Source: Hymenobacter sp. APR13
Lineage (GTDB): Bacteria; Bacteroidota; Bacteroidia; Cytophagales; Hymenobacteraceae
Length of the DNA: 64,000 nucleotides
Direction of reading: 5' to 3'
NCBI RefSeq assembly: GCF_000737515.1
Contig: NZ_CP006587.1
Span: 3,591,001-3,655,000, forward strand
The position numbers were made by a program, and so were the translations under genes. The notes beneath the pieces were generated by a model. The model did no database searches and was not told the DNA's origin. It saw nothing but the letters and a program-made list of their open reading frames with translations. Below, piece after piece: positions 1-64,000 of this stretch. Position 1 is the first letter of the stretch. Every line of letters starts with the position of its first letter.

Positions 1-95
1 CCTTCGTTGCAGTCATCCGCAACAATAGGGATGCCCCGACTGTGAAAATGTCGGGGTGCCACCCCCGCCGCCCATTTCCCCGTATCCGAGCTTCT

Positions 96-1838
96 ATGTC
101 TACTTCCTCTGAATTGCCGACTGCTTCGGCTACTGATACCCAGCGCCCGCCCCGCCACTACCTGCCCGAAGACTACCTGGTGACGGATTGGGCGGCGCTG
201 GAGCCCTTTTTTGTGGAGCTACGCGACCGGGCCATTGGTTCCGGCGCGGAGCTGGAGCGCTGGCTGCTCGACCGCTCGGAACTGGAGTCGGCGCTGAGCG
301 AAGACTTGGCCTGGCGCTACATCCGCATGACCTGCGACACCCAGGACGAGGCCCGCAGCACGGCGTTTCAGTACTTCGTGAGCGAGATTGAGCCCAACGT
401 GGCGCCCTACGACCACGCCCTCAACGAGAAGATGCTGGCCTCGGAATTTCTGCCGGAGCTGGATCCGCAGAAGTACCGCGTGTTTCTGCGCTCGGTGCGG
501 CAGGCGCTGGAAATCTACCGCGCCGAGAACATTCCGCTCAAAACCGACATCAGCACCAAGCAGCAGCAGTACGCTGCCATTGCCGGCGCCATGACCGTCA
601 CGCTCGACGGCGAGGAGGTAACGCTGCCCCGCGCCGCCGACCGCCTCAAGAGCACCGACCGTACCGTGCGCGAAGACGCCTACCGCGCCATTCAGGCCCG
701 CCGCCTCCGCGACTCGGAGCCGCTCGACGCGCTGTTTACCGAGCTGATTGGGCTGCGCCACCAGGTGGCGCTGAACGCCGGCTTCGCCAACTTCCGCGAC
801 TACATGTTTGCCGCGCTGGGCCGCTTCGACTACACCCCGCAGGATTGCTTCAACTTCCATAAGGCCATCCGCGAAACCGTGGTGCCGCTCATCGACGACC
901 TCGATCTGGAGCGCCGCCAGGATCTGGGCCTGCCTGAGCTGCGCCCCTGGGACCTGGACGTGGACGTAAGCGGCAAAGCCCCGCTGCGGCCCTTCGAAAC
1001 GGGCGCCGAGCTGCTGGAAAAGACTATCGACGTGTTCCAGCGCCTCGACCCGTACCTGGGCGAATGCCTGCGCACCATGCGCCAGATGGGCCACCTCGAC
1101 TTGGAAAGCCGCAAGGGCAAAGCCCCCGGCGGCTACAACTACCCGCTCGACGAAACCGGCGTGCCGTTCATCTTCATGAACGCCACCAGCTCGCTGCGCG
1201 ACGTGGTAACGATGCTGCACGAGGGCGGCCACGCCGTGCATTCGTTCCTGACCCGCAACCTGCCGCTGGGCGCCGACAAGCACCCGCCATCCGAAGTGGC
1301 CGAGCTGGCCTCCATGAGCATGGAGCTGATGAGCATGGACCACTGGGACGTGTTCTTCACCGACCCCGACGAGCTGCGCCGCGCCAAGAAAACGCACCTG
1401 GAAGGCGTGCTTGAAACCTTCCCCTGGGTGGCCACCATCGACAAGTTTCAGCACTGGATCTACGAAAACCCTACGCACACCGAAGAGCAGCGCCACCAGC
1501 AGTGGCAGCAGGTATTCGACGAGTTCAACCAGCGCACCGTGAGCTGGAAGGGCCTGGAAGGCATCAAGCCCTACCTGTGGCAGAAGCAGCTGCACCTCTA
1601 CGAAGTGCCGTTCTATTACATCGAGTACGCCATGGCGCAGCTCGGGGCCATTGCCGTGTGGCGCAACTTCCGCCAGAATCCGCAGCAGGGTTTGGCGGCC
1701 TACAAGCGCGCTTTGGCGCTGGGCTACACCGCGCCCATCGGCGAGATTTATGCCGCTGCCGGCATCCGCTTCGACTTCAGCACCGAGTACCTGCGCACCC
1801 TGGCCGACTTTGTGCGCGACGAAATGGCGAAGCTGTAA
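96..1838 (+). CDS. M3 family oligoendopeptidase (zinc metallopeptidase)
   Basis: The 580-residue product is a cytoplasmic thimet-oligopeptidase-type peptidase that would trim short peptides. The zinc motif HEGGH lies at residues 375-379 (codon for the first His at 1218), inside the family context MLHEGGHAVHSF. A second Glu ligand is probably in the helix ELASMSMELM about 25 residues on. Length and the C-terminal aromatic-rich region fit the M3 family. The reading frame is open upstream to 42, but the ATG at 96 starts a more typical N-terminus, so I chose it. No signal peptide is seen. It is followed by a very strong hairpin terminator and appears monocistronic. Confidence 0.9.
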   Translation: MSTSSELPTASATDTQRPPRHYLPEDYLVTDWAALEPFFVELRDRAIGSGAELERWLLDRSELESALSEDLAWRYIRMTCDTQDEARSTAFQYFVSEIEPNVAPYDHALNEKMLASEFLPELDPQKYRVFLRSVRQALEIYRAENIPLKTDISTKQQQYAAIAGAMTVTLDGEEVTLPRAADRLKSTDRTVREDAYRAIQARRLRDSEPLDALFTELIGLRHQVALNAGFANFRDYMFAALGRFDYTPQDCFNFHKAIRETVVPLIDDLDLERRQDLGLPELRPWDLDVDVSGKAPLRPFETGAELLEKTIDVFQRLDPYLGECLRTMRQMGHLDLESRKGKAPGGYNYPLDETGVPFIFMNATSSLRDVVTMLHEGGHAVHSFLTRNLPLGADKHPPSEVAELASMSMELMSMDHWDVFFTDPDELRRAKKTHLEGVLETFPWVATIDKFQHWIYENPTHTEEQRHQQWQQVFDEFNQRTVSWKGLEGIKPYLWQKQLHLYEVPFYYIEYAMAQLGAIAVWRNFRQNPQQGLAAYKRALALGYTAPIGEIYAAAGIRFDFSTEYLRTLADFVRDEMAKL

Positions 1839-1852
1839 ATCTGCAAGGCTTC

Positions 1853-1910
1853 CCTTTAAAAGATCAAGGCCCCGCTTTCCAAAGAAAGCGGGGCCTTGAT
1901 CTTTTAAAGG
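1853..1910 (+). terminator. Exceptionally long hairpin terminator after the M3 peptidase gene
   Basis: The sequence forms a perfect 26-bp stem with a 6-nt loop (CCAAAG), starting 14 nt after the stop codon. A run of A and T residues at both ends makes it a plausible bidirectional terminator. The stem is much longer than a typical intrinsic terminator. Confidence 0.8.
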
Positions 1911-1977
1911 CTCATTTACCTGTCGATCAGCAATAGAAGAGAAGCTATTCAAACACAACCCCTTGAAACGTAAAAAA

Positions 1978-1999
1978 GCGGCCGGAAACTTCCGGTCGC
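1978..1999 (-). terminator. Hairpin terminator for the downstream minus-strand lipoprotein gene
   Basis: A 10-bp GC-rich stem (GCGGCCGGAA against TTCCGGTCGC, one G-T pair) is flanked by A6 on the plus strand, which reads as a T tract on the minus strand. It lies about 165 bp beyond the stop of the lipoprotein gene at 2165. The stretch 2006-2164 holds nothing else that I recognise. Confidence 0.55.
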
Positions 2000-2164
2000 C
2001 TTTTCCACAACCAACTCAACCAGCATGGCCGGGCGCAAAGCGCGCCAGCCAGCGGTTTGATCAAGGAGTCACGGTCAGGGCAATTGGTTGCATGGCCTGC
2101 TGCCTTTTTTTGCCGCGCTGCCCGCGCCCGGCGGTCTGGGCCGGCGCGGCGCGGAAGCCGCGGC

Positions 2165-2734
2165 TTATTCCTGCAGCTCAAACAGCGGAAGCGGGGCCAG
2201 GGTGCTATTGGCCTTCTGGCCCCGCAGCTGGCTTTCGTGCAGCTTCAGATAGTTGTTAAACTGCTTGGCCGCCCGGTCGTACTGCACGCGGTAGCCGACC
2301 ACCTGCCCATCGTACTGGCCAATGGTTTCGAGCGTGTTCTGGACAGTAGTGCTGGCGCCGGGCGCCTTCGCGAGGCCACGCAAAGCCGTCAGCAGCGAGT
2401 CCTGGGCGGAATCGTAGCGGTCAATCTGGGCCGACTGCATGCTGAGCTGCTGGTAGCGCAGCGCCTTGAGGCGGTCGTTGGCGCGGCTCAGTTGTTGCAG
2501 CTGCGGCTGGCTGGCGCCGGGGGCGCGTTCCAGCTCGTTCAGAATCTGGGCGGTGGCCACCAGCTTGGCGTCGTCGCTGGCCATCATCTGCGTCCAGCGT
2601 ATATCCACGGAGTCGCGCAGTACACTCAGCTGGGCTTTAGCGGCCGATGCCGAAGCCGGGTCAACAGCTTTAGGGGTGCGGTTACACGCGGTGAAGGCAG
2701 CCAGCAGCAGCGCCAGCCAAACGGTGTTTTTCAT
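2165..2734 (-). CDS. Putative helical lipoprotein of unknown function
   Basis: The 189-residue product begins MKNTVWLALLLAAFTAC, a short signal peptide ending in a lipobox (AFTAC), so it should be lipid-anchored in the cell envelope. The mature part is Gln/Ala/Leu-rich and looks helical, probably coiled coil, with repeated segments such as LNELERAPGAS and LRGLAKAPGAS that suggest an internal duplication. I do not recognise the family. The ATG at 2734 was preferred over the longer open frame (to 2881) because it places the signal peptide at the N-terminus. It is divergent from the T9SS protein at 3043 and may share the upstream region with it. Confidence 0.7.
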   Translation of the reverse strand: MKNTVWLALLLAAFTACNRTPKAVDPASASAAKAQLSVLRDSVDIRWTQMMASDDAKLVATAQILNELERAPGASQPQLQQLSRANDRLKALRYQQLSMQSAQIDRYDSAQDSLLTALRGLAKAPGASTTVQNTLETIGQYDGQVVGYRVQYDRAAKQFNNYLKLHESQLRGQKANSTLAPLPLFELQE

Positions 2735-2999
2735 AAACAAAGAAGGGCGGTTCGGATCAGCGAAGAAAGTACGCAATGGTGGGCAAATGCCAAGCAATGA
2801 TAATAGGCTCAGGATAATTTGGTGCTGTAAGCTACTGCTGGCAAGCAGGCGCAGGCGCATCAGGCTCGTGGAAACGTGCAAAAATACGACCTGAAACCCA
2901 CGTGGCTATTTAGTCTACCGGCTGATAATCAGAAGATTCAACTATATAGCTGATGCGCGTTTTACACATTGGTAACGTATAAACCCCAGGCAAAGTGCC

Positions 3000-3007
3000 T
3001 ATCTTTG
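3000..3007 (+). promoter_or_regulatory. Candidate -7 promoter box for the T9SS protein gene
   Basis: TATCTTTG matches the Bacteroidota -7 consensus TAnnTTTG exactly and lies 35 bp before the ATG. No -33 TTTG is present at the usual spacing (the nearest TTGG is 27 nt upstream), so the assignment is tentative. Confidence 0.4.
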
Positions 3008-3042
3008 ATTTCAGATTAGTGACCCTTTCACCAACCTTCTTC

Positions 3043-4143
3043 ATGAAAAAACATTACGTATTAGTGTCGGCGCTGCTGCTGGCAGCGGCTACTTCCCGCG
3101 GCCAGGGCACCGAACTGTTCCTGTCGGAATACACCGAGGGTGCTCACCAGTCGGGCATCAGCTACAACGGCGGCGTTTCCAACTCCACCGGCAACGAGCG
3201 GGCCCTGGAGATTTTCAACCCCACGTCTTCGTCGGTCAGCCTGAACGCCTACTCCATCCGGCGCTATTCCAACGGCAGCGCTACCGTAACTGAAGAAGAG
3301 AAGCTGCAGCGCACCACCGGGGCCAATACCCTGAACTCTGCTGCTGCCTTCGTGTACGCCAACGGCGAAGCAACTATTACGGCCATCGTGAGCAAAGCCA
3401 ACCAGCTGGCGGCTTCCCCCGTGGCTACTGTCGGCCCCAACACGCTGGTGCGTGGCGGCGTGGCCTACCATAACGGCGACGACGCCCTGGCCCTTGTTCG
3501 CTGGACCAGCGGCACGGCTGGTGTCGGTACGCCAGTATTGGTTGACATCTTCGGCGTTATTGGCTTCCAGCCTCGGCCAGCCGGCGGTGGCACGGGCACC
3601 GGCCAATGGAGCGGCACCAATGCCGCCGACCCGCCCGTGAACGGCCAGACGACTCCGCCGCTGGTAGCCTCGGCCAACCAGTCGCTGATTCGCCGCGCTA
3701 CGGTTTCGAGCGGCACGCGCGTGAATCCGGCTTCGGCCACCTACAACATTGCCGATCAGTGGCAGGCGTACAGCTACGCTTTCCCTCCCGGAGGCACTTC
3801 TGACCCGGCTGCCCAGAGCTACTCCCGCCTCGGCGAGCACAACGACTACACCGGCCCGTTCGGTACCTACGGCCCGCTGAAGGTGCTGGAGAAATTCAAC
3901 AACGGCATCAGCGTGTATCCTAACCCCGCCAGCGGCACGGCGTTCGTCGAGCTGAAGGATGTGAAGGTGGGCTCCATCGTGGTGATGAACAACCTCGGCC
4001 AGTCCATTTCGGCGCAGCCACAGGGCCTGTCGACGGAGAAAATTACGCTGGATATTTCCGGCCTGAAAGCCGGTTTGTACTTCGTGCAGTTTATCTCAAA
4101 AGACGGCCAGACCAAGCTCTACAAAGAGCTGATGGTGAAGTAA
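3043..4143 (+). CDS. Secreted lamin-tail-like protein with T9SS type A sorting domain
   Basis: The 366-residue protein has an N-terminal signal peptide (MKKHYVLVSALLLAAATSRG) and is exported. The first part (TELFLSEYTEG, then ALEIFNPTSSSVSLNAYSI) resembles the lamin-tail domain found on bacterial surface nucleases and adhesins. The last ~75 residues form a Por/T9SS type A sorting domain: VYPNPASG, then MNNLGQS, then ISGLKAGLYFVQF and a basic end. It should therefore pass the outer membrane by type IX secretion and be anchored or released there. No catalytic domain is evident; a structural or adhesive role is possible. The ATG at 3043 fits the signal peptide. Confidence 0.85.
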   Translation: MKKHYVLVSALLLAAATSRGQGTELFLSEYTEGAHQSGISYNGGVSNSTGNERALEIFNPTSSSVSLNAYSIRRYSNGSATVTEEEKLQRTTGANTLNSAAAFVYANGEATITAIVSKANQLAASPVATVGPNTLVRGGVAYHNGDDALALVRWTSGTAGVGTPVLVDIFGVIGFQPRPAGGGTGTGQWSGTNAADPPVNGQTTPPLVASANQSLIRRATVSSGTRVNPASATYNIADQWQAYSYAFPPGGTSDPAAQSYSRLGEHNDYTGPFGTYGPLKVLEKFNNGISVYPNPASGTAFVELKDVKVGSIVVMNNLGQSISAQPQGLSTEKITLDISGLKAGLYFVQFISKDGQTKLYKELMVK

Positions 4144-4192
4144 ATTGCTGATTCGCGCTGATTTCATTGATTGCGCTGATCTTTTTAAGAGC

Positions 4193-4224
4193 AACGAGGC
4201 CCACGACTTATCGTGGGCCTCGTT
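4193..4224 (+). terminator. Intrinsic terminator between the T9SS gene and thiL
   Basis: A perfect 14-bp stem (AACGAGGCCCACGA and its complement) with a CTTA loop is followed by GTTTTA. It lies 50 bp after the stop codon of the T9SS protein gene. Confidence 0.8.
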
Positions 4225-4291
4225 GTTTTATGGGCTCTTGCAAGGACGCGCTGGCGGTCTGGCCGAAATACGGGCCGCCGACTTCCTGTCG

Positions 4292-4299
4292 TACCTTTG
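4292..4299 (+). promoter_or_regulatory. Candidate -7 promoter box for thiL
   Basis: TACCTTTG is a perfect TAnnTTTG -7 element about 100 bp upstream of the thiL ATG and after the preceding terminator. No clear TTTG -33 box is at the expected distance. Confidence 0.4.
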
Positions 4300-4397
4300 C
4301 TCTTGGCGCCCATGGTAGCCGGGCCGCCGGGCATTACTTGGTGAACAGGCCAGCCAATCAGCGAAATCAACACAATCAGCGCAAATCAGCGATTCTA

Positions 4398-5432
4398 ATG
4401 AGCGACGTAACCCCCCTTGATAAAGTAGGCGAATTCGGGTTGATTCGCCGGATTCAGGAAACCGTACACCTGCAGCAGCCCAGCACCATCCTCGGCATCG
4501 GCGACGACGCGGCCATCCTCGCGCCCCCGGCCGGGCAGGAAGTGGTTATCAGCACCGACCTGCTGGTGGAGGGTGTGCATTTTGACCTCACGTTCTGCCC
4601 CCTCAAGCACCTGGGCTACAAAGCCGTGGCCGTAAACGTATCGGACGTGGCGGCCATGAACGCCCTGCCCACCCAGATTGTGGTGGCCTTGAGCGTGCCC
4701 TCTCGCTTCTCCGTAGAAGCCGTGGAGGAACTCTACGAAGGCATCCGGCTGGCCTGCGAGGCCTACAACGTGGACGTAGTGGGCGGCGACACCACCGGCA
4801 GTCGCTCGGGCCTGACCATCGGCATCACGGCCCTGGGCTTGGCTGAAGCCGGCAAAGCCGTGCGCCGCAGCGGGGCCGGCCCCAACGACCTGCTCTGCGT
4901 GACGGGCGACCTGGGCGGGGCCTACCTGGGCCTGCAGGTGCTGGAGCGCGAAAAGCAAGCCTGGCAGGCCGACCCCGAAACCCAGCCCGAGCTCGGCAAG
5001 TACCCCTACGTGCTCCAGCGCCAGCTCCGCCCCGAAGCCCGCATGGACGTGGTGCACGAGCTGCGCGACCTGGGCGTGGTGCCCACCAGCATGATTGACA
5101 TTTCCGACGGGCTGGCCTCCGAGGTGCTGCACCTGTGCGCCGCCAGCGGCACCGGGGCCCGCGTGTTCACCGAAAACCTGCCCATTGCCAACCCCACGCT
5201 GGAAGTAGCCGAGGAGTTCAACCTCGACCCCATCATGTGCATGCTCAACGGCGGCGAGGACTACGAGCTGCTCTTCACCGTGCCCTTGTCGGCCCACGAC
5301 AAAATCAAGAACCACCCCGATATCACCATCATCGGCCACATGGTAGACAAGAGCGAAGGCGCGAACCTCATCACCAAAGCCGGCCAGCCCATCCCGCTGC
5401 GGGCCCAGGGGTTCAACCACTTTGATCACTGA
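4398..5432 (+). CDS. thiL: Thiamine-monophosphate kinase
   Basis: ThiL phosphorylates thiamine monophosphate to thiamine pyrophosphate using ATP, the last step of coenzyme synthesis, in the cytoplasm. The 344-residue protein has the family motifs: GIGDDAAIL near residue 35, STDLLVEGVHFDL near 55, NVSDVAAMNA near 80, VGGDTTGS near 130 and DISDGLASEVLHL near 235. Length matches ThiL. The ATG at 4398 puts the first conserved motif at the expected place; the frame stays open upstream to 4167 only through the repeat-filled gap. The gene stands alone with no other thiamine genes nearby, and I saw no TPP riboswitch upstream. Confidence 0.95.
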   Translation: MSDVTPLDKVGEFGLIRRIQETVHLQQPSTILGIGDDAAILAPPAGQEVVISTDLLVEGVHFDLTFCPLKHLGYKAVAVNVSDVAAMNALPTQIVVALSVPSRFSVEAVEELYEGIRLACEAYNVDVVGGDTTGSRSGLTIGITALGLAEAGKAVRRSGAGPNDLLCVTGDLGGAYLGLQVLEREKQAWQADPETQPELGKYPYVLQRQLRPEARMDVVHELRDLGVVPTSMIDISDGLASEVLHLCAASGTGARVFTENLPIANPTLEVAEEFNLDPIMCMLNGGEDYELLFTVPLSAHDKIKNHPDITIIGHMVDKSEGANLITKAGQPIPLRAQGFNHFDH

Positions 5433-5596
5433 TTAGCACGGATTTTAGCAGATTTCACGGATTTTGTGGACGGCGCTGCTCTGTTGAACATGCCCCACAT
5501 AACGCAAAGAGGCTTGCCGATCGGCAAGCCTCTTCTGTTTCTCAGTCGTTCACAAAATCCGTGAAATCCGCTAAAATCCGTGCTAATCCGTGATCA
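5427..5596. repeat. ATCCGTG-unit inverted repeat joining two convergent genes
   Basis: From the thiL stop (TGA at 5430) a short-period array of CACGGATT/AGCAGATT-type units runs to about 5471, and the complementary array runs from about 5551 into the stop codon of the convergent gene at 5594. The arms pair nearly perfectly over about 45 bp. A perfect palindromic terminator lies between them. The segment GTGGACGGCGC inside the left arm recurs in the repeat at 7785-8032. Confidence 0.75.
5507..5534. terminator. Bidirectional terminator between convergent genes
   Basis: This is a perfect loop-less 28-bp palindrome with the half-site AAGAGGCTTGCCGA. It is centred in the gap between thiL and the minus-strand gene at 5594. 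The same core AGAGGCTTGCC is found in the terminator at 7928. Confidence 0.7.
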
Positions 5597-5968
5597 GTCT
5601 TCCGGGTAGGGGATGTAGACGAAGTTGGTGAACTCCTCGTCGAGCACGAACAGGCAGCAGTACTCATCGGCGTCGCGGTAGGTGTTTTGGAAGGCTTCGA
5701 TGCCGTCCTGGCCCACGATGCCCTGCTGCACGAACAGCTCCAGGTAGCTGGCAAACACGTGCCACTCCAGGTTCAGCTCGTCGGCGTTGATGAGCAGGCC
5801 GCCCAGCGGCACCTCCTGACGGGCAAACACGAAGATGGGATACTTGGAAATATCCCGCTTGCGGATCTGTGAGGAAGCCTCGCTCAGCGTATCGGAAACG
5901 GTAGCAAAGTCCTTGGTGATAGTGCCGAGGTACTTGCCATTCAGTTCGGGGTCGTTGGTATAGTCCAT
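5594..5968 (-). CDS. Hypothetical protein, acidic, 124 residues
   Basis: The product is acidic and soluble, begins MDYTNDPELNGKYL and ends in YIPYPED. It shows no signal peptide, membrane segment or catalytic motif that I recognise; VFARQEVPLGGLLINADEL suggests an alpha/beta fold. The start at 5968 was chosen because the open frame beyond it runs into the neighbouring gene. The gene lies 19 bp downstream of another unknown gene on the same strand, so the two are probably co-transcribed. Its stop codon is part of the inverted repeat shared with thiL. Confidence 0.65.
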   Translation of the reverse strand: MDYTNDPELNGKYLGTITKDFATVSDTLSEASSQIRKRDISKYPIFVFARQEVPLGGLLINADELNLEWHVFASYLELFVQQGIVGQDGIEAFQNTYRDADEYCCLFVLDEEFTNFVYIPYPED

Positions 5969-5987
5969 ATTTAGTAGGCTGAAGGTA

Positions 5988-6350
5988 TTAGGCAAACAAT
6001 CGAAACACCCAATCAACAAATCGTTTTGGCAAAGATTGTCCCGGCGAGATTTTTTGGTCCCAAAGACCATACTGGGAGGGAACCAGTTCTCGCAGCCTTT
6101 GCACAACTGTGGAATCCTCACAAAAGGCCGATAAGTTGGCCTCAAGTTCCTTTACATAGGAACTTGAGGCCAGTCCGTTTTGAATAAGGTACAAGTCCTG
6201 TACGCTCCTGTCGATTAAAGACCAATCTTCCTCCCTCAATATGCTGGGCTTACCTGCTTGCAAACTATGGATTCCTTCTGAGCTACGTAGCCAGTTTTCC
6301 CAGTTGCCCTTATAGCGCGCATAAATATCCAGCTTTTCGTGGGTCAGCAT
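5988..6350 (-). CDS. Hypothetical protein, 120 residues
   Basis: The product begins MLTHEKLDIYARYKGNWENW and is a mixed-charge, probably helical soluble protein with no signal peptide. I do not recognise the family. Local GC is lower than in the neighbours, which hints at a recent acquisition or weak constraint. It is followed after 19 bp by the 124-residue gene and preceded by rlmD 17 bp upstream, so all three could form one transcript reading right to left. Confidence 0.6.
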   Translation of the reverse strand: MLTHEKLDIYARYKGNWENWLRSSEGIHSLQAGKPSILREEDWSLIDRSVQDLYLIQNGLASSSYVKELEANLSAFCEDSTVVQRLRELVPSQYGLWDQKISPGQSLPKRFVDWVFRLFA

Positions 6351-6367
6351 GGCGCTCAGGATGATAG

Positions 6368-7777
6368 TTACCGCAACTCCAGCAACACCACATTCTCCAC
6401 ATGGTGGGTGTGGGGGAACATGTCTACGGGCTGCACTTTCACTACTTTATACGCTTCGTCCAGCAACTCCAGGTCGCGGGCCTGGGTGCCGGGGTTGCAG
6501 CTGACGTACACGATGCGGGGGGCGCGCATTTCGAGGAGGCGGGCCACTACGTCGGGGTGCATGCCGGCGCGGGGCGGGTCGGTGATGACGACGTCGGGAC
6601 GGCCGTGCTTCTGGATGAACTCGGCGTTGAGCACGTCCTTCATGTCGCCGGCGTAGAACTCGGTGTTGGTGGTGCCGTTGATTTCGGAGTTGATGTAGGC
6701 GTCCTTCACGGCCGATTCCACATACTCCACGCCCACTACGTGTTTCGCCTGCCGGGCCACGAAGTTGGCGATGGTGCCGGCCCCGGTGTAGAGGTCATAC
6801 ACCAGCTCCGAGCCGGTGAGCTGGGCGAAGTCGCGGGTGATTTTGTAGAGGTTGAAGGCCCCGTCGGAGTTGGTCTGGTAGAAGGATTTCGGGCCGACGC
6901 GGAAGCGCAGGCCTTCCATTTCCTCGTGAATGTGCGGCTCGCCCTTGTAGCACACCACCTCCAGGTCGTGGAAGGTTTCGTTGCCCTTGTCGTTGAGCAC
7001 GTAGTTGAGGGAGGTGATTTGCGGGAACCGCTCGTGCAGGAAATCCAGCAGGGGAAATAGCGCGTCGTGGGCATAGTAGCACTGCAGAATCACCATCAGG
7101 TCGCCGGTGTTGGCCGTGCGGATGATGAGGTTGCGCAGGAAGCCTTCCTGGGTCACGAGGTTGTTGAAGGGCAGGTCGTGCTCCAGGGCGTAGTCGCGCA
7201 CAGCCAGCCGGATCTGGTTGCTGGGGTCGGGCTGCAGCCAGCAGTGGTTGATGTCGAGAATCTTATCGAAGCGGCCGGGGGTGTGGAAGCCCAGCACGCG
7301 CCGCTCGTAGTTGTGGCCGCTGGCAATCTGCTCGTTGGTGAGCCAGCCGTTGTGGCTGAAGGTGTACTCCAGCTTGTTGCGGTAGTAGGTCTGGTCGGGG
7401 GAAGGCTGAATCGGCAGAATTTCGGGCAGGGCCACCTTGCCGATGCGCTGCAGGGTGTCGGCCACCTGCTGGTGCTTGAACTGCAGCTGGGTTTCGTAGC
7501 CCAAATGCTGCCACTTGCAGCCCCCGCAGGTGCCGAAATGCTCGCAAAACGGCTGCACGCGCAACTCCGAATACTTGTGGAAGTGCGTGGGCACGGCTTC
7601 CAGGAAGTTCTTTTTGGCCTTGGTCACGCGCAGGTCCACCACGTCGCCGGGGGCCACTTGCGTCACAAAGATGACCAGGTTCTCGCGGCGCACCAGGCAT
7701 TTGCCCTCGGCCACCATGTCGGTAATTTCGACTTCGCGGAGCAGCTCCGCCGGGATGTTTTTAACGGATTTTCTCAC
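6368..7777 (-). CDS. rlmD: 23S rRNA (uracil-C5)-methyltransferase, RlmD/RumA family
   Basis: The 469-residue enzyme transfers a methyl group from SAM to a uracil of 23S rRNA. An N-terminal TRAM-like domain (residues ~10-65) precedes the iron-sulfur cysteines C78, C84 and C87 (CX5CX2C) plus a fourth in INHCWLQ near 180. The C-terminal Rossmann methyltransferase has VYDLYTGAGTIA, ITDPPRAG and the nucleophile in YVSCNPGT. The start is a GTG at 7777; any later start would cut into the TRAM domain. The family also includes TrmA/RlmC-like enzymes, but the cluster cysteines plus TRAM favour RlmD. Confidence 0.9.
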   Translation of the reverse strand: MRKSVKNIPAELLREVEITDMVAEGKCLVRRENLVIFVTQVAPGDVVDLRVTKAKKNFLEAVPTHFHKYSELRVQPFCEHFGTCGGCKWQHLGYETQLQFKHQQVADTLQRIGKVALPEILPIQPSPDQTYYRNKLEYTFSHNGWLTNEQIASGHNYERRVLGFHTPGRFDKILDINHCWLQPDPSNQIRLAVRDYALEHDLPFNNLVTQEGFLRNLIIRTANTGDLMVILQCYYAHDALFPLLDFLHERFPQITSLNYVLNDKGNETFHDLEVVCYKGEPHIHEEMEGLRFRVGPKSFYQTNSDGAFNLYKITRDFAQLTGSELVYDLYTGAGTIANFVARQAKHVVGVEYVESAVKDAYINSEINGTTNTEFYAGDMKDVLNAEFIQKHGRPDVVITDPPRAGMHPDVVARLLEMRAPRIVYVSCNPGTQARDLELLDEAYKVVKVQPVDMFPHTHHVENVVLLELR

Positions 7778-7781
7778 CCGA

Positions 7782-7789
7782 CAAAGGTA
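7782..7789 (-). promoter_or_regulatory. -7 promoter box directly upstream of rlmD
   Basis: On the minus strand TACCTTTG matches TAnnTTTG exactly and sits only 4 bp before the GTG start codon. If it is used, the transcript would start at or near the start codon (leaderless). No -33 box is visible at normal spacing. Confidence 0.4.
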
Positions 7790-8032
7790 ATCACGGATTA
7801 CAGCGGATTTGACGGATTCATCGGATTTTGTGGACGGCGCACGTTTGGGCTCTTTGCTTTGGATGGGGCACGTTTGGGGGCTTTGCTCGTAGCCGACACC
7901 TGTTCGATTTCTTCAAGTAGACCACAAAAAAGAGGCTTGCCGCTTGGCAAGCCTCTTTTGCTTTAGCAAACCCCGAATTTGAATCGACTACAAAATCCGA
8001 TAAATCCGTCAAATCCGCTGTAATCCGTGATT
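7785..8032. repeat. ATCCG-unit inverted repeat between rlmD and the large T9SS gene
   Basis: Short-period AATCACGGATT/CAGCGGATTTGACGG units at about 7788-7834 are complementary to units at about 7984-8032, which end at the stop codon of the 1572-residue T9SS gene. A terminator hairpin lies between them. The family is the same as at 5427-5596, sharing both the GGACGGCGC segment and the terminator core. Confidence 0.7.
7928..7959 (-). terminator. Intrinsic terminator of the large T9SS protein gene
   Basis: A perfect 14-bp stem (AAAAGAGGCTTGCC and its complement) with a GCTT loop carries A tracts on one side and T tracts on the other. It lies about 75 bp beyond the stop codon at 8033 and shares its core with the terminator at 5507. 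Confidence 0.75.
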
Positions 8033-11000
8033 CTATTTCACCACGTCGAACCAGCCTTTGAAGGAGCGGCCGTCGGGCAGCTTCAGCAAGTAGTAGTAGA
8101 CGCCGGCCGAGGTGGTGCTGGCGTCAAAGGTGTTGCGGTAGCTGCTGGCTTTGTAGACTTCCTTGCCCCAGCGGTTGAAGATGGCCAGCGAGTTGCCGGG
8201 GTAGAGCTCCACGTTTTTGATGATGAACTGGTCGTTGAGGTTGTCGCCGTTGGGCGTCACCACGTTGTAGAACACCAGGTCGTTGGCGAACTGCACGCAG
8301 GCCTCGTTGGACGTGGACGTGAGCGTGCCCGGGCCAACGGCTTCAATCCGGAAGCATTGGTCGAAGCCAGCGCTGCCCGTGGTGAGCTGCACGCTGGTGG
8401 CGGTGCCGGCCACGGTCTGCACCAGCTCGGCGGTGCCGTTGGCGGCCCGGCGGTAGAGTCGGTACTGCTGCACGGCAAAGCCCTGGTAGGCGTTCCAGCT
8501 CACCGTCACCTTGCCTTCGTCGCGGCCCGCACCGCCCTCTGCGGCCAGCGCCTGGGTCCGGATGGTGGTATGCTGGGTGCTGGCCAGCAGGTCGCCGCAG
8601 GCATTGGTCAGCTCCACGCGGTACTCGTAGGCGGCGGCATCGGCATCCACGCCGGTATCGATGAAGGTGGTGGCGGTGTTGGGCACGTTGCCCACGGTGG
8701 CGAAGGCCGAGGTGCTGCCCGCCACGCGGCGCAGAATCTGCACGCGGTTGGCGTTGCCGGTGTTGTTGGGCACGTTGAGCGCGAGGTTGATTTTGCGGTC
8801 ATCCTGCAAATCCACCGAGGCCACGTTCAGTGCCACGGTGGCGTTGTCGGGGCGGATGGTGAAGGTGGCGGCGCAGGCGGTGCTGGTAGTTTCCGAGACG
8901 CTGAGCGTAGCGTTGGCCGCGCCGGCCGGCACGTCAACCGTTATGGTGGGCGTGCCCTGGCCGCTGGTGATGGTGCCGCCCGTTATCGTCCATTGGTACT
9001 GGCCTCCGCTGAGGGCCGCGGTGCTGTAGCGCAGGCCGGTGCGGCTGGCTGGGCAGTAGCTAGCCGGACCGGCAATAGCCAGCGGCGGCACGACCACGAA
9101 GGTTTTGGTGAACACTGGCCCGGCGCACAGGCTGGTGTTGGTTTCGCGGGCCGTGATGTTGTAGGTGCCCACGGCGGTCGGTACGCTCAGGGTGCTGGCC
9201 GTAACCGTCTGGGGCGCGCCGTTCACGGTCCAGGCGTAGGTGGAGCCGGCGGTGCCGGCCAGTGCAAACTGCGCTGCCGTCTGGCTGGCGCAGGCCCGGG
9301 CCGGGCCGCTGATGGCCAGGTTAGCGGCCGGCGACGGCAGTACCGTCACGTAAAGCGTGTCGCTCTGGCCCAGGCAGCGGCCGCCGGCCGGGTTGCTGGA
9401 TTCCGTCACGACCAGCTTGGCAATGCCGGGCCGGGTGAAGTTCACCTGCACCGTGTTCTGGCTGGTGCTCAGCTGGGTGCCGCCCACAATCTGCCAGCCG
9501 TAGGTGGAGCCGTTGGTGAGCTGGGTCTGGTAGGTGAAGGGGCCATCGGCGAGGCACACACGCAGCGGACCGGTGGGCCGCTGCGTCACGAGCTGCTGAT
9601 TGATGCGTACCGGGAACCGTACGGTATCCGACGAGCAGCCTTCAGCATTCAGCCGGAACGCCTGCACGCTGGCCGTGGCGGAAGCCCCGCCCCAGTTCAC
9701 GGTGATGGCCGCCGTGCCCTGGCCGCTGGCAATGGTGCCGCCAGTCACAAGCCACTGGTACGCCGTGGAGCGCGGCGCCCGGATGCTGTAGGCAATGCCC
9801 TGCACCGTGGGGCACACCGAAGCCGAGCCCTGGATGCTGTCGGGCAGCGGCCGCGGGTTGACGAGGATGCGCACCGTGTCGCGGGCCACGCAGTTCTGCG
9901 CGCTGGTAGCCGTGAGGATGTAGGTGAGCGTGAGCGGCGTTTGGGTGGTGTTCACGCCCGTGAATACCGGGCGGGCCGTGGTGGCGCTGCTCAGGTTGGC
10001 GGCCGGGCTCCACTGGTAGCGGTAGCCGGTGAGGGCCGCGCTGCCCAGCGTTGTCGACTGCCGGTCGCAGAGCGTGGCGTCGGGGCCGGCGTTGGCAATG
10101 GCGGCCGGGTTGAGCGTGATGCGCACCGTGCTTTGGGCCACGCAGCCCTCAGCCGTAGTAGCCATGACCGTGTAGGTGAGCACCTGCGCCGTAGTGCCAG
10201 TGTTGGTCAGGCTGAAAGTCGGGTTGGCAGCCGTAGCGCTGCTCAGGCCGGTGGCCGGGCTCCACTGGTAGGTGTAGCCCACCAATGAGGCGGCGCCCAG
10301 CGTGGTGGTTTCGCCCGAGCATACGGCCCGGTCGGTGCCGGCCGTGGCCACGGCGGCCGGGTTGATGGTGACGCGCACCGTGTCGCGGCTCACGCAGCTG
10401 TTGGCGGTAGTGGCCGTGACGATGTAGGTGAACGTCTGCGGCGCGCTGCCGGTGTTGGTGAGCGTAACCGTCGGGTTGGCGGCGGTGGCGCTGCTCAGGC
10501 CGGTGGCCGGGCTCCACTGATAGGTGTAGCCCACGAGCGAGGCCGAGCCAATCGAAGTAGGCGTACCGGAGCACACGGCGCGGTCGGCGCCGGCATTAGC
10601 CACAGCGGCGGGATTCAGCGTGATGCGCACCGAGTCGCGGGCCACACAGCCCTGGGCCGTGGTGGCCGTTACGGTGTAGGCGAAGGTCTGCGCCGTGTTG
10701 GTGGTGTTGCTCAGCACGAAGGTGGGCTGCGCGGCGCTGGTGTTGCTCAGGCCGGTAGCGGGGCTCCACTGATAGGTGTAGCCGGCCAGGGCAGCCGTGC
10801 CAATCGACGCAGACACGCCGGAGCAGGTAGCCACATCGGTGCCGGCATTGGCCACGGCCGCCGGGTTGACGGTCACGGTGGCCTGGCGCGTAGTGGTGCA
10901 GATGCCGTCGAACGTCGATACCGTGTAAGTGGTCGTTACGGCCGGCGAGACGGTGATGGTGCTGCCCGTGAACGTCTGGCCGGTGCTGGAAGTCCACTGG

Positions 11001-12751
11001 TAGGTGGTGCTGCCGGTAGCCGTGAGGGAAGTGGAGCCGCCCGGGCAGATGGCGGTGGCGGTTGGCGTCACGGCCAGCGCACCGGCCGGCCGCACATCGA
11101 TGATGCGCACCACCGAATCAGTAGGGCAGCCGAACGCCGATACGCCGCGCAAAACCAGGCGGCCAGCGCCGGTGCCGGTCCAGAGCACCTGCACGGTGTT
11201 GTTGGTGGCCGGGCCCTGAATGGTGCCGCCCTGCACCGTCCAGCGGTAGGAGCTGGCCGTGGGGCCGCCCGCCGTATACTGCTGGGCTACAGTTCGGTCG
11301 CAGATAACGTCGTTGCCGCTGATGCTGGTTGGCCCCAGGGCCTTCGTCACCTGAATCTGGAACACGTCGGCCACGCTTTTCGCGCCGCAGGCTACGTCGG
11401 TGGCGGTTACTACCACGTCGTAGGGTGTGGCGCGGCCGTTGCCGCACTGGGTGTTGAACACAAACTGCCCGTTGACGGCACCCGCCCCCTGGATGGTGGC
11501 GCTGCCGGTCACGGCGCCCGGCAGCACGGTGCCCTGGCTGCCGGCGAAGGTGGCATTGAACGGGCCGCTGCCATCAAGCAGCACGCTGTTGACACGCAGG
11601 TTGATGGGGTTGCCATCGGCATCAGTGGCGCCCAGGTTGAAGCTGACCGGCTGGCCTTCCTCCACGGTAAACAGCCGCGGCTGCGCGGTGGTGGCGGCCG
11701 TAAACTGCGGCGAGTTGTTGGGCGAGCAGGTGCGCGACACCAGCTGAATTTCGCGCCTCGTCGAGCCAATCAAAACCTCCGCGCCGTTGATGGTGCGGTA
11801 TTCCTTGACTTCCACGGCCACCACATAGCGGCCCACGCGTGAGGTGGCGTAGCGGCTGATGCCGTTGCTGGCATTTAGAAAGGCGTAGTTGCCGGCGCCG
11901 GTGCCAAACGGTGTGGTGGCCGAGAAGCCGCCGGTGTTGGCATACGTGACGCTGGGCGGCGCCACAAAGGTGGCTGCTGAGCCCTGGTTGCCGTTGTAGG
12001 GGGTGCTGAACGAGTAAATCAGCCGGTCACCGTCGGGGTCGACGGCGTTGTTGACCAGAATGCTGGTGTCGCCCTGGCAGATAACGACGACGGCCGTATC
12101 GGAGAAGGTAGGCGAGGAGTTGGGCAGCAGCGGCGGCGCCATTTCCACAAACAGCGTCTGGTTCTGGTTGCTGGGGTTCTGCAGGTTGTCGATGTTGAAG
12201 TTGCGCGTGCCGTCGGTGTACACGGCGTAGTAGCCATCAAACGACACGGGCAGGTTCACGATGGCCTCGTAGCGGGCCAGGCGCACGGGCGGTACCGAGC
12301 CGGGCGGGATGCTGCAGCCGCCGGGCTGCGGCGGCGTGATGCTGGGGTTGGAAATGCGCGGCAGCCGGAACGTGCCCGCCTGCTGCTGGTCGTTCTGGAT
12401 GGGGTTCTGCAGCGTCGAGCAGCTGACCTGCGTGCAGGGGAAGGTGTTGGCCCCTTCGTTGCTGGCAATGCGCTGCCGGGTGGCTTTGTCGTAGATGTTG
12501 AGGAAGATGTTGCAACGCCCGTCGGGCACGTTGGACTGCGTGCTGGACGAGCCGCCAGCCGGCGGGCATTCCCAGTTCAGATACACAAGCACCGTAACGC
12601 GGTACCGGTAGCGGGCGTTGGCCGGGCCGTTGGCATCCAGATACTGATAGCGCATCTCGCCGCCCAATAGGTGAGAGGCAACGGCCCACCCGGGGCTCAG
12701 CCCTGCCAGCAGCAACAGGAAGCATATGGCGCGGAGTACAGTTTGGCGCAT
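8033..12751 (-). CDS. Giant PKD-repeat surface protein with gliding-type (T9SS type B) C-terminus
   Basis: The 1572-residue exported protein starts with a signal peptide followed by SHLLGGEMRYQY, an opening common in large Bacteroidota surface proteins. Successive PKD/Ig-like domains (IVNLPVSF, PTFSDTAVVVICQGD, YRWTVQGGT, YQWLVTGGT, YQWTITGGT) fill the middle, including four tandem 84-residue repeats. A fibronectin-III-like stretch (KVTVSWNAYQGFAVQQYRLYR) precedes the end. The last ~90 residues (VVTPNGDNLNDQFIIKN, LAIFNRWGKEVY, GVYYYLLKL, GWFDVVK) are a gliding motility-associated C-terminal domain, the type B T9SS signal. It probably acts as a surface adhesin or matrix protein; no enzyme domain was seen. 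It lies downstream of a second T9SS gene on the same strand. Confidence 0.92.
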   Translation of the reverse strand: MRQTVLRAICFLLLLAGLSPGWAVASHLLGGEMRYQYLDANGPANARYRYRVTVLVYLNWECPPAGGSSSTQSNVPDGRCNIFLNIYDKATRQRIASNEGANTFPCTQVSCSTLQNPIQNDQQQAGTFRLPRISNPSITPPQPGGCSIPPGSVPPVRLARYEAIVNLPVSFDGYYAVYTDGTRNFNIDNLQNPSNQNQTLFVEMAPPLLPNSSPTFSDTAVVVICQGDTSILVNNAVDPDGDRLIYSFSTPYNGNQGSAATFVAPPSVTYANTGGFSATTPFGTGAGNYAFLNASNGISRYATSRVGRYVVAVEVKEYRTINGAEVLIGSTRREIQLVSRTCSPNNSPQFTAATTAQPRLFTVEEGQPVSFNLGATDADGNPINLRVNSVLLDGSGPFNATFAGSQGTVLPGAVTGSATIQGAGAVNGQFVFNTQCGNGRATPYDVVVTATDVACGAKSVADVFQIQVTKALGPTSISGNDVICDRTVAQQYTAGGPTASSYRWTVQGGTIQGPATNNTVQVLWTGTGAGRLVLRGVSAFGCPTDSVVRIIDVRPAGALAVTPTATAICPGGSTSLTATGSTTYQWTSSTGQTFTGSTITVSPAVTTTYTVSTFDGICTTTRQATVTVNPAAVANAGTDVATCSGVSASIGTAALAGYTYQWSPATGLSNTSAAQPTFVLSNTTNTAQTFAYTVTATTAQGCVARDSVRITLNPAAVANAGADRAVCSGTPTSIGSASLVGYTYQWSPATGLSSATAANPTVTLTNTGSAPQTFTYIVTATTANSCVSRDTVRVTINPAAVATAGTDRAVCSGETTTLGAASLVGYTYQWSPATGLSSATAANPTFSLTNTGTTAQVLTYTVMATTAEGCVAQSTVRITLNPAAIANAGPDATLCDRQSTTLGSAALTGYRYQWSPAANLSSATTARPVFTGVNTTQTPLTLTYILTATSAQNCVARDTVRILVNPRPLPDSIQGSASVCPTVQGIAYSIRAPRSTAYQWLVTGGTIASGQGTAAITVNWGGASATASVQAFRLNAEGCSSDTVRFPVRINQQLVTQRPTGPLRVCLADGPFTYQTQLTNGSTYGWQIVGGTQLSTSQNTVQVNFTRPGIAKLVVTESSNPAGGRCLGQSDTLYVTVLPSPAANLAISGPARACASQTAAQFALAGTAGSTYAWTVNGAPQTVTASTLSVPTAVGTYNITARETNTSLCAGPVFTKTFVVVPPLAIAGPASYCPASRTGLRYSTAALSGGQYQWTITGGTITSGQGTPTITVDVPAGAANATLSVSETTSTACAATFTIRPDNATVALNVASVDLQDDRKINLALNVPNNTGNANRVQILRRVAGSTSAFATVGNVPNTATTFIDTGVDADAAAYEYRVELTNACGDLLASTQHTTIRTQALAAEGGAGRDEGKVTVSWNAYQGFAVQQYRLYRRAANGTAELVQTVAGTATSVQLTTGSAGFDQCFRIEAVGPGTLTSTSNEACVQFANDLVFYNVVTPNGDNLNDQFIIKNVELYPGNSLAIFNRWGKEVYKASSYRNTFDASTTSAGVYYYLLKLPDGRSFKGWFDVVK
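9860..10867 (-). repeat. Four tandem 84-codon repeats inside the giant surface protein
   Basis: Four units of exactly 252 bp (1008 bp total) each start NPAA(V/I)A and contain a Cys near position 15, Y(T/R)YQWSPA near 31 and a second Cys near 74, as in GCVARD. The units are PKD-like beta-sandwich domains with a probable conserved disulfide. The absence of length variation suggests recent duplication or strong structural constraint. Confidence 0.9.
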
Positions 12752-12821
12752 ATAAAGTAATGAGGTAATGAGGGAGAGAGGAGACAGGGAATAGGTGATA
12801 GGAGTGATGTGTGACAGGAAA

Positions 12822-12855
12822 GAACGTCATTCCGAGCCTGCGAGGAATGACGTTC
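12822..12855. repeat. GTCATTCC-family hairpin between two T9SS genes
   Basis: A 12-bp perfect stem (GAACGTCATTCC and its complement) has a 10-nt loop. It belongs to the CGTCATTCCGAGC...GAGGAAT family also seen at 16181 and 21361. Degenerate GTGATG/GAGGTAATGAGG units flank it on both sides of the gap 12752-12888. Confidence 0.7.
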
Positions 12856-12888
12856 GGCTTCTCACCTCATCACCAAAAATCACTCAAC

Positions 12889-15117
12889 TTATTGCAGTTG
12901 CACGCGGCGCACGGCGGTCTGGCCGTCGGCATTTTGCAGGCGCAGTACATACAGGCCGCGGGGCAGGCCGGCCAAGTTCAGCTCGGCATCCTGGCTGGGG
13001 CTCAGGCGCAGGGTGGTTTCCTGAACCAGGGCTCCAAGCAGGTTCTCCACCCGCACGGCGTAGGTGCCGGCCGCCGTGGGGTCAGGCAGGCGCAGGTGCA
13101 GGCGGCCATCGGTAGTGGGGTTCGGGAACACGCTCAGGGCGGGCAGCGTGCGGGCCTCCATCGACGACTGCGGCTGGCTGACCAGCACCGAGTAGTCCTC
13201 GGTTTCCGAGTTGTTCTGGTTTACCTGGCAGGGGTTGGGCGTGGGCAGGTTGTTGAGGCGCACCATCACCCGCATGCGCGTCAGGCCCCGGAAAGCCGGG
13301 TTAGTAGGCACTGTGAAGCCCGCCGTGAGGGTCGTGGCCGACGTGGCCGTGTTGGCCAGCAGCTCCGAGGCCTCAAACGTGCCGTTGCGGTTCCAGTCAA
13401 CCCAGGCCCAGAGCAGGTGCTGGAAGTTGGCATTCACGCTCATGTCCAGGAAGGTGTTGGTGCCCTGGTACAGCGGAATCACCTTGTCCACGAAGTTGCC
13501 GTAGCCGTTGGCGTTGGCGCCCGAAGTGTTGGTGAAGTCGATGGCCGTGCCGCGGCGCGTGGCCACGGTGGTCAGCCATATATTGGGGGTGGTGCCGGTG
13601 GCCTCACAGTAGCGCACGCAGGGCACCATCAGCACCACGGCGTTGGTTTTGCTGATTGTGTTGGAGCCGAAGGCATTGGTGGTGGTGAGCGTGACAGTGA
13701 AGGCCCCGCCGGTGGCATACTGGTGGCTGGGGTTCTGCAGGGTGCTGGTGGTGTTGTCGCCGAAGTTCCAGAGCCAGCTGGTGGGCGCGTTCTGGCTCTG
13801 GTCGGTGAACTGCACCGGGTTCTGGCAGTTGCCGGGCACGTGGTTGGAGCTGAACGCCGCCACCGGTGGGGTTGTGTTGGCGCGCACTGTCACGGTATAG
13901 TCCTCAATCTGGCCCAGCTGCGGCGTGGCGCAGGCCGTGGCGGCCCCGCCCACGAAGTCGGCCAGCACCCGCAGGCGCAGCGGCACATTCTTGAGCGCCG
14001 TGGCCGGAATCAGCACTGTACCGGCCGGATTGGTGCGGTTAAGGGCTGTGTACAGCAGCTCGTTGCTCGTGAAGATGCCGTCATTATTAAGGTCCAGCCA
14101 CACCCGGATATCCTGCGGATTGGTGGCGGTGCCAAAGCTGATGGGGTAGGAGTTGCCTTCGGTCAGCTGCGCCCGGCTGGTGCAGGTGAAGTCCTCGTAG
14201 CTGGCCTGCCCATCTTGGGAAGTCTTGCTAAGCGGGCCCAGCGTAAACTGCGTGATGCCGTAGCCGCAGCAATAGGCCGCCGTGGTGGGGGTGCAGGAAG
14301 CGGCCACCGGCACGGCGTTGTCATACACGATGTAGCTGGCGCGGGTGCGCACGTTGCTACCGGCCGCGTTGGTAGCCGTGAGCGTGACGGTGTAGGTGCC
14401 CGGCGTAGAGTAGCAGTGGTTGGGGCTTTGCTGAGTGCTGGTGGTGTTGTCGCCGAAGTTCCAGAGCCAGCTGGTAGGCGCGTTCTGGCTCTGGTCGGTG
14501 AACTGCACGCAGCCCGAGCAGGTCAGGGTCTGGTTTGCCACGAACTCGGCTACGGGCGCCGCCGTGTTGGCCTGCACCGTCACAGCGTAATCTTCGGTCT
14601 GCGAATATTGGGACGTGCTGCACGGGCCCGGAATGGGCGCATTTACGTAGTCGGCGGCCACACGCAGGCGCAGGCGGGTGCCCAGCACCGCCGAGGCGGG
14701 CAGCGAGATGGTGCCGGTGTGTACCCGGGCCGAAATGGAGCTGAACACCATTTCGGTGGTGGGGTTGAGGGTGCCGTCGTTGTTGAGGTCCAGCCACACG
14801 CGCACGTTCTCGTTGGCATTAGCGTTGGTGCGGATGCTGATAGGGTAGCTCTGGCCCGCCGTAAGCGTGGTGCCCACCGTGCAGGAGTAGTCCTGAAAGC
14901 CTTCCTGAACACCGCCGGTGGTGCTGTTGATGGTGCCCAGCGTCACGTTGAGAATGCCCATCCCAAAGGGTATGTTGGAGGCTGGTGCCGCGCCGGGCGT
15001 GCAGGCACTGGCCGTTGCCGGGCATTGTGCCCACGCCGTGCTGCCCAGCGGCAGCAACCCCAACAGACTGCACAGAAGAAAAGGCGCACTGCGCCGGATA
15101 CGTAGAGTTGTAATCAT
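12889..15117 (-). CDS. Secreted GEVED/PKD repeat protein with T9SS type A sorting domain
   Basis: The 742-residue exported protein has a signal peptide (LGLLPLGSTAWAQ) followed by three copies of a GEVED-like domain. These are recognised by VRVWLDLNNDGT, IRVWLDLNNDGI and the diverged LLWAWVDWNRNGTF, each closed by (T/I)EDY(A/T/S)V. Two PKD domains containing TSWLWNFGDNTTST separate them. The C-terminus (LSVFPNPTTDGRLHL, LAGLPRGLYVLRLQ) is a type A T9SS sorting domain. Such proteins are surface-exposed adhesive or structural components; no active site is visible. The ATG at 15117 gives the signal peptide. It is co-directional with the giant protein gene 137 bp downstream, and the two may be co-expressed. 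Confidence 0.9.
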   Translation of the reverse strand: MITTLRIRRSAPFLLCSLLGLLPLGSTAWAQCPATASACTPGAAPASNIPFGMGILNVTLGTINSTTGGVQEGFQDYSCTVGTTLTAGQSYPISIRTNANANENVRVWLDLNNDGTLNPTTEMVFSSISARVHTGTISLPASAVLGTRLRLRVAADYVNAPIPGPCSTSQYSQTEDYAVTVQANTAAPVAEFVANQTLTCSGCVQFTDQSQNAPTSWLWNFGDNTTSTQQSPNHCYSTPGTYTVTLTATNAAGSNVRTRASYIVYDNAVPVAASCTPTTAAYCCGYGITQFTLGPLSKTSQDGQASYEDFTCTSRAQLTEGNSYPISFGTATNPQDIRVWLDLNNDGIFTSNELLYTALNRTNPAGTVLIPATALKNVPLRLRVLADFVGGAATACATPQLGQIEDYTVTVRANTTPPVAAFSSNHVPGNCQNPVQFTDQSQNAPTSWLWNFGDNTTSTLQNPSHQYATGGAFTVTLTTTNAFGSNTISKTNAVVLMVPCVRYCEATGTTPNIWLTTVATRRGTAIDFTNTSGANANGYGNFVDKVIPLYQGTNTFLDMSVNANFQHLLWAWVDWNRNGTFEASELLANTATSATTLTAGFTVPTNPAFRGLTRMRVMVRLNNLPTPNPCQVNQNNSETEDYSVLVSQPQSSMEARTLPALSVFPNPTTDGRLHLRLPDPTAAGTYAVRVENLLGALVQETTLRLSPSQDAELNLAGLPRGLYVLRLQNADGQTAVRRVQLQ

Positions 15118-15285
15118 AAAAAGCAGCTGGAAAAGGCTAAGGAAGAGGTAGGTAAATGTAGGTACATTGCGGAGACAAAATACAATTTCTCACACCGACA
15201 ATCCAATATAGCAGAGGATTAATTCAGGCCGGGCCGGCGGCTAACCGAAAGCCGGTTTATTCCGGCGAATAGGCGCGAAAATCGG

Positions 15286-15293
15286 TAGTTTTG
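15286..15293 (+). promoter_or_regulatory. Candidate -7 promoter box for the short-chain dehydrogenase gene
   Basis: TAGTTTTG matches TAnnTTTG exactly, 41 bp upstream of the ATG at 15335. The region at -33 (TTCCGG) is only a weak match. Confidence 0.4.
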
Positions 15294-15334
15294 CCCGCCG
15301 CCTGCCCCGGCAGATTTCACCGCGGCGCTTCCAG

Positions 15335-16141
15335 ATGAAAGACAAAGTAGTATTGATTACCGGCGGTACTTCCGGCATCGGCCGGGCCTGTGCCGTGGCC
15401 TTCGGGCAGGCCGGCGCGCAGGTGGTCGTCACGGGCCGCGACGAAGCCCGCCTGCAGGAAACCGCGCAGGAGCTGGCCCGCCTGGGCATCCGCCACCACA
15501 CCGTGCGCGCCGACGTGGGCGTGGCCGCCGACGCCTTGCGCGCCGTCGCCGAAACCATCAGCGCCTTCGGCCGCCTCGACGTGCTGCTCAACAACGCTGG
15601 CATCAGCATGCGCGCCCGGTTTCAGGACGTAGACCTGGCCGTGATTGAGCGCCTGATGCAGACCAATTTCTTCGGGACGGTGTACACCACAAAAGGCGCT
15701 TTGCCGCACCTGCTGGCCAGCAAAGGCTCGGTGGTGGGCATCAGCAGCATTGCCGGCTACCGCGGGCTGCCAGGCCGCACCGGCTACTCGGCCTCCAAGT
15801 TTGCCATGCACGGTTTCCTGGAAGCCCTGCGCACCGAGCTGCTGCCGCAGGGCGTACACGTGCTGCTGGCCTGCCCGGGCTTCACGGCTTCCAACATCCG
15901 ACAAGTAGCGCTGGCCGCCGACGGCTCGCAGCAAGGCGAGTCGCCGCGCGACGAGCAGAAGATGATGAGCAGCGAGGAAGTGGCCCAGCACATCCTGTAC
16001 GCCGTGCAGCACCGCCGCCGCGACCTAGTGCTCACCAGCCAGGGCAAACTCACCGTCTTCCTCAACAAGTGGCTCCCCGCCCTCACCGATAAACTGGTGC
16101 TAAGCCACTTCCGCAAAGAGGAAGAAGGGGAGATGAAGTGA
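15335..16141 (+). CDS. Short-chain dehydrogenase/reductase (SDR)
   Basis: The 268-residue NAD(P)-dependent oxidoreductase has the classical Rossmann glycine motif TGGTSGIG near residue 10, NNAG near 87, the catalytic Ser in GISSIAGYR near 137 and YxxxK (YSASK) near 150. A positive residue after beta-2 (TGRDEARL) suggests NADPH preference. The long basic C-terminal extension (KLTVFLNKWLPALTDKLVLSHF) resembles membrane-associated SDRs acting on lipids, but the substrate cannot be read from sequence. It stands alone, and its stop codon lies in the arm of an inverted repeat shared with the convergent gene. Confidence 0.9.
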   Translation: MKDKVVLITGGTSGIGRACAVAFGQAGAQVVVTGRDEARLQETAQELARLGIRHHTVRADVGVAADALRAVAETISAFGRLDVLLNNAGISMRARFQDVDLAVIERLMQTNFFGTVYTTKGALPHLLASKGSVVGISSIAGYRGLPGRTGYSASKFAMHGFLEALRTELLPQGVHVLLACPGFTASNIRQVALAADGSQQGESPRDEQKMMSSEEVAQHILYAVQHRRRDLVLTSQGKLTVFLNKWLPALTDKLVLSHFRKEEEGEMK

Positions 16142-16268
16142 GTTTTTGGTGATGAGGTGACAGGTGACAGGTGAAAAAAGAACGTCATTCCGAGCGGAGC
16201 GAGGAATCTCGCGTGCTGATGTTGACCTGTCACCTGTCACCTGTCACCTCATCACCAAAAAAACTCAC
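16137..16268. repeat. GGTGACA-unit inverted repeat with nested hairpin, overlapping both flanking stop codons
   Basis: The left arm (about 16137-16172) and right arm (about 16224-16268) consist of GTGACAG heptamers plus GTGATGAG and a T tract. They pair almost perfectly; the right arm has one extra heptamer and two extra T-tract bases. Both stop codons (16139-16141 plus strand, 16265-16267 minus strand) fall inside the arms. A GTCATTCCGAGC...GAGGAATCTC element occupies the loop at 16181-16219. Confidence 0.8.
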
Positions 16269-16924
16269 TGCACCAGCAGCAAATCCTGGGTGCGGATGTA
16301 GGCATCCTGGCCCTGCCACTGCACGCGGTACCAGGTGTCCTGGCGGCCTTGCACGAGGAGCCGGTCGCCAGCGGCGGCGGTGGTAAGCCAGGAGGCGCCG
16401 GCGCTGGGGCCGCTCATCAGCGCGGCGCGGGGGCGGGCCACCAGTGCCGCCCGCTCGGGCGCCAGCCGCAGCAGGTACACGCCCGCCAGCAGCAGATACG
16501 TCCCGTACGATACCCACCAGCCACGGCTAAGCCGGCGGCGGCGCAGAATCAGCAGCATGCCTCCCGCCACGGCCCCAATCAGCAGCACCTGCAAACCCGG
16601 GTAATAGTAGCGCTGCACCAGCAGGCGCAGGTCCTGGCGCCAGGTGTCGGGGTAGCCGGTCAGGCGCCGGTCGCGGGCCAGGGCGGCCATCTTGCGCCAC
16701 GTGGCCAGGCTGGGCTGGCGCTTGTAGGCCATGCTCAGGTAGTAAAGGGCAGCCGGATAGTGGCCCAGGCCATCCTGCACGTAGGCCATGCGCAGCAGCA
16801 TCTGGGGCGAGGCTACCTTGTGTTGGCGCAGTACTTGTCGATATAATTGATAAGCAGGTGTATAAGCACCGGCTACAAAGGCCGAATCGGCTTTCTGAAG
16901 CTCCTGCGCCCCCGGTTGCGCCAT
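16265..16924 (-). CDS. TPR- and SH3-domain membrane protein (BatE-like), 5' end uncertain
   Basis: From the ATG at 16924 the product is 219 residues: TPR-like helices (AYQLYRQVLRQHK, MLLRMAYVQDGLGHYPAALYYLSMAY), two membrane segments (LQVLLIGAVAGGMLLIL and GTYLLLAGVYLL) and a C-terminal SH3-like domain (DRLLVQGRQDTWYRVQW). This order resembles BatE-type proteins of Bacteroidota aerotolerance operons, but no bat neighbours are present. The family should have a signal peptide. The reading frame encodes one just upstream (LPFFTASLLTAGSVMA) but offers no start codon for it except a TTG at 17053, beyond the tRNA promoter. A one-base change in the T7 run at 16955-16961 would restore a TTG start at 16980 giving MLKKLFLFFTASLL. 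A frameshift or sequencing error is therefore possible. Confidence 0.65.
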   Translation of the reverse strand: MAQPGAQELQKADSAFVAGAYTPAYQLYRQVLRQHKVASPQMLLRMAYVQDGLGHYPAALYYLSMAYKRQPSLATWRKMAALARDRRLTGYPDTWRQDLRLLVQRYYYPGLQVLLIGAVAGGMLLILRRRRLSRGWWVSYGTYLLLAGVYLLRLAPERAALVARPRAALMSGPSAGASWLTTAAAGDRLLVQGRQDTWYRVQWQGQDAYIRTQDLLLVQ

Positions 16925-16984
16925 GACCGAGCCGGCAGTCAGCAGCGAGGCGGTAAAAAAAGGAAGAGTTTTTTCAGCAAAACA

Positions 16985-17016
16985 TTTGGAGGGTAAAAGG
17001 CGGCCGACTACTTTTG
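16985..17016 (+). promoter_or_regulatory. Promoter of tRNA-Lys
   Basis: TTTGG (16985-16989), a 19-nt spacer and TACTTTTG (17009-17016) form a full match to the Bacteroidota housekeeping promoter. Transcription should begin near 17022, giving a leader of about 38 nt before the mature tRNA. Confidence 0.8.
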
Positions 17017-17060
17017 TGCCACAATCAGCAAATAAGCCACGATTTGCGTGCAAAGTAACT

Positions 17061-17136
17061 GATTCTGTAGCTCAGCTGGTAGAGCAATACACTTTTAATG
17101 TATGGGTCCTGGGTTCGAATCCCAGCGGGATCACCA
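17061..17136 (+). tRNA. tRNA-Lys (UUU anticodon)
   Basis: A complete 76-nt cloverleaf can be folded. The acceptor stem GATTCTG pairs with the 3' strand CGGGATC (two G-T pairs). The D arm is GCTC/GAGC, the anticodon stem ATACA/TGTAT encloses the loop CTTTTAA (anticodon TTT), and the T arm is CTGGG-TTCGAAT-CCCAG. The 3' CCA is encoded. It is monocistronic, with its own promoter upstream and a terminator immediately downstream. Confidence 0.97.
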
Positions 17137-17170
17137 AAGCCCTCATCTGCACTGCGCAGGTGAGGGCTTT
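17136..17170 (+). terminator. Terminator of tRNA-Lys
   Basis: A stem of about 15 bp (AAAGCCCTCATCTGC pairing with GCAGGTGAGGGCTTT, one G-T pair) is followed by T6. It starts at the last base of the tRNA CCA end. Confidence 0.85.
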
Positions 17171-17354
17171 TTTGTGCTCCGGAATGGAGGTATGGCGGGG
17201 GAGACGTTGGCGCGAAACGGATACCATAGCACAATGCTCGGGTTGGTACCCAGGCAGTAGCACGAAGCCTTTTCTTCGCGCTTGCGGTTTCCGGCCAGCC
17301 GTACACCAACCTGGCATCTGATATACATGCCTGTTTTCAGGCCTGTGAGGGACG

Positions 17355-17403
17355 CAGCAAAAAGCCCCGCAACGCTGGAGTAGCTGTGCGGGGCTTTTTG
17401 CTG
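17355..17403 (-). terminator. Bidirectional terminator of the radical SAM/ABC gene block
   Basis: A perfect 16-bp stem (CAGCAAAAAGCCCCGC and complement) with a 17-nt loop has A and T runs inside the stem on either side. It lies 21 bp beyond the radical SAM stop codon and would end the minus-strand block. The stretch 17174-17354 holds no feature that I can support. Confidence 0.8.
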
Positions 17404-17423
17404 GGTAAGGAATCAGAAGGAAA

Positions 17424-18359
17424 TCAGGCTGGAAGCGGGGTGGCGGCTACCACCTCGTCCACGTGCTGCTCGAAGAACTCGTCGCACCAGCGGCACACGT
17501 TCTGCAGGTCCTCGGTGCGGGCCAGGGCATGTGCTTCCGACACGCCGATGGATTCGCCCATCTTCCAGGGCTCGCCCTGGTTGAGGCGCTGCATGATTTC
17601 AGACTGAGAGGCGCGCAGCAGTACGTCGGCTACCTTTTCGCGGCGGGCGTCGCCGAGCGGGAACTTGGTGCCAGGGCAGCAAGGGTTGATTTTCCAGAGT
17701 TGAATGCTGATTTCCTGCGGCAGATCGGTGCCGCCCAGGAAGCCCTTGGCCCCCGACAGGATGGCGCAGAAGTTGTGGCTGGGGTCGCGCAGCCAGATGT
17801 TTTTCTCCATGGCCCGGCCGCGGGCCCAGTTGCCGCCCAGCCACATTTCCTCGGTGGCGCCCCAATAGCCCCAGCTCAGGCGGTGGCCTTCTACCAGCAG
17901 GTGCTCTTTGTCGATGAGCGGGTCGTGGTCGTCGCCGTTGACGCCGCGGCTCTCAAACAGGTCGGCCAGCGTCATCAGGCGGGCTCCGGCGGCTTTGTGG
18001 TAGCGGTCGATGCTGGCAATATCGAAGCGGGTGACGCCTTTGGCAATCAGCAGATCCAGGATTTCGGGCGTGAGCAGGTCGCCGTTGGTCTGGAGCATAA
18101 TCTGGGTGCGGCCCTGGTACTTGGCCTGCAGCGCCTCCAGAATCGAATACAGCTTCACCCGGTCGGCCAGCGGCTCCCCGCCCGACAGAATCAGGCGGTC
18201 GACCCGCTCCGGCAGGTTATCGATGATGCGGAAGCAGTCCTGCACGCTGATGCGCGTACCCTGCGGGCCAGAGTCGTTGTAGCAATGGTCGCACTTGTCG
18301 TTGCAGAGCTGGGTGAACACCCAATAAATGGATTCGCAGTGCGTGAAGTCGGTTTTCAT
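17424..18359 (-). CDS. Radical SAM enzyme with C-terminal cysteine pairs
   Basis: The 311-residue protein binds a [4Fe-4S] cluster through C19, C23 and C26 (CNDKCDHC, CX3CX2C) and uses SAM to start radical chemistry. GGEPLAD near residue 66 is the SAM-binding motif, and MLQTNGDLL and FDIASIDRYH fit the TIM-barrel strands. Extra cysteines in NPCCPGT near 225 and NVCRWCDEFF near 285 suggest a SPASM/twitch-like auxiliary cluster or a metal site. The ATG at 18359 places the cluster motif at the usual distance from the N-terminus. It is the last gene of the YnjB-like transporter block, so it may process the imported compound. The exact reaction is unknown. Confidence 0.85.
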   Translation of the reverse strand: MKTDFTHCESIYWVFTQLCNDKCDHCYNDSGPQGTRISVQDCFRIIDNLPERVDRLILSGGEPLADRVKLYSILEALQAKYQGRTQIMLQTNGDLLTPEILDLLIAKGVTRFDIASIDRYHKAAGARLMTLADLFESRGVNGDDHDPLIDKEHLLVEGHRLSWGYWGATEEMWLGGNWARGRAMEKNIWLRDPSHNFCAILSGAKGFLGGTDLPQEISIQLWKINPCCPGTKFPLGDARREKVADVLLRASQSEIMQRLNQGEPWKMGESIGVSEAHALARTEDLQNVCRWCDEFFEQHVDEVVAATPLPA

Positions 18360-18362
18360 GTA

Positions 18363-18445
18363 GGGCTTAGTTGTTAGCGCCAAGTTGTTCGTGCTTGGTG
18401 CCTAGGTCGTTTGACCTAAGCACTAAGCACCAGCTACTAGGCACT
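18363..18445. repeat. GTGCTTAG/GTGCCTAG-unit inverted repeat in the ATPase-radical SAM gap
   Basis: Units of the form GCTTGGTGCCTAGGTC are followed by the roughly complementary GACCTAAGCACTAAGCACC. The array fills the gap and appears to supply the last codons and stop (18437-18439) of the ATPase gene. The arrangement resembles the other gene-end repeats, with a different unit. Confidence 0.55.
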
Positions 18446-19171
18446 AAATGCGGTGCGCTGGATAGTGTCCCAGAAAGACAGTTCGGCGGCAATATTGGTG
18501 CGTGGGTCCTGGATAAAGTCGGCGACGGAGGCGAAGCTGCTCAGCGTGCCGCGGTCGAGGTAGGCGAAGCGGGTACCGACGGTGAGGGCCTCGCGGCTGT
18601 CGTGCGTGACGAAGAGCGAGGTAATCTGGTGTTGCTCACTGACGCGCCGAAACAGCTCCTGCATGGCGGCGCGGGTCTGGGCATCGAGGTTGCCGAAGGG
18701 CTCATCGAGCAACAGCAGGCGCGGCCGGATGATGAGGGCCCGCCCAAACGACACGCGCTGCCGCTGCCCGCCCGACAGCTGGTGCGGTGCCTTACGGGCG
18801 TGCTCACTCAGCTCCAGCTCAGCCAGCAGGGCCGTTACCTGGGCGTTGATTTCGGCCTCTTTCACGTGGCGGATGCGCAGCCCGAACGCCACGTTCTCGA
18901 ACACCGTGAGGTGTGGAAACAGCAGGGGCTCCTGGTAGAGGTACACCATCTGCCGCTCGTTGGGCGGCACCGGGCGCAGGTCGTGGCCGTGCAGGGTGAG
19001 CGTGCCGGTTTCGGGCGTTTCGAGGCCAGCCAGGATCTTGAGGAGCGTGGTTTTGCCACAGCCCGAGCGGCCCAGCACCGCCAGCACCTCGCCCTCGCGC
19101 AGCTCCAGGGAAATGTCGCGCAAGACGGGCTGGCCGTTGAACTGTTTGGATAGCTTAGAAACGCTGAGCAT
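18437..19171 (-). CDS. ABC transporter ATP-binding protein (YnjD-like)
   Basis: The 244-residue ATPase powers the adjacent permeases at the inner membrane. Walker A is GRSGCGKTT near residue 34, the Q-loop is YLYQEPLLF near 80, the signature is LSGGQRQRV near 132, Walker B is LLLLDEPFGNLD near 155 and the H-switch is VTHDSREA near 188. Length and motifs fit the iron/thiamine/spermidine importer group (PotA/FbpC/YnjD type). The partner binding protein looks like YnjB, which is why I call it YnjD-like. The gene lies between a zinc-ribbon gene and a radical SAM gene on the same strand. Confidence 0.9.
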   Translation of the reverse strand: MLSVSKLSKQFNGQPVLRDISLELREGEVLAVLGRSGCGKTTLLKILAGLETPETGTLTLHGHDLRPVPPNERQMVYLYQEPLLFPHLTVFENVAFGLRIRHVKEAEINAQVTALLAELELSEHARKAPHQLSGGQRQRVSFGRALIIRPRLLLLDEPFGNLDAQTRAAMQELFRRVSEQHQITSLFVTHDSREALTVGTRFAYLDRGTLSSFASVADFIQDPRTNIAAELSFWDTIQRTAFSA

Positions 19172-19241
19172 GGAGTTGGTAGTGGGAGAGGTTGGTGCGG
19201 AAAACCCGCCGCAAGCAGTCAGAGGAGATGTAGGGGGCGGG

Positions 19242-19541
19242 CTAAGCCGGACACTGATTGATCATACTGGTCGTCGTGAAGCAATCCAGGCACACGAATA
19301 CGTGGATCACGCAACAATCCATCAGGTCGTACGCATCCCCGATGGAATCCACCTGCGCGTAAAATGTCATGGTGTCCGAGCACTCCGGGCAAGTCGGATA
19401 CACCACCTCACCTGCCGAATCAGGCTTACCTCCCAGCTTGTGTCTGGTCCCCGCAACGTCGTTCCACTGGTAGCCAACCGCTTGTTTCGCTGCCTCAGAC
19501 TCGGGCTGCGGCACCATCTTTATTTCCGGTATTTCCTCCAT
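19242..19541 (-). CDS. Small zinc-ribbon protein within the transporter block
   Basis: The 99-residue product contains HKLGGKPDSAGE, then YPTCPECSDTMTFYAQVDS, then CCVIHVFVCLDC and a final Cys. The spacing CPEC...CLDC indicates a zinc ribbon, and KLGGxP followed by CPEC..M.F.AQ.DS recalls the C-terminal part of DUF1963/YwqG-like proteins, here without the rest of that domain. No signal peptide is present. It lies between the permease and ATPase genes on the same strand, so it is probably co-transcribed. Its role is unknown; a metal- or partner-binding accessory protein is possible. Confidence 0.7.
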   Translation of the reverse strand: MEEIPEIKMVPQPESEAAKQAVGYQWNDVAGTRHKLGGKPDSAGEVVYPTCPECSDTMTFYAQVDSIGDAYDLMDCCVIHVFVCLDCFTTTSMINQCPA

Positions 19542-19652
19542 TTTTTCACTGTAATCTGAGAGTTGAAAGCAGGTTGATTCAGTGCGGAGAAGTTGCCGCG
19601 CAATGGCTAATCGTGCTTTGCTGATGGTTGAAACCTGCCTTCCGGCCTTAAG

Positions 19653-20414
19653 CTACGGCTTCCGGAGCAGGGCAGATTTGTTGGCCAGCAGCAGCAGGGC
19701 CGGCGGCAGCAGCAGCAGCAGCGAGGCCACGGCCGCCAGCGGGGCGTTGGCCTCGCCCACGTAGGTGAACACCTGCACCGTGAGCGTACGCACTTTGCCC
19801 ACGCTCAGCAGGTTGGTCAGGCCGAAGTCAAACCAGCTCAGCAGAAACGTCTGGACCAGGGTGGTGCGCAGCAGCGGCCAGGCCAGCGGCAGCAGCACCA
19901 GCCGCAACGCCTGCCGGGGCGTGCAGCCCAGGGTGCGGGCCAGCTGCTCGTACTCGGTGGCCTGGCGGGTCCAGAAGCTGCCTAGCAGCAACGTGGCAAA
20001 CGGCAGCGCCACCAGCAGCAGCCCCAGCAGCACGCCGCCCACCGAGCCCGAAAGGTGCATCCGGATGATAAACGGCTGCACCAGCACCGCCAGCAGCACC
20101 GGCGGCAGGGCGTAGGGCAGGTAGCTGAGCAGCAGCCAGCGTTGCCCGCCGCCAGTGCGGGCCACAGCACGCGCCACCCCGAAGCCCCCGGCCGTAGCTA
20201 CCACCGCCACCGAGCCCGCCAGCAGCAGACTGCGGCCCAGGCCGGCCAGCAGGTCGTTGTCGGCGGAGAGCAGGCTACGTATAGCAGCCAGCGAGTAGGC
20301 GGGCGGCAGCGCGTCGGGAAACCGCCAGCCTTCTCCTACGGCCAGCAGCCCCAGCAGCCCAAACGGCAGCAGGAACAGGGCGGCAAGCAGGAAAACGAGC
20401 AGTCTGGAGCGCAT
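19653..20414 (-). CDS. ABC transporter permease, second subunit (YnjC C-half-like)
   Basis: The 253-residue inner-membrane protein has about six hydrophobic segments. Its cytoplasmic EAA loop (EYEQLARTLGCTPRQALRLVLLPL, residues ~165-190) docks on the ATPase. It would pair with the permease encoded immediately upstream. In E. coli the YnjC permease is one fused protein of two such halves, whereas here they are separate genes. Imported substrate is unknown. The gap to the first permease gene (20415-20475) contains GTGATGAG repeats. Confidence 0.88.
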   Translation of the reverse strand: MRSRLLVFLLAALFLLPFGLLGLLAVGEGWRFPDALPPAYSLAAIRSLLSADNDLLAGLGRSLLLAGSVAVVATAGGFGVARAVARTGGGQRWLLLSYLPYALPPVLLAVLVQPFIIRMHLSGSVGGVLLGLLLVALPFATLLLGSFWTRQATEYEQLARTLGCTPRQALRLVLLPLAWPLLRTTLVQTFLLSWFDFGLTNLLSVGKVRTLTVQVFTYVGEANAPLAAVASLLLLLPPALLLLANKSALLRKP

Positions 20415-20423
20415 TTTTTTATT

Positions 20424-20446
20424 TGGTGATGAGGTGATGAGGTGAT
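20424..20446. repeat. GTGATGAG tandem repeat between the permease genes
   Basis: Three copies of GGTGATGA-type octamers occupy the 61-bp gap between the two permease genes. The same octamer opens the repeat at 16137. Confidence 0.6.
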
Positions 20447-20475
20447 GAAGGGAGCGTGCTAGCTGGTTAGCTGTG

Positions 20476-21333
20476 TCAGTTTTTTTCGGCCTGGGTTACC
20501 CGCAGCACCCGGAGCAGCAGGGCAATCAGCAACAGCAGGCCCACCGCCACCAGGAAGCCTGCCAGGTAGGCGGCGGGCAGCTCGCTCAGGTCGAAGCGTT
20601 GGAGGCGGGTGGCGATGTATACGCTCAGCATTTGGGGGTAGGGGCGGCCCAGCAGCAGCGGGATGTCGTAGGCGCCAAGCGTGGCAATGATGCTGAGCAG
20701 CAGCGTGGGCGCCGCCCGGCGCAGCAGTACCGGCACCGCCACCCGCCACCGGAACTGCCCGGGCCTAGCGCCCAGCGTCAGGGTGAGCTGGCGGTAGTCG
20801 TCGAGGCGACTTTCGTGGTAGATTGTTTGGAGCAGCAGCGTCAGGAACGGGAACAGCAGCAGCACGTGGGCCAGAATGATGCCCAGGCCAGCGGCGTCCT
20901 GCACCAGCTCCGGAAACGCCTCGGGGCTGCCGGTCAGGCCCAGCCGGAAGCTAATCCGGGAAAGCCAGCCGGCCCCGCTTAGCAGCTGAAACAGGTAAAA
21001 CGCCACCACCAGCGCCGGCATGATCAGGGGCACGTAGAGCAGGCCCGGCAGCGGCCACCGCCGCAGCGCGGGTTGCGCGTGCAGCACCAGCCCTAGCGCC
21101 AGCGCCACCGAAACGCCCACCGCCGCCGTGGCAATCCACAGGCTATAGAGCGCCGCGTAGAGCAGGCCGGTATCGTGAAGGAGGGCCTGCCAGTGCTGGC
21201 CGGTGAAGCCCGTAGCCAGCGGCCCCACCACGCCCACGCTGCCCAGGGCCGCGTAGCCGAGCCCGGCCAGCGGCAGGCCGGCCACCAGCAGGGCATACAG
21301 CAGCAGGATCCAGGAACGGTTAGCGGGTTTCAA
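20476..21333 (-). CDS. ABC transporter permease, first subunit (YnjC N-half-like)
   Basis: The product, about 285 residues, has six predicted membrane segments (ILLLYALLVAGLPLAGLGY, YALYSLWIATAAVGVSVAL and others). The EAA loop YRQLTLTLGARPGQFRWRVAVPVLL lies near residue 190. It would form a heterodimer with the downstream permease. No ATG occurs at the expected N-terminus; a TTG at 21333 (KPANRSWILL) is the best start. The frame is open further upstream to 21531, but only through repeat DNA, so longer versions are unlikely to be real. The gap to the binding-protein gene carries two different REP-like elements. Confidence 0.8.
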   Translation of the reverse strand: MKPANRSWILLLYALLVAGLPLAGLGYAALGSVGVVGPLATGFTGQHWQALLHDTGLLYAALYSLWIATAAVGVSVALALGLVLHAQPALRRWPLPGLLYVPLIMPALVVAFYLFQLLSGAGWLSRISFRLGLTGSPEAFPELVQDAAGLGIILAHVLLLFPFLTLLLQTIYHESRLDDYRQLTLTLGARPGQFRWRVAVPVLLRRAAPTLLLSIIATLGAYDIPLLLGRPYPQMLSVYIATRLQRFDLSELPAAYLAGFLVAVGLLLLIALLLRVLRVTQAEKN

Positions 21334-21360
21334 AAAAGAGGAGAGTTTCAGATTTAAGAG

Positions 21361-21400
21361 AGGGTCATTCCGAGCGTAGCCGAGGAATCTCGCGTGCTGA
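21361..21400. repeat. GTCATTCCGAGC-family element
   Basis: This copy reads GTCATTCCGAGCGTAGCCGA followed by GGAATCTCGCGTGCTGA. It closely matches the copy at 16181-16219 and lies between the binding-protein and permease genes. Confidence 0.7.
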
Positions 21401-21507
21401 CGTTGTCGGAGCAGCTCGCCCGCTTCGGAGCAACGAATGCGCCTCACCCCCGGCCCCCTCTCCGGAAAGGAGATGGGGAGCCTGACGAATAGGGTAATTT
21501 GGCGAGC

Positions 21508-21534
21508 GAGATGCTTCGCTTCGCTCAGCATGAC
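21508..21534. repeat. GTCATGCTGAGC-family element (single arm)
   Basis: The minus strand reads GTCATGCTGAGCGAAGCGAA then GCATCTC. It is one arm of the family found as paired arms at 22801, 35063, 39139, 40131 and 42656. It lies 14 bp beyond the stop codon of the binding-protein gene. Confidence 0.75.
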
Positions 21535-21548
21535 ATTCGGCAGTCGTT

Positions 21549-22775
21549 CTATCCGGCCGGAACGGGCTGCTTTTCGATAACGTAGGTGCGGAAGTCCTTG
21601 AACAGGCGGGTCATGTACTCCGGGTCGGGCTCCATGATGGCCTGACCCTGGATGTTCTGGCGGCGGGGCGCGTAGCGGCGCGAAGGTAGCTGCTCAAACT
21701 GCTGCCGCTGCGCCGCGGGCAGCGCCTGCAGATTCAGCACGGTATGGTCGCCCCACACGTTGGGGTCCATTTTGCGCAGTTGGGCTTCCGGCGAAAGCAG
21801 GAAGTTGATGGCCACCAGCGCCGCCTCGGGGTGGCGGGCGCCGCGCACCACGCCCAGGTAGTGCGAGTTCTGGATGGTGCCCGGCAGCGGCACGTAGGCA
21901 CGGGCCGTGGCCGGAAACACCTTCTGGTTGACCTTGTTGTCCACCTCGGCGTCGTTGTTGGAAAACGTGAAGGCTACCTCGCCGTTGGCAAACAGCTGGT
22001 GCAGCGGCGCCAGCTGCTCCGGAAACGTCTGGCCCTGCTTCCAGAAATACGGCCGGCTGGCGTTGATCTGCCGCCACAGCGCGCCCGACCACTTCCGGTA
22101 CACACCCTCATCAAACTTGCCCCGGAACAGCTCCGGCTTGCCCGACAGCGCTATCATCCACGACTTGAGCAGCGTCATGCCCGTGAATTCGTTCGGGATG
22201 GTGAACTGGCCGGGGTGGGCCTGCACGAAGGCTGGCAGCTCGGCAAACGAGCGGGGCGGCCGCGCCACCCGCGCCGAGTCGTAGATGAAGTTGAACTGCA
22301 CGTTGCCCCAGGGCGCTTCCATGCCCGCCACCGGCTGCTGAAAATCGGTGTTGATGAACGGGTTCTGCATATCCAGCAGCCGGGCGTTCGGCAGCTTGTC
22401 CACGAAGGGCCCCAGCAGGGCATCCACCTGCCGCAGCTGGTAAAACGTCTCGCCGTTGATCCAGACCATATCGGCCTCACTGGGCTGCCCGGCCTGCAGC
22501 TCGGCGGCCAGCGTCTGAACCAGTTGCGCACCCTGGCCGGCCGCAATTTCCAGCTCGATGCCGTAGCGCCGCTGCAGCTCGGGCTTCACGTAGGTGCTCA
22601 TGTAGCGGTTGATGAGCGGGTCGCCCATCCACATCAGCATGCTCACGGTCTGGCCTTTGGCGGCCGCCTCTATCTGCGGCCAGGTTTGGGTGAGCACCTG
22701 CTGTGGCTCCCGCGCCTTGTCGGTGGGGTTGCAGGCGGAGAGCAGGGCGAGGATAGGGAAAAGGTATTTTTTCAT
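21549..22775 (-). CDS. ABC transporter substrate-binding lipoprotein, YnjB-like
   Basis: The 408-residue protein has a lipoprotein signal (MKKYLFPILALLSAC) and would sit in the periplasm tethered to the membrane. Several stretches resemble E. coli YnjB: MVWINGETFYQLRQ, PFINTDFQQPVAGMEAPWG, INFLLSPEAQLRKMDPNVWG and DHTVLNLQALPAAQR. YnjBCD has no firmly established substrate. The ATG at 22775 gives the lipobox at the right place. It lies between a TonB-dependent receptor gene and the two permease genes on the same strand, supporting outer- to inner-membrane transfer of one ligand. Confidence 0.88.
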   Translation of the reverse strand: MKKYLFPILALLSACNPTDKAREPQQVLTQTWPQIEAAAKGQTVSMLMWMGDPLINRYMSTYVKPELQRRYGIELEIAAGQGAQLVQTLAAELQAGQPSEADMVWINGETFYQLRQVDALLGPFVDKLPNARLLDMQNPFINTDFQQPVAGMEAPWGNVQFNFIYDSARVARPPRSFAELPAFVQAHPGQFTIPNEFTGMTLLKSWMIALSGKPELFRGKFDEGVYRKWSGALWRQINASRPYFWKQGQTFPEQLAPLHQLFANGEVAFTFSNNDAEVDNKVNQKVFPATARAYVPLPGTIQNSHYLGVVRGARHPEAALVAINFLLSPEAQLRKMDPNVWGDHTVLNLQALPAAQRQQFEQLPSRRYAPRRQNIQGQAIMEPDPEYMTRLFKDFRTYVIEKQPVPAG

Positions 22776-22800
22776 TCGTTGGGAAGGTAATGTCAAAGAA

Positions 22801-22895
22801 CGTGTCATGCTGAGCTTGCCGAAGCATCTCTACCGCTTCGTTGAATTCATGCAGGCGAAGCGGTAGAGATGCTTCGGCAAGCTCAGCATGACACG
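22801..22895. repeat. GTCATGCTGAGC-family paired element, 40-bp perfect stem
   Basis: Arms 22801-22840 and 22856-22895 are perfect inverted copies separated by a 15-nt loop beginning TTG and ending GCAGG. The arm runs from CGTGTCATGCTGAGC to TACCGCTTCG. It lies between the TonB receptor gene and the binding-protein gene. The copy at 35063 has the same loop length and the same loop ends. Confidence 0.85.
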
Positions 22896-22913
22896 CACAT
22901 CCGTTTTGCCTGA

Positions 22914-25900
22914 CTACAGCGCGTAGCGCAGCCCGAACTGGAACTGGCGCGGGGCGCTGGCGTTGCGGCGCACGATGCCCGAGCCAGCCGCGCCCACCTG
23001 AATCTGGTTGCTTTGGGTGGCGTTGTTGGCGTAGCCGCTCAGGTTCTGGGTGTTGAGCACGTTGAACACGTCGGCGGTCAGCTCCAGGCGGCTGGTTTTC
23101 TCGCCGAAGTGCAGCGAGTACTGCGCGCCCACGTCAAACGTCTTCGACCAGGGCAGACGGTCGGAGTTGCGGCCTTCGCCGGGGAAACGGTCGGCGTTGC
23201 CCTGGTAGGCAGTGCTGAACGAGCTGCCGTCGCCGTTCAGGTCGTTGGTGAGCACCACCGGGTTGCTGCCCGGCACCGGGTAGCCGCCCGTCACGCGGTT
23301 TACGGGCTGGCCGCTTTGCAGCAGCGAGGCCACCGTGAGGCGCAGCGCCCGCACCGGGTAGTAGCTGCCGATGGCGTTGATGACGTGCGTACGGTCATTG
23401 ATGGAGTTGGCGAATTCCTGGCCGTAGTTGTTGGCGTCGGCGGCGCGGAAGTTCACGTCCTCGGTGTCGTTTTTCAGGTTCGACAGCGTGTAGGACACGC
23501 GGTAGCCGTACTTGTCTTCGGCGGCATCCTTCTGCAGGTTGAAGCTGGCGCCCATGTAGCGCGAGCGGCCTTCCGACTCGGTCATCACCACGTTGCGGGC
23601 CACGCCCGTTACGCGCTGGCCGCCAATCAGGGCGCTGCCGTCGGCCAGAATAGGCACGGGACGGGTGGCGTTGGCCTGGGTTTCGGTGCGCACGGTCACG
23701 TTGTTGGGGTCGGTCTGCGGGTACTCCGATACGCTGTTGACGTTGCGCAGGCGGAACAGGTCGTAGCTGCGGTTGTACACCAGATCCACGAAAAACAGGG
23801 TCTTGGTGTTCACCTGATACTGGTAGCCCAGCGTGCTCTGGTGCGAATACGGGTTCTGGTAGCCGTTGGGGTTGAGAATGCGCCGCTCCCCGCTCGAAAC
23901 GCCGGCCCGCTGGCCTTGTAGCGTAGAGCCCGAAGGGCCCTGCAGATACGTTACGCCGGCCACGCTGCCGCTCTGGTTGCCATCGAACGTAATCCGGTCG
24001 AAGTTGGTGCTGGCAGGCAGCGCGCCCACCCGCACCAACTCGCGCAGCTGGGTTTTGTAGTCGGCGGAGGTGGTGTTTTGCTGCAGCGCGTCGCTGTACA
24101 CGGTGTACAGGATCTTGTCGTAGAACAGGCCGTAGCCGCCGCGCAGGCTGCTGCGGTCCGTGAGCTGCAGGTTGAAGTTAGCGCGCGGGGCCACGTTGTT
24201 CCGGTCGCCGTTGGCGGCGCCGCCCTTCGAGAGGTTGTCGTAGTCGTAGCGCACGCCCAGCGTCACGTTCAGGCGGTCCGTCACGGCATACAGGTCTTCC
24301 ACGTAGATATTGTACAGGTTCTGCGTGGTGCCGAACGAGGCCGGCCGTAATTCCACGCTGTAGTTGTTTACCTGCACGTTGGCCGGAATGTCGTTGATGC
24401 CCAGGCCGGGCCCGAGGTTGCGGGCCCGCAGCGCATCAAGCTGGGCCTGCGTGAGCTGCACGGTGTAGCTGCCGTTAGGGTTGCCGCCGCCGAACAGCGA
24501 GTGCTCAGTGCTGATAACCCCGAAGCCGCCCTTGAAGGTGTTGCGGCCGCGCAGCAGCGTGAATTTCTGCTGGGCCTGCCAGGTGCTCTGGTGCGAATCG
24601 AACAAGTAGCCGGGGTGGCCTAGCACCGCCAGCACCTGCCGTGTTGGGCCCAGTACTGTCACGTCGGGGCTGTCGGGGTTGTCGGCGCTGGCGTAGTTCC
24701 AGCGGAAGCGGGCGTACTGCACATCGGTCTGCGAGGTGAAGTTGTTGCCCACGTACACGTTCTGCGAGGCGATGTTGATAGAGTTGCGGTCCTGGCGGTT
24801 GCCAGTCGACGGGAAGGCTATGCCGCCGTCGAGGCCGCCGCCCTGGCGCTCAATGTTCACGAGGCCCACGTTGGCCCGCAGCGACGAGCGGAACCGCTCG
24901 GTCCAGCGCTGGTCGAGCTTGCCGGAGAGGTAGGTGAAGCGGTTCTGGCCGCGCACGGTGGCCGCCACGCCCAGGTCGGGCGAGGTCAGCACGTTGTCCT
25001 TGAAGTCGAAGGTCTGCTCGGCGTTCAGGTAGAAGAACGTCTTGTCCTTCACCAGCGCCCCACCCACGCCAAAGCCGAATTGCTGGCGCTGGAAGCCGCC
25101 TTTCACCTGGTTGCCCGACAGGTCGCGCTGCGCAAAATCGGTCTTGCCGTCGATGCTCGGGCCGGGCCGGGTCAGGTAGAAGGCCTCGGCCGTCAGGTCG
25201 TTGGAGCCGGATTTGGTGGTGATGTTGACGATGCCGTTGGCCGAGTTGCCGAACTCGGTGCTGAAGTTGTTGGTCAGTACGTTCAGGTTCTGGGCGAAGC
25301 CCACCGGCATGGCAAAGCGCTGCCCGCCCAGGAAGTTCTCGTTGTTGTCGAGGCCGTCGATCAGGTAGTTGGTGTAGAGGCCGTTGGCGCCGTTGATGCT
25401 CACGTTGGGTGCTTCCGCGAAAAAGCCCGTGGCCTGCGTCACGTTGGGCAGGCGGTAGAGGGCGCGCGTGATGTCGCGGGCCTCAATGGGAATCTCGCGC
25501 AGCTCCCGCGCCGACAGCTGCGAGGCTACCTCGGCGTTCTGGGTGTTGAGGGTGGTGGCGTTGTTGGGGGCCCGCACCGTCACGCCTGTCAGGGTTTGGG
25601 CGCTGGCCAGCGGCAGCACCAGCGTCACGCTGGGGCTGGAGTTGGCGCGCAGCGTAAGGCCCGTTTCGCGCACGGCCTGAAACCGGTCCGATACCTCGGT
25701 GCTCACGGTGTAGGTGCCAGCCGTGCTCAGCCCCCGGAAGCGAGTCTGGCCCTGGGCGTTGGTGGTTTGCTGGGCGCTGAAGCCCACGGCGGCGTTATCG
25801 AGGTGTACCAGCTGGCCCGCCACGGGCTTGCGCGTCGAGACGTCCACGATGGACACCACCAGATCAACCGACTGCGCCAGGGCACCGGAAACCGGCCCGC

Positions 25901-25940
25901 CCAGCAGCAGGAAAAGCAACACATAGAAAAGATTTTTCAT
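22914..25940 (-). CDS. Oar-like TonB-dependent outer-membrane receptor
   Basis: The 1008-residue protein has a signal peptide (LLFLLLGGPVSGALAQ), then a carboxypeptidase-regulatory-like beta-sandwich (residues ~24-115), a plug domain (YLIDGLDNNENFLGGQ, FSTEFGNSANGIVNITTKSG) and a 22-strand-type barrel ending FQFGLRYAL. The plug motif FGNSANGIVNI is typical of the OmpA-related (Oar) family. It should import a large or scarce ligand across the outer membrane using TonB energy. It is the first gene of a co-directional block with a YnjB-like binding protein and permeases. A GC-rich hairpin lies in the upstream leader at 25989-26015. Confidence 0.9.
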   Translation of the reverse strand: MKNLFYVLLFLLLGGPVSGALAQSVDLVVSIVDVSTRKPVAGQLVHLDNAAVGFSAQQTTNAQGQTRFRGLSTAGTYTVSTEVSDRFQAVRETGLTLRANSSPSVTLVLPLASAQTLTGVTVRAPNNATTLNTQNAEVASQLSARELREIPIEARDITRALYRLPNVTQATGFFAEAPNVSINGANGLYTNYLIDGLDNNENFLGGQRFAMPVGFAQNLNVLTNNFSTEFGNSANGIVNITTKSGSNDLTAEAFYLTRPGPSIDGKTDFAQRDLSGNQVKGGFQRQQFGFGVGGALVKDKTFFYLNAEQTFDFKDNVLTSPDLGVAATVRGQNRFTYLSGKLDQRWTERFRSSLRANVGLVNIERQGGGLDGGIAFPSTGNRQDRNSINIASQNVYVGNNFTSQTDVQYARFRWNYASADNPDSPDVTVLGPTRQVLAVLGHPGYLFDSHQSTWQAQQKFTLLRGRNTFKGGFGVISTEHSLFGGGNPNGSYTVQLTQAQLDALRARNLGPGLGINDIPANVQVNNYSVELRPASFGTTQNLYNIYVEDLYAVTDRLNVTLGVRYDYDNLSKGGAANGDRNNVAPRANFNLQLTDRSSLRGGYGLFYDKILYTVYSDALQQNTTSADYKTQLRELVRVGALPASTNFDRITFDGNQSGSVAGVTYLQGPSGSTLQGQRAGVSSGERRILNPNGYQNPYSHQSTLGYQYQVNTKTLFFVDLVYNRSYDLFRLRNVNSVSEYPQTDPNNVTVRTETQANATRPVPILADGSALIGGQRVTGVARNVVMTESEGRSRYMGASFNLQKDAAEDKYGYRVSYTLSNLKNDTEDVNFRAADANNYGQEFANSINDRTHVINAIGSYYPVRALRLTVASLLQSGQPVNRVTGGYPVPGSNPVVLTNDLNGDGSSFSTAYQGNADRFPGEGRNSDRLPWSKTFDVGAQYSLHFGEKTSRLELTADVFNVLNTQNLSGYANNATQSNQIQVGAAGSGIVRRNASAPRQFQFGLRYAL

Positions 25941-25988
25941 CTACGAAGTCAACAATCTGAAAAACAAAACCCAGCCGCACCAACCGCC

Positions 25989-26015
25989 GCAAGACGCCCC
26001 GTGCAGGGCGCTTGC
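25989..26015 (-). promoter_or_regulatory. Leader hairpin upstream of the TonB receptor gene
   Basis: GCAAG, a bulged base and GCGCCC-type pairing form a compact stem about 50 bp before the receptor start codon. No T tract follows it and it matches no riboswitch class that I know, so it may be only a structured 5' leader. Confidence 0.3.
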
Positions 26016-26045
26016 AGCTGGCTGGCCGGCAACTTTCGGCTGCTT

Positions 26046-26747
26046 TCAGAGAGTTGGTGGGCCGCGCTGCGGCAGCATGGCCGCTGCAGCCAGTAGGCTC
26101 GGCCGAAGCCGGAGCACGGGCCGCAGCGGCTGCTCGGCGGCCAGAATAGTGTGCAGACGGCTGCGGAAAGAACCGGCAGGTAGCCAAGCTAGCAGGCCGG
26201 CAAAATCGTGGGCCGTGTCTACATCGGCGAGGGGGCGCAGGGTGGCCACGGCCGCGCCGGCCCGGTGCAGGCAGCGGCGCAGCGCGTGCCCCAGGGCGGC
26301 CGTCTGCCAGGGCAGCGCAACCCAGGCTTCGGCCTCGAAAAAGCGGCGGTGCAGCCCCAGCAGGTACACGCCCCCATCGAGGGCGGGGCCCAGCACGGCG
26401 TCGGTGGTGTGCAGGGCGCGCACAGCCTGCCGTACCAGGGCGGGCGTCAGCTGCGGGCAGTCGTTGCCGATAACCACCAGCTGCTCGTAGCCCAGTTCAA
26501 ACCCATACGCCAGCGCCGACGCCAGCCGCTGCCCGAAGGTGCGCCCGCTTTGCTCGCCCGACTCCACGCACACAAAATCAACGCCTGCCTGCCGGGCCGT
26601 GGCGCTGGCGCGCGCAATCAGCTGCGCCGCAATGGCCGCCGCCGTCCGTCGCCCCCGTCCAAACGATTTGTGCGCGGCTTCCTCACCCGCCGGGCGGGTG
26701 AAAAGCAGAATGGCGGCACGGGCGGGCGTAGCGGGCAAGAGAAACAA
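26046..26747 (-). CDS. TIGR04282/DUF2064-family glycosyltransferase-like protein
   Basis: The product is about 233 residues with a nucleotide-sugar-transferase-like fold. AILLFTRPAGEEAAHKSF near the start, VVIGNDCPQLTPALVRQA in the middle and DAVLGPALDGGVYLLGL after it are hallmarks of the DUF2064 (TIGR04282) family. No ATG fits; TTG codons at 26747 or 26738 are the likely starts, so the N-terminus is uncertain. It is the last gene of a four-gene operon that also encodes a TIGR04283 glycosyltransferase, and these two families commonly occur together. The acceptor is unknown. Confidence 0.75.
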   Translation of the reverse strand: MFLLPATPARAAILLFTRPAGEEAAHKSFGRGRRTAAAIAAQLIARASATARQAGVDFVCVESGEQSGRTFGQRLASALAYGFELGYEQLVVIGNDCPQLTPALVRQAVRALHTTDAVLGPALDGGVYLLGLHRRFFEAEAWVALPWQTAALGHALRRCLHRAGAAVATLRPLADVDTAHDFAGLLAWLPAGSFRSRLHTILAAEQPLRPVLRLRPSLLAAAAMLPQRGPPTL

Positions 26748-26880
26748 GTAGTAGTGTGGGTAGTAAAGCGGGGCGGGGTACTGGCAAGTTAGGCGGTAGC
26801 CGGCAGTCAGCGGCAGCCAAGGCCGGGTGGCCTGTTTGCTGACGCACGTACGCAGCCGGCGGCCGGTTCGGTTTAGTTGC

Positions 26881-27795
26881 TCACTCGTAGAAATTGCGCA
26901 TCCGGCGCATCGTGGTGAGCACCACCCAGTCGCCGAGGCGGGGCGCGTAGGTGTGCACGATGGCAATCAGCCAGCCCAGCGCCGAAATAACGGTGCGCTG
27001 CCGCCGTCGCCGGATGTGTCGAACGATGATGGCCGCCACTTCGGCCTGGGTTTTCTGCCAGCGTGGCGGGCGGTGCGCAATGGGCACTGGCTGGCCCTGG
27101 GCGTCGAGTACGCGCTTGTCGTCGTCGTTTTGGGTGAAGCCGATGTGCACCACGCCGAAGTGCACGCCGGTGCCGTCCAGCTCCAGGCGCAGGGTGTGGG
27201 CCAGGTTAGTGAGGGCCGCTTTGCCGGCGCAGTAGGCCGAGCCGCTGGGCATGCCGTTCAGGGCCGAAATCGAGGAAATAAACGTGACGCTGCCGCGGCT
27301 GGCGAGCAGGTGCGGCAGGGCGGCTTTCAGCGGAAATACGGCCCCGTACACGTTGCTGTCGAGCACCTGCCGGAACACGTCGGGCTGCATGTCGGCGAAG
27401 TAGGCGCGCTGCGAGATGCTGGCATTGGCCACCAGGATATCCAGCCGGCCAAACTCCCGGATAGCCGTAGCCACCAGCGTTTCGCAGGCGGCGTAGTCGG
27501 TTACGTCAGCCACGCAGGTGGCCACCAGGTAGCCGGCGGCGGCCAGCTGCTGGCGTGTGAGTTCCAGGCGCTCGGCCTGGCGCCCGTTGAGCACCACGGC
27601 GGCTCCGGCGGCGCACAAGGCCCGCGCCGTTTCGCGCCCGATGCCCGACTCCGAGCCCGTGACGATGGCCACCCGGCCCGCAAACTGCCCGGTGCGCGGC
27701 AGCGGCAGCGGCTGGGGCAGCTGCGGCAGTGCGGCGGCAAGCGATGGGGAAGGAATAGGTGGTAAGTCGGCAGAAGCCGGTTGAGAATCAAACAT
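26881..27795 (-). CDS. Short-chain dehydrogenase/reductase with proline-rich N-terminus
   Basis: The 304-residue SDR has TGSESGIG near residue 47, a substituted NAS (VANASISQR) at the usual NNAG position, the catalytic Ser in FISSISALNG and YCAGK as the YxxxK motif. A Ser/Pro-rich stretch of about 35 residues precedes the Rossmann fold. The ATG at 27795 overlaps the end of the upstream epimerase gene by 8 bp, indicating translational coupling. Context suggests oxidation or reduction of a sugar or lipid made by this operon; the substrate cannot be determined. Confidence 0.87.
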   Translation of the reverse strand: MFDSQPASADLPPIPSPSLAAALPQLPQPLPLPRTGQFAGRVAIVTGSESGIGRETARALCAAGAAVVLNGRQAERLELTRQQLAAAGYLVATCVADVTDYAACETLVATAIREFGRLDILVANASISQRAYFADMQPDVFRQVLDSNVYGAVFPLKAALPHLLASRGSVTFISSISALNGMPSGSAYCAGKAALTNLAHTLRLELDGTGVHFGVVHIGFTQNDDDKRVLDAQGQPVPIAHRPPRWQKTQAEVAAIIVRHIRRRRQRTVISALGWLIAIVHTYAPRLGDWVVLTTMRRMRNFYE

Positions 27796-28777
27796 ACTGA
27801 TGGGCTTTAAACCACGCGAAGGCCTCGGCGGCGGCCTGCCCGATAGGCGTTTGCGGCAGCGCCAACTCGTGCCGGGCTTTCTGCACGCTGAAATAATGAC
27901 CGTCGTTGGCGACGGCGGCCATGGCGGCATTGAGCTGGCCCGGCCGGCCCGTAAGGCGCGCCTGCATTTCGGCAAACGCCCCATACAGGCGCGCCAGCCC
28001 GCCCGGAATGGGCCAGCGCGGCGGTGCCACGCCCAGCACGCCGGCCAGCTGCCGGAAGGCGTCGCGGTAGCTCAGGTTTTCGTTGCCGAGAATGTAGGAT
28101 TCGCCTATGCGGCCCATGGTCAGGGCATTGATGGTGGCCACGGCCACGTCGTGGACGTGCACGTAGTTTTTGCCGCCGGGCGGATAGCCGGGCAGCCGGC
28201 CACGGTACAGCTCCAGCAGCAGGGCGTTGGAGGTGGGCCGGGCGTCCTGCGGGCCCAGCATGAAAGTGGGGTGCACCAGCACGGCCGGCAGCTGCCACTC
28301 GGCCACGGCGCGCAGCACCCGGTCGGTGGCGGCGCGCTTGCTGTCCATGTAGTCGAGGCCGTAGCGGGCGCCGGCGTAGGGGCGCGTTTCGTCGCCGGGG
28401 TCGGTTAGGGTTCCGAAGCCGAAGACGTTGGCTGTGCCTACGTACACGAAGCGCGCCACCCCGGCCTGCCGGGCCAGGTCCAGCATAGCGGCCGTGCCGG
28501 CGTCGTTCACGGCCCACACGGCGGGGTTGCGGGCGGGGTTCACCTGGGCCAGGGCTGCGGCGTGCACGATGGCCGCGCAGCCATCGGCGAGGCCGGCGAG
28601 GGTGGCGGGCTGGGTGAGGTCGGCGAAGCGGTAGTCCACGGCCCAGGCGGCCGGGAAGGGCGGGGGCGTGCCGGGCCGCACCAGCGCCCGCACGGGCAGG
28701 CCGCGCCGGTGTAGCTCGGCCACCAGGTGGCGGCCCAGAAAGCCATTGGCCCCGGTTACGAGAACGGGCGCCGGCAT
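27788..28777 (-). CDS. NAD-dependent epimerase/dehydratase (extended SDR)
   Basis: The 329-residue protein has an N-terminal TGANGFLGRHL cofactor motif, a HAAALAQVNP segment, TANVFGFG in place of the usual Ser/Thr strand and YMDSK as YxxxK near residue 145. Later motifs (LVHPTFMLGP, YVHVHDVAVATINAL) fit the dihydroflavonol-reductase/3-beta-HSD-like branch of extended SDRs. Its start overlaps the stop of the upstream glycosyltransferase gene by one base, so the operon is tightly coupled. Confidence 0.88.
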   Translation of the reverse strand: MPAPVLVTGANGFLGRHLVAELHRRGLPVRALVRPGTPPPFPAAWAVDYRFADLTQPATLAGLADGCAAIVHAAALAQVNPARNPAVWAVNDAGTAAMLDLARQAGVARFVYVGTANVFGFGTLTDPGDETRPYAGARYGLDYMDSKRAATDRVLRAVAEWQLPAVLVHPTFMLGPQDARPTSNALLLELYRGRLPGYPPGGKNYVHVHDVAVATINALTMGRIGESYILGNENLSYRDAFRQLAGVLGVAPPRWPIPGGLARLYGAFAEMQARLTGRPGQLNAAMAAVANDGHYFSVQKARHELALPQTPIGQAAAEAFAWFKAHQYV

Positions 28778-29469
28778 CAGCGGTGGTTGATCATGGCCTT
28801 GTAGGTGCGCGCAATCCGGACCGGCGACACCTTCAGAAAGTACAGCGAAAACGCCGTCAGGTTGGCCAGCTGCACCCGCAGCCAGCTGTTGTGCTCATAC
28901 TTGCGGGCCGAAACTACCACGTCCTGCGGCACAATCAGGAAGCGCGCCACGCGCCGGATGCGCTGGATGATGTCGAAGTCCTCCATCACCACAAACTGCT
29001 CCCGGAAGCCCCCCAGCTGCCCAAACAGCTCCCGCGTGACAAACAGCGTCTGGTCGCCGCCGCGGCTCATGATGCCCTTGAAGCGGGTGCCGTAGCTGTT
29101 GAAGCGCAGCAGCGGGTGCTCGGAATCGAAGCGGAACCGGTAGCAGCCGGCGGGGTAGCCGTCGGCCACGGCCTGCCGGATGGTGGCTGCAAAGTCGGGG
29201 TGAATCTGCACGTCGGCGTGCACGAAGTAGAGAATGTCGCCGGTGGCGTGGGCGGCGCCGTGGTTCATCTGGGCGGCGCGGCCGGGCTTGGGGGCCGGCA
29301 GCACGGTGGCGCCGGCCTGCCGGGCCACTTCGGCGGTGCCATCGGCGCTGTTAGCGTCTACAACCAGGATTTCGGGAGCTTCGGCGGATCCGTAGTGGCG
29401 CAGCTCCTGCACCAGCCGGCCAATATTGGCGGCCTCATTATAGGTAGGAATGATGATGCTGATGGTCAT
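28777..29469 (-). CDS. TIGR04283 family glycosyltransferase (GT2 fold)
   Basis: The 230-residue protein begins SIIIPTYNEAANIGRLV, typical of GT-A family 2 enzymes, followed by ILVVDANSADGT and YFVHADVQIHPDF (a DxD-like HAD variant). KYEHNSWLRVQLANLT near the C-terminus is usual for the TIGR04283 subgroup. The enzyme would transfer a sugar from an activated donor at the inner face of the membrane. It is the first gene of the four-gene operon, with a repeat element at its 5' side and no recognisable promoter. Confidence 0.9.
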   Translation of the reverse strand: MTISIIIPTYNEAANIGRLVQELRHYGSAEAPEILVVDANSADGTAEVARQAGATVLPAPKPGRAAQMNHGAAHATGDILYFVHADVQIHPDFAATIRQAVADGYPAGCYRFRFDSEHPLLRFNSYGTRFKGIMSRGGDQTLFVTRELFGQLGGFREQFVVMEDFDIIQRIRRVARFLIVPQDVVVSARKYEHNSWLRVQLANLTAFSLYFLKVSPVRIARTYKAMINHR

Positions 29470-29520
29470 GGAAAGCAGATATACGCAGCGGAAGCGGGGC
29501 GGTGTTTTGTAGTTAGTAGC

Positions 29521-29699
29521 GCTACGGCTAGCAAGCTAGTTCCCCTCCTTGGAAAGGAGGGGCTAGGGGTGGTTGATACATTCAGGACGATTTTAGAGCT
29601 AATCTTACATACCGACCAACGATTGTCAACCACCCCTAACCCACACTCGCTTGATGCGCGACATTTTCCAAGGAGGGGAACCAGCTTGCTAGCTGTAGC
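29521..29699. repeat. TTCCCCTCC-family inverted-repeat element (MITE-like)
   Basis: The outer arms GCTACGGCTAGCAAGCTAG and its near-complement at 29683-29699 enclose nested CCCCTCCTT/AAGGAGGGG hairpins and GGGGTGGTTGA/TCAACCACCCC arms. The element fills the gap between the glycosyltransferase gene and the minus-strand outer-membrane protein gene. A second copy is at 54535. No transposase is present. Confidence 0.8.
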
Positions 29700-29710
29700 A
29701 CTAATACCCA

Positions 29711-30802
29711 TCAAAACGCTTCTCCAACGGTCAGGTAGAACCCGCTGGATTCTTTGCCGAGGCCGTAGTCGAGGCGCAGGTTGAGGTGGTCGCGGCGGTT
29801 GAGGGTGAAACGCAGGCCGGCGCCGTACGCGCCCTTGGGCTGGCGCAGGCGCAAGCCGTCGGCGGCGTCGCCGAGGGTGCCTACGGAGCCGAAAGCTACG
29901 GCTCCCAGCCGTTTATACACGGCCAGGCGCAGCTCGGTTTGCAGCAGGGCCGCGTGCTGGTCGCGGAAACGGCCTTCGTAGTAGCCCCGCATCCGGCGCG
30001 TGCCGCCCAGCAACGACAGCGCGTTGAACGGGGCCGTACCGGCCGTGAAGCTGGCGAAGTAGTTCAGGGCCAGCACCGCCCGCCGGTTCAGGCTGTGGTA
30101 CGACGACACGTCGGCCGAGTAGCGGCTGAAGTGGGTGGTGCCCAGCGGGCCGGTGTTGTCGGCGCGGTTGCGAATCATGCCGGTCAGGTCGGCCACCACG
30201 CCTTTGGTGGGGAAGAACAGGTTGTCGCGCGAGTCGAAGAACACGCCCAGGCCGCCGCCATGCAGCCGGCTGCCCAAGCCGCCCGGCACGCGGCCGCTGG
30301 CCAGCTGCCCGCCGTCTTCGGTGGTCGTCACGTCGTAGTCTTCCAGTTGGTAGCGCAGCCCGGCGTAGAGCTTGCCGGCGGCCAGGGTCGGGGCCACGCG
30401 GCGGAAGGCGTTGAGGCGCACCCGTGGGAAATTGACGCCGTACAGCTCACGCGGCACGGCCTGCTCGCCCACGCCGTAGAAATAGTAGTTGTAGCGGTAG
30501 TAGCCCGCCTCGCCGTAGGCGTAGTAGGTGTTGTGCTGGTAGAACACCTGAAACGGCAGATACAGCAGCAGCTGCCGGTTCTGGGTGTAGGCGGCACCCA
30601 GCGTGAACTGTGAGGGCCGGGCATCAGTGAAGGCGGAATCCTGGCGGAAGCGCACGGTGAACACCAGCGCGGCCCCGTAGGCCAGCCGGGTTTCCGGGGT
30701 GTAGTAGACGAGTGGCAGCGGCAGCACCGACAACCGGCGGGTGGTGCTGTCGGGCGGTGGAGCCTGCGTGGCCAGGGCCAGCAGCACGGAGGTCAGCAGC
30801 AT
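29711..30802 (-). CDS. Omp85/BamA-type outer-membrane barrel protein
   Basis: The 363-residue protein has a signal peptide (MLLTSVLLALATQA) and then mostly amphipathic beta strands. GGGLGVFFDSRDNLFFPTKG, LLGGTRRMRGYYEGRFRD and the final LNLRLDYGLGKESSGFYLTVGEAF are typical of the Omp85 surface-antigen barrel. The protein lacks POTRA domains, as in the short patatin- or metallophosphatase-associated barrel group. The ATG at 30802 gives a proper signal peptide. It is divergent from the DUF547 gene. Transport or assembly substrate is unknown. Confidence 0.85.
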   Translation of the reverse strand: MLLTSVLLALATQAPPPDSTTRRLSVLPLPLVYYTPETRLAYGAALVFTVRFRQDSAFTDARPSQFTLGAAYTQNRQLLLYLPFQVFYQHNTYYAYGEAGYYRYNYYFYGVGEQAVPRELYGVNFPRVRLNAFRRVAPTLAAGKLYAGLRYQLEDYDVTTTEDGGQLASGRVPGGLGSRLHGGGLGVFFDSRDNLFFPTKGVVADLTGMIRNRADNTGPLGTTHFSRYSADVSSYHSLNRRAVLALNYFASFTAGTAPFNALSLLGGTRRMRGYYEGRFRDQHAALLQTELRLAVYKRLGAVAFGSVGTLGDAADGLRLRQPKGAYGAGLRFTLNRRDHLNLRLDYGLGKESSGFYLTVGEAF

Positions 30803-30979
30803 GCAGGAGGAAGGGGGTGAAACAGGCGTACGTAAGCGGTGCGGCACGGAGTTTGGCGCGGCTGCAATCTTTTTGTGATACCTCGCCCGTATATTCCGGC
30901 CAAACTGCTGCTACGGCCGCTGCGCCGGCCCCGTACCGCCGGCCACCGCCGCCGTATACTGCGGCAAATCCCCTTGCTT

Positions 30980-31780
30980 ATGAAACTGCCCAATCTGCCT
31001 GTTCGCGCCTTGTTCACTCTTCAGCTGGCTGCTGGCCTGGCCTTGGCTGCGCCGCTACCCACCCTGGCGGCCGTGCCCGCCGTAGCTGCCGCGCCAGCCG
31101 CCGCCCCCGACCATGCGGCGTTCGACAAGCTGCTCAAAAAGCACGTCAACAGCAAAGGCCAGGTGAACTACAAAGGCTTCAAGGCCGACGAAAAGGAGTT
31201 CAACCAGTACTTGGCGCTGCTGAGCAAGAATGCCCCGGCCGCTTCGTGGAGCAAGCAGGAGCAGATGGCCTACTGGATCAACGCCTACAACGCCTACACC
31301 ATCCGCCTGATCCTGGACCACTACCCGGTGCAGAGCATCAAGGATATCGGCTCGAAAATCAAGATTCCATTCGTGACCACGCCCTGGGCGGCCAAGTTCT
31401 TCAGCATCGGCGGTAAGAAGATGAGCCTCGACGAAATTGAGCACGGCACGCTGCGTAAGAAGTTCAACGACCCGCGCATTCACTTCGCACTGGTGTGCGC
31501 CTCCGTCTCGTGCCCCAGTTTGCGCAATGAGGCTTACACCGCCGCCAAACTCGACAGCCAGCTCGACGACCAGGGCCGTGACTTCGTGAACAACCCCGCC
31601 AAAAACAAGATCAGCAAGAGCAGCGCCCAGCTTTCCAAGTACTTCGACTGGTACAAGGGCGACTGGAGCGAGAACGGGCAGTCGGTGGTGAAGTGGGTGA
31701 ACAAGTACTCCACCACCAAGCTCGACGCCAACGCCAAAATCGACTTCCTGGACTACAACTGGAACCTGAATGAGCAATAG
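30980..31780 (+). CDS. Secreted DUF547 domain protein
   Basis: The 266-residue protein has a signal peptide (LAAGLALAAPLPTLA) and an Ala/Pro linker, then a DUF547 domain: WSKQEQMAYWINAYNAYTIRL, DEIEHGTLRKKFNDPRIHFALVCASVSCPSL. The family is widespread in Bacteroidota and eukaryotes; its biochemical function is not established, although the fold has papain-like features and the conserved Cys-Ser-Cys stretch could be functional. The ATG at 30980 was chosen because it starts the signal peptide. It is followed after 33 bp by another secreted protein gene, probably in one operon. Confidence 0.88.
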   Translation: MKLPNLPVRALFTLQLAAGLALAAPLPTLAAVPAVAAAPAAAPDHAAFDKLLKKHVNSKGQVNYKGFKADEKEFNQYLALLSKNAPAASWSKQEQMAYWINAYNAYTIRLILDHYPVQSIKDIGSKIKIPFVTTPWAAKFFSIGGKKMSLDEIEHGTLRKKFNDPRIHFALVCASVSCPSLRNEAYTAAKLDSQLDDQGRDFVNNPAKNKISKSSAQLSKYFDWYKGDWSENGQSVVKWVNKYSTTKLDANAKIDFLDYNWNLNEQ

Positions 31781-31813
31781 GCCGGAGCATTGGCACGTAG
31801 CCGGCCGCGCCGC

Positions 31814-32452
31814 ATGAGTGGGAGTGGCTTCCGGCTGGGCCTGACGGGGGCGTTGGTTGGTCTGGTTGGAGCTGCCTCGGCGCAAACTCCGGCGGCGCGC
31901 CCCGCGGTGCCCGAAACGCGGCGCTACGCTATTGAGGTGGCCGGCGTGCGCGTGGGCACCATGACGGCCACGCGCGTTCCGCAGACGGCCACCACCGACG
32001 CCGTTTCCACGCTCACCAGCGACGTGAAGGTGAACTTCCTGATCTATAAGCTGAAGATCTACTACCAGGTGGTGAACCGGGTGCGCAACGGCCAGCTGCT
32101 GCTTTCCACCGTGGAAGCCCACACCAACCAGGGCGATTTCGCCTCGCGCACCGAGTGGAAGGGCGACCATTACGACATCGTGGCCAGCCAGTACCGGTAC
32201 CAGCACCGCGCCACCGAAAAGCAGCCGATCCGCTACACTGTCACGGACCTGTTTTTCGGTGAGCCGCAAGGGCAGGCCCGGGCATTTTCCGAGTATTTCG
32301 GCGACTTTTTCAGCGTGCAGCGCCTGGGCCCGGCCCGCTACACCGCCGGCCTGCCCGACCGCGAAGGCGAGTACCGATACGTGAACGGCGAGCTGGTGCT
32401 GCTCATCACGAAGAACCCGCTGAAGAACTTTGTCATTCGGTTTTTGCCTTAA
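31814..32452 (+). CDS. Secreted DUF3108/DUF6134-like protein
   Basis: The 212-residue product has an N-terminal hydrophobic signal (LGLTGALVGLVGAASAQ) and a beta-rich body: YAIEVAGVRVGTMTATR, then VNFLIYKLKIYYQVVNRV and a final GEYRYVNGELVLLI. This layout resembles small periplasmic beta-barrel-like proteins (DUF3108/DUF6134). The ATG at 31814 is preferred to the upstream TTG. It follows the DUF547 gene closely and probably shares its transcript. The function is unknown. Confidence 0.75.
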   Translation: MSGSGFRLGLTGALVGLVGAASAQTPAARPAVPETRRYAIEVAGVRVGTMTATRVPQTATTDAVSTLTSDVKVNFLIYKLKIYYQVVNRVRNGQLLLSTVEAHTNQGDFASRTEWKGDHYDIVASQYRYQHRATEKQPIRYTVTDLFFGEPQGQARAFSEYFGDFFSVQRLGPARYTAGLPDREGEYRYVNGELVLLITKNPLKNFVIRFLP

Positions 32453-32512
32453 CGCGAAGCTCCGGCTTCTGCGAACGAGCGTAGCAATGTAGCCGATACT
32501 GTGCTATTGGTC

Positions 32513-33244
32513 TTATGGCAGCCGGTCCCATACCTCACCGCCAAGGCTCACCATTCGCACAATGCCGGCGCGCCGGTCATAATACAGCTCTTGCATGAAT
32601 GAGGCAGGCGTGGGCGCGCAATCTGGGCCGCGAGAAGTGCCCACAAACGCAACTACTTCGGTGTACTGCCGGCCCCGAATGCTGAGTTGCTGAAACGGCC
32701 CTTCCAAGGCAGACCCACGCGGGAATTTCAGGCCTCTGCAGTGATAGTAGTCGCTGATAAGGTCGGTGTTGCCAACGAAAGCCGACCATTCTCCTTTCGC
32801 ATAGAAGCTGCTCTTGTTTTTGTCGTAGCCATCGAAACTACGGTTGGTCAACTGGGCCGCACCCCGATAAAAGCGAAACTCTCCGCCACCAACCCGTACA
32901 CTATCAATACGGGTCAGGCGCACTGTTTTCTGGTCGAAGTAGTTCAGCAGCTTAGGAGAAGAAAAGTTTGGGCCGGGTGGCTGAACTTCCTTTTTTTCTG
33001 CCTGAGTGTAATCGATAATCTGGCTGACCTGGTAAGTTCGTCGGTAGCCGCGCCCATTCTCAAACTGCCAAGTGTCTCCTTGCCGCATCGTCAGCCACGG
33101 TTGATCATCTTCCGTGAAATGATAATAAGGGACTTTATTGACGATGCGCAGCCCAGGACCTGATTCAGAGTCTTTTTTACATGCTGAAGCTGTCAGGAGT
33201 ATACAGCAGGAAAGCCAGTAAGTCAGACGTAGGGAGGATAGCAT
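32513..33244 (-). CDS. Putative lipoprotein of unknown function, 243 residues
   Basis: The protein begins MLSSLRLTYWLSCCILLTASAC with a lipobox (TASAC) followed by KKDSES, so it should be lipid-anchored. The rest is beta-rich (DTWQFENGRGYRRTYQVSQI, FRFYRGAAQLTNRSF) and ends in MVSLGGEVWDRLP. Codon use is visibly less GC-biased than in neighbouring genes, suggesting horizontal origin or relaxed selection. No operon partner is apparent. I do not recognise the family. Confidence 0.7.
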   Translation of the reverse strand: MLSSLRLTYWLSCCILLTASACKKDSESGPGLRIVNKVPYYHFTEDDQPWLTMRQGDTWQFENGRGYRRTYQVSQIIDYTQAEKKEVQPPGPNFSSPKLLNYFDQKTVRLTRIDSVRVGGGEFRFYRGAAQLTNRSFDGYDKNKSSFYAKGEWSAFVGNTDLISDYYHCRGLKFPRGSALEGPFQQLSIRGRQYTEVVAFVGTSRGPDCAPTPASFMQELYYDRRAGIVRMVSLGGEVWDRLP

Positions 33245-33438
33245 AGGAGTAGGATGGTTGGTACGCTAAAAGTAGCAGTGAATACCTCCTGTTCCATGTC
33301 CATAATTGACTTATTTCAGGCTTTGTTTTGTGGTGTTTATGGCGGTTAATAGTCTGAATTTCAGTGATTTTTACACGGTATAAAGGATATTGGTTGTTAG
33401 TGTTTTTTAATGGTTTGCAGCGGGTCGGTTTCCATGCG

Positions 33439-33475
33439 AAACGGCCCCGCTGAACAGGTGTCAGCGGGGCCGTTT
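33439..33475 (-). terminator. Terminator at the end of the sulfate assimilation operon
   Basis: A perfect 15-bp stem (AAACGGCCCCGCTGA and complement) with a 7-nt loop lies 28 bp beyond the stop codon of the last operon gene at 33504. The upstream 33245-33438 stretch is AT-rich and holds no gene that I can support. Confidence 0.85.
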
Positions 33476-33503
33476 ATTAGGGCGGCACAAGCTAAAGGGT
33501 GTG

Positions 33504-35018
33504 CTACATAAACACCTTGCGCAACGCCCACAAACTCCACACAATCACCATCAGGCCCACGCCCACGAACATCCAGCGGACGGGCAGGCGGCCGGCGAGG
33601 CGGGCGGCCAGCGGCGCGGCGGCCACGCCCCCGATGATGAGGCCCAGGATAATCTGCCAATGCGAAATGCCCAGGGTGGCGAAAAACGTGACGGCGCTGG
33701 CAAACGTGACAAAAAACTCCGTGACGCTCACCGAGCCAATCACGTACTGCGGCGTGCGGCCCCCGGCAATGAGCGTGCTGGTGACCAGCGGCCCCCAGCC
33801 GCCCCCGCCAAACGAATCGAGGAAGCCGCCGGCCGCGGCCAGGATGCCCAGTTTCTTGTGCTTCTTGCGCGGGCCGGGCTTGCTGAAGGCCTTGCTGATG
33901 ATGCGGATGCCCAGCAGCAGCAGATACACCGCCAGGAACGGCTTCACGTAGCCGGCGTAGGTTTCGCCGAACTTCGAGAGCAGGTAGGCCCCCGCAATGG
34001 CGCCCAGCACGCCCGGAATCAGGAGCACTTTGAACAGGCGCTTGTTCACGTTGCCGAAGCGGTAGTGGTGGTAGCCCGAGGCTCCGCTGGCAAACATTTC
34101 GGCGGTGTGGATGCTGGCACTCACGGCCGCCGGGGCAATGTTCAGGCTCATCAGGCTGATGGCCGTAACCACGCCGTAGCCCATGCCCAGCAGTCCATCA
34201 ATGAGCTGTGCGCCGAAGCCGATGGCCACGAACAGCCAGAAGGTTTCGGCGTGAGTGGCAGCGTCCCAGACTTGCTCCAGGGTGAAATAGTAGCTCAGAA
34301 TGTTGAACACCAGCATGGCCGCAAAGGCCAGCAGCGCCCCGGTGGCAATTTTGCGCCACCGCGCCGCGGCGGGTGATTCGTAGGCCGGCCCGCCGGTCAG
34401 CTCGGCCGTTACGGCGTTCAGCGACTTTACCTTTTGGGCGAAGTCGCCGCCCACCTTCTCCCGAATCTGCGACATGCGCTGGAGCACGTCGTGCAGCTCG
34501 TCGGGGAGGGTGTGGGTGAGCATTTCGCGCAGGCGCTTGGCAATGGTGGGCGACTTACCGTTGGTGCTGATGGCAATTTTCAGGTCACCCTTCTGCACGA
34601 TGGAGCCCAGGTAAAAGTCGCAGGCGGCGGGCGTGTCGGCCACGTTGCAGAGCAGGCGCTGGCGGGTGGCGTCAGCCTTGATCTGCAGGTTCAGGGCTTT
34701 GTCGTTGGTGGCCACAATCACCAGGTCGTGGCCGACGAGGTGGGTGGGGTCGTAGGGCTGCTCGCGCAGCTGCACGGCGGGGTGCTGGCCGGCCAGCACC
34801 CGCAGCTCGGGCCTAAACCAGGTAGCCACCACCGTAATGGCCGCGTTGGGGCTGTTGGCCAGCATGGCCGAGAGCTTCTCGAAGCCCACGGCCCCGCCGC
34901 CCACCAGCAGCACGTGCATCTGTTCCAGCTTCAGAAACACCGGAAACAGCCGGTTGCCATCGGGCACCGCCGGGGGCGGCTCGGGCTGGGGCAGGGCGTT
35001 GTTGGAGGAAAGGGGCAT
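33504..35018 (-). CDS. Fusion of precorrin-2 dehydrogenase (siroheme synthase N-half) and TauE/SafE sulfite exporter
   Basis: Residues ~24-210 match the CysG-N/Met8p module: LFPVFLKLEQMHVLLVGGGAVGFEKL (NAD site), then LVIVATNDKALN and IAISTNGKSPTIAKRLRE. This part would oxidise precorrin-2 to sirohydrochlorin and possibly insert iron. Residues ~235-504 are a TSUP/TauE-SafE transporter with about eight membrane segments, including LIDGLLGMGYGV and DSFGGGGWGPLVTSTLIAGG. The 504-residue length and continuous frame argue for a true fusion, not a missed stop. It is the last gene of the cys operon, pairing siroheme maturation with sulfite export or anion transport in one polypeptide. The methyltransferase half is a separate gene at 39318. 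Confidence 0.9.
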   Translation of the reverse strand: MPLSSNNALPQPEPPPAVPDGNRLFPVFLKLEQMHVLLVGGGAVGFEKLSAMLANSPNAAITVVATWFRPELRVLAGQHPAVQLREQPYDPTHLVGHDLVIVATNDKALNLQIKADATRQRLLCNVADTPAACDFYLGSIVQKGDLKIAISTNGKSPTIAKRLREMLTHTLPDELHDVLQRMSQIREKVGGDFAQKVKSLNAVTAELTGGPAYESPAAARWRKIATGALLAFAAMLVFNILSYYFTLEQVWDAATHAETFWLFVAIGFGAQLIDGLLGMGYGVVTAISLMSLNIAPAAVSASIHTAEMFASGASGYHHYRFGNVNKRLFKVLLIPGVLGAIAGAYLLSKFGETYAGYVKPFLAVYLLLLGIRIISKAFSKPGPRKKHKKLGILAAAGGFLDSFGGGGWGPLVTSTLIAGGRTPQYVIGSVSVTEFFVTFASAVTFFATLGISHWQIILGLIIGGVAAAPLAARLAGRLPVRWMFVGVGLMVIVWSLWALRKVFM

Positions 35019-35062
35019 GGTTGGCGGTGTTGGTTGGGGTCGGATGCAGGAAAGAAGTTGGC

Positions 35063-35153
35063 CGTCATGCTGAGCTTGCCGAAGCATCTCTACCGCTTCG
35101 TTGTGTAAGTGCAGGCGAAGCGGTAGAGATGCTTCGGCAAGCTCAGCATGACG
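35063..35153. repeat. GTCATGCTGAGC-family paired element, 38-bp perfect stem
   Basis: Arms 35063-35100 and 35116-35153 are perfect inverted copies with a 15-nt loop starting TTG and ending GCAGG. The arm sequence is the same as at 22801. It fills the gap between cysI and the dehydrogenase-exporter fusion gene. Confidence 0.85.
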
Positions 35154-35162
35154 TTCTATCGG

Positions 35163-36878
35163 TTACTCATGAAACGTCAGGCCGCTTGCGGTGGGCTGCA
35201 CGTAGCCCTGGCGGATGACGAAATCACCAAACCGCTCCTGGGGCTGGCGGTTCTGGGCGTAGTCGGCGAGCAGGGGCGTGAGCTCCCGCACGATGCCGTC
35301 TTCGTCCAGCATTTCCTTGTAGAGCTTGTTCATCCGCTCCCCGTTGAAAGCGGCACCGAGGTACAGGTTGTAGCGGCCCACGGCCCGGCCCACCAGCCCG
35401 ATTTCGCCGAGGTAGGGGCGGGCGCAGCCGTTGGGGCAGCCCGTCATCCGCAGCAGAATATCGTTCTGAGCCAGACCCTGTTGGCGAATCACCCGATCCA
35501 ATCTATCCAATAATTCCGGAAGATACCGCTCGGCCTCCGCGAAGGCCAGCGTGCAGGTGGGCAGGGCCACGCAGGCCAGCGCCCCGCGCCGCAGGGCCGT
35601 ATATTCCTTGCCGGCCTCGATGGCCACGCCGTGCTGCTGCAACATGGCCTGCACGCTCAGCCGGTGCTCGGGGGCAATGTTGGCGATGATCAGGTTCTGG
35701 TTGCCGGTGAGGCGGAAGTCGCCGGTGTGAAAGGCGGCAATTTCGCGCAAAGCGGTTTTGAGCGTGTAGCCTTCCCGGTCGAGCACCCGGCCGCCTTCCA
35801 CGAACAGCGTGAGGTGGGCCCGGCCATCGGCCTGGATGGACCAGCCGTAGGCGTCGCCGGAGCTGCGGAACTGGTAGGGGCGGGCGGGCTCCACCGGGAA
35901 GCCCAGGCGCTGGTTTAGCTCGGCTTTAAACACGTCGAGGCCCACGCGGTCCACGGTGTACTTGAGGCGGGAGAACTTGCGGTTTTCCCGGTTGCCCCAG
36001 TCGCGCTGAATCGTCACGATTTTCTCGCAGGCGTCCACCACTTTATCGGCGGGTACGAAGCCGATGACGTCGGCCAGGCGGGGGTAGGTGTCGGGCATGC
36101 CGAAGGTCATGCCCATGCCGCCGCCCACGGCCACGTTGAAGCCCACCAGCTGGCCCCGCTCCTCTATGGCAATCAGACCCAGGTCGTTGGCGAAGATGTC
36201 GGTGTCGTTGTAGGGCGGAATGGCCAGGGCAATCTTGAACTTGCGGGGCAGGTAGGTTTTGCCGTAGATGGGCTCGGCGTCCTCCTCGCCCTCGTTGGGG
36301 GCGCTGGTGAACTGGGGCTCGCCGTTCAGCCACAAATCCCAGTAGGCCGAGGTGCGGGGCGTGAGGTGGGCGCTGATCTGCTTCGACACCTCGTACACGG
36401 CCGCGTGCAGGGGGCTCTCGTGCGGGTTGGGGTTGCACATCACGTTGCGATTCACGTCGCCGCAGCCCGCAATGCTGTCCAGTAAAGCCTCGTTGAAGCC
36501 CTGGATGGTTTTTTTCAGGTCGCGCTTGAGCACGCCGTGCAGCTGAAAGGCCTGGCGGGTGGTGAGCTTGAGCGTGTGGTTGCCGTACTCGTCGGCCAGC
36601 TCATCCATGCGCAGCCATTGGGCCGGCGAGGCAATGCCGCCCGGCACCCGCACCCGAATCATGAGCGAGTACAGCGGCTCCAGCTTCTGGCGCTTGCGCT
36701 CCGAGTCCAGGTCCCGGTCGGTTTGCTGGTAGGAGCCGTGGAACTTGATCAGGTGGGTATCGTCGGGGTAGAGGGCGCCGGTGAGCGGGTTCACGAGGCT
36801 TTCAGCCAAAGTGCCGCGCAGGTAGTTGCTGGCTTCCTTGACGTGCTCGACTTCGGAAAGTTTTGGGGTATCGGCCAT
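35163..36878 (-). CDS. cysI: Sulfite reductase hemoprotein subunit
   Basis: The 571-residue cytoplasmic enzyme reduces sulfite to sulfide with six electrons delivered by the CysJ flavoprotein. Siroheme and [4Fe-4S] ligands are visible: CVALPTC near residue 435 (CX5C) and TGCPNGCARPYLGEIGLVG near 480 (CX3C). Earlier conserved stretches include LKLTTRQAFQLHGV and FNVAVGGGMGMTFG. Length matches E. coli CysI (570). The adjacent CysJ gene upstream supports the NADPH-dependent form rather than a ferredoxin-dependent enzyme. The gene lies in the cys operon reading right to left. Confidence 0.95.
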   Translation of the reverse strand: MADTPKLSEVEHVKEASNYLRGTLAESLVNPLTGALYPDDTHLIKFHGSYQQTDRDLDSERKRQKLEPLYSLMIRVRVPGGIASPAQWLRMDELADEYGNHTLKLTTRQAFQLHGVLKRDLKKTIQGFNEALLDSIAGCGDVNRNVMCNPNPHESPLHAAVYEVSKQISAHLTPRTSAYWDLWLNGEPQFTSAPNEGEEDAEPIYGKTYLPRKFKIALAIPPYNDTDIFANDLGLIAIEERGQLVGFNVAVGGGMGMTFGMPDTYPRLADVIGFVPADKVVDACEKIVTIQRDWGNRENRKFSRLKYTVDRVGLDVFKAELNQRLGFPVEPARPYQFRSSGDAYGWSIQADGRAHLTLFVEGGRVLDREGYTLKTALREIAAFHTGDFRLTGNQNLIIANIAPEHRLSVQAMLQQHGVAIEAGKEYTALRRGALACVALPTCTLAFAEAERYLPELLDRLDRVIRQQGLAQNDILLRMTGCPNGCARPYLGEIGLVGRAVGRYNLYLGAAFNGERMNKLYKEMLDEDGIVRELTPLLADYAQNRQPQERFGDFVIRQGYVQPTASGLTFHE

Positions 36879-36892
36879 GGTGGTGGTTGGAT

Positions 36893-37190
36893 GTCGGTGG
36901 TTCCAGGGCGGAAGCCCTGGGCTAGGTAGCGGTTCTCGTTGAGGTGGCTCACCTCATCCCCCGGCCCCTTCTCCTTCAGAGAGGGGGAGCCAGACGAACT
37001 GCGCGGTTGTAGAGACGCAATAGTTGGAGTCTCGTCGTTGCTGAGGTCGTTTCGTTGAAGCGGTAAGCGGTGCAGGGCCGGTTGTTCTGGCGGGAGACGC
37101 GAAGTGTCGCGTCTCTACAATGGTTGGTGGTTCGCGCGGGGCCGGCTGTTCTGGCGGGAGACGCAAGATGTTGCGTCTCTACATTTATGG
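36893..37190. repeat. GAGACGCAA-family hairpin array in the cysJ-cysI gap
   Basis: The gap holds a CCAGGGCGGAAGCCCTGG hairpin (36898-36915) and then GAGACGCAA-type hairpins. A degenerate copy lies near 37011, and perfect 9-bp-stem hairpins lie at 37094-37115 (loop AGTG) and 37158-37179 (loop GATG). The last two sit in a 64-bp direct repeat starting GCCGG(T/C)TGTTCTGGCGG. The same family is at 56124 and 58473. Confidence 0.8.
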
Positions 37191-37232
37191 ACGACACTTA
37201 TCATCTCACTACTCACGTCTCAGTACTCACTA

Positions 37233-39089
37233 CTAATACACATCCTCCAGAAACCGGCGCGATTTTTTGAGTTGGCGCAGGTACTCGGCGGCGTAGTCGG
37301 CGTCGTGGCCGCTTTCCTGCTGGATGATCTGGCGCAGGGCCTGCTGCACGTCGTGGGCCATGCGGGATTTGTCGCCGCACACGTAGAAGTAGGCCCCGTT
37401 TTCGAGCTGCTCGTACACGCGGCGGCTCTGTTCCAGCAGGCGGTGCTGCACGTAGAGCTTCTGGGCCTGGTCGCGGGAGAAGGCCACGTCGAGGCGGTCG
37501 AGGGTGCCGCGCTTGAGGTGCTGCTGCCACTCGGTCTGGTACAGGAAGTCGGTGGTGAAATGGGGGTTGCCGAACAGCAGCCAGTTGCGGCCGGTAGCGC
37601 CGGTTTCGGCCCGCTCCTCCACGAAGGCCCGGAAAGGCGCTACCCCGGTGCCAGGGCCCACCATGATGATGTCGGTGGCAGCGTCCTGCGGCAGCTTGAA
37701 GTACTCGTTGCGGTCCACCCACACCCGGGCCGTGTCGCCGATGCTCAGGTGGTCGGCCTGGTAGCCGGAGCAGGCCCCGTGCTTGGCGCGGCCGTAGGTT
37801 TCGTAGCGCACGGCCCCCACGGTCAGATGCACTTCCTCGGGGTGGGCCAGCAAGGAGGAGGCAATGGAGTAGGCCCGGGCCGGCAACGGCCGCAGCACCG
37901 CCGCCAGCTGCTGCCCCGACAGCTCCACCGGAAACTCAGTGAGCAAGTCGGCCACGTCGCGGCCGTAGAGGTAGGTGCCCAAACCGGCCGTATCGGCCAG
38001 AATTTCGCGGAGGCGCGGGTGTTGTGGGGCCACGGCGGCGTAGCGCTCCAGCACGTCGCGGGTGATGACCGACAGTTCCAGCCGCTCGGTGAGGGCGGTG
38101 GTCAGGTCCAATTCCTCGGCTTCGAGGCGCACCGGGGCGGCTTCGGAGAGGCGGGCAGCCTGCAGCACCTCCTGCACCAGCGCGGGGCGGTTGCGGGGCT
38201 GCACCATCAGGGCATCGCCGGTCTCGTAGGTCAGGCCCGAATCAGCCAGGGAAAACTCCAGGTGGTAGGTTTCCTTGGTGGAGCCCCGGCCGTTGAGCTG
38301 AATCTTCTCCAGCAGCTCCGCCCCAAAAGGGTTGCGGGCGTTGTACTCCACGGCGGCGGGCCGCGGGGCCACTTCCGGCGCGTAGCCCGCACCAACCGAA
38401 GCCACCAACGGCGCGGCCACGGCGGCACCAGCCGTTACGGGGGCCGGGACGGGCTGCAACTCAATGATGCGGCTGAGCACCTGCTCGGCCCACTGGCGGG
38501 TTTCGTCCTCGAAGGTTACGTCGCAGTCCAGCCGCTCGGCCAGGCGGCGGCCGCCCAGCTCGGCCAGGCGCTGGTCGAACTCGAAGCCGGTCTGGCAGAA
38601 CTGCAGGTAGCTTTTGTCGCCCAGGGCCAATACGGCGTACTGCAGGTCGGGCAGCTTGGGGGCGCGGCTGCTGAGCAGGAACTGGTGCAGCTCCTCGGCC
38701 GCCATGGGCGGGTCGCCTTCCCCCTGGGTGCTCACCACCACCAGCAGCAACTGCTCGGTTTTGAGGTCCTTGGTGGGGTAGTCGTTCATGTCGCGCACCT
38801 GCGGCTGCAGGCCCCGGCGGCGGGCCGCTTCGGCCACCAGACCGGCGGCTTTCTTGCTGTTGCCGGTCTGGGAGCCAAACAGGATGGTGAGCCGACTAGC
38901 CGCGGCTGCTTCTACCACCGCCGGAGCCGGGGCCACGGCCGCAATGGGGGGCGCTGCCGCGCCGGCGCGGCCGTACAAGTAGCCGCTCAGCCACACCAGC
39001 TGCTGGGAGGTGAGGCTCGCTGCCAGCTGCTGCAGCGCCTGATCGTCGAGGCCAATGGGAAGCGTGGGGGAAGCTGAAAGAAGAGACAT
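37233..39089 (-). CDS. cysJ: Sulfite reductase NADPH flavoprotein subunit
   Basis: The 618-residue protein carries electrons from NADPH through FAD and FMN to CysI. A flavodoxin domain (LTILFGSQTGNSKKAAGL near residue 65; VVSTQGEGDPP near 115; LGDKSYLQFCQTG) is joined by a linker to an FAD-binding reductase domain (RAYSIASS near 405) and NADP-binding motifs (MVGPGTGVAPFRAF near 475; FYVCGDKSRMAHDV near 580). The C-terminal LEDVY is typical. The ATG at 39089 is preferred over an extension to 39143. It lies upstream of cysI in the cys operon. Confidence 0.95.
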   Translation of the reverse strand: MSLLSASPTLPIGLDDQALQQLAASLTSQQLVWLSGYLYGRAGAAAPPIAAVAPAPAVVEAAAASRLTILFGSQTGNSKKAAGLVAEAARRRGLQPQVRDMNDYPTKDLKTEQLLLVVVSTQGEGDPPMAAEELHQFLLSSRAPKLPDLQYAVLALGDKSYLQFCQTGFEFDQRLAELGGRRLAERLDCDVTFEDETRQWAEQVLSRIIELQPVPAPVTAGAAVAAPLVASVGAGYAPEVAPRPAAVEYNARNPFGAELLEKIQLNGRGSTKETYHLEFSLADSGLTYETGDALMVQPRNRPALVQEVLQAARLSEAAPVRLEAEELDLTTALTERLELSVITRDVLERYAAVAPQHPRLREILADTAGLGTYLYGRDVADLLTEFPVELSGQQLAAVLRPLPARAYSIASSLLAHPEEVHLTVGAVRYETYGRAKHGACSGYQADHLSIGDTARVWVDRNEYFKLPQDAATDIIMVGPGTGVAPFRAFVEERAETGATGRNWLLFGNPHFTTDFLYQTEWQQHLKRGTLDRLDVAFSRDQAQKLYVQHRLLEQSRRVYEQLENGAYFYVCGDKSRMAHDVQQALRQIIQQESGHDADYAAEYLRQLKKSRRFLEDVY

Positions 39090-39138
39090 AGGACGTGGTG
39101 GTTGGGGCAGTGGGTTGGGCGCGTCAGAGAAGGAAGAG

Positions 39139-39295
39139 GTCATGCTCTATCTGGCGTCCGCTTGCCGAAGCATCTCTACCGCTTCGTTGTGGCGGTTCAG
39201 TAGCCCAGGGTTTAGACCCTGGGCTATGGAGCGTTAATCGGTATAATCAGGTTGGTTAGCCAGCGGTAGAGATGCTTCGACTTCGCTCAGCATGA
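39139..39295. repeat. Composite GTCATGCTGAGC element with inner CCCAGGG hairpin
   Basis: Outer arms carry CCGAAGCATCTCTACCGC and its complement. The middle holds TTCGTTGTGGCGGTTCAGTA and a TAGCCCAGGGTTTAGACCCTGGGCTA-type hairpin near 39201-39226. The left arm has a small insertion or variation. A near-identical composite is at 42656-42803. It lies between SUMT and cysJ. Confidence 0.75.
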
Positions 39296-39317
39296 TGTGC
39301 TGTTTGTGAATTGCTGT

Positions 39318-40085
39318 TCAGGCTACCGCCGCGTACAACTCCGGCAGCAGCGCCAGCTTCTCCGGGGTGGCCAGGCGGGTGACTTCGCCGATGATGATGA
39401 TGGCCGGCGCGCCGATTTCGGCGGCGGCGGCGCGGGCGGGCAGCTCGGCTACGGGGCCGGTGACCAGCCGGGCGTGGGGCAGGGTGCCGTTCTGGATGAT
39501 GGCGGCCGGGGTGTCTGCGTGGCCCTGCTCGCAGAAGGCCCGCACGATGCGCGGCAGTTCGCCCAGGCCCATCAGAATGACGGTGGTGCCACGGGCGTCG
39601 CGGGCGGCTTCCCGGATGCTGCCGGCCAGCTCGCCGGTGGCGGTGGTGGCCGTAATCACCCGAAACCCTTCGCTCAGGCCACGGTGCGTGACGGGAATAC
39701 CGGCTGCCCCGGCGGCGGCCACCGCGCTGCTGATGCCGGGCACGTAGTCCGTCAGCAGACCGTGGGCTTCGGCGTAGAGCATTTCCTCCCGGCCGCGCCC
39801 GAACACAAACGGGTCGCCGCCCTTGAGGCGCACCACGTGGCCGTAGCGGCGGGCGTAATCCACAATCAGGGCGTTGATGTCGTCCTGCGAGTGGCTGCGC
39901 ATGCCGCGCCGCTTGCCCACGGGCACCAGCACGGCCTCGGGGCGGGCGTGCCCGAGCAGGGCGCGGTTGGCCAGCGCGTCGTACAAAATCACATCGGCTT
40001 CCGACAGCACCCGCGCCCCTTTGAGCGTGAGCAGCTCCGGGTCGCCGGGGCCGGCACCCAGTACCGTAAGGCGGGGCGTTTGCAT
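39318..40085 (-). CDS. cobA: Uroporphyrinogen-III C-methyltransferase (SUMT)
   Basis: The 255-residue enzyme methylates uroporphyrinogen III twice with SAM to give precorrin-2, feeding siroheme for sulfite reductase. Family motifs are clear: VLGAGPGDPELLTLKG at the N-terminus, VRLKGGDPFVFGRGREE near residue 90, VPGISSAVAAAGAAGIPVTHRG near 120 and TVILMGLGELP near 170. It corresponds to the C-terminal half of E. coli CysG; the dehydrogenase half is encoded at 33504 fused to an exporter. With no cobalamin genes nearby, a siroheme role is most likely. Confidence 0.95.
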   Translation of the reverse strand: MQTPRLTVLGAGPGDPELLTLKGARVLSEADVILYDALANRALLGHARPEAVLVPVGKRRGMRSHSQDDINALIVDYARRYGHVVRLKGGDPFVFGRGREEMLYAEAHGLLTDYVPGISSAVAAAGAAGIPVTHRGLSEGFRVITATTATGELAGSIREAARDARGTTVILMGLGELPRIVRAFCEQGHADTPAAIIQNGTLPHARLVTGPVAELPARAAAAEIGAPAIIIIGEVTRLATPEKLALLPELYAAVA

Positions 40086-40249
40086 CAGTGAATGAGTGAG
40101 TTGGTGAATGAGTGAATTGGGGAAGGCACTGTCATGCTGAGCGGAGGCGGAGCCGCAGTCGAAGCATCTCTACTTCTGACTAATCAATTGGCAGTGCAAC
40201 GAAGCGGTAGAGATGCTTCGACTGCGGCTGCGCCTTCGCTCAGCATGAC
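40086..40249. repeat. GTGAATGA array and GTCATGCTGAGC paired element in the cysN-SUMT gap
   Basis: GTGAATGAGTGAGTTGGTG-type octamer repeats occupy 40088-40119. A GTCATGCTGAGC-family element follows with arms starting at 40131 and ending at 40249; the arms carry extra GC-rich insertions (GGAGGCGGAGCCGCAGTCG and its rough complement). Confidence 0.75.
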
Positions 40250-40262
40250 GTTCGTCAGCAGC

Positions 40263-41552
40263 CTAAATCGAAAAGGCTACTGGCGGCGCAACGGGGGCGG
40301 TGAAGTACTCGGAGTTAGCGGCTTCTACCAGGCCGGCGGCCAGGGTGTCGCCGGTCAGCTCGTCGACCAGGATGAAGGAGCCGGTGGTGCGGTTGTCGGC
40401 GTAGTGGTCCACGGCCAGGGGCAGGGCGGTTTTGAGGCGCACCCGCACGATGTCGTTGAGCTGGGCCTGCTCGGTGTGCACCCGGGCGAAGGTCTGCACG
40501 TTCACCTTGTAGAGAATGGCCGACACGGCTGCTTTCGATAGGGCCGAGTGGTGCTGCACCAGCAGCTTACGGCCGGGCCACAAAGGCTGCTCGCTCATCC
40601 AGCACAGGGTGGCTTCCAGCTCGCGGGTGAGGGTGGGCTCCTCGGGGCCGGCGGGCACCAGGGCGTCGCCGCGGCTCACGTCCACGTCGTCGCGCAGGCG
40701 AATAACCACGGCCTGCGGGGCCGCGGCCGTTTCCACTTCCTGCTGGTTCACCTCAATGGCTTCGATTTCCGATTCCAGGCCTGAGGGCAGCACCCGCACG
40801 CGCTGGCCGCGGCGGTACTGGCCGCTCAGAATCTGGCCAGCGTAGCCGCGGTAGTCGGGCAGCTCGGGCGTCTGGGGCCGGATGACGTACTGCACCTGGA
40901 AGCGGGGCGCGGCCTCGGTTTCCTGAGCGCCGGGCACGCTTTCCAGGTGCTGGAGCAGGCTGGGGCCGGTGTACCAGGGCAAGTGCTGGCTGGGCTTCAC
41001 CACGTTGTCGCCCTGCAAGGCGCTCAGCGGAATGGCCGTAGCGGCGGGCAGGTTGAAATGGTTGGTCAGCTCGGCGTAGTCGGTGGCAATGCGGGCAAAC
41101 ACGGCCTCGTCGTAGTTCACCAGGTCCATTTTGTTCACGGCCAGCACAAAATGCCGGATGCCCAGCAGCGCGGCAATGAGGGTGTGGCGGCGGGTTTGCT
41201 CAATCACGCCCTGGCGGGCATCCACCAGCACAATGGCCAGATCAGCGTTGCTGGCACCCGTGACCATGTTGCGGGTGTACTGCACGTGGCCGGGCGCATC
41301 GGTAATGATGAACTTGCGGCGGGGCGTGGTGAAGTACTTGTAGGCCACGTCGATGGTGATGCCCTGTTCCCGCTCGGCGCGCAGGCCGTCGGTCAGCAAC
41401 GCCAAATCCACGGTGCCATTGGAAGCCTGCCGCTTCTCCAGCGCCGCCAGCACGTCCAGCGACACGGATTCGGAGTCGTACAGCAGCCGCCCAATCAGGG
41501 TGCTCTTGCCGTCATCCACGCTCCCGCAGGTGATAAATCGAAGTAAGTCCAC
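40263..41552 (-). CDS. cysN: Sulfate adenylyltransferase GTPase subunit
   Basis: The 429-residue GTPase couples GTP hydrolysis to adenylylation of sulfate by CysD. GTP-binding motifs are ITCGSVDDGKSTLIGRL near residue 10, DAPGH near 90 and NKMDLV near 145, followed by EF-Tu-like beta-barrel domains (YRGYAGQILSGQYRRGQRV). The protein ends without a CysC kinase domain. A GTG at 41552 (reading VDLLRFITCGSV) is the start that fits the family N-terminus; the longer frame passes through repeat DNA. It follows cysD in the operon. Confidence 0.94.
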   Translation of the reverse strand: MDLLRFITCGSVDDGKSTLIGRLLYDSESVSLDVLAALEKRQASNGTVDLALLTDGLRAEREQGITIDVAYKYFTTPRRKFIITDAPGHVQYTRNMVTGASNADLAIVLVDARQGVIEQTRRHTLIAALLGIRHFVLAVNKMDLVNYDEAVFARIATDYAELTNHFNLPAATAIPLSALQGDNVVKPSQHLPWYTGPSLLQHLESVPGAQETEAAPRFQVQYVIRPQTPELPDYRGYAGQILSGQYRRGQRVRVLPSGLESEIEAIEVNQQEVETAAAPQAVVIRLRDDVDVSRGDALVPAGPEEPTLTRELEATLCWMSEQPLWPGRKLLVQHHSALSKAAVSAILYKVNVQTFARVHTEQAQLNDIVRVRLKTALPLAVDHYADNRTTGSFILVDELTGDTLAAGLVEAANSEYFTAPVAPPVAFSI

Positions 41553-41715
41553 GGTTGTAATGTGAAGAATGTGGGTGAATGTGAGAAATGTGAAAAATGA
41601 CTGTTCAGCGAAGTGGAATGAGTGGTGAGAAAGAGCAGCAGAGCGGCGCGTCATTGTGCCGGACGGTGCACCCTTTATTTCTCACATTCACCCACATTCG
41701 TCACATTTCACACAT
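41553..41715. repeat. ATGTGAGAA-unit inverted repeat filling the cysD-cysN gap
   Basis: Units such as ATGTGGGTGAATGTGAGAA at about 41558-41600 are complementary to TTTCTCACATTCACCCACATT-like units at about 41676-41715. One arm begins at the cysD stop codon and the other ends a few bases from the cysN start. This is the same architecture as the convergent-gene repeats, but here inside an operon. Confidence 0.7.
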
Positions 41716-42624
41716 TTAGAAATATCCGTTCCGCTTGCGGTCTTCCATGCCGGCTTCGGAGATGTTGTCGTCGAGGCGGGTGGCGCCCCGCTCGCTTACT
41801 TTGGCCAGCAGCAGGTCCTGGATGATGTCTTCCACGGTGCGGGCGTCGCTTTCCACGGCGGCGGTGCAGGTGGAGTCGCCCACGGTGCGGAAGCGCACCT
41901 GCCGGGTCACGATTTCGTCTTCGTCATCGAGCTGCAAATGCTCGGTGAGGCCCAGCAGCTGGCCCGAGGGCAGCACCACGCAGGTACGCTCGTGGCCGAA
42001 GTAGATGTCGGGCAGCGGAATGTTTTCGCGCTGGATGTAGCGCCACACGTCCAGCTCCGTCCAGTTGGAAATCGGGAACACGCGCACGTTTTCGCCCTTC
42101 TGGATGCGGCCGTTGTAGATGTTCCAGAGCTCGGGGCGCTGGCGCTTGGGGTCCCACTGGCCAAATTCGTCGCGCACCGAGAAGATGCGCTCCTTGGCCC
42201 GGGCCTTTTCCTCGTCGCGGCGGGCCCCGCCGATGCAGGCGTCGAACTCAAACTCCTCGATTACCTCCAGCAGCGTGTAGGTCTGCAGCGGGTTGCGGCT
42301 GGGGTACTTGCCGCCCGGCTCACGCAGGCGCTGCCGCTTAATCGTATCCTCCACCTTGCGCACCACCAGCTTTTCGCCCAGCTGGGCGGCTAGCTGGTCG
42401 CGGTAGGCCAGCACCTCGGGGAAGTTGTGGCCGGTATCCACGTGCACCAGCGGGAAGGGGAAGCGGCCGGGGCGGAAGGCTTTCTCGGCCAAACGCGTGA
42501 GTACAATGGAATCCTTGCCGCCCGAAAACAGCAGGGCCGGCCGCTCAAACTGCCCCGCCACCTCCCGCAGGATGTGGATGGCTTCGGCTTCCAGCCGGTC
42601 GAGGTAATCGAAAGTGGTACTCAT
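41716..42624 (-). CDS. cysD: Sulfate adenylyltransferase small subunit
   Basis: The 302-residue protein forms ATP sulfurylase with CysN, making APS from sulfate and ATP. The PP-loop motif LLFSGGKDSIVLTRL lies near residue 30, followed by VHVDTGHNFPEV near 60 and GGARRDEEKARAKERIFSVRD near 140. The C-terminal EDRKRNGYF is characteristic of CysD. The ATG at 42624 matches the family start (MSTTFDYLDRLEAE). The gene lies between cysH and cysN. Confidence 0.96.
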   Translation of the reverse strand: MSTTFDYLDRLEAEAIHILREVAGQFERPALLFSGGKDSIVLTRLAEKAFRPGRFPFPLVHVDTGHNFPEVLAYRDQLAAQLGEKLVVRKVEDTIKRQRLREPGGKYPSRNPLQTYTLLEVIEEFEFDACIGGARRDEEKARAKERIFSVRDEFGQWDPKRQRPELWNIYNGRIQKGENVRVFPISNWTELDVWRYIQRENIPLPDIYFGHERTCVVLPSGQLLGLTEHLQLDDEDEIVTRQVRFRTVGDSTCTAAVESDARTVEDIIQDLLLAKVSERGATRLDDNISEAGMEDRKRNGYF

Positions 42625-42655
42625 ATTTGTCTGGATTTCAGTTCTGTTGTTGTCC

Positions 42656-42803
42656 GTCATGCTGAGCGCAGCCGAAGCATCTCTACCGCTTCGTTGTGGC
42701 GGTTCATTAACCCAAGGTTTAAACCCTGGGCTATGGAGCGGTTGACGTTGGAATCAACTTGATTAGCCAGCGGTAGAAATGCTTCGACTTCGCTCAGCAT
42801 GAC
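42656..42803. repeat. Composite GTCATGCTGAGC element in the cysH-cysD gap
   Basis: Arms beginning GTCATGCTGAGCGCAGCCGA at 42656 and ending at 42803 enclose a TTCGTTGTGGCGGTTCATTA segment and an ACCCTGGGCTATGGAGCG segment. The order is the same as at 39139, so the two are copies of one composite element of about 150 bp. Confidence 0.8.
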
Positions 42804-42819
42804 GTTCTTTTTTGCCGTG

Positions 42820-43596
42820 CTATCTGGCCGGAACCGGCTCCACCACCGGGTCGGGGCCGTCGTGATGCGCGGTGGCGTGCAGGCCGCACTCCTTGGCCGA
42901 AAGGTCTTCCCACCACCAGCGGCCGGCCCGGAAATCCTCGCCGGGCTTGATGGCGCGGGTGCAGGGGGCGCAGCCGATGCTCACGAAGCCCTGCTGGTGC
43001 AGCGGGTTCACCGGAATGCCCTCTTGCTGCACAAAGGCCAGCGCCTGCTCCCAGGTCCAGTCGAAGAGCGGGTGGATTTTTACGAGTTGGTGCGCCGCGT
43101 CCCACTCCACGGGGTCCATCGTCTGCCGGTTCTGCGACTGTTCGGCCCGGATGCCGGTCACCCAGGCCCCGCGGCCGGCCAGGGCCCGGTTCAGGGGCTC
43201 CACCTTGCGGATGTGGCAGCACTCCTTGCGGTTGTCCACGCTCTCGTAGAAGGAGTTCGGGCCTTTCTGCAGGAGCAGGTTTTCCAGGTCCTCGCGCTGC
43301 GGGGCGTACACCGCAATGGGCTTCTGGTAGCGGATCAGCGTCTTATTCCAGGTAGAGTAGGTTTCCTGGAAGTTGCGGCCGGTATCGAGGGTGAACACCT
43401 CAATGGGCAAGTTGTGGGCGAAAATCAGGTGGCTGATGATCTGGTCTTCCAGCCCGAACGAGGTGGAAAAAACGGCCTGACCGGGGAAGGTGTCGGCCAC
43501 CAGACGCAGGCGCTCCAGGGCGGAGGCGGCCACTATGAGAGGGCGCAGGCGGTCCAGCAAGGCGTGGGCGGCCGGCGCAGCATCAGCTGCAGGCAT
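42820..43596 (-). CDS. cysH: Adenylyl-sulfate (APS) reductase, iron-sulfur type
   Basis: The 258-residue enzyme reduces activated sulfate to sulfite. FSTSFGLEDQIISHLI marks the PP-loop-related fold, and FTLDTGRNFQETY follows. Paired cysteines in KECCHIRKVEPL near residue 125 and GCAPCTRAI near 215 are the [4Fe-4S] ligands of APS-specific reductases, while KECGLH near the C-terminus carries the catalytic Cys. No cysC kinase is encoded in the operon, which also favours APS over PAPS. The ATG at 43596 was chosen; an upstream start at 43641 would add 15 residues. It is the first structural gene after the SAM riboswitch leader. Confidence 0.93.
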   Translation of the reverse strand: MPAADAAPAAHALLDRLRPLIVAASALERLRLVADTFPGQAVFSTSFGLEDQIISHLIFAHNLPIEVFTLDTGRNFQETYSTWNKTLIRYQKPIAVYAPQREDLENLLLQKGPNSFYESVDNRKECCHIRKVEPLNRALAGRGAWVTGIRAEQSQNRQTMDPVEWDAAHQLVKIHPLFDWTWEQALAFVQQEGIPVNPLHQQGFVSIGCAPCTRAIKPGEDFRAGRWWWEDLSAKECGLHATAHHDGPDPVVEPVPAR

Positions 43597-43800
43597 AGCA
43601 GAAAGAGGGGAGGAGGAAGCCGCCCGATTGGGTCGCGGCATTCCGGCCGGAAGATGGTTTCGGCGAAAACGGCCTACGCAGCGGCGCAGCGCAGTTTTCA
43701 GCGAAACAGAAACGGGTGTGCGGTTCCCCTGGCCGACGGCGCAAATGCGCGCGTCAGCTCAGAAATAGGCGGCGCACAAACCAGAAAAATGGGAGCGTGC

Positions 43801-43844
43801 CTAGCCCTGACAACAGCCCATGCTCAGCATACCACAACATCCAT
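43801..43844 (-). other. Two tiny Cys-containing reading frames in the cys operon leader (candidate leader peptides)
   Basis: Between the riboswitch and cysH the minus strand has ATG-MDVVVC-stop at 43844-43824 and ATG-MGCCQG-stop at 43821-43801. Both are seven codons long including the stop. Tandem TGT TGT codons in the second recall cysteine-responsive leader peptides known in other phyla. A third overlapping frame of 28 codons (43840-43754, MLWYAEHG...) is also open. Translation is unproven and such short frames arise by chance. Confidence 0.25.
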
Positions 43845-43907
43845 GCTGTACAGCACAGAGGGTAGCAGAAGCGGCGGCGGTGTTGAACAAGGATTTCACG
43901 GCTTGTT

Positions 43908-44001
43908 GTTTTTATATGGTCAGGACTTGGCACCGTTTCGGAAGGTCCGCTGGTTGCCGGCGTTTCGTCGAGCCTGTCTCTCCACGCCTCTGTATAAAAA
44001 C
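43908..44001 (-). promoter_or_regulatory. SAM-I (S-box) riboswitch upstream of the sulfate assimilation operon
   Basis: The minus strand carries the S-box core in order: AGAGGCGTGGAGAGACAGGC, then TCGACGAAACGCCGGCAACC, a variable hairpin and CGGTGCCAAGTCCTGACC. A closing P1 helix GTTTTTATA/TATAAAAAC (43993-44001 with 43908-43916) is perfect. These are the conserved GGAGRGACYGGC, GAAAC..GGCAACC and GGTGCCAANTCC elements of SAM-I. SAM binding should lower expression of cysH and the following genes. No intrinsic terminator was found directly after P1, so the control mechanism is not clear, and the 312-nt distance to cysH is long. Confidence 0.92.
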
Positions 44002-44032
44002 AATCCTTTCGGGGGGTAAAGAATTGGTAGTA

Positions 44033-44065
44033 CAAAGGTAGAAGCGGAAATTTTACACTTCCAAA
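44033..44065 (-). promoter_or_regulatory. Promoter of the cys operon
   Basis: On the minus strand TTTGG (44065-44061), a 20-nt spacer and TACCTTTG (44040-44033) match the full Bacteroidota promoter consensus. Transcription would start about 25 nt before the riboswitch P1 helix. The AT-rich stretch 44041-44150 and the remaining 44151-44426 contain no gene that I can support. Confidence 0.85.
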
Positions 44066-44426
44066 TTATATTTCATTTACAAGGGCGCAGAGCTAATCTT
44101 TGCAGAGGTTATTTTATGGTTAAACTATTAAATTATAGATTTTTATGTGCAAATGGTAGCCGGTTGCAGCAGCTTGGTCCCGACCTGCCAGAACGGCGCA
44201 GCTAGAACCGGTAGCACCGTGCCAGTGCCTTTCCGCCCTATAGCGACCCTAGCCGAAGCGCCACTCTGGCCGGGCCCAGGAGCCGGCTCAATCCGTCGGA
44301 AATCAGGCTGGGGTTTTCCTGCCGTCACGGCCCACTCGTAGGTGGGGGCCAACCTTGGTAGCGGAAACTTCATGTAACCTACAGCCGCGCAACGTAGTCT
44401 TACAGGAGACACCTTGCCTTTCAACT

Positions 44427-45245
44427 ATGCCTGCACTTCCTTCTTCCAAGCGCCTCCAAAACCAAGTAGCCCTCGTCACGGGCGGTAGCTCCGGCATTGG
44501 GGCCGGGGTGGCCCGAGCCCTGGCCGCCGAGGGTGCCCGGGTGTTTGTCAATTACTCGCACAGCGCCGACGATGCGGCCGAAGTGGTGCGTGAAATAGAG
44601 CAGGCCGGCGGCCAGGCCACAGTGCTGCAGGCCGATGTGAGCAAGGAAGAAGACGTGCTGCGCATGTTCGACCAGATCCGCGAGCAGGCCGGCACGCTGC
44701 ATATCCTCATCAACAACTCCGGCATCCAGGACGATGCCCCGCTGCTGAACATGACGCTGGAGCAGTGGCAGAAAGTTATTGGCGTGAACCTGACCGGGCA
44801 GTTTTTGTGCGCCCGCGAGGCCGCCCGCGAGTTTGTGCGGCGCGGCCCGCAGCCGGAGATTTCCAAAGCCACCGGCAAAATCATCTGTATGAGTTCGGTG
44901 CACGAGGTTATTCCCTGGGCTGGGCACGTCAACTACGCCACCAGCAAGGGCGGTATCATGCAGTTGATGAAGACGATGGCCCAGGAACTGGCCCCGCACC
45001 GCATCCGGGTGAACAGCATCGGCCCCGGAGCCATTGCCACGCCCATCAACCTCTCGGCCCGCGACACGCCGCAGGAGGAGAAAGACCTGCTTACGCTCAT
45101 TCCCTACGGCCGCATCGGCGAGCCGGCCGACATCGGCAACGTGGCCGTGTGGCTGGCTTCCGACGAGTCGGATTACGTGACCGGCATCACGCTCTTCGCC
45201 GATGGCGGCATGACGCTCTACCCCGGTTTCGCCGACAACGGCTGA
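44427..45245 (+). CDS. Short-chain dehydrogenase (glucose 1-dehydrogenase-like)
   Basis: The 272-residue SDR has TGGSSGIGAGVARAL near residue 17, NNSG in place of NNAG near 95, the catalytic Ser in MSSVHEV near 152 and YATSK (YxxxK) near 165. The end (DYVTGITLFADGGMTLYPGF) is typical of glucose-1-dehydrogenase-type SDRs. It lies 110 bp upstream of a GH63-type glycosidase on the same strand, so a role in sugar oxidation is plausible but inferred. The ATG at 44427 is preferred over the upstream in-frame start. Confidence 0.9.
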   Translation: MPALPSSKRLQNQVALVTGGSSGIGAGVARALAAEGARVFVNYSHSADDAAEVVREIEQAGGQATVLQADVSKEEDVLRMFDQIREQAGTLHILINNSGIQDDAPLLNMTLEQWQKVIGVNLTGQFLCAREAAREFVRRGPQPEISKATGKIICMSSVHEVIPWAGHVNYATSKGGIMQLMKTMAQELAPHRIRVNSIGPGAIATPINLSARDTPQEEKDLLTLIPYGRIGEPADIGNVAVWLASDESDYVTGITLFADGGMTLYPGFADNG

Positions 45246-45355
45246 GCCACTGATACCAGAAAAACGCTGGCCCTGGCGCAGACAGGGGCCAGCCAGGAGC
45301 GCGTCAGCGGCGCCAGTGACAACCTAAGGCCTTAATCAACCAGCAATTTTATCCA

Positions 45356-48001
45356 ATGAACGAGGAACAGCGCCGGCAGCAGGAGCTGCGGGAGGGCCGG
45401 CAGCACTGGCACCAGTTCGGCCCCTACGTGAGCGACCGGCAGTGGGGTACCGTGCGCGAAGACTACTCGGCCGATGCCCAGCCCTGGAACTACACCACCC
45501 ACGACATGGCCCGCAGCCTGGCCTACCGCTGGGGTGAGGATGCGCTGGGCGGTATCTGCGACGACCAGCAGCTGCTGTGCCTGGGTTTGGGACTCTGGAA
45601 CGGGCAGGACACCATCCTGAAAGAGCGCCTGTTCGGCCTCAGTGGGCCCGAAGGCAACCACGGTGAGGACGTGAAGGAACTCTACTACTACCTCGACAAC
45701 ACGCCCACCCACTCCTACATGCGGATGCTCTACAAGTACCCGCAGCACGCCTTTCCGTATGACTGGCTGGTGAAGGAAAACGGCCGCCGCAACCGCCAGA
45801 AACCCGAGTTTGAGCTCACCGACACCTGCATCTTCCGCGAAGACCGGTACTTCGACGTCTTCCTCGACTACGCCAAAGTCGGCCCTACCGACCTGCTCAT
45901 GCAGATTACGGTGCACAACCGCGGCCCGCACGAGGCGCTGCTGCATGTGCTGCCGCAACTGTGGTTCCGCAATACTTGGAGCTGGGGCAACGAAGCCTAT
46001 AAGCCCCGCCTAGCCGCCGCCGACACCGGCCGGATTTGCGTGGACCACGCCAAGCTGCCCGCTCTGGAGCTCTACTGCGACCAGCCTGCCGACCAGCCCT
46101 GCACGCTGCTGTTCTGCGACAACGAAACCAACACCGCCCGCCTCTACCAAGCCCCCAACCCCGCCCCGTACTGCAAAGACGGCATCCACGAATACGTGGT
46201 ACAGGGCGAGAAAACGGCCATCAACCCGGCCCGGGAAGGCACCAAGGCTGCTGCGCACTACACCCTCAACGTGCCGCCCGGCGAGAGCCGCACCGTGCGC
46301 GTGCGGCTGGCCGCCCCCGGCCTCGCGGCGCCCTTCGAGGAGTTTGAGGCGCTGATGAGCCAGCGCAAAGCCGAGGCCGACCAGTTCTACGCCGACCTGC
46401 AGCACGACCTGGCCAGCACCGACGCCCGCAATGTGCAGCGCCAGGCCCTGGCCGGCATGCTCTGGAGCAAGCAGTTCTACTACTACGACGTGCCCGAGTG
46501 GCTGGCCGGCGACCCCACCATGCCACCCCCGCCGCCTGAGCGGCAGCACGGTCGCAACAGCACCTGGCCCCACCTCAACAACGCCGACATCATCTCGATG
46601 CCCGACAAGTGGGAGTACCCGTGGTATGCGGCCTGGGATTTGGCGTTTCACTGCATTCCGCTGGCATTGGTGGACGTGGAGTTTGCCAAGCACCAGCTAC
46701 GCCTGCTCTGCCAGGACTGGTACATGCACCCCAGCGGCCAACTGCCCGCCTACGAGTGGAAGCTGGAAGACGTGAACCCGCCGGTACATGCCTACGCCAC
46801 CTGGCGGGTCTACAAAATGTGCCTCAAGCACAGCGGCAACCCCGACACGGCCTTCCTGGAAAGCATGTTCCATCGGCTGCTGCTGAACTTTACGTGGTGG
46901 GTGAACCGCAAAGACCGCCACAACCGCAACGTATTCGAGGGCGGCTTCCTGGGCCTTGACAACATCGGCGTGTTCGATAGAAGCGCGCCGCTGCCCACCG
47001 GCGGCCACATCGAGCAGGCCGACGGCACCAGCTGGATGGCCATGTTCGCGCTCAACATGATGCGCATTGCGCTGGAGCTGTCCAAGACCAACCCGGTGTA
47101 CCAGGACATGGCCAGCAAGTTCTTCGAGCATTTCCTCTACATCGCCCACGCCATGAGCAGCTTCTCGGAAGGCGAAATTGACATGTGGGACGAGCAGGAC
47201 GAGTTCTACTACGACGTGCTCAACACGCCCGACAAAGGCCGGGTGAGCTTGCGGATCCGGTCGATGGTGGGGCTGATTCCGCTGTTTGCGGTGGAAGTGC
47301 TGGACGAGGACGCCCTGCGCGGCGCCCCGCAGTTTGTGCGCCGCCTCAACTGGTTTCTCGACCACCGCCCGCAGCTGGCAGCCCTCGTGAGCCGCTGGCA
47401 GGAGCCCGGCAAAGGCCAGCGCCACCTGCTCTCGCTGCTGCGCGGCCACCGCATGAAGTTGCTGCTGCGCCGCATGCTCGACGAGGCCGAGTTTCTATCG
47501 GATTACGGCGTGCGGGCGTTGTCGCGCTACCACCTCAAGCACCCGTTCCGGCTGCAGGTGGCAGATGGCCCGGATGCCGTAGTGGCCTACGAGCCCGGCG
47601 AGTCCACCACCTCGCTGTTTGGCGGCAACAGCAACTGGCGCGGCCCCATCTGGATGCCCATGAACTTCCTGATCATCGAGTCCTTGCAGCGGTTCTACCA
47701 CTACTACGGCCCCGAGTTCAAGGTGGAGTATCCGACCAACTCCGGCCACATGCACACGCTGCAGGAAATCGCCCAGGCCCTCACCGAGCGCCTCACCAAG
47801 TTGTTTCTGCGCGACGAGCAGGGCCACCGCCCCGCCTTCGGCGACGACCGTCAGCTCCAGACCGACCCGCACTTCCAGGACTACCTGCTCTTTCACGAGT
47901 ACTTCCATGGCGACACCGGCCGCGGCCTCGGCGCCAGCCACCAAACCGGCTGGACCGGCCTCATCGCCAAGCTCCTGCAGTACCGCCAGCTGGAAGAATA
48001 G
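45356..48001 (+). CDS. GH63-like (MGH1 type) glycoside hydrolase
   Basis: The 881-residue cytoplasmic protein has an N-terminal beta-rich domain (GPYVSDRQWGTVREDYS; WNYTTHDMARSLAYRW) and a C-terminal (alpha/alpha)6 barrel. Barrel motifs include YAAWDLAFHCIPLALVD (probable acid/base Asp near residue 428), SNWRGPIWMPMNFLIIESL near 760 and GASHQTGWTGLIAKLL at the end. These match bacterial GH63 proteins related to mannosyl-oligosaccharide glucosidase. No signal peptide is present, so the substrate is probably an intracellular oligosaccharide or glycoside. It may work with the upstream dehydrogenase. Confidence 0.88.
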   Translation: MNEEQRRQQELREGRQHWHQFGPYVSDRQWGTVREDYSADAQPWNYTTHDMARSLAYRWGEDALGGICDDQQLLCLGLGLWNGQDTILKERLFGLSGPEGNHGEDVKELYYYLDNTPTHSYMRMLYKYPQHAFPYDWLVKENGRRNRQKPEFELTDTCIFREDRYFDVFLDYAKVGPTDLLMQITVHNRGPHEALLHVLPQLWFRNTWSWGNEAYKPRLAAADTGRICVDHAKLPALELYCDQPADQPCTLLFCDNETNTARLYQAPNPAPYCKDGIHEYVVQGEKTAINPAREGTKAAAHYTLNVPPGESRTVRVRLAAPGLAAPFEEFEALMSQRKAEADQFYADLQHDLASTDARNVQRQALAGMLWSKQFYYYDVPEWLAGDPTMPPPPPERQHGRNSTWPHLNNADIISMPDKWEYPWYAAWDLAFHCIPLALVDVEFAKHQLRLLCQDWYMHPSGQLPAYEWKLEDVNPPVHAYATWRVYKMCLKHSGNPDTAFLESMFHRLLLNFTWWVNRKDRHNRNVFEGGFLGLDNIGVFDRSAPLPTGGHIEQADGTSWMAMFALNMMRIALELSKTNPVYQDMASKFFEHFLYIAHAMSSFSEGEIDMWDEQDEFYYDVLNTPDKGRVSLRIRSMVGLIPLFAVEVLDEDALRGAPQFVRRLNWFLDHRPQLAALVSRWQEPGKGQRHLLSLLRGHRMKLLLRRMLDEAEFLSDYGVRALSRYHLKHPFRLQVADGPDAVVAYEPGESTTSLFGGNSNWRGPIWMPMNFLIIESLQRFYHYYGPEFKVEYPTNSGHMHTLQEIAQALTERLTKLFLRDEQGHRPAFGDDRQLQTDPHFQDYLLFHEYFHGDTGRGLGASHQTGWTGLIAKLLQYRQLEE

Positions 48002-48034
48002 ATTTCAGCATGACGTGCTTTCCTAAATCCCGTA

Positions 48035-48652
48035 ATGATGTGGCTTGACTTCACGACCACCATTTCCGACGGCATGGCCTACTGGCCCGATAACGCCCCG
48101 GTGCGTATCCGCAAAACTCTGAGCATGGCCGACGGCGCCGCCGCCAACGTCACGGAAATGAGCCTGAGCGTGCACACTGGCACCCACGTGGATGCCCCGC
48201 GCCATTTCCTGCCCGATGGCCCCGACGTCACGCAGCTGGACCTGAGCACCCTGATGGGCCCGGCGCTGCTGGTGGAGGTCGACGACGAGCGGTTTATCAC
48301 GCGGGCCGCCGTGGAGCACCTGCAGCTGCAGCCCCACGACCGGGTGCTGTTCAAAACCCGCAACTCCCGCCACGACTGGGCCACCCAACCCTTCAACCCC
48401 GATTTCGTGCGCCTCCGCGCCGATGCCGCCGAGTGGCTCCGCGACCAGGGCGTCGTCTGCGTCGGGGTCGACTACATATCGGTGGGCCCGGCCGATACCC
48501 ACCACGCTTTGCTCGACGCCGGCATCAGCATCATTGAGGGCCTGGCCCTGCAGCACGCCGCGCCTGGCCGCTACGAGCTGCTGTGCTTGCCCCTGAAGGT
48601 AGCCGGCGCCGACGGGGCCCCGGCCCGCGTGCTGGCCCGCCGCCTGGAGTAG
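48035..48652 (+). CDS. Cyclase/kynurenine formamidase-like metal-dependent hydrolase
   Basis: The 205-residue protein belongs to the cyclase family (Pfam Cyclase). SVHTGTHVDAPRHFLPDGPDV near residue 47 is the HxGTHxDxPxH metal-binding motif, and GVDYISVGPADTHHALLDAGI matches the second conserved block. Members hydrolyse amide or lactone bonds (kynurenine formamidase, isatin hydrolase). With no tryptophan-pathway neighbours, I cannot assign the substrate. The start is one of two adjacent ATG codons (48035 or 48038), 33 bp after the glycosidase stop. Confidence 0.88.
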   Translation: MMWLDFTTTISDGMAYWPDNAPVRIRKTLSMADGAAANVTEMSLSVHTGTHVDAPRHFLPDGPDVTQLDLSTLMGPALLVEVDDERFITRAAVEHLQLQPHDRVLFKTRNSRHDWATQPFNPDFVRLRADAAEWLRDQGVVCVGVDYISVGPADTHHALLDAGISIIEGLALQHAAPGRYELLCLPLKVAGADGAPARVLARRLE

Positions 48653-48823
48653 TCTGGAGTGCCGCGGGTGGGAGTGAGGCGGAACTGGTCTGGCCCGGTT
48701 CAGGCCCGCGTAAGCAGTGGTGGCACCGGCCTCAGGCGGCTTCCTACCGTAAAAATACCTATACTGCTTCCTCCCAAACCCCTCAATGCGGAGCCTTTTC
48801 TTTGGCTGCGCTGTTCTGTTCCC

Positions 48824-49534
48824 GTGATTGATTCTGCTGCTACCACCCCGCGCCCCGATTTGCTGCGCGTACCCTACGACGACTACCGCGCCCTGCCCGC
48901 CATTGCCAACTCCGACCTGTCCCGCCTGCGCGACGCGCTGAACGGCCGGCCGCCGCGCCCCACCACGTCCAGCGGCGCGCTGGGCCTGGGCACGGCCTTC
49001 CACACCGCGCTGCTCGAGCCCGACCTCTACGAGCCCGGCCTGCCCGGCATCAACGACACGCTGGTGTGGTGGATGGTGGAAGGCGTGCAACTGAACCCGC
49101 AGGTGAGCGAGTGGCTGAAAACCGGCATTGCCGAGCCCAGCTGCGTGTTCACCGAAGCCGTAACCGGCACGCTCTGCAAGCTCCGCGCCGACCTCATCGT
49201 GGATCAGCCCGGTCAGCCCTACACCATCATCGATTTCAAAACCACCCTGGCCCGCGACCATCAGCACTTTGTGGCCCAGTGCAGCGGCTACGACTATGAC
49301 CGGCAGGCCGCCTTCTACGCCGATGCCCTGCGCGCCGACCGGTTTGTGCTGGTAGGAGTGCAGAAGGTGGAGCCCTTCAGCCTGTTCGTGTACGAGGTGC
49401 CGCGCTTCATGCTCTCGGAGGGCCGCGCCAAATACCTGCGCCTGCTCAAACAGCTGCAGCCCGACACGCCCGTGCCGGCCTCAGTAGCCGGCGCCGTGCG
49501 CGACGTCCGCGACGCGCTATTGGGCACCGAATAG
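48824..49534 (+). CDS. RecE/exodeoxyribonuclease VIII-like PD-(D/E)XK nuclease, stand-alone
   Basis: From the GTG at 48824 the product is 236 residues. GTAFHTALLEPD near residue 57 is the His-containing motif of RecE-type exonucleases. The catalytic core is D123 (LRADLIVDQ), D137-F-K139 (IIDFKTT) and Q161 (RQAAFYADAL). These proteins usually degrade one DNA strand in phage recombination and sit beside RecT. No phage or recombinase gene is nearby, so it may be a domesticated enzyme. The start is uncertain because the frame is open upstream and lacks a good ATG. Confidence 0.8.
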   Translation: MIDSAATTPRPDLLRVPYDDYRALPAIANSDLSRLRDALNGRPPRPTTSSGALGLGTAFHTALLEPDLYEPGLPGINDTLVWWMVEGVQLNPQVSEWLKTGIAEPSCVFTEAVTGTLCKLRADLIVDQPGQPYTIIDFKTTLARDHQHFVAQCSGYDYDRQAAFYADALRADRFVLVGVQKVEPFSLFVYEVPRFMLSEGRAKYLRLLKQLQPDTPVPASVAGAVRDVRDALLGTE

Positions 49535-49638
49535 GCCGATACATATAATAGTAGAAAGCTCAATAGTATTTTAAGAAGTAATTCAACGAAAATGGAAAAT
49601 TAAACCTGATTATTTTAGGAGTTACTGAAATTGATTTT

Positions 49639-49820
49639 TATACTTGCATACATCTGACGAAAACAGCTCCTGACCATGCGCCTTTTCTGCAATAATCTTC
49701 CTAATAATAACTCGAATAATAATCCGATTCGAGGCAGGAAGGCTATTGCTCCATTGGAGATATAAAAAATCAACCACTGATTTTTTAAGCAGCCTTCCCT
49801 CATCCGGAAGGCTTTTTTTT
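49639..49820 (+). ncRNA. Candidate structured small RNA or asnA leader, low-GC
   Basis: A near-consensus -7 box (TATACTTG at 49639-49646) is followed by nested hairpins in unusually AT-rich DNA. CTTCCT/AGGAAG (49697-49702 with 49736-49741) encloses CTCGAAT/ATTCGAG (49711-49717 with 49727-49733). AAAAAATCA/TGATTTTTT is at 49764-49786, and then comes the terminator at 49791. GGAAGGCT occurs twice (49737 and 49806), so AGCCTTCC can pair with either copy, as in an attenuator. No protein frame here looks real. It lies 160 bp upstream of asnA. It matches no RNA family that I know. Confidence 0.45.
49791..49813 (+). terminator. Intrinsic terminator in the nuclease-asnA gap
   Basis: An 8-bp stem AGCCTTCC/GGAAGGCT with a 7-nt loop is followed by T8. 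It could end the nuclease transcript, a small RNA, or act as a conditional terminator for asnA. Confidence 0.8.
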
Positions 49821-49981
49821 GTGCCTGCCGAACCGGTTGCCTGATTTTGCCGGCCGGAGTGGTGTCGTACTTTTTTCGGCACGCTTAATTTCTGGAAATT
49901 AAAAACTCCCGATGGGGAGGCTGGAAAACGCGTGCCTTTTTTAAATAAAATCACTCACGTCACTTAAATATAAAACGCATC

Positions 49982-50989
49982 ATGACTGCCCCCGAAATGC
50001 TCAAAACCGAAGAAGCCATCAGCTTTGTGAAAGACACCTTCTCCCGGGAATTGTCGTCGCAGCTGCACCTGGTGAAAGTATCCTCGCCGATTGCCGTGCT
50101 CGATGGCACCGGCATCAACGACGACCTAAACGGGATTGAGCGGCCAGTAGGCTTCCCTGTGAAGGCCCTGGACGAGCGCCGCGCCGTGGTGGTGCACTCG
50201 CTGGCCAAGTGGAAGCGGGTGCGCCTGCAGGAGCTCGGCATCGAGGCCGGCCGCGGCCTGCTCACCGACATGCGCGCCCTGCGCCCCGACGAGGACTACT
50301 CGCCCATCCACTCCATCTACGTAGACCAGTGGGACTGGGAAAAGCACATCAGCGCCGAGCAGCGCACGCCGGAGTTTCTGCAGGCCACGGTGGAGCGCAT
50401 CTACGAGGCCCTGCGCACCACCGAGGCCCGCATAGCCGAAGCCTACCCGGAAATTACGCCGGTGCTGCCCGGCAAAATCACGTTTGTGCACGCCGAAGAC
50501 CTGCTCCGCCAGTACCCGACCCTCACGCCCAAGGAGCGCGAGCATGAGGTGGTGAAGCAGTACGGCGCGGTGTTCCTGATGGGCATCGGCGGCGAGCTGA
50601 GCCACGGCGAGGCCCACGACGGCCGCGCCCCTGACTACGACGACTGGAGCACCGAAACCGCCGCCGGCTACCGCGGCCTCAACGGCGACATCCTGCTCTG
50701 GCACCCCATCCTGCAAACCTCCTTCGAGGTATCATCGATGGGCATTCGGGTGGATAAGCACGCGCTGGTGCGCCAGCTGGCGTTGCGCGGCTGCGAAGAC
50801 CGGCAGGAGCTGTCGTTTCACTCGCGCTTGCTCAAGGACGAGCTGCCGCAGAGCATAGGCGGGGGCATCGGGCAGAGCCGGGTGTGCATGTTCATGCTGC
50901 GCAAAGGCCACATCGGGGAGGTGCAGGTGAGCATCTGGCCCGAGGCCGTGCGCACCGAGCTGGCGGGGGCCGGGGTAGGGCTGCTGTAA
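49982..50989 (+). CDS. asnA: Aspartate-ammonia ligase (asparagine synthetase A)
   Basis: AsnA makes asparagine from aspartate, ammonia and ATP in the cytoplasm. The 335-residue protein contains family blocks SSPIAVLDGTGINDDLNGIE near residue 35, VVHSLAKWKR near 70, YVDQWDWEKHI near 113 and SSMGIRVD near 250. Its C-terminus has the class II synthetase-like GGGIGQSRVCMFMLRKGHIGEVQ. Length matches E. coli AsnA (330). It is a single-gene unit with a structured upstream region and a terminator downstream. Confidence 0.96.
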   Translation: MTAPEMLKTEEAISFVKDTFSRELSSQLHLVKVSSPIAVLDGTGINDDLNGIERPVGFPVKALDERRAVVVHSLAKWKRVRLQELGIEAGRGLLTDMRALRPDEDYSPIHSIYVDQWDWEKHISAEQRTPEFLQATVERIYEALRTTEARIAEAYPEITPVLPGKITFVHAEDLLRQYPTLTPKEREHEVVKQYGAVFLMGIGGELSHGEAHDGRAPDYDDWSTETAAGYRGLNGDILLWHPILQTSFEVSSMGIRVDKHALVRQLALRGCEDRQELSFHSRLLKDELPQSIGGGIGQSRVCMFMLRKGHIGEVQVSIWPEAVRTELAGAGVGLL

Positions 50990-51092
50990 GGCACCCTGAA
51001 AACGGTTTTCGGGGCGATGCGCAAGCGGCGCCCGCCGGAGTCAGGCGCGTACCGTTCCGGAAACTTGCATAGGTTCGCTACCTCTAACAGCG

Positions 51093-51132
51093 AAGCGGAG
51101 AAGCAGGCTTGGCGGCCGGAGCTTCTCCGCTT
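51093..51132 (+). terminator. Terminator of asnA
   Basis: A perfect 12-bp stem (AAGCGGAGAAGC and complement) with a 16-nt loop runs into T7. It lies about 100 bp after the asnA stop. The rest of the gap to 51346 holds nothing that I can support. Confidence 0.85.
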
Positions 51133-51346
51133 TTTTTGTGCCCGCTGTCCGCTTTCAGGCCGTTTTGTTGCGTTGGGAGGCGCACCGGAGCAGCTGGAAA
51201 GGAGGGCTGCCGCGGGCATGGGCGCGGCCGCCGCCGGCCACATTGGCACCATGCTTGCCAAAGCCCCGCCAGATGCTTCGGCGCAGGCTGCGGCCCGCGT
51301 TCGGCTTCCTGGCCCAAACGGTATTCACCCTGTAATCTTCCTTCCC

Positions 51347-51673
51347 ATGAAAACGCTCCTGCTGTCCTTTGCCGCCGCAATATTGCTGGCCACTTCCGCC
51401 GCTGCCGCGCCCCTTGCTTCCCGTGTTGATGATGACCGCTGGGAGCGGAAATCTGACCGCGACCATGACCACGACAGAGGTCACAGAGATGATAAACGTT
51501 ACGACAAGAAAGGCAAAGACAAGAAGTACCAGGACCGCCGCGGCTACGACAACCGCCGCGACAACGACAAGTGCCAGCGCGACGGCCGCTACTCCCGCGA
51601 CGAGCAGAAGCGCCGCAACGACCAATACGGCTACGGCCGCCGCGAGCCGGTGAAGCGCTTCCCCGGCCGCTAG
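51347..51673 (+). CDS. Small exported, highly charged Asp/Arg/Lys-rich protein
   Basis: The 108-residue product has a clear signal peptide (MKTLLLSFAAAILLATSAAA) and a mature part of about 85 residues made almost only of Asp, Arg, Lys, His, Tyr and Gly (DRDHDHDRGHRDDKRYDKKG). It is probably disordered in the periplasm or outside the cell. A single Cys (NDKCQRD) is present. I do not recognise a family; a metal- or polyanion-binding role is a guess. The ATG at 51347 is fixed by the signal peptide. Confidence 0.75.
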   Translation: MKTLLLSFAAAILLATSAAAAPLASRVDDDRWERKSDRDHDHDRGHRDDKRYDKKGKDKKYQDRRGYDNRRDNDKCQRDGRYSRDEQKRRNDQYGYGRREPVKRFPGR

Positions 51674-51707
51674 CCGGCCCTGCCGCCGCTGATTTGCCCC
51701 GATAACG

Positions 51708-51738
51708 TCGGCCCCGCTTCCTCTGGAGGTGGGGCCGA
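51708..51738 (+). terminator. Possible terminator after the charged exported protein gene
   Basis: An 8-bp TCGGCCCC/GGGGCCGA stem lies 35 bp after the stop codon. It lacks a following T tract, so confidence is limited. Confidence 0.4.
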
Positions 51739-51905
51739 TGCCGTTTGGGCCATGTGGGCGGCTGGGTTTGGGGAGAAATAATACCGGCTGATTTATAGGG
51801 GATTGAGTACTTTGATTCCGGAAGGACGGAACGCCGCTGCGCCCGGTCGGGGGCCTGCCGTCTGTGCTTTCTATGTCGTTTCTCACCAGTTAAAAGTCGT
51901 CTGTT

Positions 51906-52283
51906 ATGTCGCAATCAGATTCTCTCATGGGCCCGCTGAAGGGAGCCGACCACCGGGTGGTGGGCGGCGTTGCTATTGATGTAGTGCGCACCGGCGCGGC
52001 GCGGGTGAAACGGGTGGTGTATCCGGTGGGCTTCCGGTGGTCGAAGGACATGCAGCCGGTGGTGGGCACGGCCCTGTGCCAGCACGCGCACGTGGGGTTT
52101 CTGGCCCGGGGCGAGTTTCATATTCAGTACGCCGACGGGCAGGTGGAGCAGTTTGTGGCTCCGCAGGCCGTGGCCATTGCGCCCGGCCACGACGGCTGGG
52201 TGGTAGGCGAGGAGCCGGCCGTGCTGATTGAGTTCGACTTTGAGGGCGAAACCGTGCAGCGTCTGGGCCTGCCGACGCGCTAG
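51906..52283 (+). CDS. Small cupin-fold protein
   Basis: The 125-residue soluble protein resembles a single-domain cupin. CQHAHVGFLARGEFHIQYADG supplies the first motif (His pair with Gly-rich turn), and PQAVAIAPGHDGWVVGEEPAVLIEF the second. With only part of the metal-ligand set visible (H-x-H then H in PGHDGW), it may bind a metal or act as a sensor. No operon partner is certain. The ATG at 51906 is the natural start. Confidence 0.75.
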   Translation: MSQSDSLMGPLKGADHRVVGGVAIDVVRTGAARVKRVVYPVGFRWSKDMQPVVGTALCQHAHVGFLARGEFHIQYADGQVEQFVAPQAVAIAPGHDGWVVGEEPAVLIEFDFEGETVQRLGLPTR

Positions 52284-52394
52284 CAGCGGCCATCGGTAGC
52301 CCTGCACCGGCAAAAGCCGAAATCGTGTGGTAACCTGTAAGCCCCAGCTGGCAGTACAACCGGGTATCCTTTCACTGCTACCCACTTTGTACCT

Positions 52395-52739
52395 ATGGCT
52401 ACTTCTGCTTCCGGCGACATTTATGCCGACTTCAAACACGATGTGAACATGACCGCCGCCGAGCTGGAAAAGTGGCTGAAAACCGAAGAATCGAAATCGG
52501 TGGGGCAGGACAGCGGCGACGGCACCAGCGTTGGGCACCACTCCGGCGAGCATATCGTGCAAATTCTGCACAAGAAAAAGGCCGACCTCACCGCCGCCGA
52601 CGAGCAGCACATGCACAAGGTGCACAGCTACATCAGCCGTCACCTGGCCCAGGGCCCGCACGACCAAAAGGACGTGAAAACCTCACGCTGGCGCTATTCG
52701 CTGATGAACTGGGGCCACGATCCGCTGAAAAAAGGGTAG
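52395..52739 (+). CDS. DUF3140 family protein
   Basis: The 114-residue protein matches the DUF3140 pattern end to end: DFKHDVNMTAAELEKWLKTE, EESKSVGQDSGDGTSVGHHS, then HMHKVHSYISRHLAQGP and SRWRYSLMNWGHDPLK. Members are small soluble proteins often suggested to bind DNA; no function is established. It is close to the cupin gene (111 bp) and to selO, and may belong to a stress-response group, which is inference. Confidence 0.9.
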   Translation: MATSASGDIYADFKHDVNMTAAELEKWLKTEESKSVGQDSGDGTSVGHHSGEHIVQILHKKKADLTAADEQHMHKVHSYISRHLAQGPHDQKDVKTSRWRYSLMNWGHDPLKKG

Positions 52740-52897
52740 ACGCCAACGAGCAGAAGGCCAGCGCCTGACGTTAGCGCCCCCCCGCATCCGTGAACTGCCG
52801 CTGGCCTCGGCTGGTTTAGGCAGCAGCCAGCCGTTGCGCGGCGTGCAGGTGGCCGCTTTTGGCGACCTTGCGGCTTCGTTGCCGCCGCTTCTTTCGT

Positions 52898-54499
52898 ATG
52901 CTCCGTATGCCTCACCCTCTTCAGCCGCTGGAAAGCGCCGCTTTCCAGAATTCTTTTGTCGACACGCTGCGCGGCGACGCCTCCTCGGACAACAGCCCGC
53001 GCCAGGTGCCGGGCTACCACTACTCGCGCACCGCGCCCACGCCCGTTGCCGATCCGCACCTGCTGGCGTGGTCCGAGGAAATGGCGGCGTTTCTGGGGTT
53101 GGAGAAACCAGCCGAGCGCGGCCCTGGTGCCGCCGTGTTGGCCGGCAACCTCGTAACCGAAACCATGAAGCCGTTTGCGGCGCGCTACGGCGGGCATCAG
53201 TTCGGCAACTGGGCCGGCCAGCTCGGCGACGGCCGCGCCATGAGTTTGGGCGAGCTTACGGCCACCGACGGCACGCCGTGGGAGCTGCAGCTGAAAGGCG
53301 CTGGCCCCACGCCCTACTCGCGCCGCGCCGATGGCCGCGCCGTGCTGCGTTCCTCGGTGCGGGAGTTTCTGTGTTCCGAAGCCATGTACCATCTCGGAGT
53401 GCCCACCACTCGCGCCCTGAGCCTGGCAGCCACTGGCGACCAGGTGGTGCGCGACATGTTCTACGACGGCAACGCCCGGCCCGAGCCCGGCGCCGTGGTG
53501 GCGCGGGTGGCGCCCACGTTCGTGCGCTTCGGCAGCTTCCAACTGCTGGCCGCACTGGGCGAAATCGACAACCTGCAGGCCCTGGCCGACTACGTGATTA
53601 CGCGGTATTTCCCGGAGCTGGGCGCACCCTCGCCGAAGGTGTATGTGCGCTGGTTTGCCGAAGTAAGCCGCCGCACCGCCGTAATGGTGGCGCACTGGCA
53701 ATCCGTGGGCTTCGTGCACGGCGTGCTCAACACCGACAACATGAGCATCCTGGGCCTCACCATCGACTACGGCCCCTACGGCTGGCTGGAGCCCTACGAC
53801 CCCGACTGGACCCCCAACACCACCGACTTCGGCGGCCGCCGCTACGCCTTCGGGCAGCAGCCGCGGATAGGGCTCTGGAACCTGATGGCGCTGGCCCAAG
53901 CCCTCGGCCCCCTGCTGCCCGACCCGCAGGCGCTACGCCCGCTGCTCGATGAGTACGCCGCCACCTTCAACGCCACCTACCGCCAGCTGATGGCCCGCAA
54001 GCTCGGCCTGGCCACCTTCGCCGCCCCCGACCACGCCCTGCTGGAAGCACTGCCCGCAGCCCTGGAAACCGCCGAGGCCGACCTGACGCTGTTTTTTCGA
54101 GGCCTCTCGGAAGCTGTGCCGGCGCTGCTGCAGGAAGATGACGACGCCCTGGACACGCTGCTGGCTGCGGCCTGCTACACCGAGCCGGGCAGCGCCGCCC
54201 ACGTGCCGTTGCGGGCGTGGCTGGTGCAATACGCCGGGCGGCTGCGCCAGGAATCGAACCCGCCTGAAGCCATTCAGCAAGGCATGCTGGCCGCCAACCC
54301 CAAGTACGTGCTGCGCAACTACCTGGCCCAGCAGGTCATCGAAGCCGCCGAAGCCGGCGACCTGGCCCCGCTGCACCGGCTGCAGCAGGTGCTGAAGACG
54401 CCCTTCACCGAGCAGCCCGGCCACGACGACCTGGCCGCCAAACGGCCCGAGTGGGCCCGCACCAAGCCCGGCAGCGCTACGCTGTCGTGCAGCTCGTAA
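52898..54499 (+). CDS. selO: Protein adenylyltransferase SelO (YdiU family)
   Basis: The 533-residue pseudokinase-fold enzyme transfers AMP to Ser, Thr or Tyr residues of proteins, a response linked to oxidative stress. Family motifs are ARYGGHQFGNWAGQLGDGRA near residue 90, LQLKGAGPTPYSRRADGRAVLRSS near 115, GFVHGVLNTDNMSILGLTIDYGP near 275 and the C-terminal LSCSS. The Cys near the C-terminus is conserved and redox-active in characterised members. The start is the ATG at 52898 or 52907; the frame is open to 52859. It stands alone on the plus strand. Confidence 0.95.
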   Translation: MLRMPHPLQPLESAAFQNSFVDTLRGDASSDNSPRQVPGYHYSRTAPTPVADPHLLAWSEEMAAFLGLEKPAERGPGAAVLAGNLVTETMKPFAARYGGHQFGNWAGQLGDGRAMSLGELTATDGTPWELQLKGAGPTPYSRRADGRAVLRSSVREFLCSEAMYHLGVPTTRALSLAATGDQVVRDMFYDGNARPEPGAVVARVAPTFVRFGSFQLLAALGEIDNLQALADYVITRYFPELGAPSPKVYVRWFAEVSRRTAVMVAHWQSVGFVHGVLNTDNMSILGLTIDYGPYGWLEPYDPDWTPNTTDFGGRRYAFGQQPRIGLWNLMALAQALGPLLPDPQALRPLLDEYAATFNATYRQLMARKLGLATFAAPDHALLEALPAALETAEADLTLFFRGLSEAVPALLQEDDDALDTLLAAACYTEPGSAAHVPLRAWLVQYAGRLRQESNPPEAIQQGMLAANPKYVLRNYLAQQVIEAAEAGDLAPLHRLQQVLKTPFTEQPGHDDLAAKRPEWARTKPGSATLSCSS

Positions 54500-54534
54500 G
54501 GGCGAGGTAAAACCAAGTTGCGGACAGTAAAAAC

Positions 54535-54692
54535 TAGAGCTAAAAAGTTAGTTCCCCTCCTTGGAAAGGAGGGGCTAGGGGTGGTTGATACTCGGCAGGA
54601 CGATCATTAAAACTGGTTTTTAGAACCGTCCACCGATCATCAACCACCCCTAACCCCTCCTTTCTAAGGAGGGGAACTAGCTTCCTAGCTCT
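54535..54692. repeat. TTCCCCTCC-family inverted-repeat element, second copy
   Basis: Arms starting AGAGCTAAAAAGTTAGTTCC and ending at 54692 (CTTCCTAGCTCT) enclose CCCCTCCTT/AAGGAGGGG hairpins and GGGGTGGTTGA/TCAACCACCCC arms. It is closely related to the copy at 29521. It fills the gap between selO and the kinase gene; nothing else is seen there. Confidence 0.8.
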
Positions 54693-54772
54693 TGTCGTAC
54701 ACGATTTAAAGTAGCAAGCCGGAAGTCAGGCGTTACGCTGCCGGTTTGCGGTTCGCTGCCGACCTTTGGGGC

Positions 54773-56101
54773 ATGCATACCCTTGAAGAGCTGCGCAGCG
54801 GCCAGTTGGCCGGCGCCCGGCGCCTCGACCTATCCGAAAACCTGACCGAGTTTCCCCGCGAGATTTTCAGTCTGGCCGATACGCTGGAAGTCCTCAACCT
54901 GTCGGGCAACGCGCTGGCGGCGCTGCCCCCGGATTTTGGCCGCCTGCGCCACCTGCGCATCCTGTTTTGCTCCGATAACCGCTTCACCGCCGTGCCTGAG
55001 GTGCTGGGCGAGTGCCCGCAGCTGAGTATGATTGGCTTCAAGGCCAACCAGATCCGGACGCTGCCCGGCGCGGCGCTGCCCCCGGCTCTACAGTGGCTGA
55101 TCCTCACCGATAACCAGCTCGAAGCCCTGCCGCCCGAAATCGGCACCTGCCAGCACCTGCAGAAGCTGATGCTTGCCGGCAACCGCCTCACCGAGCTTCC
55201 CGAAACCCTGGCCCGCTGCACGAATCTGGAACTGCTGCGCCTGGCTGCCAACCGCCTCGCGGAGCTGCCTACGTGGCTGCTGGCGCTGCCGCGGCTGTCG
55301 TGGCTGGCCTACGCCGGCAACCCGTTCAGCGAAGCCGCCGAAGATGCGGCGCTGGCGCAGCACCCCATCGGCACGATTGCCTGGGACACCCTGACGCCGG
55401 GCCGGCTGCTGGGCGAAGGCGCATCGGGCGTGATTTCGCAGGCCCGCTGGCAGCCCGGCGGCTCGCAGCCGGCGCGGGAAGTGGCCGTGAAGGTGTTTAA
55501 GGGCGCCGTAACCAGCGACGGTCTGCCGCACTCCGAAATGGTGGCCTGCATCAGCGCCGGCCGCCACCCCAGCCTGGTGCCCGTGGATGGGCGTCTGACC
55601 GGCCACCCAACCGGGGCCGAAGGCTTGGTGCTGGAGCTGATTCCGCCCGATTTCATGAACTTGGCCGGTCCGCCCAGCTTCGCCACCTGCACCCGCGACG
55701 TGTACGCGCCCGGCACCACGTTTGCGCTGCCGGCCGTGCTGCGCCTCGCCCACGGCGTAGCATCGGCGGTGGCGCACCTGCACCGCCGCGGCATCCTGCA
55801 CGGCGACCTGTACGCCCACAACATCCTGTACACCAGCACCGGCGCGGCCCTGCTCAGCGACTTTGGCGCGGCCTGCTTCTTTGCGCCGCACGCCACCACA
55901 GCGCGAGCCCTGCAGCAGCTGGAAGCCCGCGCCTTTGGCTGTCTGCTGGAAGAACTGCTGGCGCACTGCGTTCCATCGGCCGCCGAGCAGCCGCTGCTGC
56001 CGCGCCTGCAGCAGCTCCGCGACCAGTGCTTGCAGCTGGATGTAGCCAGCCGGCCGATGTTTGCTGAAATAGCGGCTGCATTGGCGGAATTAGCCGGGTA
56101 G
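54773..56101 (+). CDS. Leucine-rich-repeat protein kinase
   Basis: The 442-residue protein has about seven LRRs over residues 15-185 (LNLSGNALAALPPDFGRL, LILTDNQLEALPPEIGTC, LRLAANRLAELPTWL) followed by a protein kinase domain. Kinase motifs are GEGASGV (214-220), K240 in VAVKVF, HGDLYAHN (343-350, with Gly instead of Arg in the HRD motif) and DFG (363-365), so it should be active. No membrane segment or signal peptide is present, so it acts in the cytoplasm. LRRs probably bind a partner or ligand. The ATG at 54773 starts just before the first LRR. Targets are unknown. Confidence 0.88.
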   Translation: MHTLEELRSGQLAGARRLDLSENLTEFPREIFSLADTLEVLNLSGNALAALPPDFGRLRHLRILFCSDNRFTAVPEVLGECPQLSMIGFKANQIRTLPGAALPPALQWLILTDNQLEALPPEIGTCQHLQKLMLAGNRLTELPETLARCTNLELLRLAANRLAELPTWLLALPRLSWLAYAGNPFSEAAEDAALAQHPIGTIAWDTLTPGRLLGEGASGVISQARWQPGGSQPAREVAVKVFKGAVTSDGLPHSEMVACISAGRHPSLVPVDGRLTGHPTGAEGLVLELIPPDFMNLAGPPSFATCTRDVYAPGTTFALPAVLRLAHGVASAVAHLHRRGILHGDLYAHNILYTSTGAALLSDFGAACFFAPHATTARALQQLEARAFGCLLEELLAHCVPSAAEQPLLPRLQQLRDQCLQLDVASRPMFAEIAAALAELAG

Positions 56102-56123
56102 AAATGACTATCAGAACGGCGTA

Positions 56124-56145
56124 GAGACGCAATACTTTGCGTCTC
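56124..56145. repeat. GAGACGCAA-family hairpin
   Basis: GAGACGCAA and TTGCGTCTC flank a 4-nt spacer. It is followed by GTCGTTGCTGAGGT, as in the copy near 37030. Confidence 0.75.
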
Positions 56146-56199
56146 GTCGTTGCTGAGGTTGTTTAGCTGGCGCGGTTCTGAGTTGTTCGGCGACGGGTC

Positions 56200-56340
56200 C
56201 CGGTCCGGCGGCTTTTTCCAGCCGTCGGGCCGGTCGCTAAATGAACGAGGTGGCCGCACGTTGATGCTGCGGCAACATCAGCCGAAGCAACGTCAGCTTA
56301 TAACGACCGGCCCGACGGCTGGAATAAGCCGCCGGACCGG
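56200..56340. repeat. Large imperfect inverted repeat upstream of msrB
   Basis: Arms of about 37 bp (56200-56236 and 56304-56340), containing CCGGTCCGGCGGCTT and GCCGTCGGGCCGGTCG, pair with only a few mismatches. A smaller inverted repeat (ACGTTGATGCT...CAACGT region) lies in the 67-bp loop. It ends 73 bp before the msrB start and matches none of the other families in the window. Confidence 0.75.
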
Positions 56341-56413
56341 AGCTGCTGCAGGTAGTGCGTTTTCACCTCGATACGCGTATACCACCAACCCACATCAACC
56401 CCAAACCCGCATT

Positions 56414-56887
56414 ATGCTGCGCTGGAAAGACGTGCTGATTTTTGCCCGCTACGCCAACCCCGAGCCGTCCCGGCGGGTGGAGCTGACCGAGGAGCAGTGG
56501 CAGCAGCGCCTGACGCCCGCCCAGTACGCCGTGCTGCGCGGCCGCGGCACCGAGCCGCCGTACCGCAACGCCTACTGCCGCGCCTACGAGCCCGGCCGCT
56601 ACCACTGCGCCGGCTGCCACAGCCTGCTCTTCGACTCGGCCACCAAGTACCACGCCATTTCCGGCTGGCCCAGCTTCACCCAGCCCGCCACGCCCGCCGC
56701 CATCTGCTACCTCCCCGACGACAGCCACCACATGCAGCGCATCGAGGCCCGCTGCAACGTGTGCGGCGGCCACCTCGGCCACGTTTTCCCCGACGGGCCG
56801 GCGCCGGCCGGGTTGCGCTACTGCATCAACTCGACGAGTCTGGTGCTGGAGCCGGTGGCGGCGCCCGATACCGGGACTGGCTGCTGA
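56414..56887 (+). CDS. msrB: Methionine-R-sulfoxide reductase
   Basis: The 157-residue enzyme repairs oxidised methionine in proteins. Zinc ligands are C65/C68 (CAGC) and C114/C117 (CNVC), and the catalytic cysteine is C137 in RYCINSTSL. The family block SGWPSFTQPA lies near residue 83. A possible resolving Cys is C55 (NAYCRAY). Length suits a stand-alone cytosolic MsrB without an MsrA domain. The ATG at 56414 is the first that leaves the fold intact; the upstream frame runs through repeat DNA. It sits near selO, another redox-related gene. Confidence 0.95.
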   Translation: MLRWKDVLIFARYANPEPSRRVELTEEQWQQRLTPAQYAVLRGRGTEPPYRNAYCRAYEPGRYHCAGCHSLLFDSATKYHAISGWPSFTQPATPAAICYLPDDSHHMQRIEARCNVCGGHLGHVFPDGPAPAGLRYCINSTSLVLEPVAAPDTGTGC

Positions 56888-57002
56888 GAGCCGCTAAAAA
56901 AACCTCAACATAACGTCGCATCAAGTGGCTGAAGCATCTTTTTGGAAGCTGGAATCCGGCTTTGTTAGAGACTCCAAATAACCCGCGTTGCGCGGTAGCA
57001 GA

Positions 57003-57164
57003 GTAGCCCCAGCGGGGCGACATGTTGGTAGCACTGTAGTCGATAAATGGAACGAAGCCCCGGCGGGGCGACACCCGAACCGGGCGGTCAGGGTATCGCC
57101 CCGCTGGGGCTTGCGGCAATATTCCGGCGAGGCTTCTACCAACATAACGCCCCGCTGGGGCTAC
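57003..57164. repeat. GCCCCAGCGGGGC-family inverted-repeat element
   Basis: Outer arms GTAGCCCCAGCGGGGCGACA (57003 on) and the complement ending at 57164 pair over about 29 bp. Inner GCCCCGGCGGGGCGACA (57057 on) and ATCGCCCCGCTGGGGC (57095 on) form a second layer. The 162-bp element fills most of the gap between msrB and the HipA-like gene. The stretch 56888-57002 holds nothing that I can support. Confidence 0.8.
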
Positions 57165-57267
57165 ATGGCAACGGCGCAACTTGAGGCAAGCAGCGGCCGC
57201 CGCCGGCTGCTTTGTGCGGCTTTTGTGCGTCCTTTGCGCCCCAACCTGCTTAGACCCCCGACGCTGT

Positions 57268-58062
57268 ATGCTGGCAAGTGACCTTTCGTTGAGAACCGTT
57301 GACGTGACGCGCTACGTGGCCCCGCTGCGCGAAGGAGGCTCGCTGCCAGCGCTGGTAGAGGCCGACGACGGCTTTCTGTACGTGGTGAAATTCCGCGGGG
57401 CGGGGCAGGGGCCCAAGGCGCTGGTGGCCGAGCTGATTGTGGGCGAGCTGGCCCGCGCGCTGGGCATGAAGCTGCCCGAGCTGGTGTTTATCCGCCTCGA
57501 TGAAGCCTTCGGCCGCACCGAGCCCGACGAGGAAATTCAGGATCTGCTGCGGGCCAGCACCGGCCTCAACCTGGCCCTGCACTACCTGGCCCGCGCCAGC
57601 ACCTTCGACCCGCTGGTAACCACCGTGGATGCGCGCCTGGCCTCGCAGGTGGTGTGGCTCGACGCCCTCACGCTGAACGTAGACCGCACGGCCCGCAACA
57701 CCAACCTGCTGCTTTGGAACAAGGAGCTGTGGCTGATCGACCACGGCGCGGCCCTCTACGTGCACCACACCGCCCCCAACTGGGCCGAGCAAACCAAGCC
57801 GCGCGCGTTTCCGCAGGTGAAAGACCACGTGCTGCTGCCCCTGGCCTCGGAGCTAACCGCCATAGACGCCGAAGGCCGCGCCCGCCTCACGCCGGACGTG
57901 TTGCGCGCCATCGTGGCGCTGGTGCCCGACGAGTGGCTGCTGGAGCCCGACCGCACGCCCGGGCAGCAGCGCGACGCCTATGTGCAGTTCCTGCAAAACC
58001 GCCTGGCCGCATCAGAAACCTTTGTTCAGGAAGCCAATGCTGCCCGAGAAGCACTTATTTGA
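57268..58062 (+). CDS. HipA-like kinase-fold protein
   Basis: The 264-residue protein resembles the short HipA family: VEADDGFLYVVKFRGAGQGPKAL (ATP-binding strand with K41), ELIVGELARALGMKLPE, then WLDALTLNVDRTARNTNLLLW (catalytic-loop-like D-R-T-x-x-N-x-N) and LWLIDHGAAL (metal-binding DHG in place of DFG). It lacks the N-terminal HipA regulatory domain. The downstream DUF3037 gene overlaps it by 26 bp, a pairing that recurs in bacteria. Whether it acts as a toxin is unknown. Confidence 0.85.
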   Translation: MLASDLSLRTVDVTRYVAPLREGGSLPALVEADDGFLYVVKFRGAGQGPKALVAELIVGELARALGMKLPELVFIRLDEAFGRTEPDEEIQDLLRASTGLNLALHYLARASTFDPLVTTVDARLASQVVWLDALTLNVDRTARNTNLLLWNKELWLIDHGAALYVHHTAPNWAEQTKPRAFPQVKDHVLLPLASELTAIDAEGRARLTPDVLRAIVALVPDEWLLEPDRTPGQQRDAYVQFLQNRLAASETFVQEANAAREALI

Positions 58063-58426
58063 GTATGCCGTGCTGCGCGTGGTACCGCGCGTAGAGCGGG
58101 AAGAATTCTGCAACGTGGGCGTGGTGCTGTACTGCCGCCCGCTGGGGTTTCTGCAGTGCCGCTTCCACCTCGACGAAGCCCGCCTGCGCGCCCTCGGCGG
58201 CCTTGCCCTCGACCTGGACGAGCTGCAGGCCCGGCTGGGTGCGTTCCAGCGCATCTGTGAGGGCCGCCGCCACGGCGGGCCCATCGGGCAGTTTGGGGTG
58301 GCCGAGCGGTTCCGCTGGCTTACGGCCACGCGCAGCACCGTGCTGCAAACCTCCGCCGTGCACCCCGGCCTCTGCCTCGACCCGGCCGCCACCCTGGACC
58401 GCCTGTTCGAGCAACTGGTGAGGTAG
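58037..58426 (+). CDS. DUF3037 family protein
   Basis: The 129-residue product starts MLPEKHLFEYAVLRVVPRVEREEFCNVGVVLYC, the signature opening of DUF3037. A Leu-rich helical middle and ICEGRRHGGPIGQFGVAERFRWLTATRST follow. Translation starts inside the end of the HipA-like gene (26-bp overlap), so the two are translationally coupled. DUF3037 has no assigned function; the pairing suggests that it partners or restrains the kinase-fold protein. The ATG at 58037 matches the family start. Confidence 0.88.
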   Translation: MLPEKHLFEYAVLRVVPRVEREEFCNVGVVLYCRPLGFLQCRFHLDEARLRALGGLALDLDELQARLGAFQRICEGRRHGGPIGQFGVAERFRWLTATRSTVLQTSAVHPGLCLDPAATLDRLFEQLVR

Positions 58427-58472
58427 CGCGGCGCCGGTTGTGTTAGTCTAAATTGTGCAACTCAAACGAAAT

Positions 58473-58518
58473 CAGTCCGATGTAGAGACGCAATATATTG
58501 CGTCTCTACATCGGACTG
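58473..58518. terminator. 46-bp perfect palindrome between convergent genes (GAGACGCAA family)
   Basis: The half-site CAGTCCGATGTAGAGACGCAATA is followed directly by its exact complement, with no loop. It lies between the DUF3037 gene and the convergent nuclease gene, which suggests bidirectional termination. It belongs to the repeat family at 37094, 37158 and 56124 but with longer arms. Confidence 0.75.
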
Positions 58519-58547
58519 TTGGCTTACGGAGTCAGCTCAGAACTTTC

Positions 58548-60632
<2,085 letters not shown>

Positions 60633-60726
60633 GTAGGGGGGCAGGAAGAGGTAAATAGTGTTTAAAAGTATCACTTAAGCGCGGGATAATTACATGAAAT
60701 TGCGACCCGGCCAAAGACAAAAAAAA

Positions 60727-60788
60727 GTCTGCCGCGGGTGGCCGGGCAAGGCGACGTATGCGGCCCTACCCGACCACCCGCAGCAGAC
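60727..60788 (-). terminator. Terminator of helD
   Basis: A long stem (GTCTGC, a mismatch, GCGGGTGG, a mismatch, CGGG, with complements) is followed on the minus strand by T8. It lies about 70 bp beyond the helD stop. The 60789-60856 stretch shows nothing else. Confidence 0.8.
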
Positions 60789-60856
60789 GGTGGCAATGCG
60801 TGAAAAGAAGCTGACTGAGCTACCGCGAGGCAGCTAGCAGGCACCGAAAAGCTGTA

Positions 60857-62902
60857 TCAGGCCGACAGAAAGCTCGTCAGCTCTCCGGAATAGGTGAGCG
60901 TGAGCTGGTGCATGGCGCGGGTGCAGGCCACGTACAGCATGCTGCGGTCCACCTCCGTTTTGTAAACGCGGGCCGATACGAACGGTACCACTACCGCATC
61001 AAACTCCAGCCCCTTGGCCAGGTGGGCTGTGGTGAGGATGATGCCTTCCTTGAACTTCGTGGACTCATCGGTGAGCAGGTACACGCCCGCTGCTTCCAGC
61101 GCCTCGAAAGCCTGCTCCGCCTGCCGCAGCGTCTTGCAGATAATGCCCAGGGAGTGGTGGCCGGAGCCGGGGAAGTCCGCTATCAGCTGCCCCAGGGCCT
61201 GCAGCTCCTCGTCGCGGCTGCCGAACTGCCGCACGGCGGGCGCGGGGCCGTGCCGCTCCAGCGGCATGATGTGCGGGTTGGGCGTGATGCGCTGGGCGAA
61301 GGCCGTAATTTCGAGGGTGGAGCGGTAGCTGCGGTAGAGGCGCACTACCTCGGCCTGCGGAAACACCCGCTCAATGGTTTCGGCCGATGATGCGCTGTAG
61401 GGGTTCACCGTCTGGCTCACGTCGCCGAGGATGGTTTTGCGGCAGTGGAACAGGCGCGACAGCACGGCGTACTGCACGGGCGTGTAGTCCTGCATCTCGT
61501 CGATCAGCAGGTGCTTGACGTGGTCGTAGCCGGGCAGGCCTTCCAGGCGGATACGCAGGTAAATCAGGGCAAACACGTCGGCGTACTCCAGCGGCTGGCC
61601 GGGGTGCATCTTCAGCAGCTCGGGCCGCCCGATCCAGTGGTAAAAGTCGCGGTAAAGCTCCGGCACCTGGTGCAGCCGGAACATGCGGGGCAGGGCCTCG
61701 CCGATGGTGCCCTTCTCCTGGCCCGTGAGCTTGCGGCCCACGGCGTCGCGCACGTGGGCCCGCACATCGTTGGCCACCAGCGCAAACCGCTTCAGCAGCG
61801 GCACCCGGTGGTAGGTCCGGAACTTCTGCTGAATGAAAGCAGCCGGCACCACCGTGCGGCCCACGCGCAGCTCCGTTACGGTGAGGTAATTATTCTCGAT
61901 GTGGAGCAGATACTGATTGAGCTGGCTCAGGAACTCAAACGACGACTTGAACCGGATCCGCTCAATAAAGGCCGCGTCGTGGCGCTCCAGCAGGGCCGTT
62001 ACCTGCTCGAAAAAGGTCTGGAACTGGTAGCGGCCTTCCAGCAGGTCGGCGGCCAGCTCCTCCATGCCCATTTCCGGCAGGTGCTCCTCGCCCAGCTCAG
62101 GCAGCACGTTGGAAATGTAGTCGGCAAAGACCTTGTTGGGCGAGATGATGAGCAGGTCCTTGGCGGCCATGGTTTCGCGGTAGCGGTAGAGCAGAAACGC
62201 AATGCGGTGCAGGGCAATGGAGGTTTTACCCGAGCCGGCCACCCCCTGAATCACCATCACCGTGGCCTCCTCATTACGGATAACCGCGTTCTGGTCGCGC
62301 TGAATGGTGGCGACGATGTTCTTCATCTTATCGTCGGAGGATTTGGCCAACTCCTGCTGCAGCACGTCGTCGTGGATGTTCACGTCGCTGTCGAGCAGGA
62401 ACTCCAGGCGGCCGTCCCGGATCTTGTACTGTCGCTTCAGCTCGATGCGGCCCTGCACCGTGCCCGACGGCGTAGCGTACGACGCCTCGCCCAGCTCGAA
62501 ATCATAGAACAGCGAGGAAATGGGCGCGCGCCAGTCGTAAATCAGGTTCTGGCGCTGCTGCTCATCAAAAAACGAATGCACCCCAATATACACCGGCACG
62601 GCCGGCTGGTTTTTGGCGCCGAAATCGAGGCGGCCGAAGTAGGGCGACTGCACCAGCTTGAGCAACCGGCGCTTGCGGCCCACGGCGCCTTCGCCCGTGA
62701 GGGCCATGCGGTTGATGGACTGGTCGGCGGCCACCATGTCGGCCTCGTCCATGCCCGACTGGTTTTCGTGGATGTACTCCTTTTTCTGGCGCAGCTCGGT
62801 GGAGAACTGCTTCACGGCGTTGTCCACGCGGCGCACGGCCAGCGTGAGTTTCTCCTTGATTTCTTCCAGGTACTCTTTTTCTTCCTGTTCGGTAGCGTTC
62901 AT
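60857..62902 (-). CDS. helD: HelD-like superfamily 1 helicase/RNA polymerase recycling factor
   Basis: The 681-residue ATPase has an N-terminal coiled-coil arm (KEYLEEIKEKLTLAVRRVDNAVKQF), Walker A IQGVAGSGKTSIALHRIAFLLY near residue 225 and Walker B LIDEMQDYTPVQYAVL near 470. The late motifs are ILGDVSQTVNPYS, VRLYRSYRST and VACTRAMHQLTLTYS. The long N-terminal arm and the insert between motifs (residues ~290-420) fit HelD, which removes stalled RNA polymerase from DNA, better than UvrD/Rep. The ATG at 62902 was chosen; a GTG lies one codon before. Confidence 0.9.
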   Translation of the reverse strand: MNATEQEEKEYLEEIKEKLTLAVRRVDNAVKQFSTELRQKKEYIHENQSGMDEADMVAADQSINRMALTGEGAVGRKRRLLKLVQSPYFGRLDFGAKNQPAVPVYIGVHSFFDEQQRQNLIYDWRAPISSLFYDFELGEASYATPSGTVQGRIELKRQYKIRDGRLEFLLDSDVNIHDDVLQQELAKSSDDKMKNIVATIQRDQNAVIRNEEATVMVIQGVAGSGKTSIALHRIAFLLYRYRETMAAKDLLIISPNKVFADYISNVLPELGEEHLPEMGMEELAADLLEGRYQFQTFFEQVTALLERHDAAFIERIRFKSSFEFLSQLNQYLLHIENNYLTVTELRVGRTVVPAAFIQQKFRTYHRVPLLKRFALVANDVRAHVRDAVGRKLTGQEKGTIGEALPRMFRLHQVPELYRDFYHWIGRPELLKMHPGQPLEYADVFALIYLRIRLEGLPGYDHVKHLLIDEMQDYTPVQYAVLSRLFHCRKTILGDVSQTVNPYSASSAETIERVFPQAEVVRLYRSYRSTLEITAFAQRITPNPHIMPLERHGPAPAVRQFGSRDEELQALGQLIADFPGSGHHSLGIICKTLRQAEQAFEALEAAGVYLLTDESTKFKEGIILTTAHLAKGLEFDAVVVPFVSARVYKTEVDRSMLYVACTRAMHQLTLTYSGELTSFLSA

Positions 62903-62988
62903 CACGGGCTGCTGAAAATAGACTTCAAAGGTGCCATCAAAAGCCGGGCTGCCGAAGCGCCGGGCGTATTTTGCCGGAGCGGCGCCAG

Positions 62989-64000
62989 CTACTCGGCCGT
63001 TACCACGCGGTATTCGGGGTCTTCCTGAATGTTGACTTCGATGAGGGCGCCGGCGTTGCGCAGCAGCTGGCGGCAGTCGGGGCTGAGGTGGCGCAGGTGC
63101 AGGGTTTTGCCCAGGCGGTGGTAGCGCTCCGTGAGCTTGTGCAGCGCATCAATGCCCGACATATCGGCCACCCGGCTTTCGCGGAAGTCGATGACGACCT
63201 GAGTGGGGTCCTGCTGCACGTCGAACTTATCGGTGAAGGCCTGCACCGAGCCGAAGAACAGCGGCCCGTAGATTTCGTAGTGGCGGGTGCCGGCGGCGTC
63301 GGTGTGCTTGCGGGCCCGGATGCGCTTGGCGTTTTCCCAGGCGAACACCAACGCCGAAATCACCACGCCCAGCAGCACAGCCAGCGCCAGGTTCTGCGAC
63401 ACGGCCGTGACCAGCGTCACGAGCAGCATCACCAGCACGTCGGCGCGGGGCATGCGGCGCAGGATGCGTAGGCTGGCCCACTCGAAGGTGCCAATCACCA
63501 CCATAAACATCACGCCCACCAGCGCGGCCAGCGGCAGCTGCTCGATGAGCGAGGAGCCGGCCACCACAAACAGCGCCAGCGCCAACGCTGCCACCACGCC
63601 CGACAGCCGCCCGCGCCCCCTGGATTCCAGATTCACCATCGTCTGCCCGATCATGGCGCAGCCGCCCATGCCGCCGGTCAGGCCCGAGGCCACGTTGGCC
63701 AGGCCCTGGGCCACGCAGTCCTGGTTGCCGTGGCCGCGGGTGTCGGTCATTTCGTCCACCACGGTCAGGGTCAGCAAACTTTCGGTGAGGCCCACCAGCG
63801 CCATGATGACGGAGTAGGGCAGCACCAGCGCCAGCGTAGCCCAGGTCAGGGGCACCTGCGGCCAGTGCAGCGTGGGCAGCCCGCCCTTGATGGAGGCAAT
63901 ATCACCCACCGACTTGGTATCGAGGTTGCCCCCAATCACCAGCGCCGACACTATGATGATGGCCGCCAGCGAGGCCGGCACGGCCTTCGTGAGCTTGGGC
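62989..64000 (-). CDS. SulP family anion transporter, 3' part (gene continues beyond the window)
   Basis: At least 337 residues are visible; the gene enters from the right edge (PKLTKAVPASLAA at the border). The membrane domain includes YSVIMALVGLTESLLTL and GLTGGMGGCAMIGQTMVN, both typical of SulP/SLC26. A C-terminal STAS domain follows (FDVQQDPTQVVIDFRESRVADMSGIDALHKL). Substrates of the family include sulfate, bicarbonate and other anions. The sulfate operon lacks its own transporter gene, so a sulfate role is possible but not shown; it lies 19 kb away. The gene is partial. Confidence 0.9.
   Translation of the reverse strand, partial: PKLTKAVPASLAAIIIVSALVIGGNLDTKSVGDIASIKGGLPTLHWPQVPLTWATLALVLPYSVIMALVGLTESLLTLTVVDEMTDTRGHGNQDCVAQGLANVASGLTGGMGGCAMIGQTMVNLESRGRGRLSGVVAALALALFVVAGSSLIEQLPLAALVGVMFMVVIGTFEWASLRILRRMPRADVLVMLLVTLVTAVSQNLALAVLLGVVISALVFAWENAKRIRARKHTDAAGTRHYEIYGPLFFGSVQAFTDKFDVQQDPTQVVIDFRESRVADMSGIDALHKLTERYHRLGKTLHLRHLSPDCRQLLRNAGALIEVNIQEDPEYRVVTAE

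Follow-up and report, generated by a model that had tools for sequence, protein, structure and literature searches.

Conserved receptor, importer and radical SAM operon of Bacteroidota: gene neighbors suggest a modified ribose ligand

YnjBCD-type ABC importers have, to our knowledge, no established substrate, and a Hymenobacter sp. APR13 locus that links such an importer to an Oar-like TonB-dependent receptor and a radical SAM enzyme (rSAM) raises the question of what is imported and how it is processed. The locus lies in a 64,000-nucleotide stretch of contig NZ_CP006587.1, here called the window, to which all coordinates refer. A literature search found no paper on this operon. The operon's gene neighbors suggest a modified ribose as the ligand, perhaps a sugar that contains arsenic.

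Composition and conservation of the operon

The first-pass annotation described seven genes read in one direction, and all are present on the minus strand:

17424..18359, minus: rSAM, ATG start (PF04055, 56.3 bits, cut-off 29.5)
18437..19171, minus: ABC importer ATPase, YnjD/PotA/CysA-like, in a position shared with relatives (PF00005, 129.7 bits)
19242..19541, minus: 99-residue CxxC protein, zinc-ribbon-like
19653..20414, minus: ABC permease 2 (PF00528, 35.1 bits)
about 20476..21333, minus: ABC permease 1, start uncertain (PF00528, 35.9 bits)
21549..22775, minus: YnjB-like substrate-binding lipoprotein with a lipobox Cys (NF008633, 379.2 bits, cut-off 203)
22805..22891, no strand assigned: palindromic repeat between the Oar and YnjB genes, with a second copy at 35065-35151
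22914..25940, minus: Oar-like TonB-dependent receptor (PF25183, 155 bits; PF07715, 33.8 bits; PF00593, 33.8 bits)

The receptor's plug and barrel domains all score above cut-off, and an Oar-like receptor lies 5' of the YnjB gene in relatives too. No solved relative of the YnjB-like protein, which was aligned in a set of 18 sequences, was found by sequence. The proposal that the two permeases represent E. coli YnjC split in two fits, because the permease is a single protein of 577-585 residues in two distant loci (L045 and L046). A longer open reading frame for permease 1 reaches 21531, into repeat-like sequence, and the permeases weakly resemble ThiP, PhnV and ModB. Riboswitch control was dropped, as an Rfam search found no riboswitch beside the operon in the window or in loci L090, L084, L115 and L048.

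Conservation of the operon is well supported. Among 68 rSAM loci with at least 6 kb of upstream sequence, the complete set of four importer genes is present in 62, joined by the receptor in 60, and rSAM occurs without any importer gene in five. The first-pass annotation anticipated that receptor, importer and rSAM would occur together across many genera; this is borne out, and the outcomes it named as refutations, an rSAM mostly found apart from the importer or a TonB gene unlinked in relatives, did not occur. Linkage of rSAM and importer is still present at 35% rSAM identity, with a different gene order (L045 and L046). YnjB was found in 7 of the 9 rSAM genomes of a phylum sample versus 14/386 others (Fisher, 1.4e-8, kinship not corrected). 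Two relatives at 50% identity (G272 and G390) have genomes with no YnjB match, and both rSAM and YnjB are missing from three same-genus genomes of the sample.

The part of the first reading that fails is the inclusion of the zinc ribbon, which is ruled out as an operon component by its absence from all 100 loci examined, and is probably a passenger outside the unit. A search of 5.8 billion proteins gave 16 matches to it, including the window copy itself; there is no NCBIfam match, and the one Pfam match, DUF7875 (13.7 bits), is under the cut-off of 27. The gene occupies the slot where many Hymenobacter have a gene pair, cl6 and cl7. A guess from reading that this pair is GATase- or ThuA-like was set aside, neither gene having a Pfam or NCBIfam match; cl6 was found in 11 of 51 genomes searched, and not in the window genome.

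In rSAM, the CxxxCxxC cysteines are invariant in 79 sequences and five further cysteines are conserved. These extra cysteines and fold matches hint at a possible twitch/SPASM-like C-terminus, in a model with pLDDT under 50 for much of this region. The core resembles NirJ, AhbD and MoaA, and none of the best 25 of 52 NCBIfam families reaches its own cut-off.

Upstream genes and synteny with the ArsS cluster

The linked block is larger than first described and runs upstream to 30847, where it meets a divergent DUF547 gene:

26046..26966, minus: divergent DUF2064 (CofC/TIGR04282-like) transferase (PF09837, 85.7 bits; TIGR04282, 106.4 bits, outside that family at its cut-off of 134)
26881..27984, minus: SDR oxidoreductase, true start probably near 27690 (NF004825, 225 bits, cut-off 215)
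27788..28777, minus: HpnA-like NAD-dependent sugar epimerase (TIGR03466, 222 bits, under the cut-off of 367.65)
28777..29469, minus: TIGR04283 "arsenosugar biosynthesis" glycosyltransferase (233.8 bits, above the cut-off of 182)
29711..30847, minus: Omp85-like outer membrane protein (NF047779, 81 bits, under the cut-off of 200)
30839..31780, plus: DUF547 gene, divergent from the cassette (PF04784, 113 bits, cut-off 27)

The DUF2064 gene, whose true start is probably within the open reading frame, lies immediately 5' of the Oar gene in 41 of 56 loci. The SDR gene is kept in L063/L153 and in L156, where the Omp85-like gene also adjoins TIGR04283 and DUF547 is again divergent; the Omp85-like gene was not found in L153. 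The run of divergent DUF547, Omp85, TIGR04283, epimerase and SDR genes is shared by the window and G166, a genome of the same genus; what comes next is the operon in the former and, in the latter, TIGR04169, an arsenosugar-associated peroxidase, with ArsS. A single run in L115 contains the operon, an ArsM-like gene (181 bits, under cut-off), rhodanese, TIGR04282, PNP, DUF547 and TIGR04283; ArsM-like genes are also within or beside the operon in L112 and L135.

The "arsenosugar" transferase TIGR04282 is present in all 22 YnjB/rSAM genomes lacking ArsS versus 13/58 controls, and in 13/13 versus 8/44 when counted by genera, these genus counts being the sole treatment of kinship in the co-occurrence comparisons. 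It is also present in 41 of the 42 ArsS-negative genomes of a second set of 50, two of the 42 (G414 and G425) repeating sample genomes (G275 and G283), and 7 of 50 rSAM loci, one of them truncated at a contig end, contain it, against an expectation of about 0.23. ArsS itself is rarer with YnjB (1/21 YnjB genomes versus 155/374 others in the sample), a depletion for which salvage accounts, and for which an unrelated pathway can equally account. In the window genome ArsS and the operon rSAM occur together, the ArsS model (TIGR04167) matching at three places (E <= 0.001), none of them the operon rSAM or anywhere else in the window. TIGR04283 is not more common in rSAM genomes of the sample (4/9, P = 0.75), and is above cut-off in 26/50 rSAM genomes versus 200/395 sample genomes. 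An arsenic pathway through ArsM (NF008823) is not supported, ArsM being present in 10/22 genomes versus 16/30 controls, although this is a weak test (15/28 for ArsS genomes).

Partner enzymes and the nature of the ligand

Of 11 YnjB loci without rSAM, 10 encode a nucleoside-cleaving enzyme and 7 have an MTR-kinase-like gene; among 80 rSAM loci, the operon strand has neither. The phosphorylase scores 105 bits against the MTAP cut-off of 274.85, and the kinase 73 and 118 bits against the MTRK cut-off of 275. Because the nucleosidase and kinase partners alternate with rSAM, this exchange points to a riboside ligand. Together with the upstream genes and the ArsS/TIGR04282 pattern, this partner pair is the clue to the ligand that the first-pass annotation missed.

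The explanation that we tentatively favor, at somewhat below an even chance, is salvage of a 5-modified, arsenosugar-like riboside into the pathway for which ArsS provides the de novo entry, with the block acting as one functional unit. The receptor and importer would carry a 5-modified ribose-containing small molecule to the cytoplasm, where it would enter late steps involving TIGR04282- and TIGR04283-type transferases and the DUF2064 paralogue, the same steps that are supplied de novo by ArsS in arsenosugar makers. In rSAM-less relatives, the ligand would first be cleaved in the cytoplasm, either by an MTA-phosphorylase-like enzyme or by a nucleoside hydrolase, and an MTR-kinase-like enzyme often accompanies it; in the window locus rSAM would replace this cleavage, and we guess that it oxidizes or opens the sugar part. 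From these gene associations we infer the ligand class, the direction of flux and arsenic as the heteroatom, and that, as first proposed, one ligand would be carried inward and modified. A bolder form, which we consider rather doubtful, is a dedicated arsenosugar or arsenonucleoside transport system, through which free-living Bacteroidota, mostly without ArsS-based arsenosugar synthesis, would scavenge via Oar and YnjBCD and process the ligand by phosphorylase or hydrolase plus kinase, or by the new rSAM. We know of no described transport system dedicated to arsenosugars, and a literature search found none.

An arsenic-free cofactor-like ligand (for example, thiamine-, queuosine- or metal-chelate-like), with the neighborhood a genomic habit of free-living Bacteroidota, would suit the permease and rSAM core resemblances noted above and a habitat-driven co-occurrence, but the partner exchange points to a riboside, and neither the window nor three rSAM loci have a riboswitch adjoining the operon; we regard it as unlikely. 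That the operon takes up and recycles ordinary 5'-modified nucleosides (MTA, 5'-deoxyadenosine, methylthioribose), with no arsenic involved and rSAM standing in as a salvage enzyme, is improbable: this reading agrees with the MTAP-like and MTR-kinase-like partners and the lack of ArsM enrichment, but leaves unexplained the TIGR04282 association, the ArsS-cluster synteny and the ArsM-like genes in or by the operon, and both partner enzymes score far under their family cut-offs. Very unlikely is that rSAM is a non-orthologous ArsS that adenosylates an imported methylated arsenical for de novo arsenosugar synthesis, for although rSAM genomes mostly lack ArsS (8/50 have it) yet have TIGR04282, and ordinary PNP genes lie near rSAM in L080, L115, L126, L128 and L134, the window genome has both enzymes, and YnjB genomes without rSAM also lack ArsS (0/14) and have TIGR04282, and therefore the importer, not rSAM, carries the pattern.

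With salvage of a modified riboside as the preferred reading, the exchange of rSAM with nucleosidase and kinase, and the link to TIGR04282 and TIGR04283, reduce the candidate ligands of this orphan importer to a few that can be tested. Should the ligand prove to be an arsenosugar, the operon would give the cycling of arsenic in the environment an uptake arm, and its rSAM would catalyze a new type of radical SAM reaction.

Relation to known systems

The binding protein falls in the same curated subfamily as that of E. coli YnjBCD (NF008633, 379 bits) and the importer anatomy is alike, but here the permease is split in two and a TonB receptor and rSAM are linked, neither of which is known at the E. 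coli locus. BtrN and other twitch/SPASM radical SAM enzymes differ from the operon rSAM, at about 17% identity. MTA/MTR salvage (MTAP, MtnK) has homologues of its phosphorylase and kinase after the importer in rSAM-less loci, although these are far under the family cut-offs and were not found on that strand of the 80 rSAM loci that carries the operon. With the ArsS cluster (TIGR04167, TIGR04169, TIGR04282, TIGR04283, rhodanese and DUF547), the operon has in common the DUF547/Omp85/TIGR04283/epimerase/SDR neighborhood, to which some relatives add TIGR04282, PNP and rhodanese, whereas it has another rSAM, plus a receptor and importer, and YnjB and ArsS seldom share a genome (1/21).

Conservation of the operon

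The window spans C1:3591001-3655000 of genome G000. The first-pass annotation described seven genes read in one direction, and all seven were found at the reported places on the minus strand; the YnjB-like binding protein is a member of the NCBI YnjB subfamily. The closest named relatives of the radical SAM enzyme (rSAM) are from Hymenobacter, and in addition to its CxxxCxxC motif it has five further conserved cysteines (C200, C229, C230, C291, and C294 in alignment numbering), whose columns are 98.7-100% Cys across 79 relatives. Features in and around the operon are as follows:

15335-16141, strand opposite to the operon: second SDR gene (NF004825, 315 bits), with the operon between it and the SDR gene at 26881-27984
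17061-17133, strand opposite to the operon: tRNA gene, just beyond the operon 3' end
17424-18359, minus strand: rSAM gene
19242-19541, minus strand: zinc-ribbon gene
21334-21531: other repeat-like sequence between the YnjB and first permease genes, spanning the 5' portion of this permease's long ORF; the one stretch tested occurs once in the window
22805-22891: first copy of an 87-base palindromic element with identical 26-base arms, located inside the operon and separating the receptor gene from that of the binding protein
26881-27984: SDR gene, assigned to NCBI family NF004825 like that at 15335-16141
35065-35151: second copy of the palindromic element, again with identical 26-base arms
43909-44000, minus strand: SAM riboswitch (73.5 bits), upstream of sulfate-assimilation genes (CysD, CysN, CysJ, CysI, siroheme synthase)

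When GTDB genomes were scanned with the rSAM alignment, 156 places were confirmed, of which the best 80 were kept; this biases the set to relatives with at least 64% identity; 20 are from Hymenobacter. The exact string Oar-YnjB-permease 1-permease 2-ABC-rSAM occurs in 57 of these best 80 loci, and in five more the sole deviation is a further downstream ABC gene or a gene read in two pieces; in the remainder, parts are absent or cut by a contig end. Where at least 6 kb is available upstream of rSAM, the receptor and all four importer genes are present in 60 of 68 loci, with the rest having the importer only (two), the receptor only (three), a partial importer (one), or neither (two). Loci with rSAM and receptor without importer are L079, L100, L111, and the truncated L131. 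In two relatives with 35% identity (L045 and L046), the order is rSAM-YnjB-fused permease-ABC, and the linkage thus survives reordering. Among 395 genomes sampled across the phylum, rSAM is present in nine, YnjB in 21, and both in seven; the two genes are a few kilobases apart on one contig in six of the seven, and on two contigs in the other (G280). Three further same-genus genomes in this sample have neither. We conclude that the operon is real and conserved.

The zinc-ribbon slot

The proposal that the zinc ribbon is a component of this unit does not hold, as the gene is present in 0 of 100 loci (including the duplicates L040/L106 and L041/L118, which are the same places). Gene clustering over these loci identified a pair of unclassified proteins of 206 and 217 residues (cl6 and cl7; 25 and 22 loci, respectively), encoded mostly between permease and ATPase or behind rSAM, for which no family was found. 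The zinc ribbon fills this slot in the window, and the window genome contains no match to cl6. CxLC-motif proteins of about 120 residues, without matches in Pfam or NCBIfam, are encoded behind rSAM in seven loci (e.g., L089:9194-9556).

Partner genes and the ligand

Eleven of the 14 rSAM-less YnjB loci of the phylum sample were extended for partner analysis. Ten encode a nucleoside-cleaving enzyme (seven MTAP-like, three nucleoside hydrolase) and seven an MTR-kinase-like protein, on the importer strand and a short distance behind it; L052, which runs into a contig end, has neither. No such gene is on the operon strand in any of the 80 rSAM loci, some of which end early downstream (a 27% MTAP-like match on the opposite strand of L124 was left out of the count), and an ordinary purine nucleoside phosphorylase is near rSAM in five. 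What comes after the importer is therefore either rSAM or enzymes that process nucleosides, pointing to a riboside as the most likely ligand.

The ligand is possibly an arsenosugar, and this arsenic step is the weakest link in the argument. TIGR04282, a family to which NCBI gives an arsenosugar biosynthesis name, is over cut-off in 22/22 sample genomes with YnjB and/or rSAM and without the arsenosugar enzyme ArsS, and in 13/58 control genomes (selected from 110 drawn) without YnjB, rSAM, and ArsS. In a second set, the window genome plus 50 rSAM genomes (G414 and G425 being G275 and G283 of the first, with identical contig coordinates), TIGR04282 is over cut-off in 49/51 and ArsS in 9/51; 41 of the 42 genomes without ArsS have TIGR04282. 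Canonical TIGR04282 genes lie within 7/50 rSAM loci versus about 0.23 expected; six of the seven are over cut-off and the other is truncated at a contig end. They represent about five events because L126/L134 and L105/L110 look alike. TIGR04283 occurs in 15/20 ArsS-negative YnjB genomes versus 51/219 others, and is not commoner with rSAM (4/9 sample genomes; over cut-off in 26/50 rSAM genomes versus 200/395 across the phylum).

ArsM (NF008823) gives no signal, being over cut-off in 10/22 YnjB/rSAM genomes, 16/30 controls, and 15/28 ArsS genomes; among the ArsM-like genes of L112, L115, and L135, the second of L135 is the sole one over cut-off, the first falling below it with those of L112 and L115. 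ArsS is depleted among YnjB genomes (1/21), which we read as uptake in place of synthesis, although this is not proof; the window genome holds both ArsS and the operon.

Comparison with the ArsS cluster

Of 56 loci that extend far enough, 41 have a divergent DUF2064 gene immediately upstream of the receptor gene. In the window this DUF2064 gene is preceded by SDR, epimerase, and TIGR04283 genes, as also in H. actinosclerus (L063 and L153), then by an Omp85-like gene, not found in L153, and by DUF547 and DUF6134 genes on the other strand. This cassette is absent from Hymenobacter sp. BRD67 (L154). At L115:616-14689, the operon and ArsM-like, rhodanese, TIGR04282, PNP, DUF547, and TIGR04283 genes form one run. 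In the 5.0-Mb window genome, ArsS is 0.9 Mb from the operon, accompanied by the arsenosugar-associated peroxidase (TIGR04169), rhodanese, and TIGR04282. In G166, a same-genus genome without the operon, the DUF6134, DUF547, Omp85, TIGR04283, epimerase, and SDR genes are arranged as in the window, but the SDR end of the cassette is followed by TIGR04169 and ArsS rather than by the operon.
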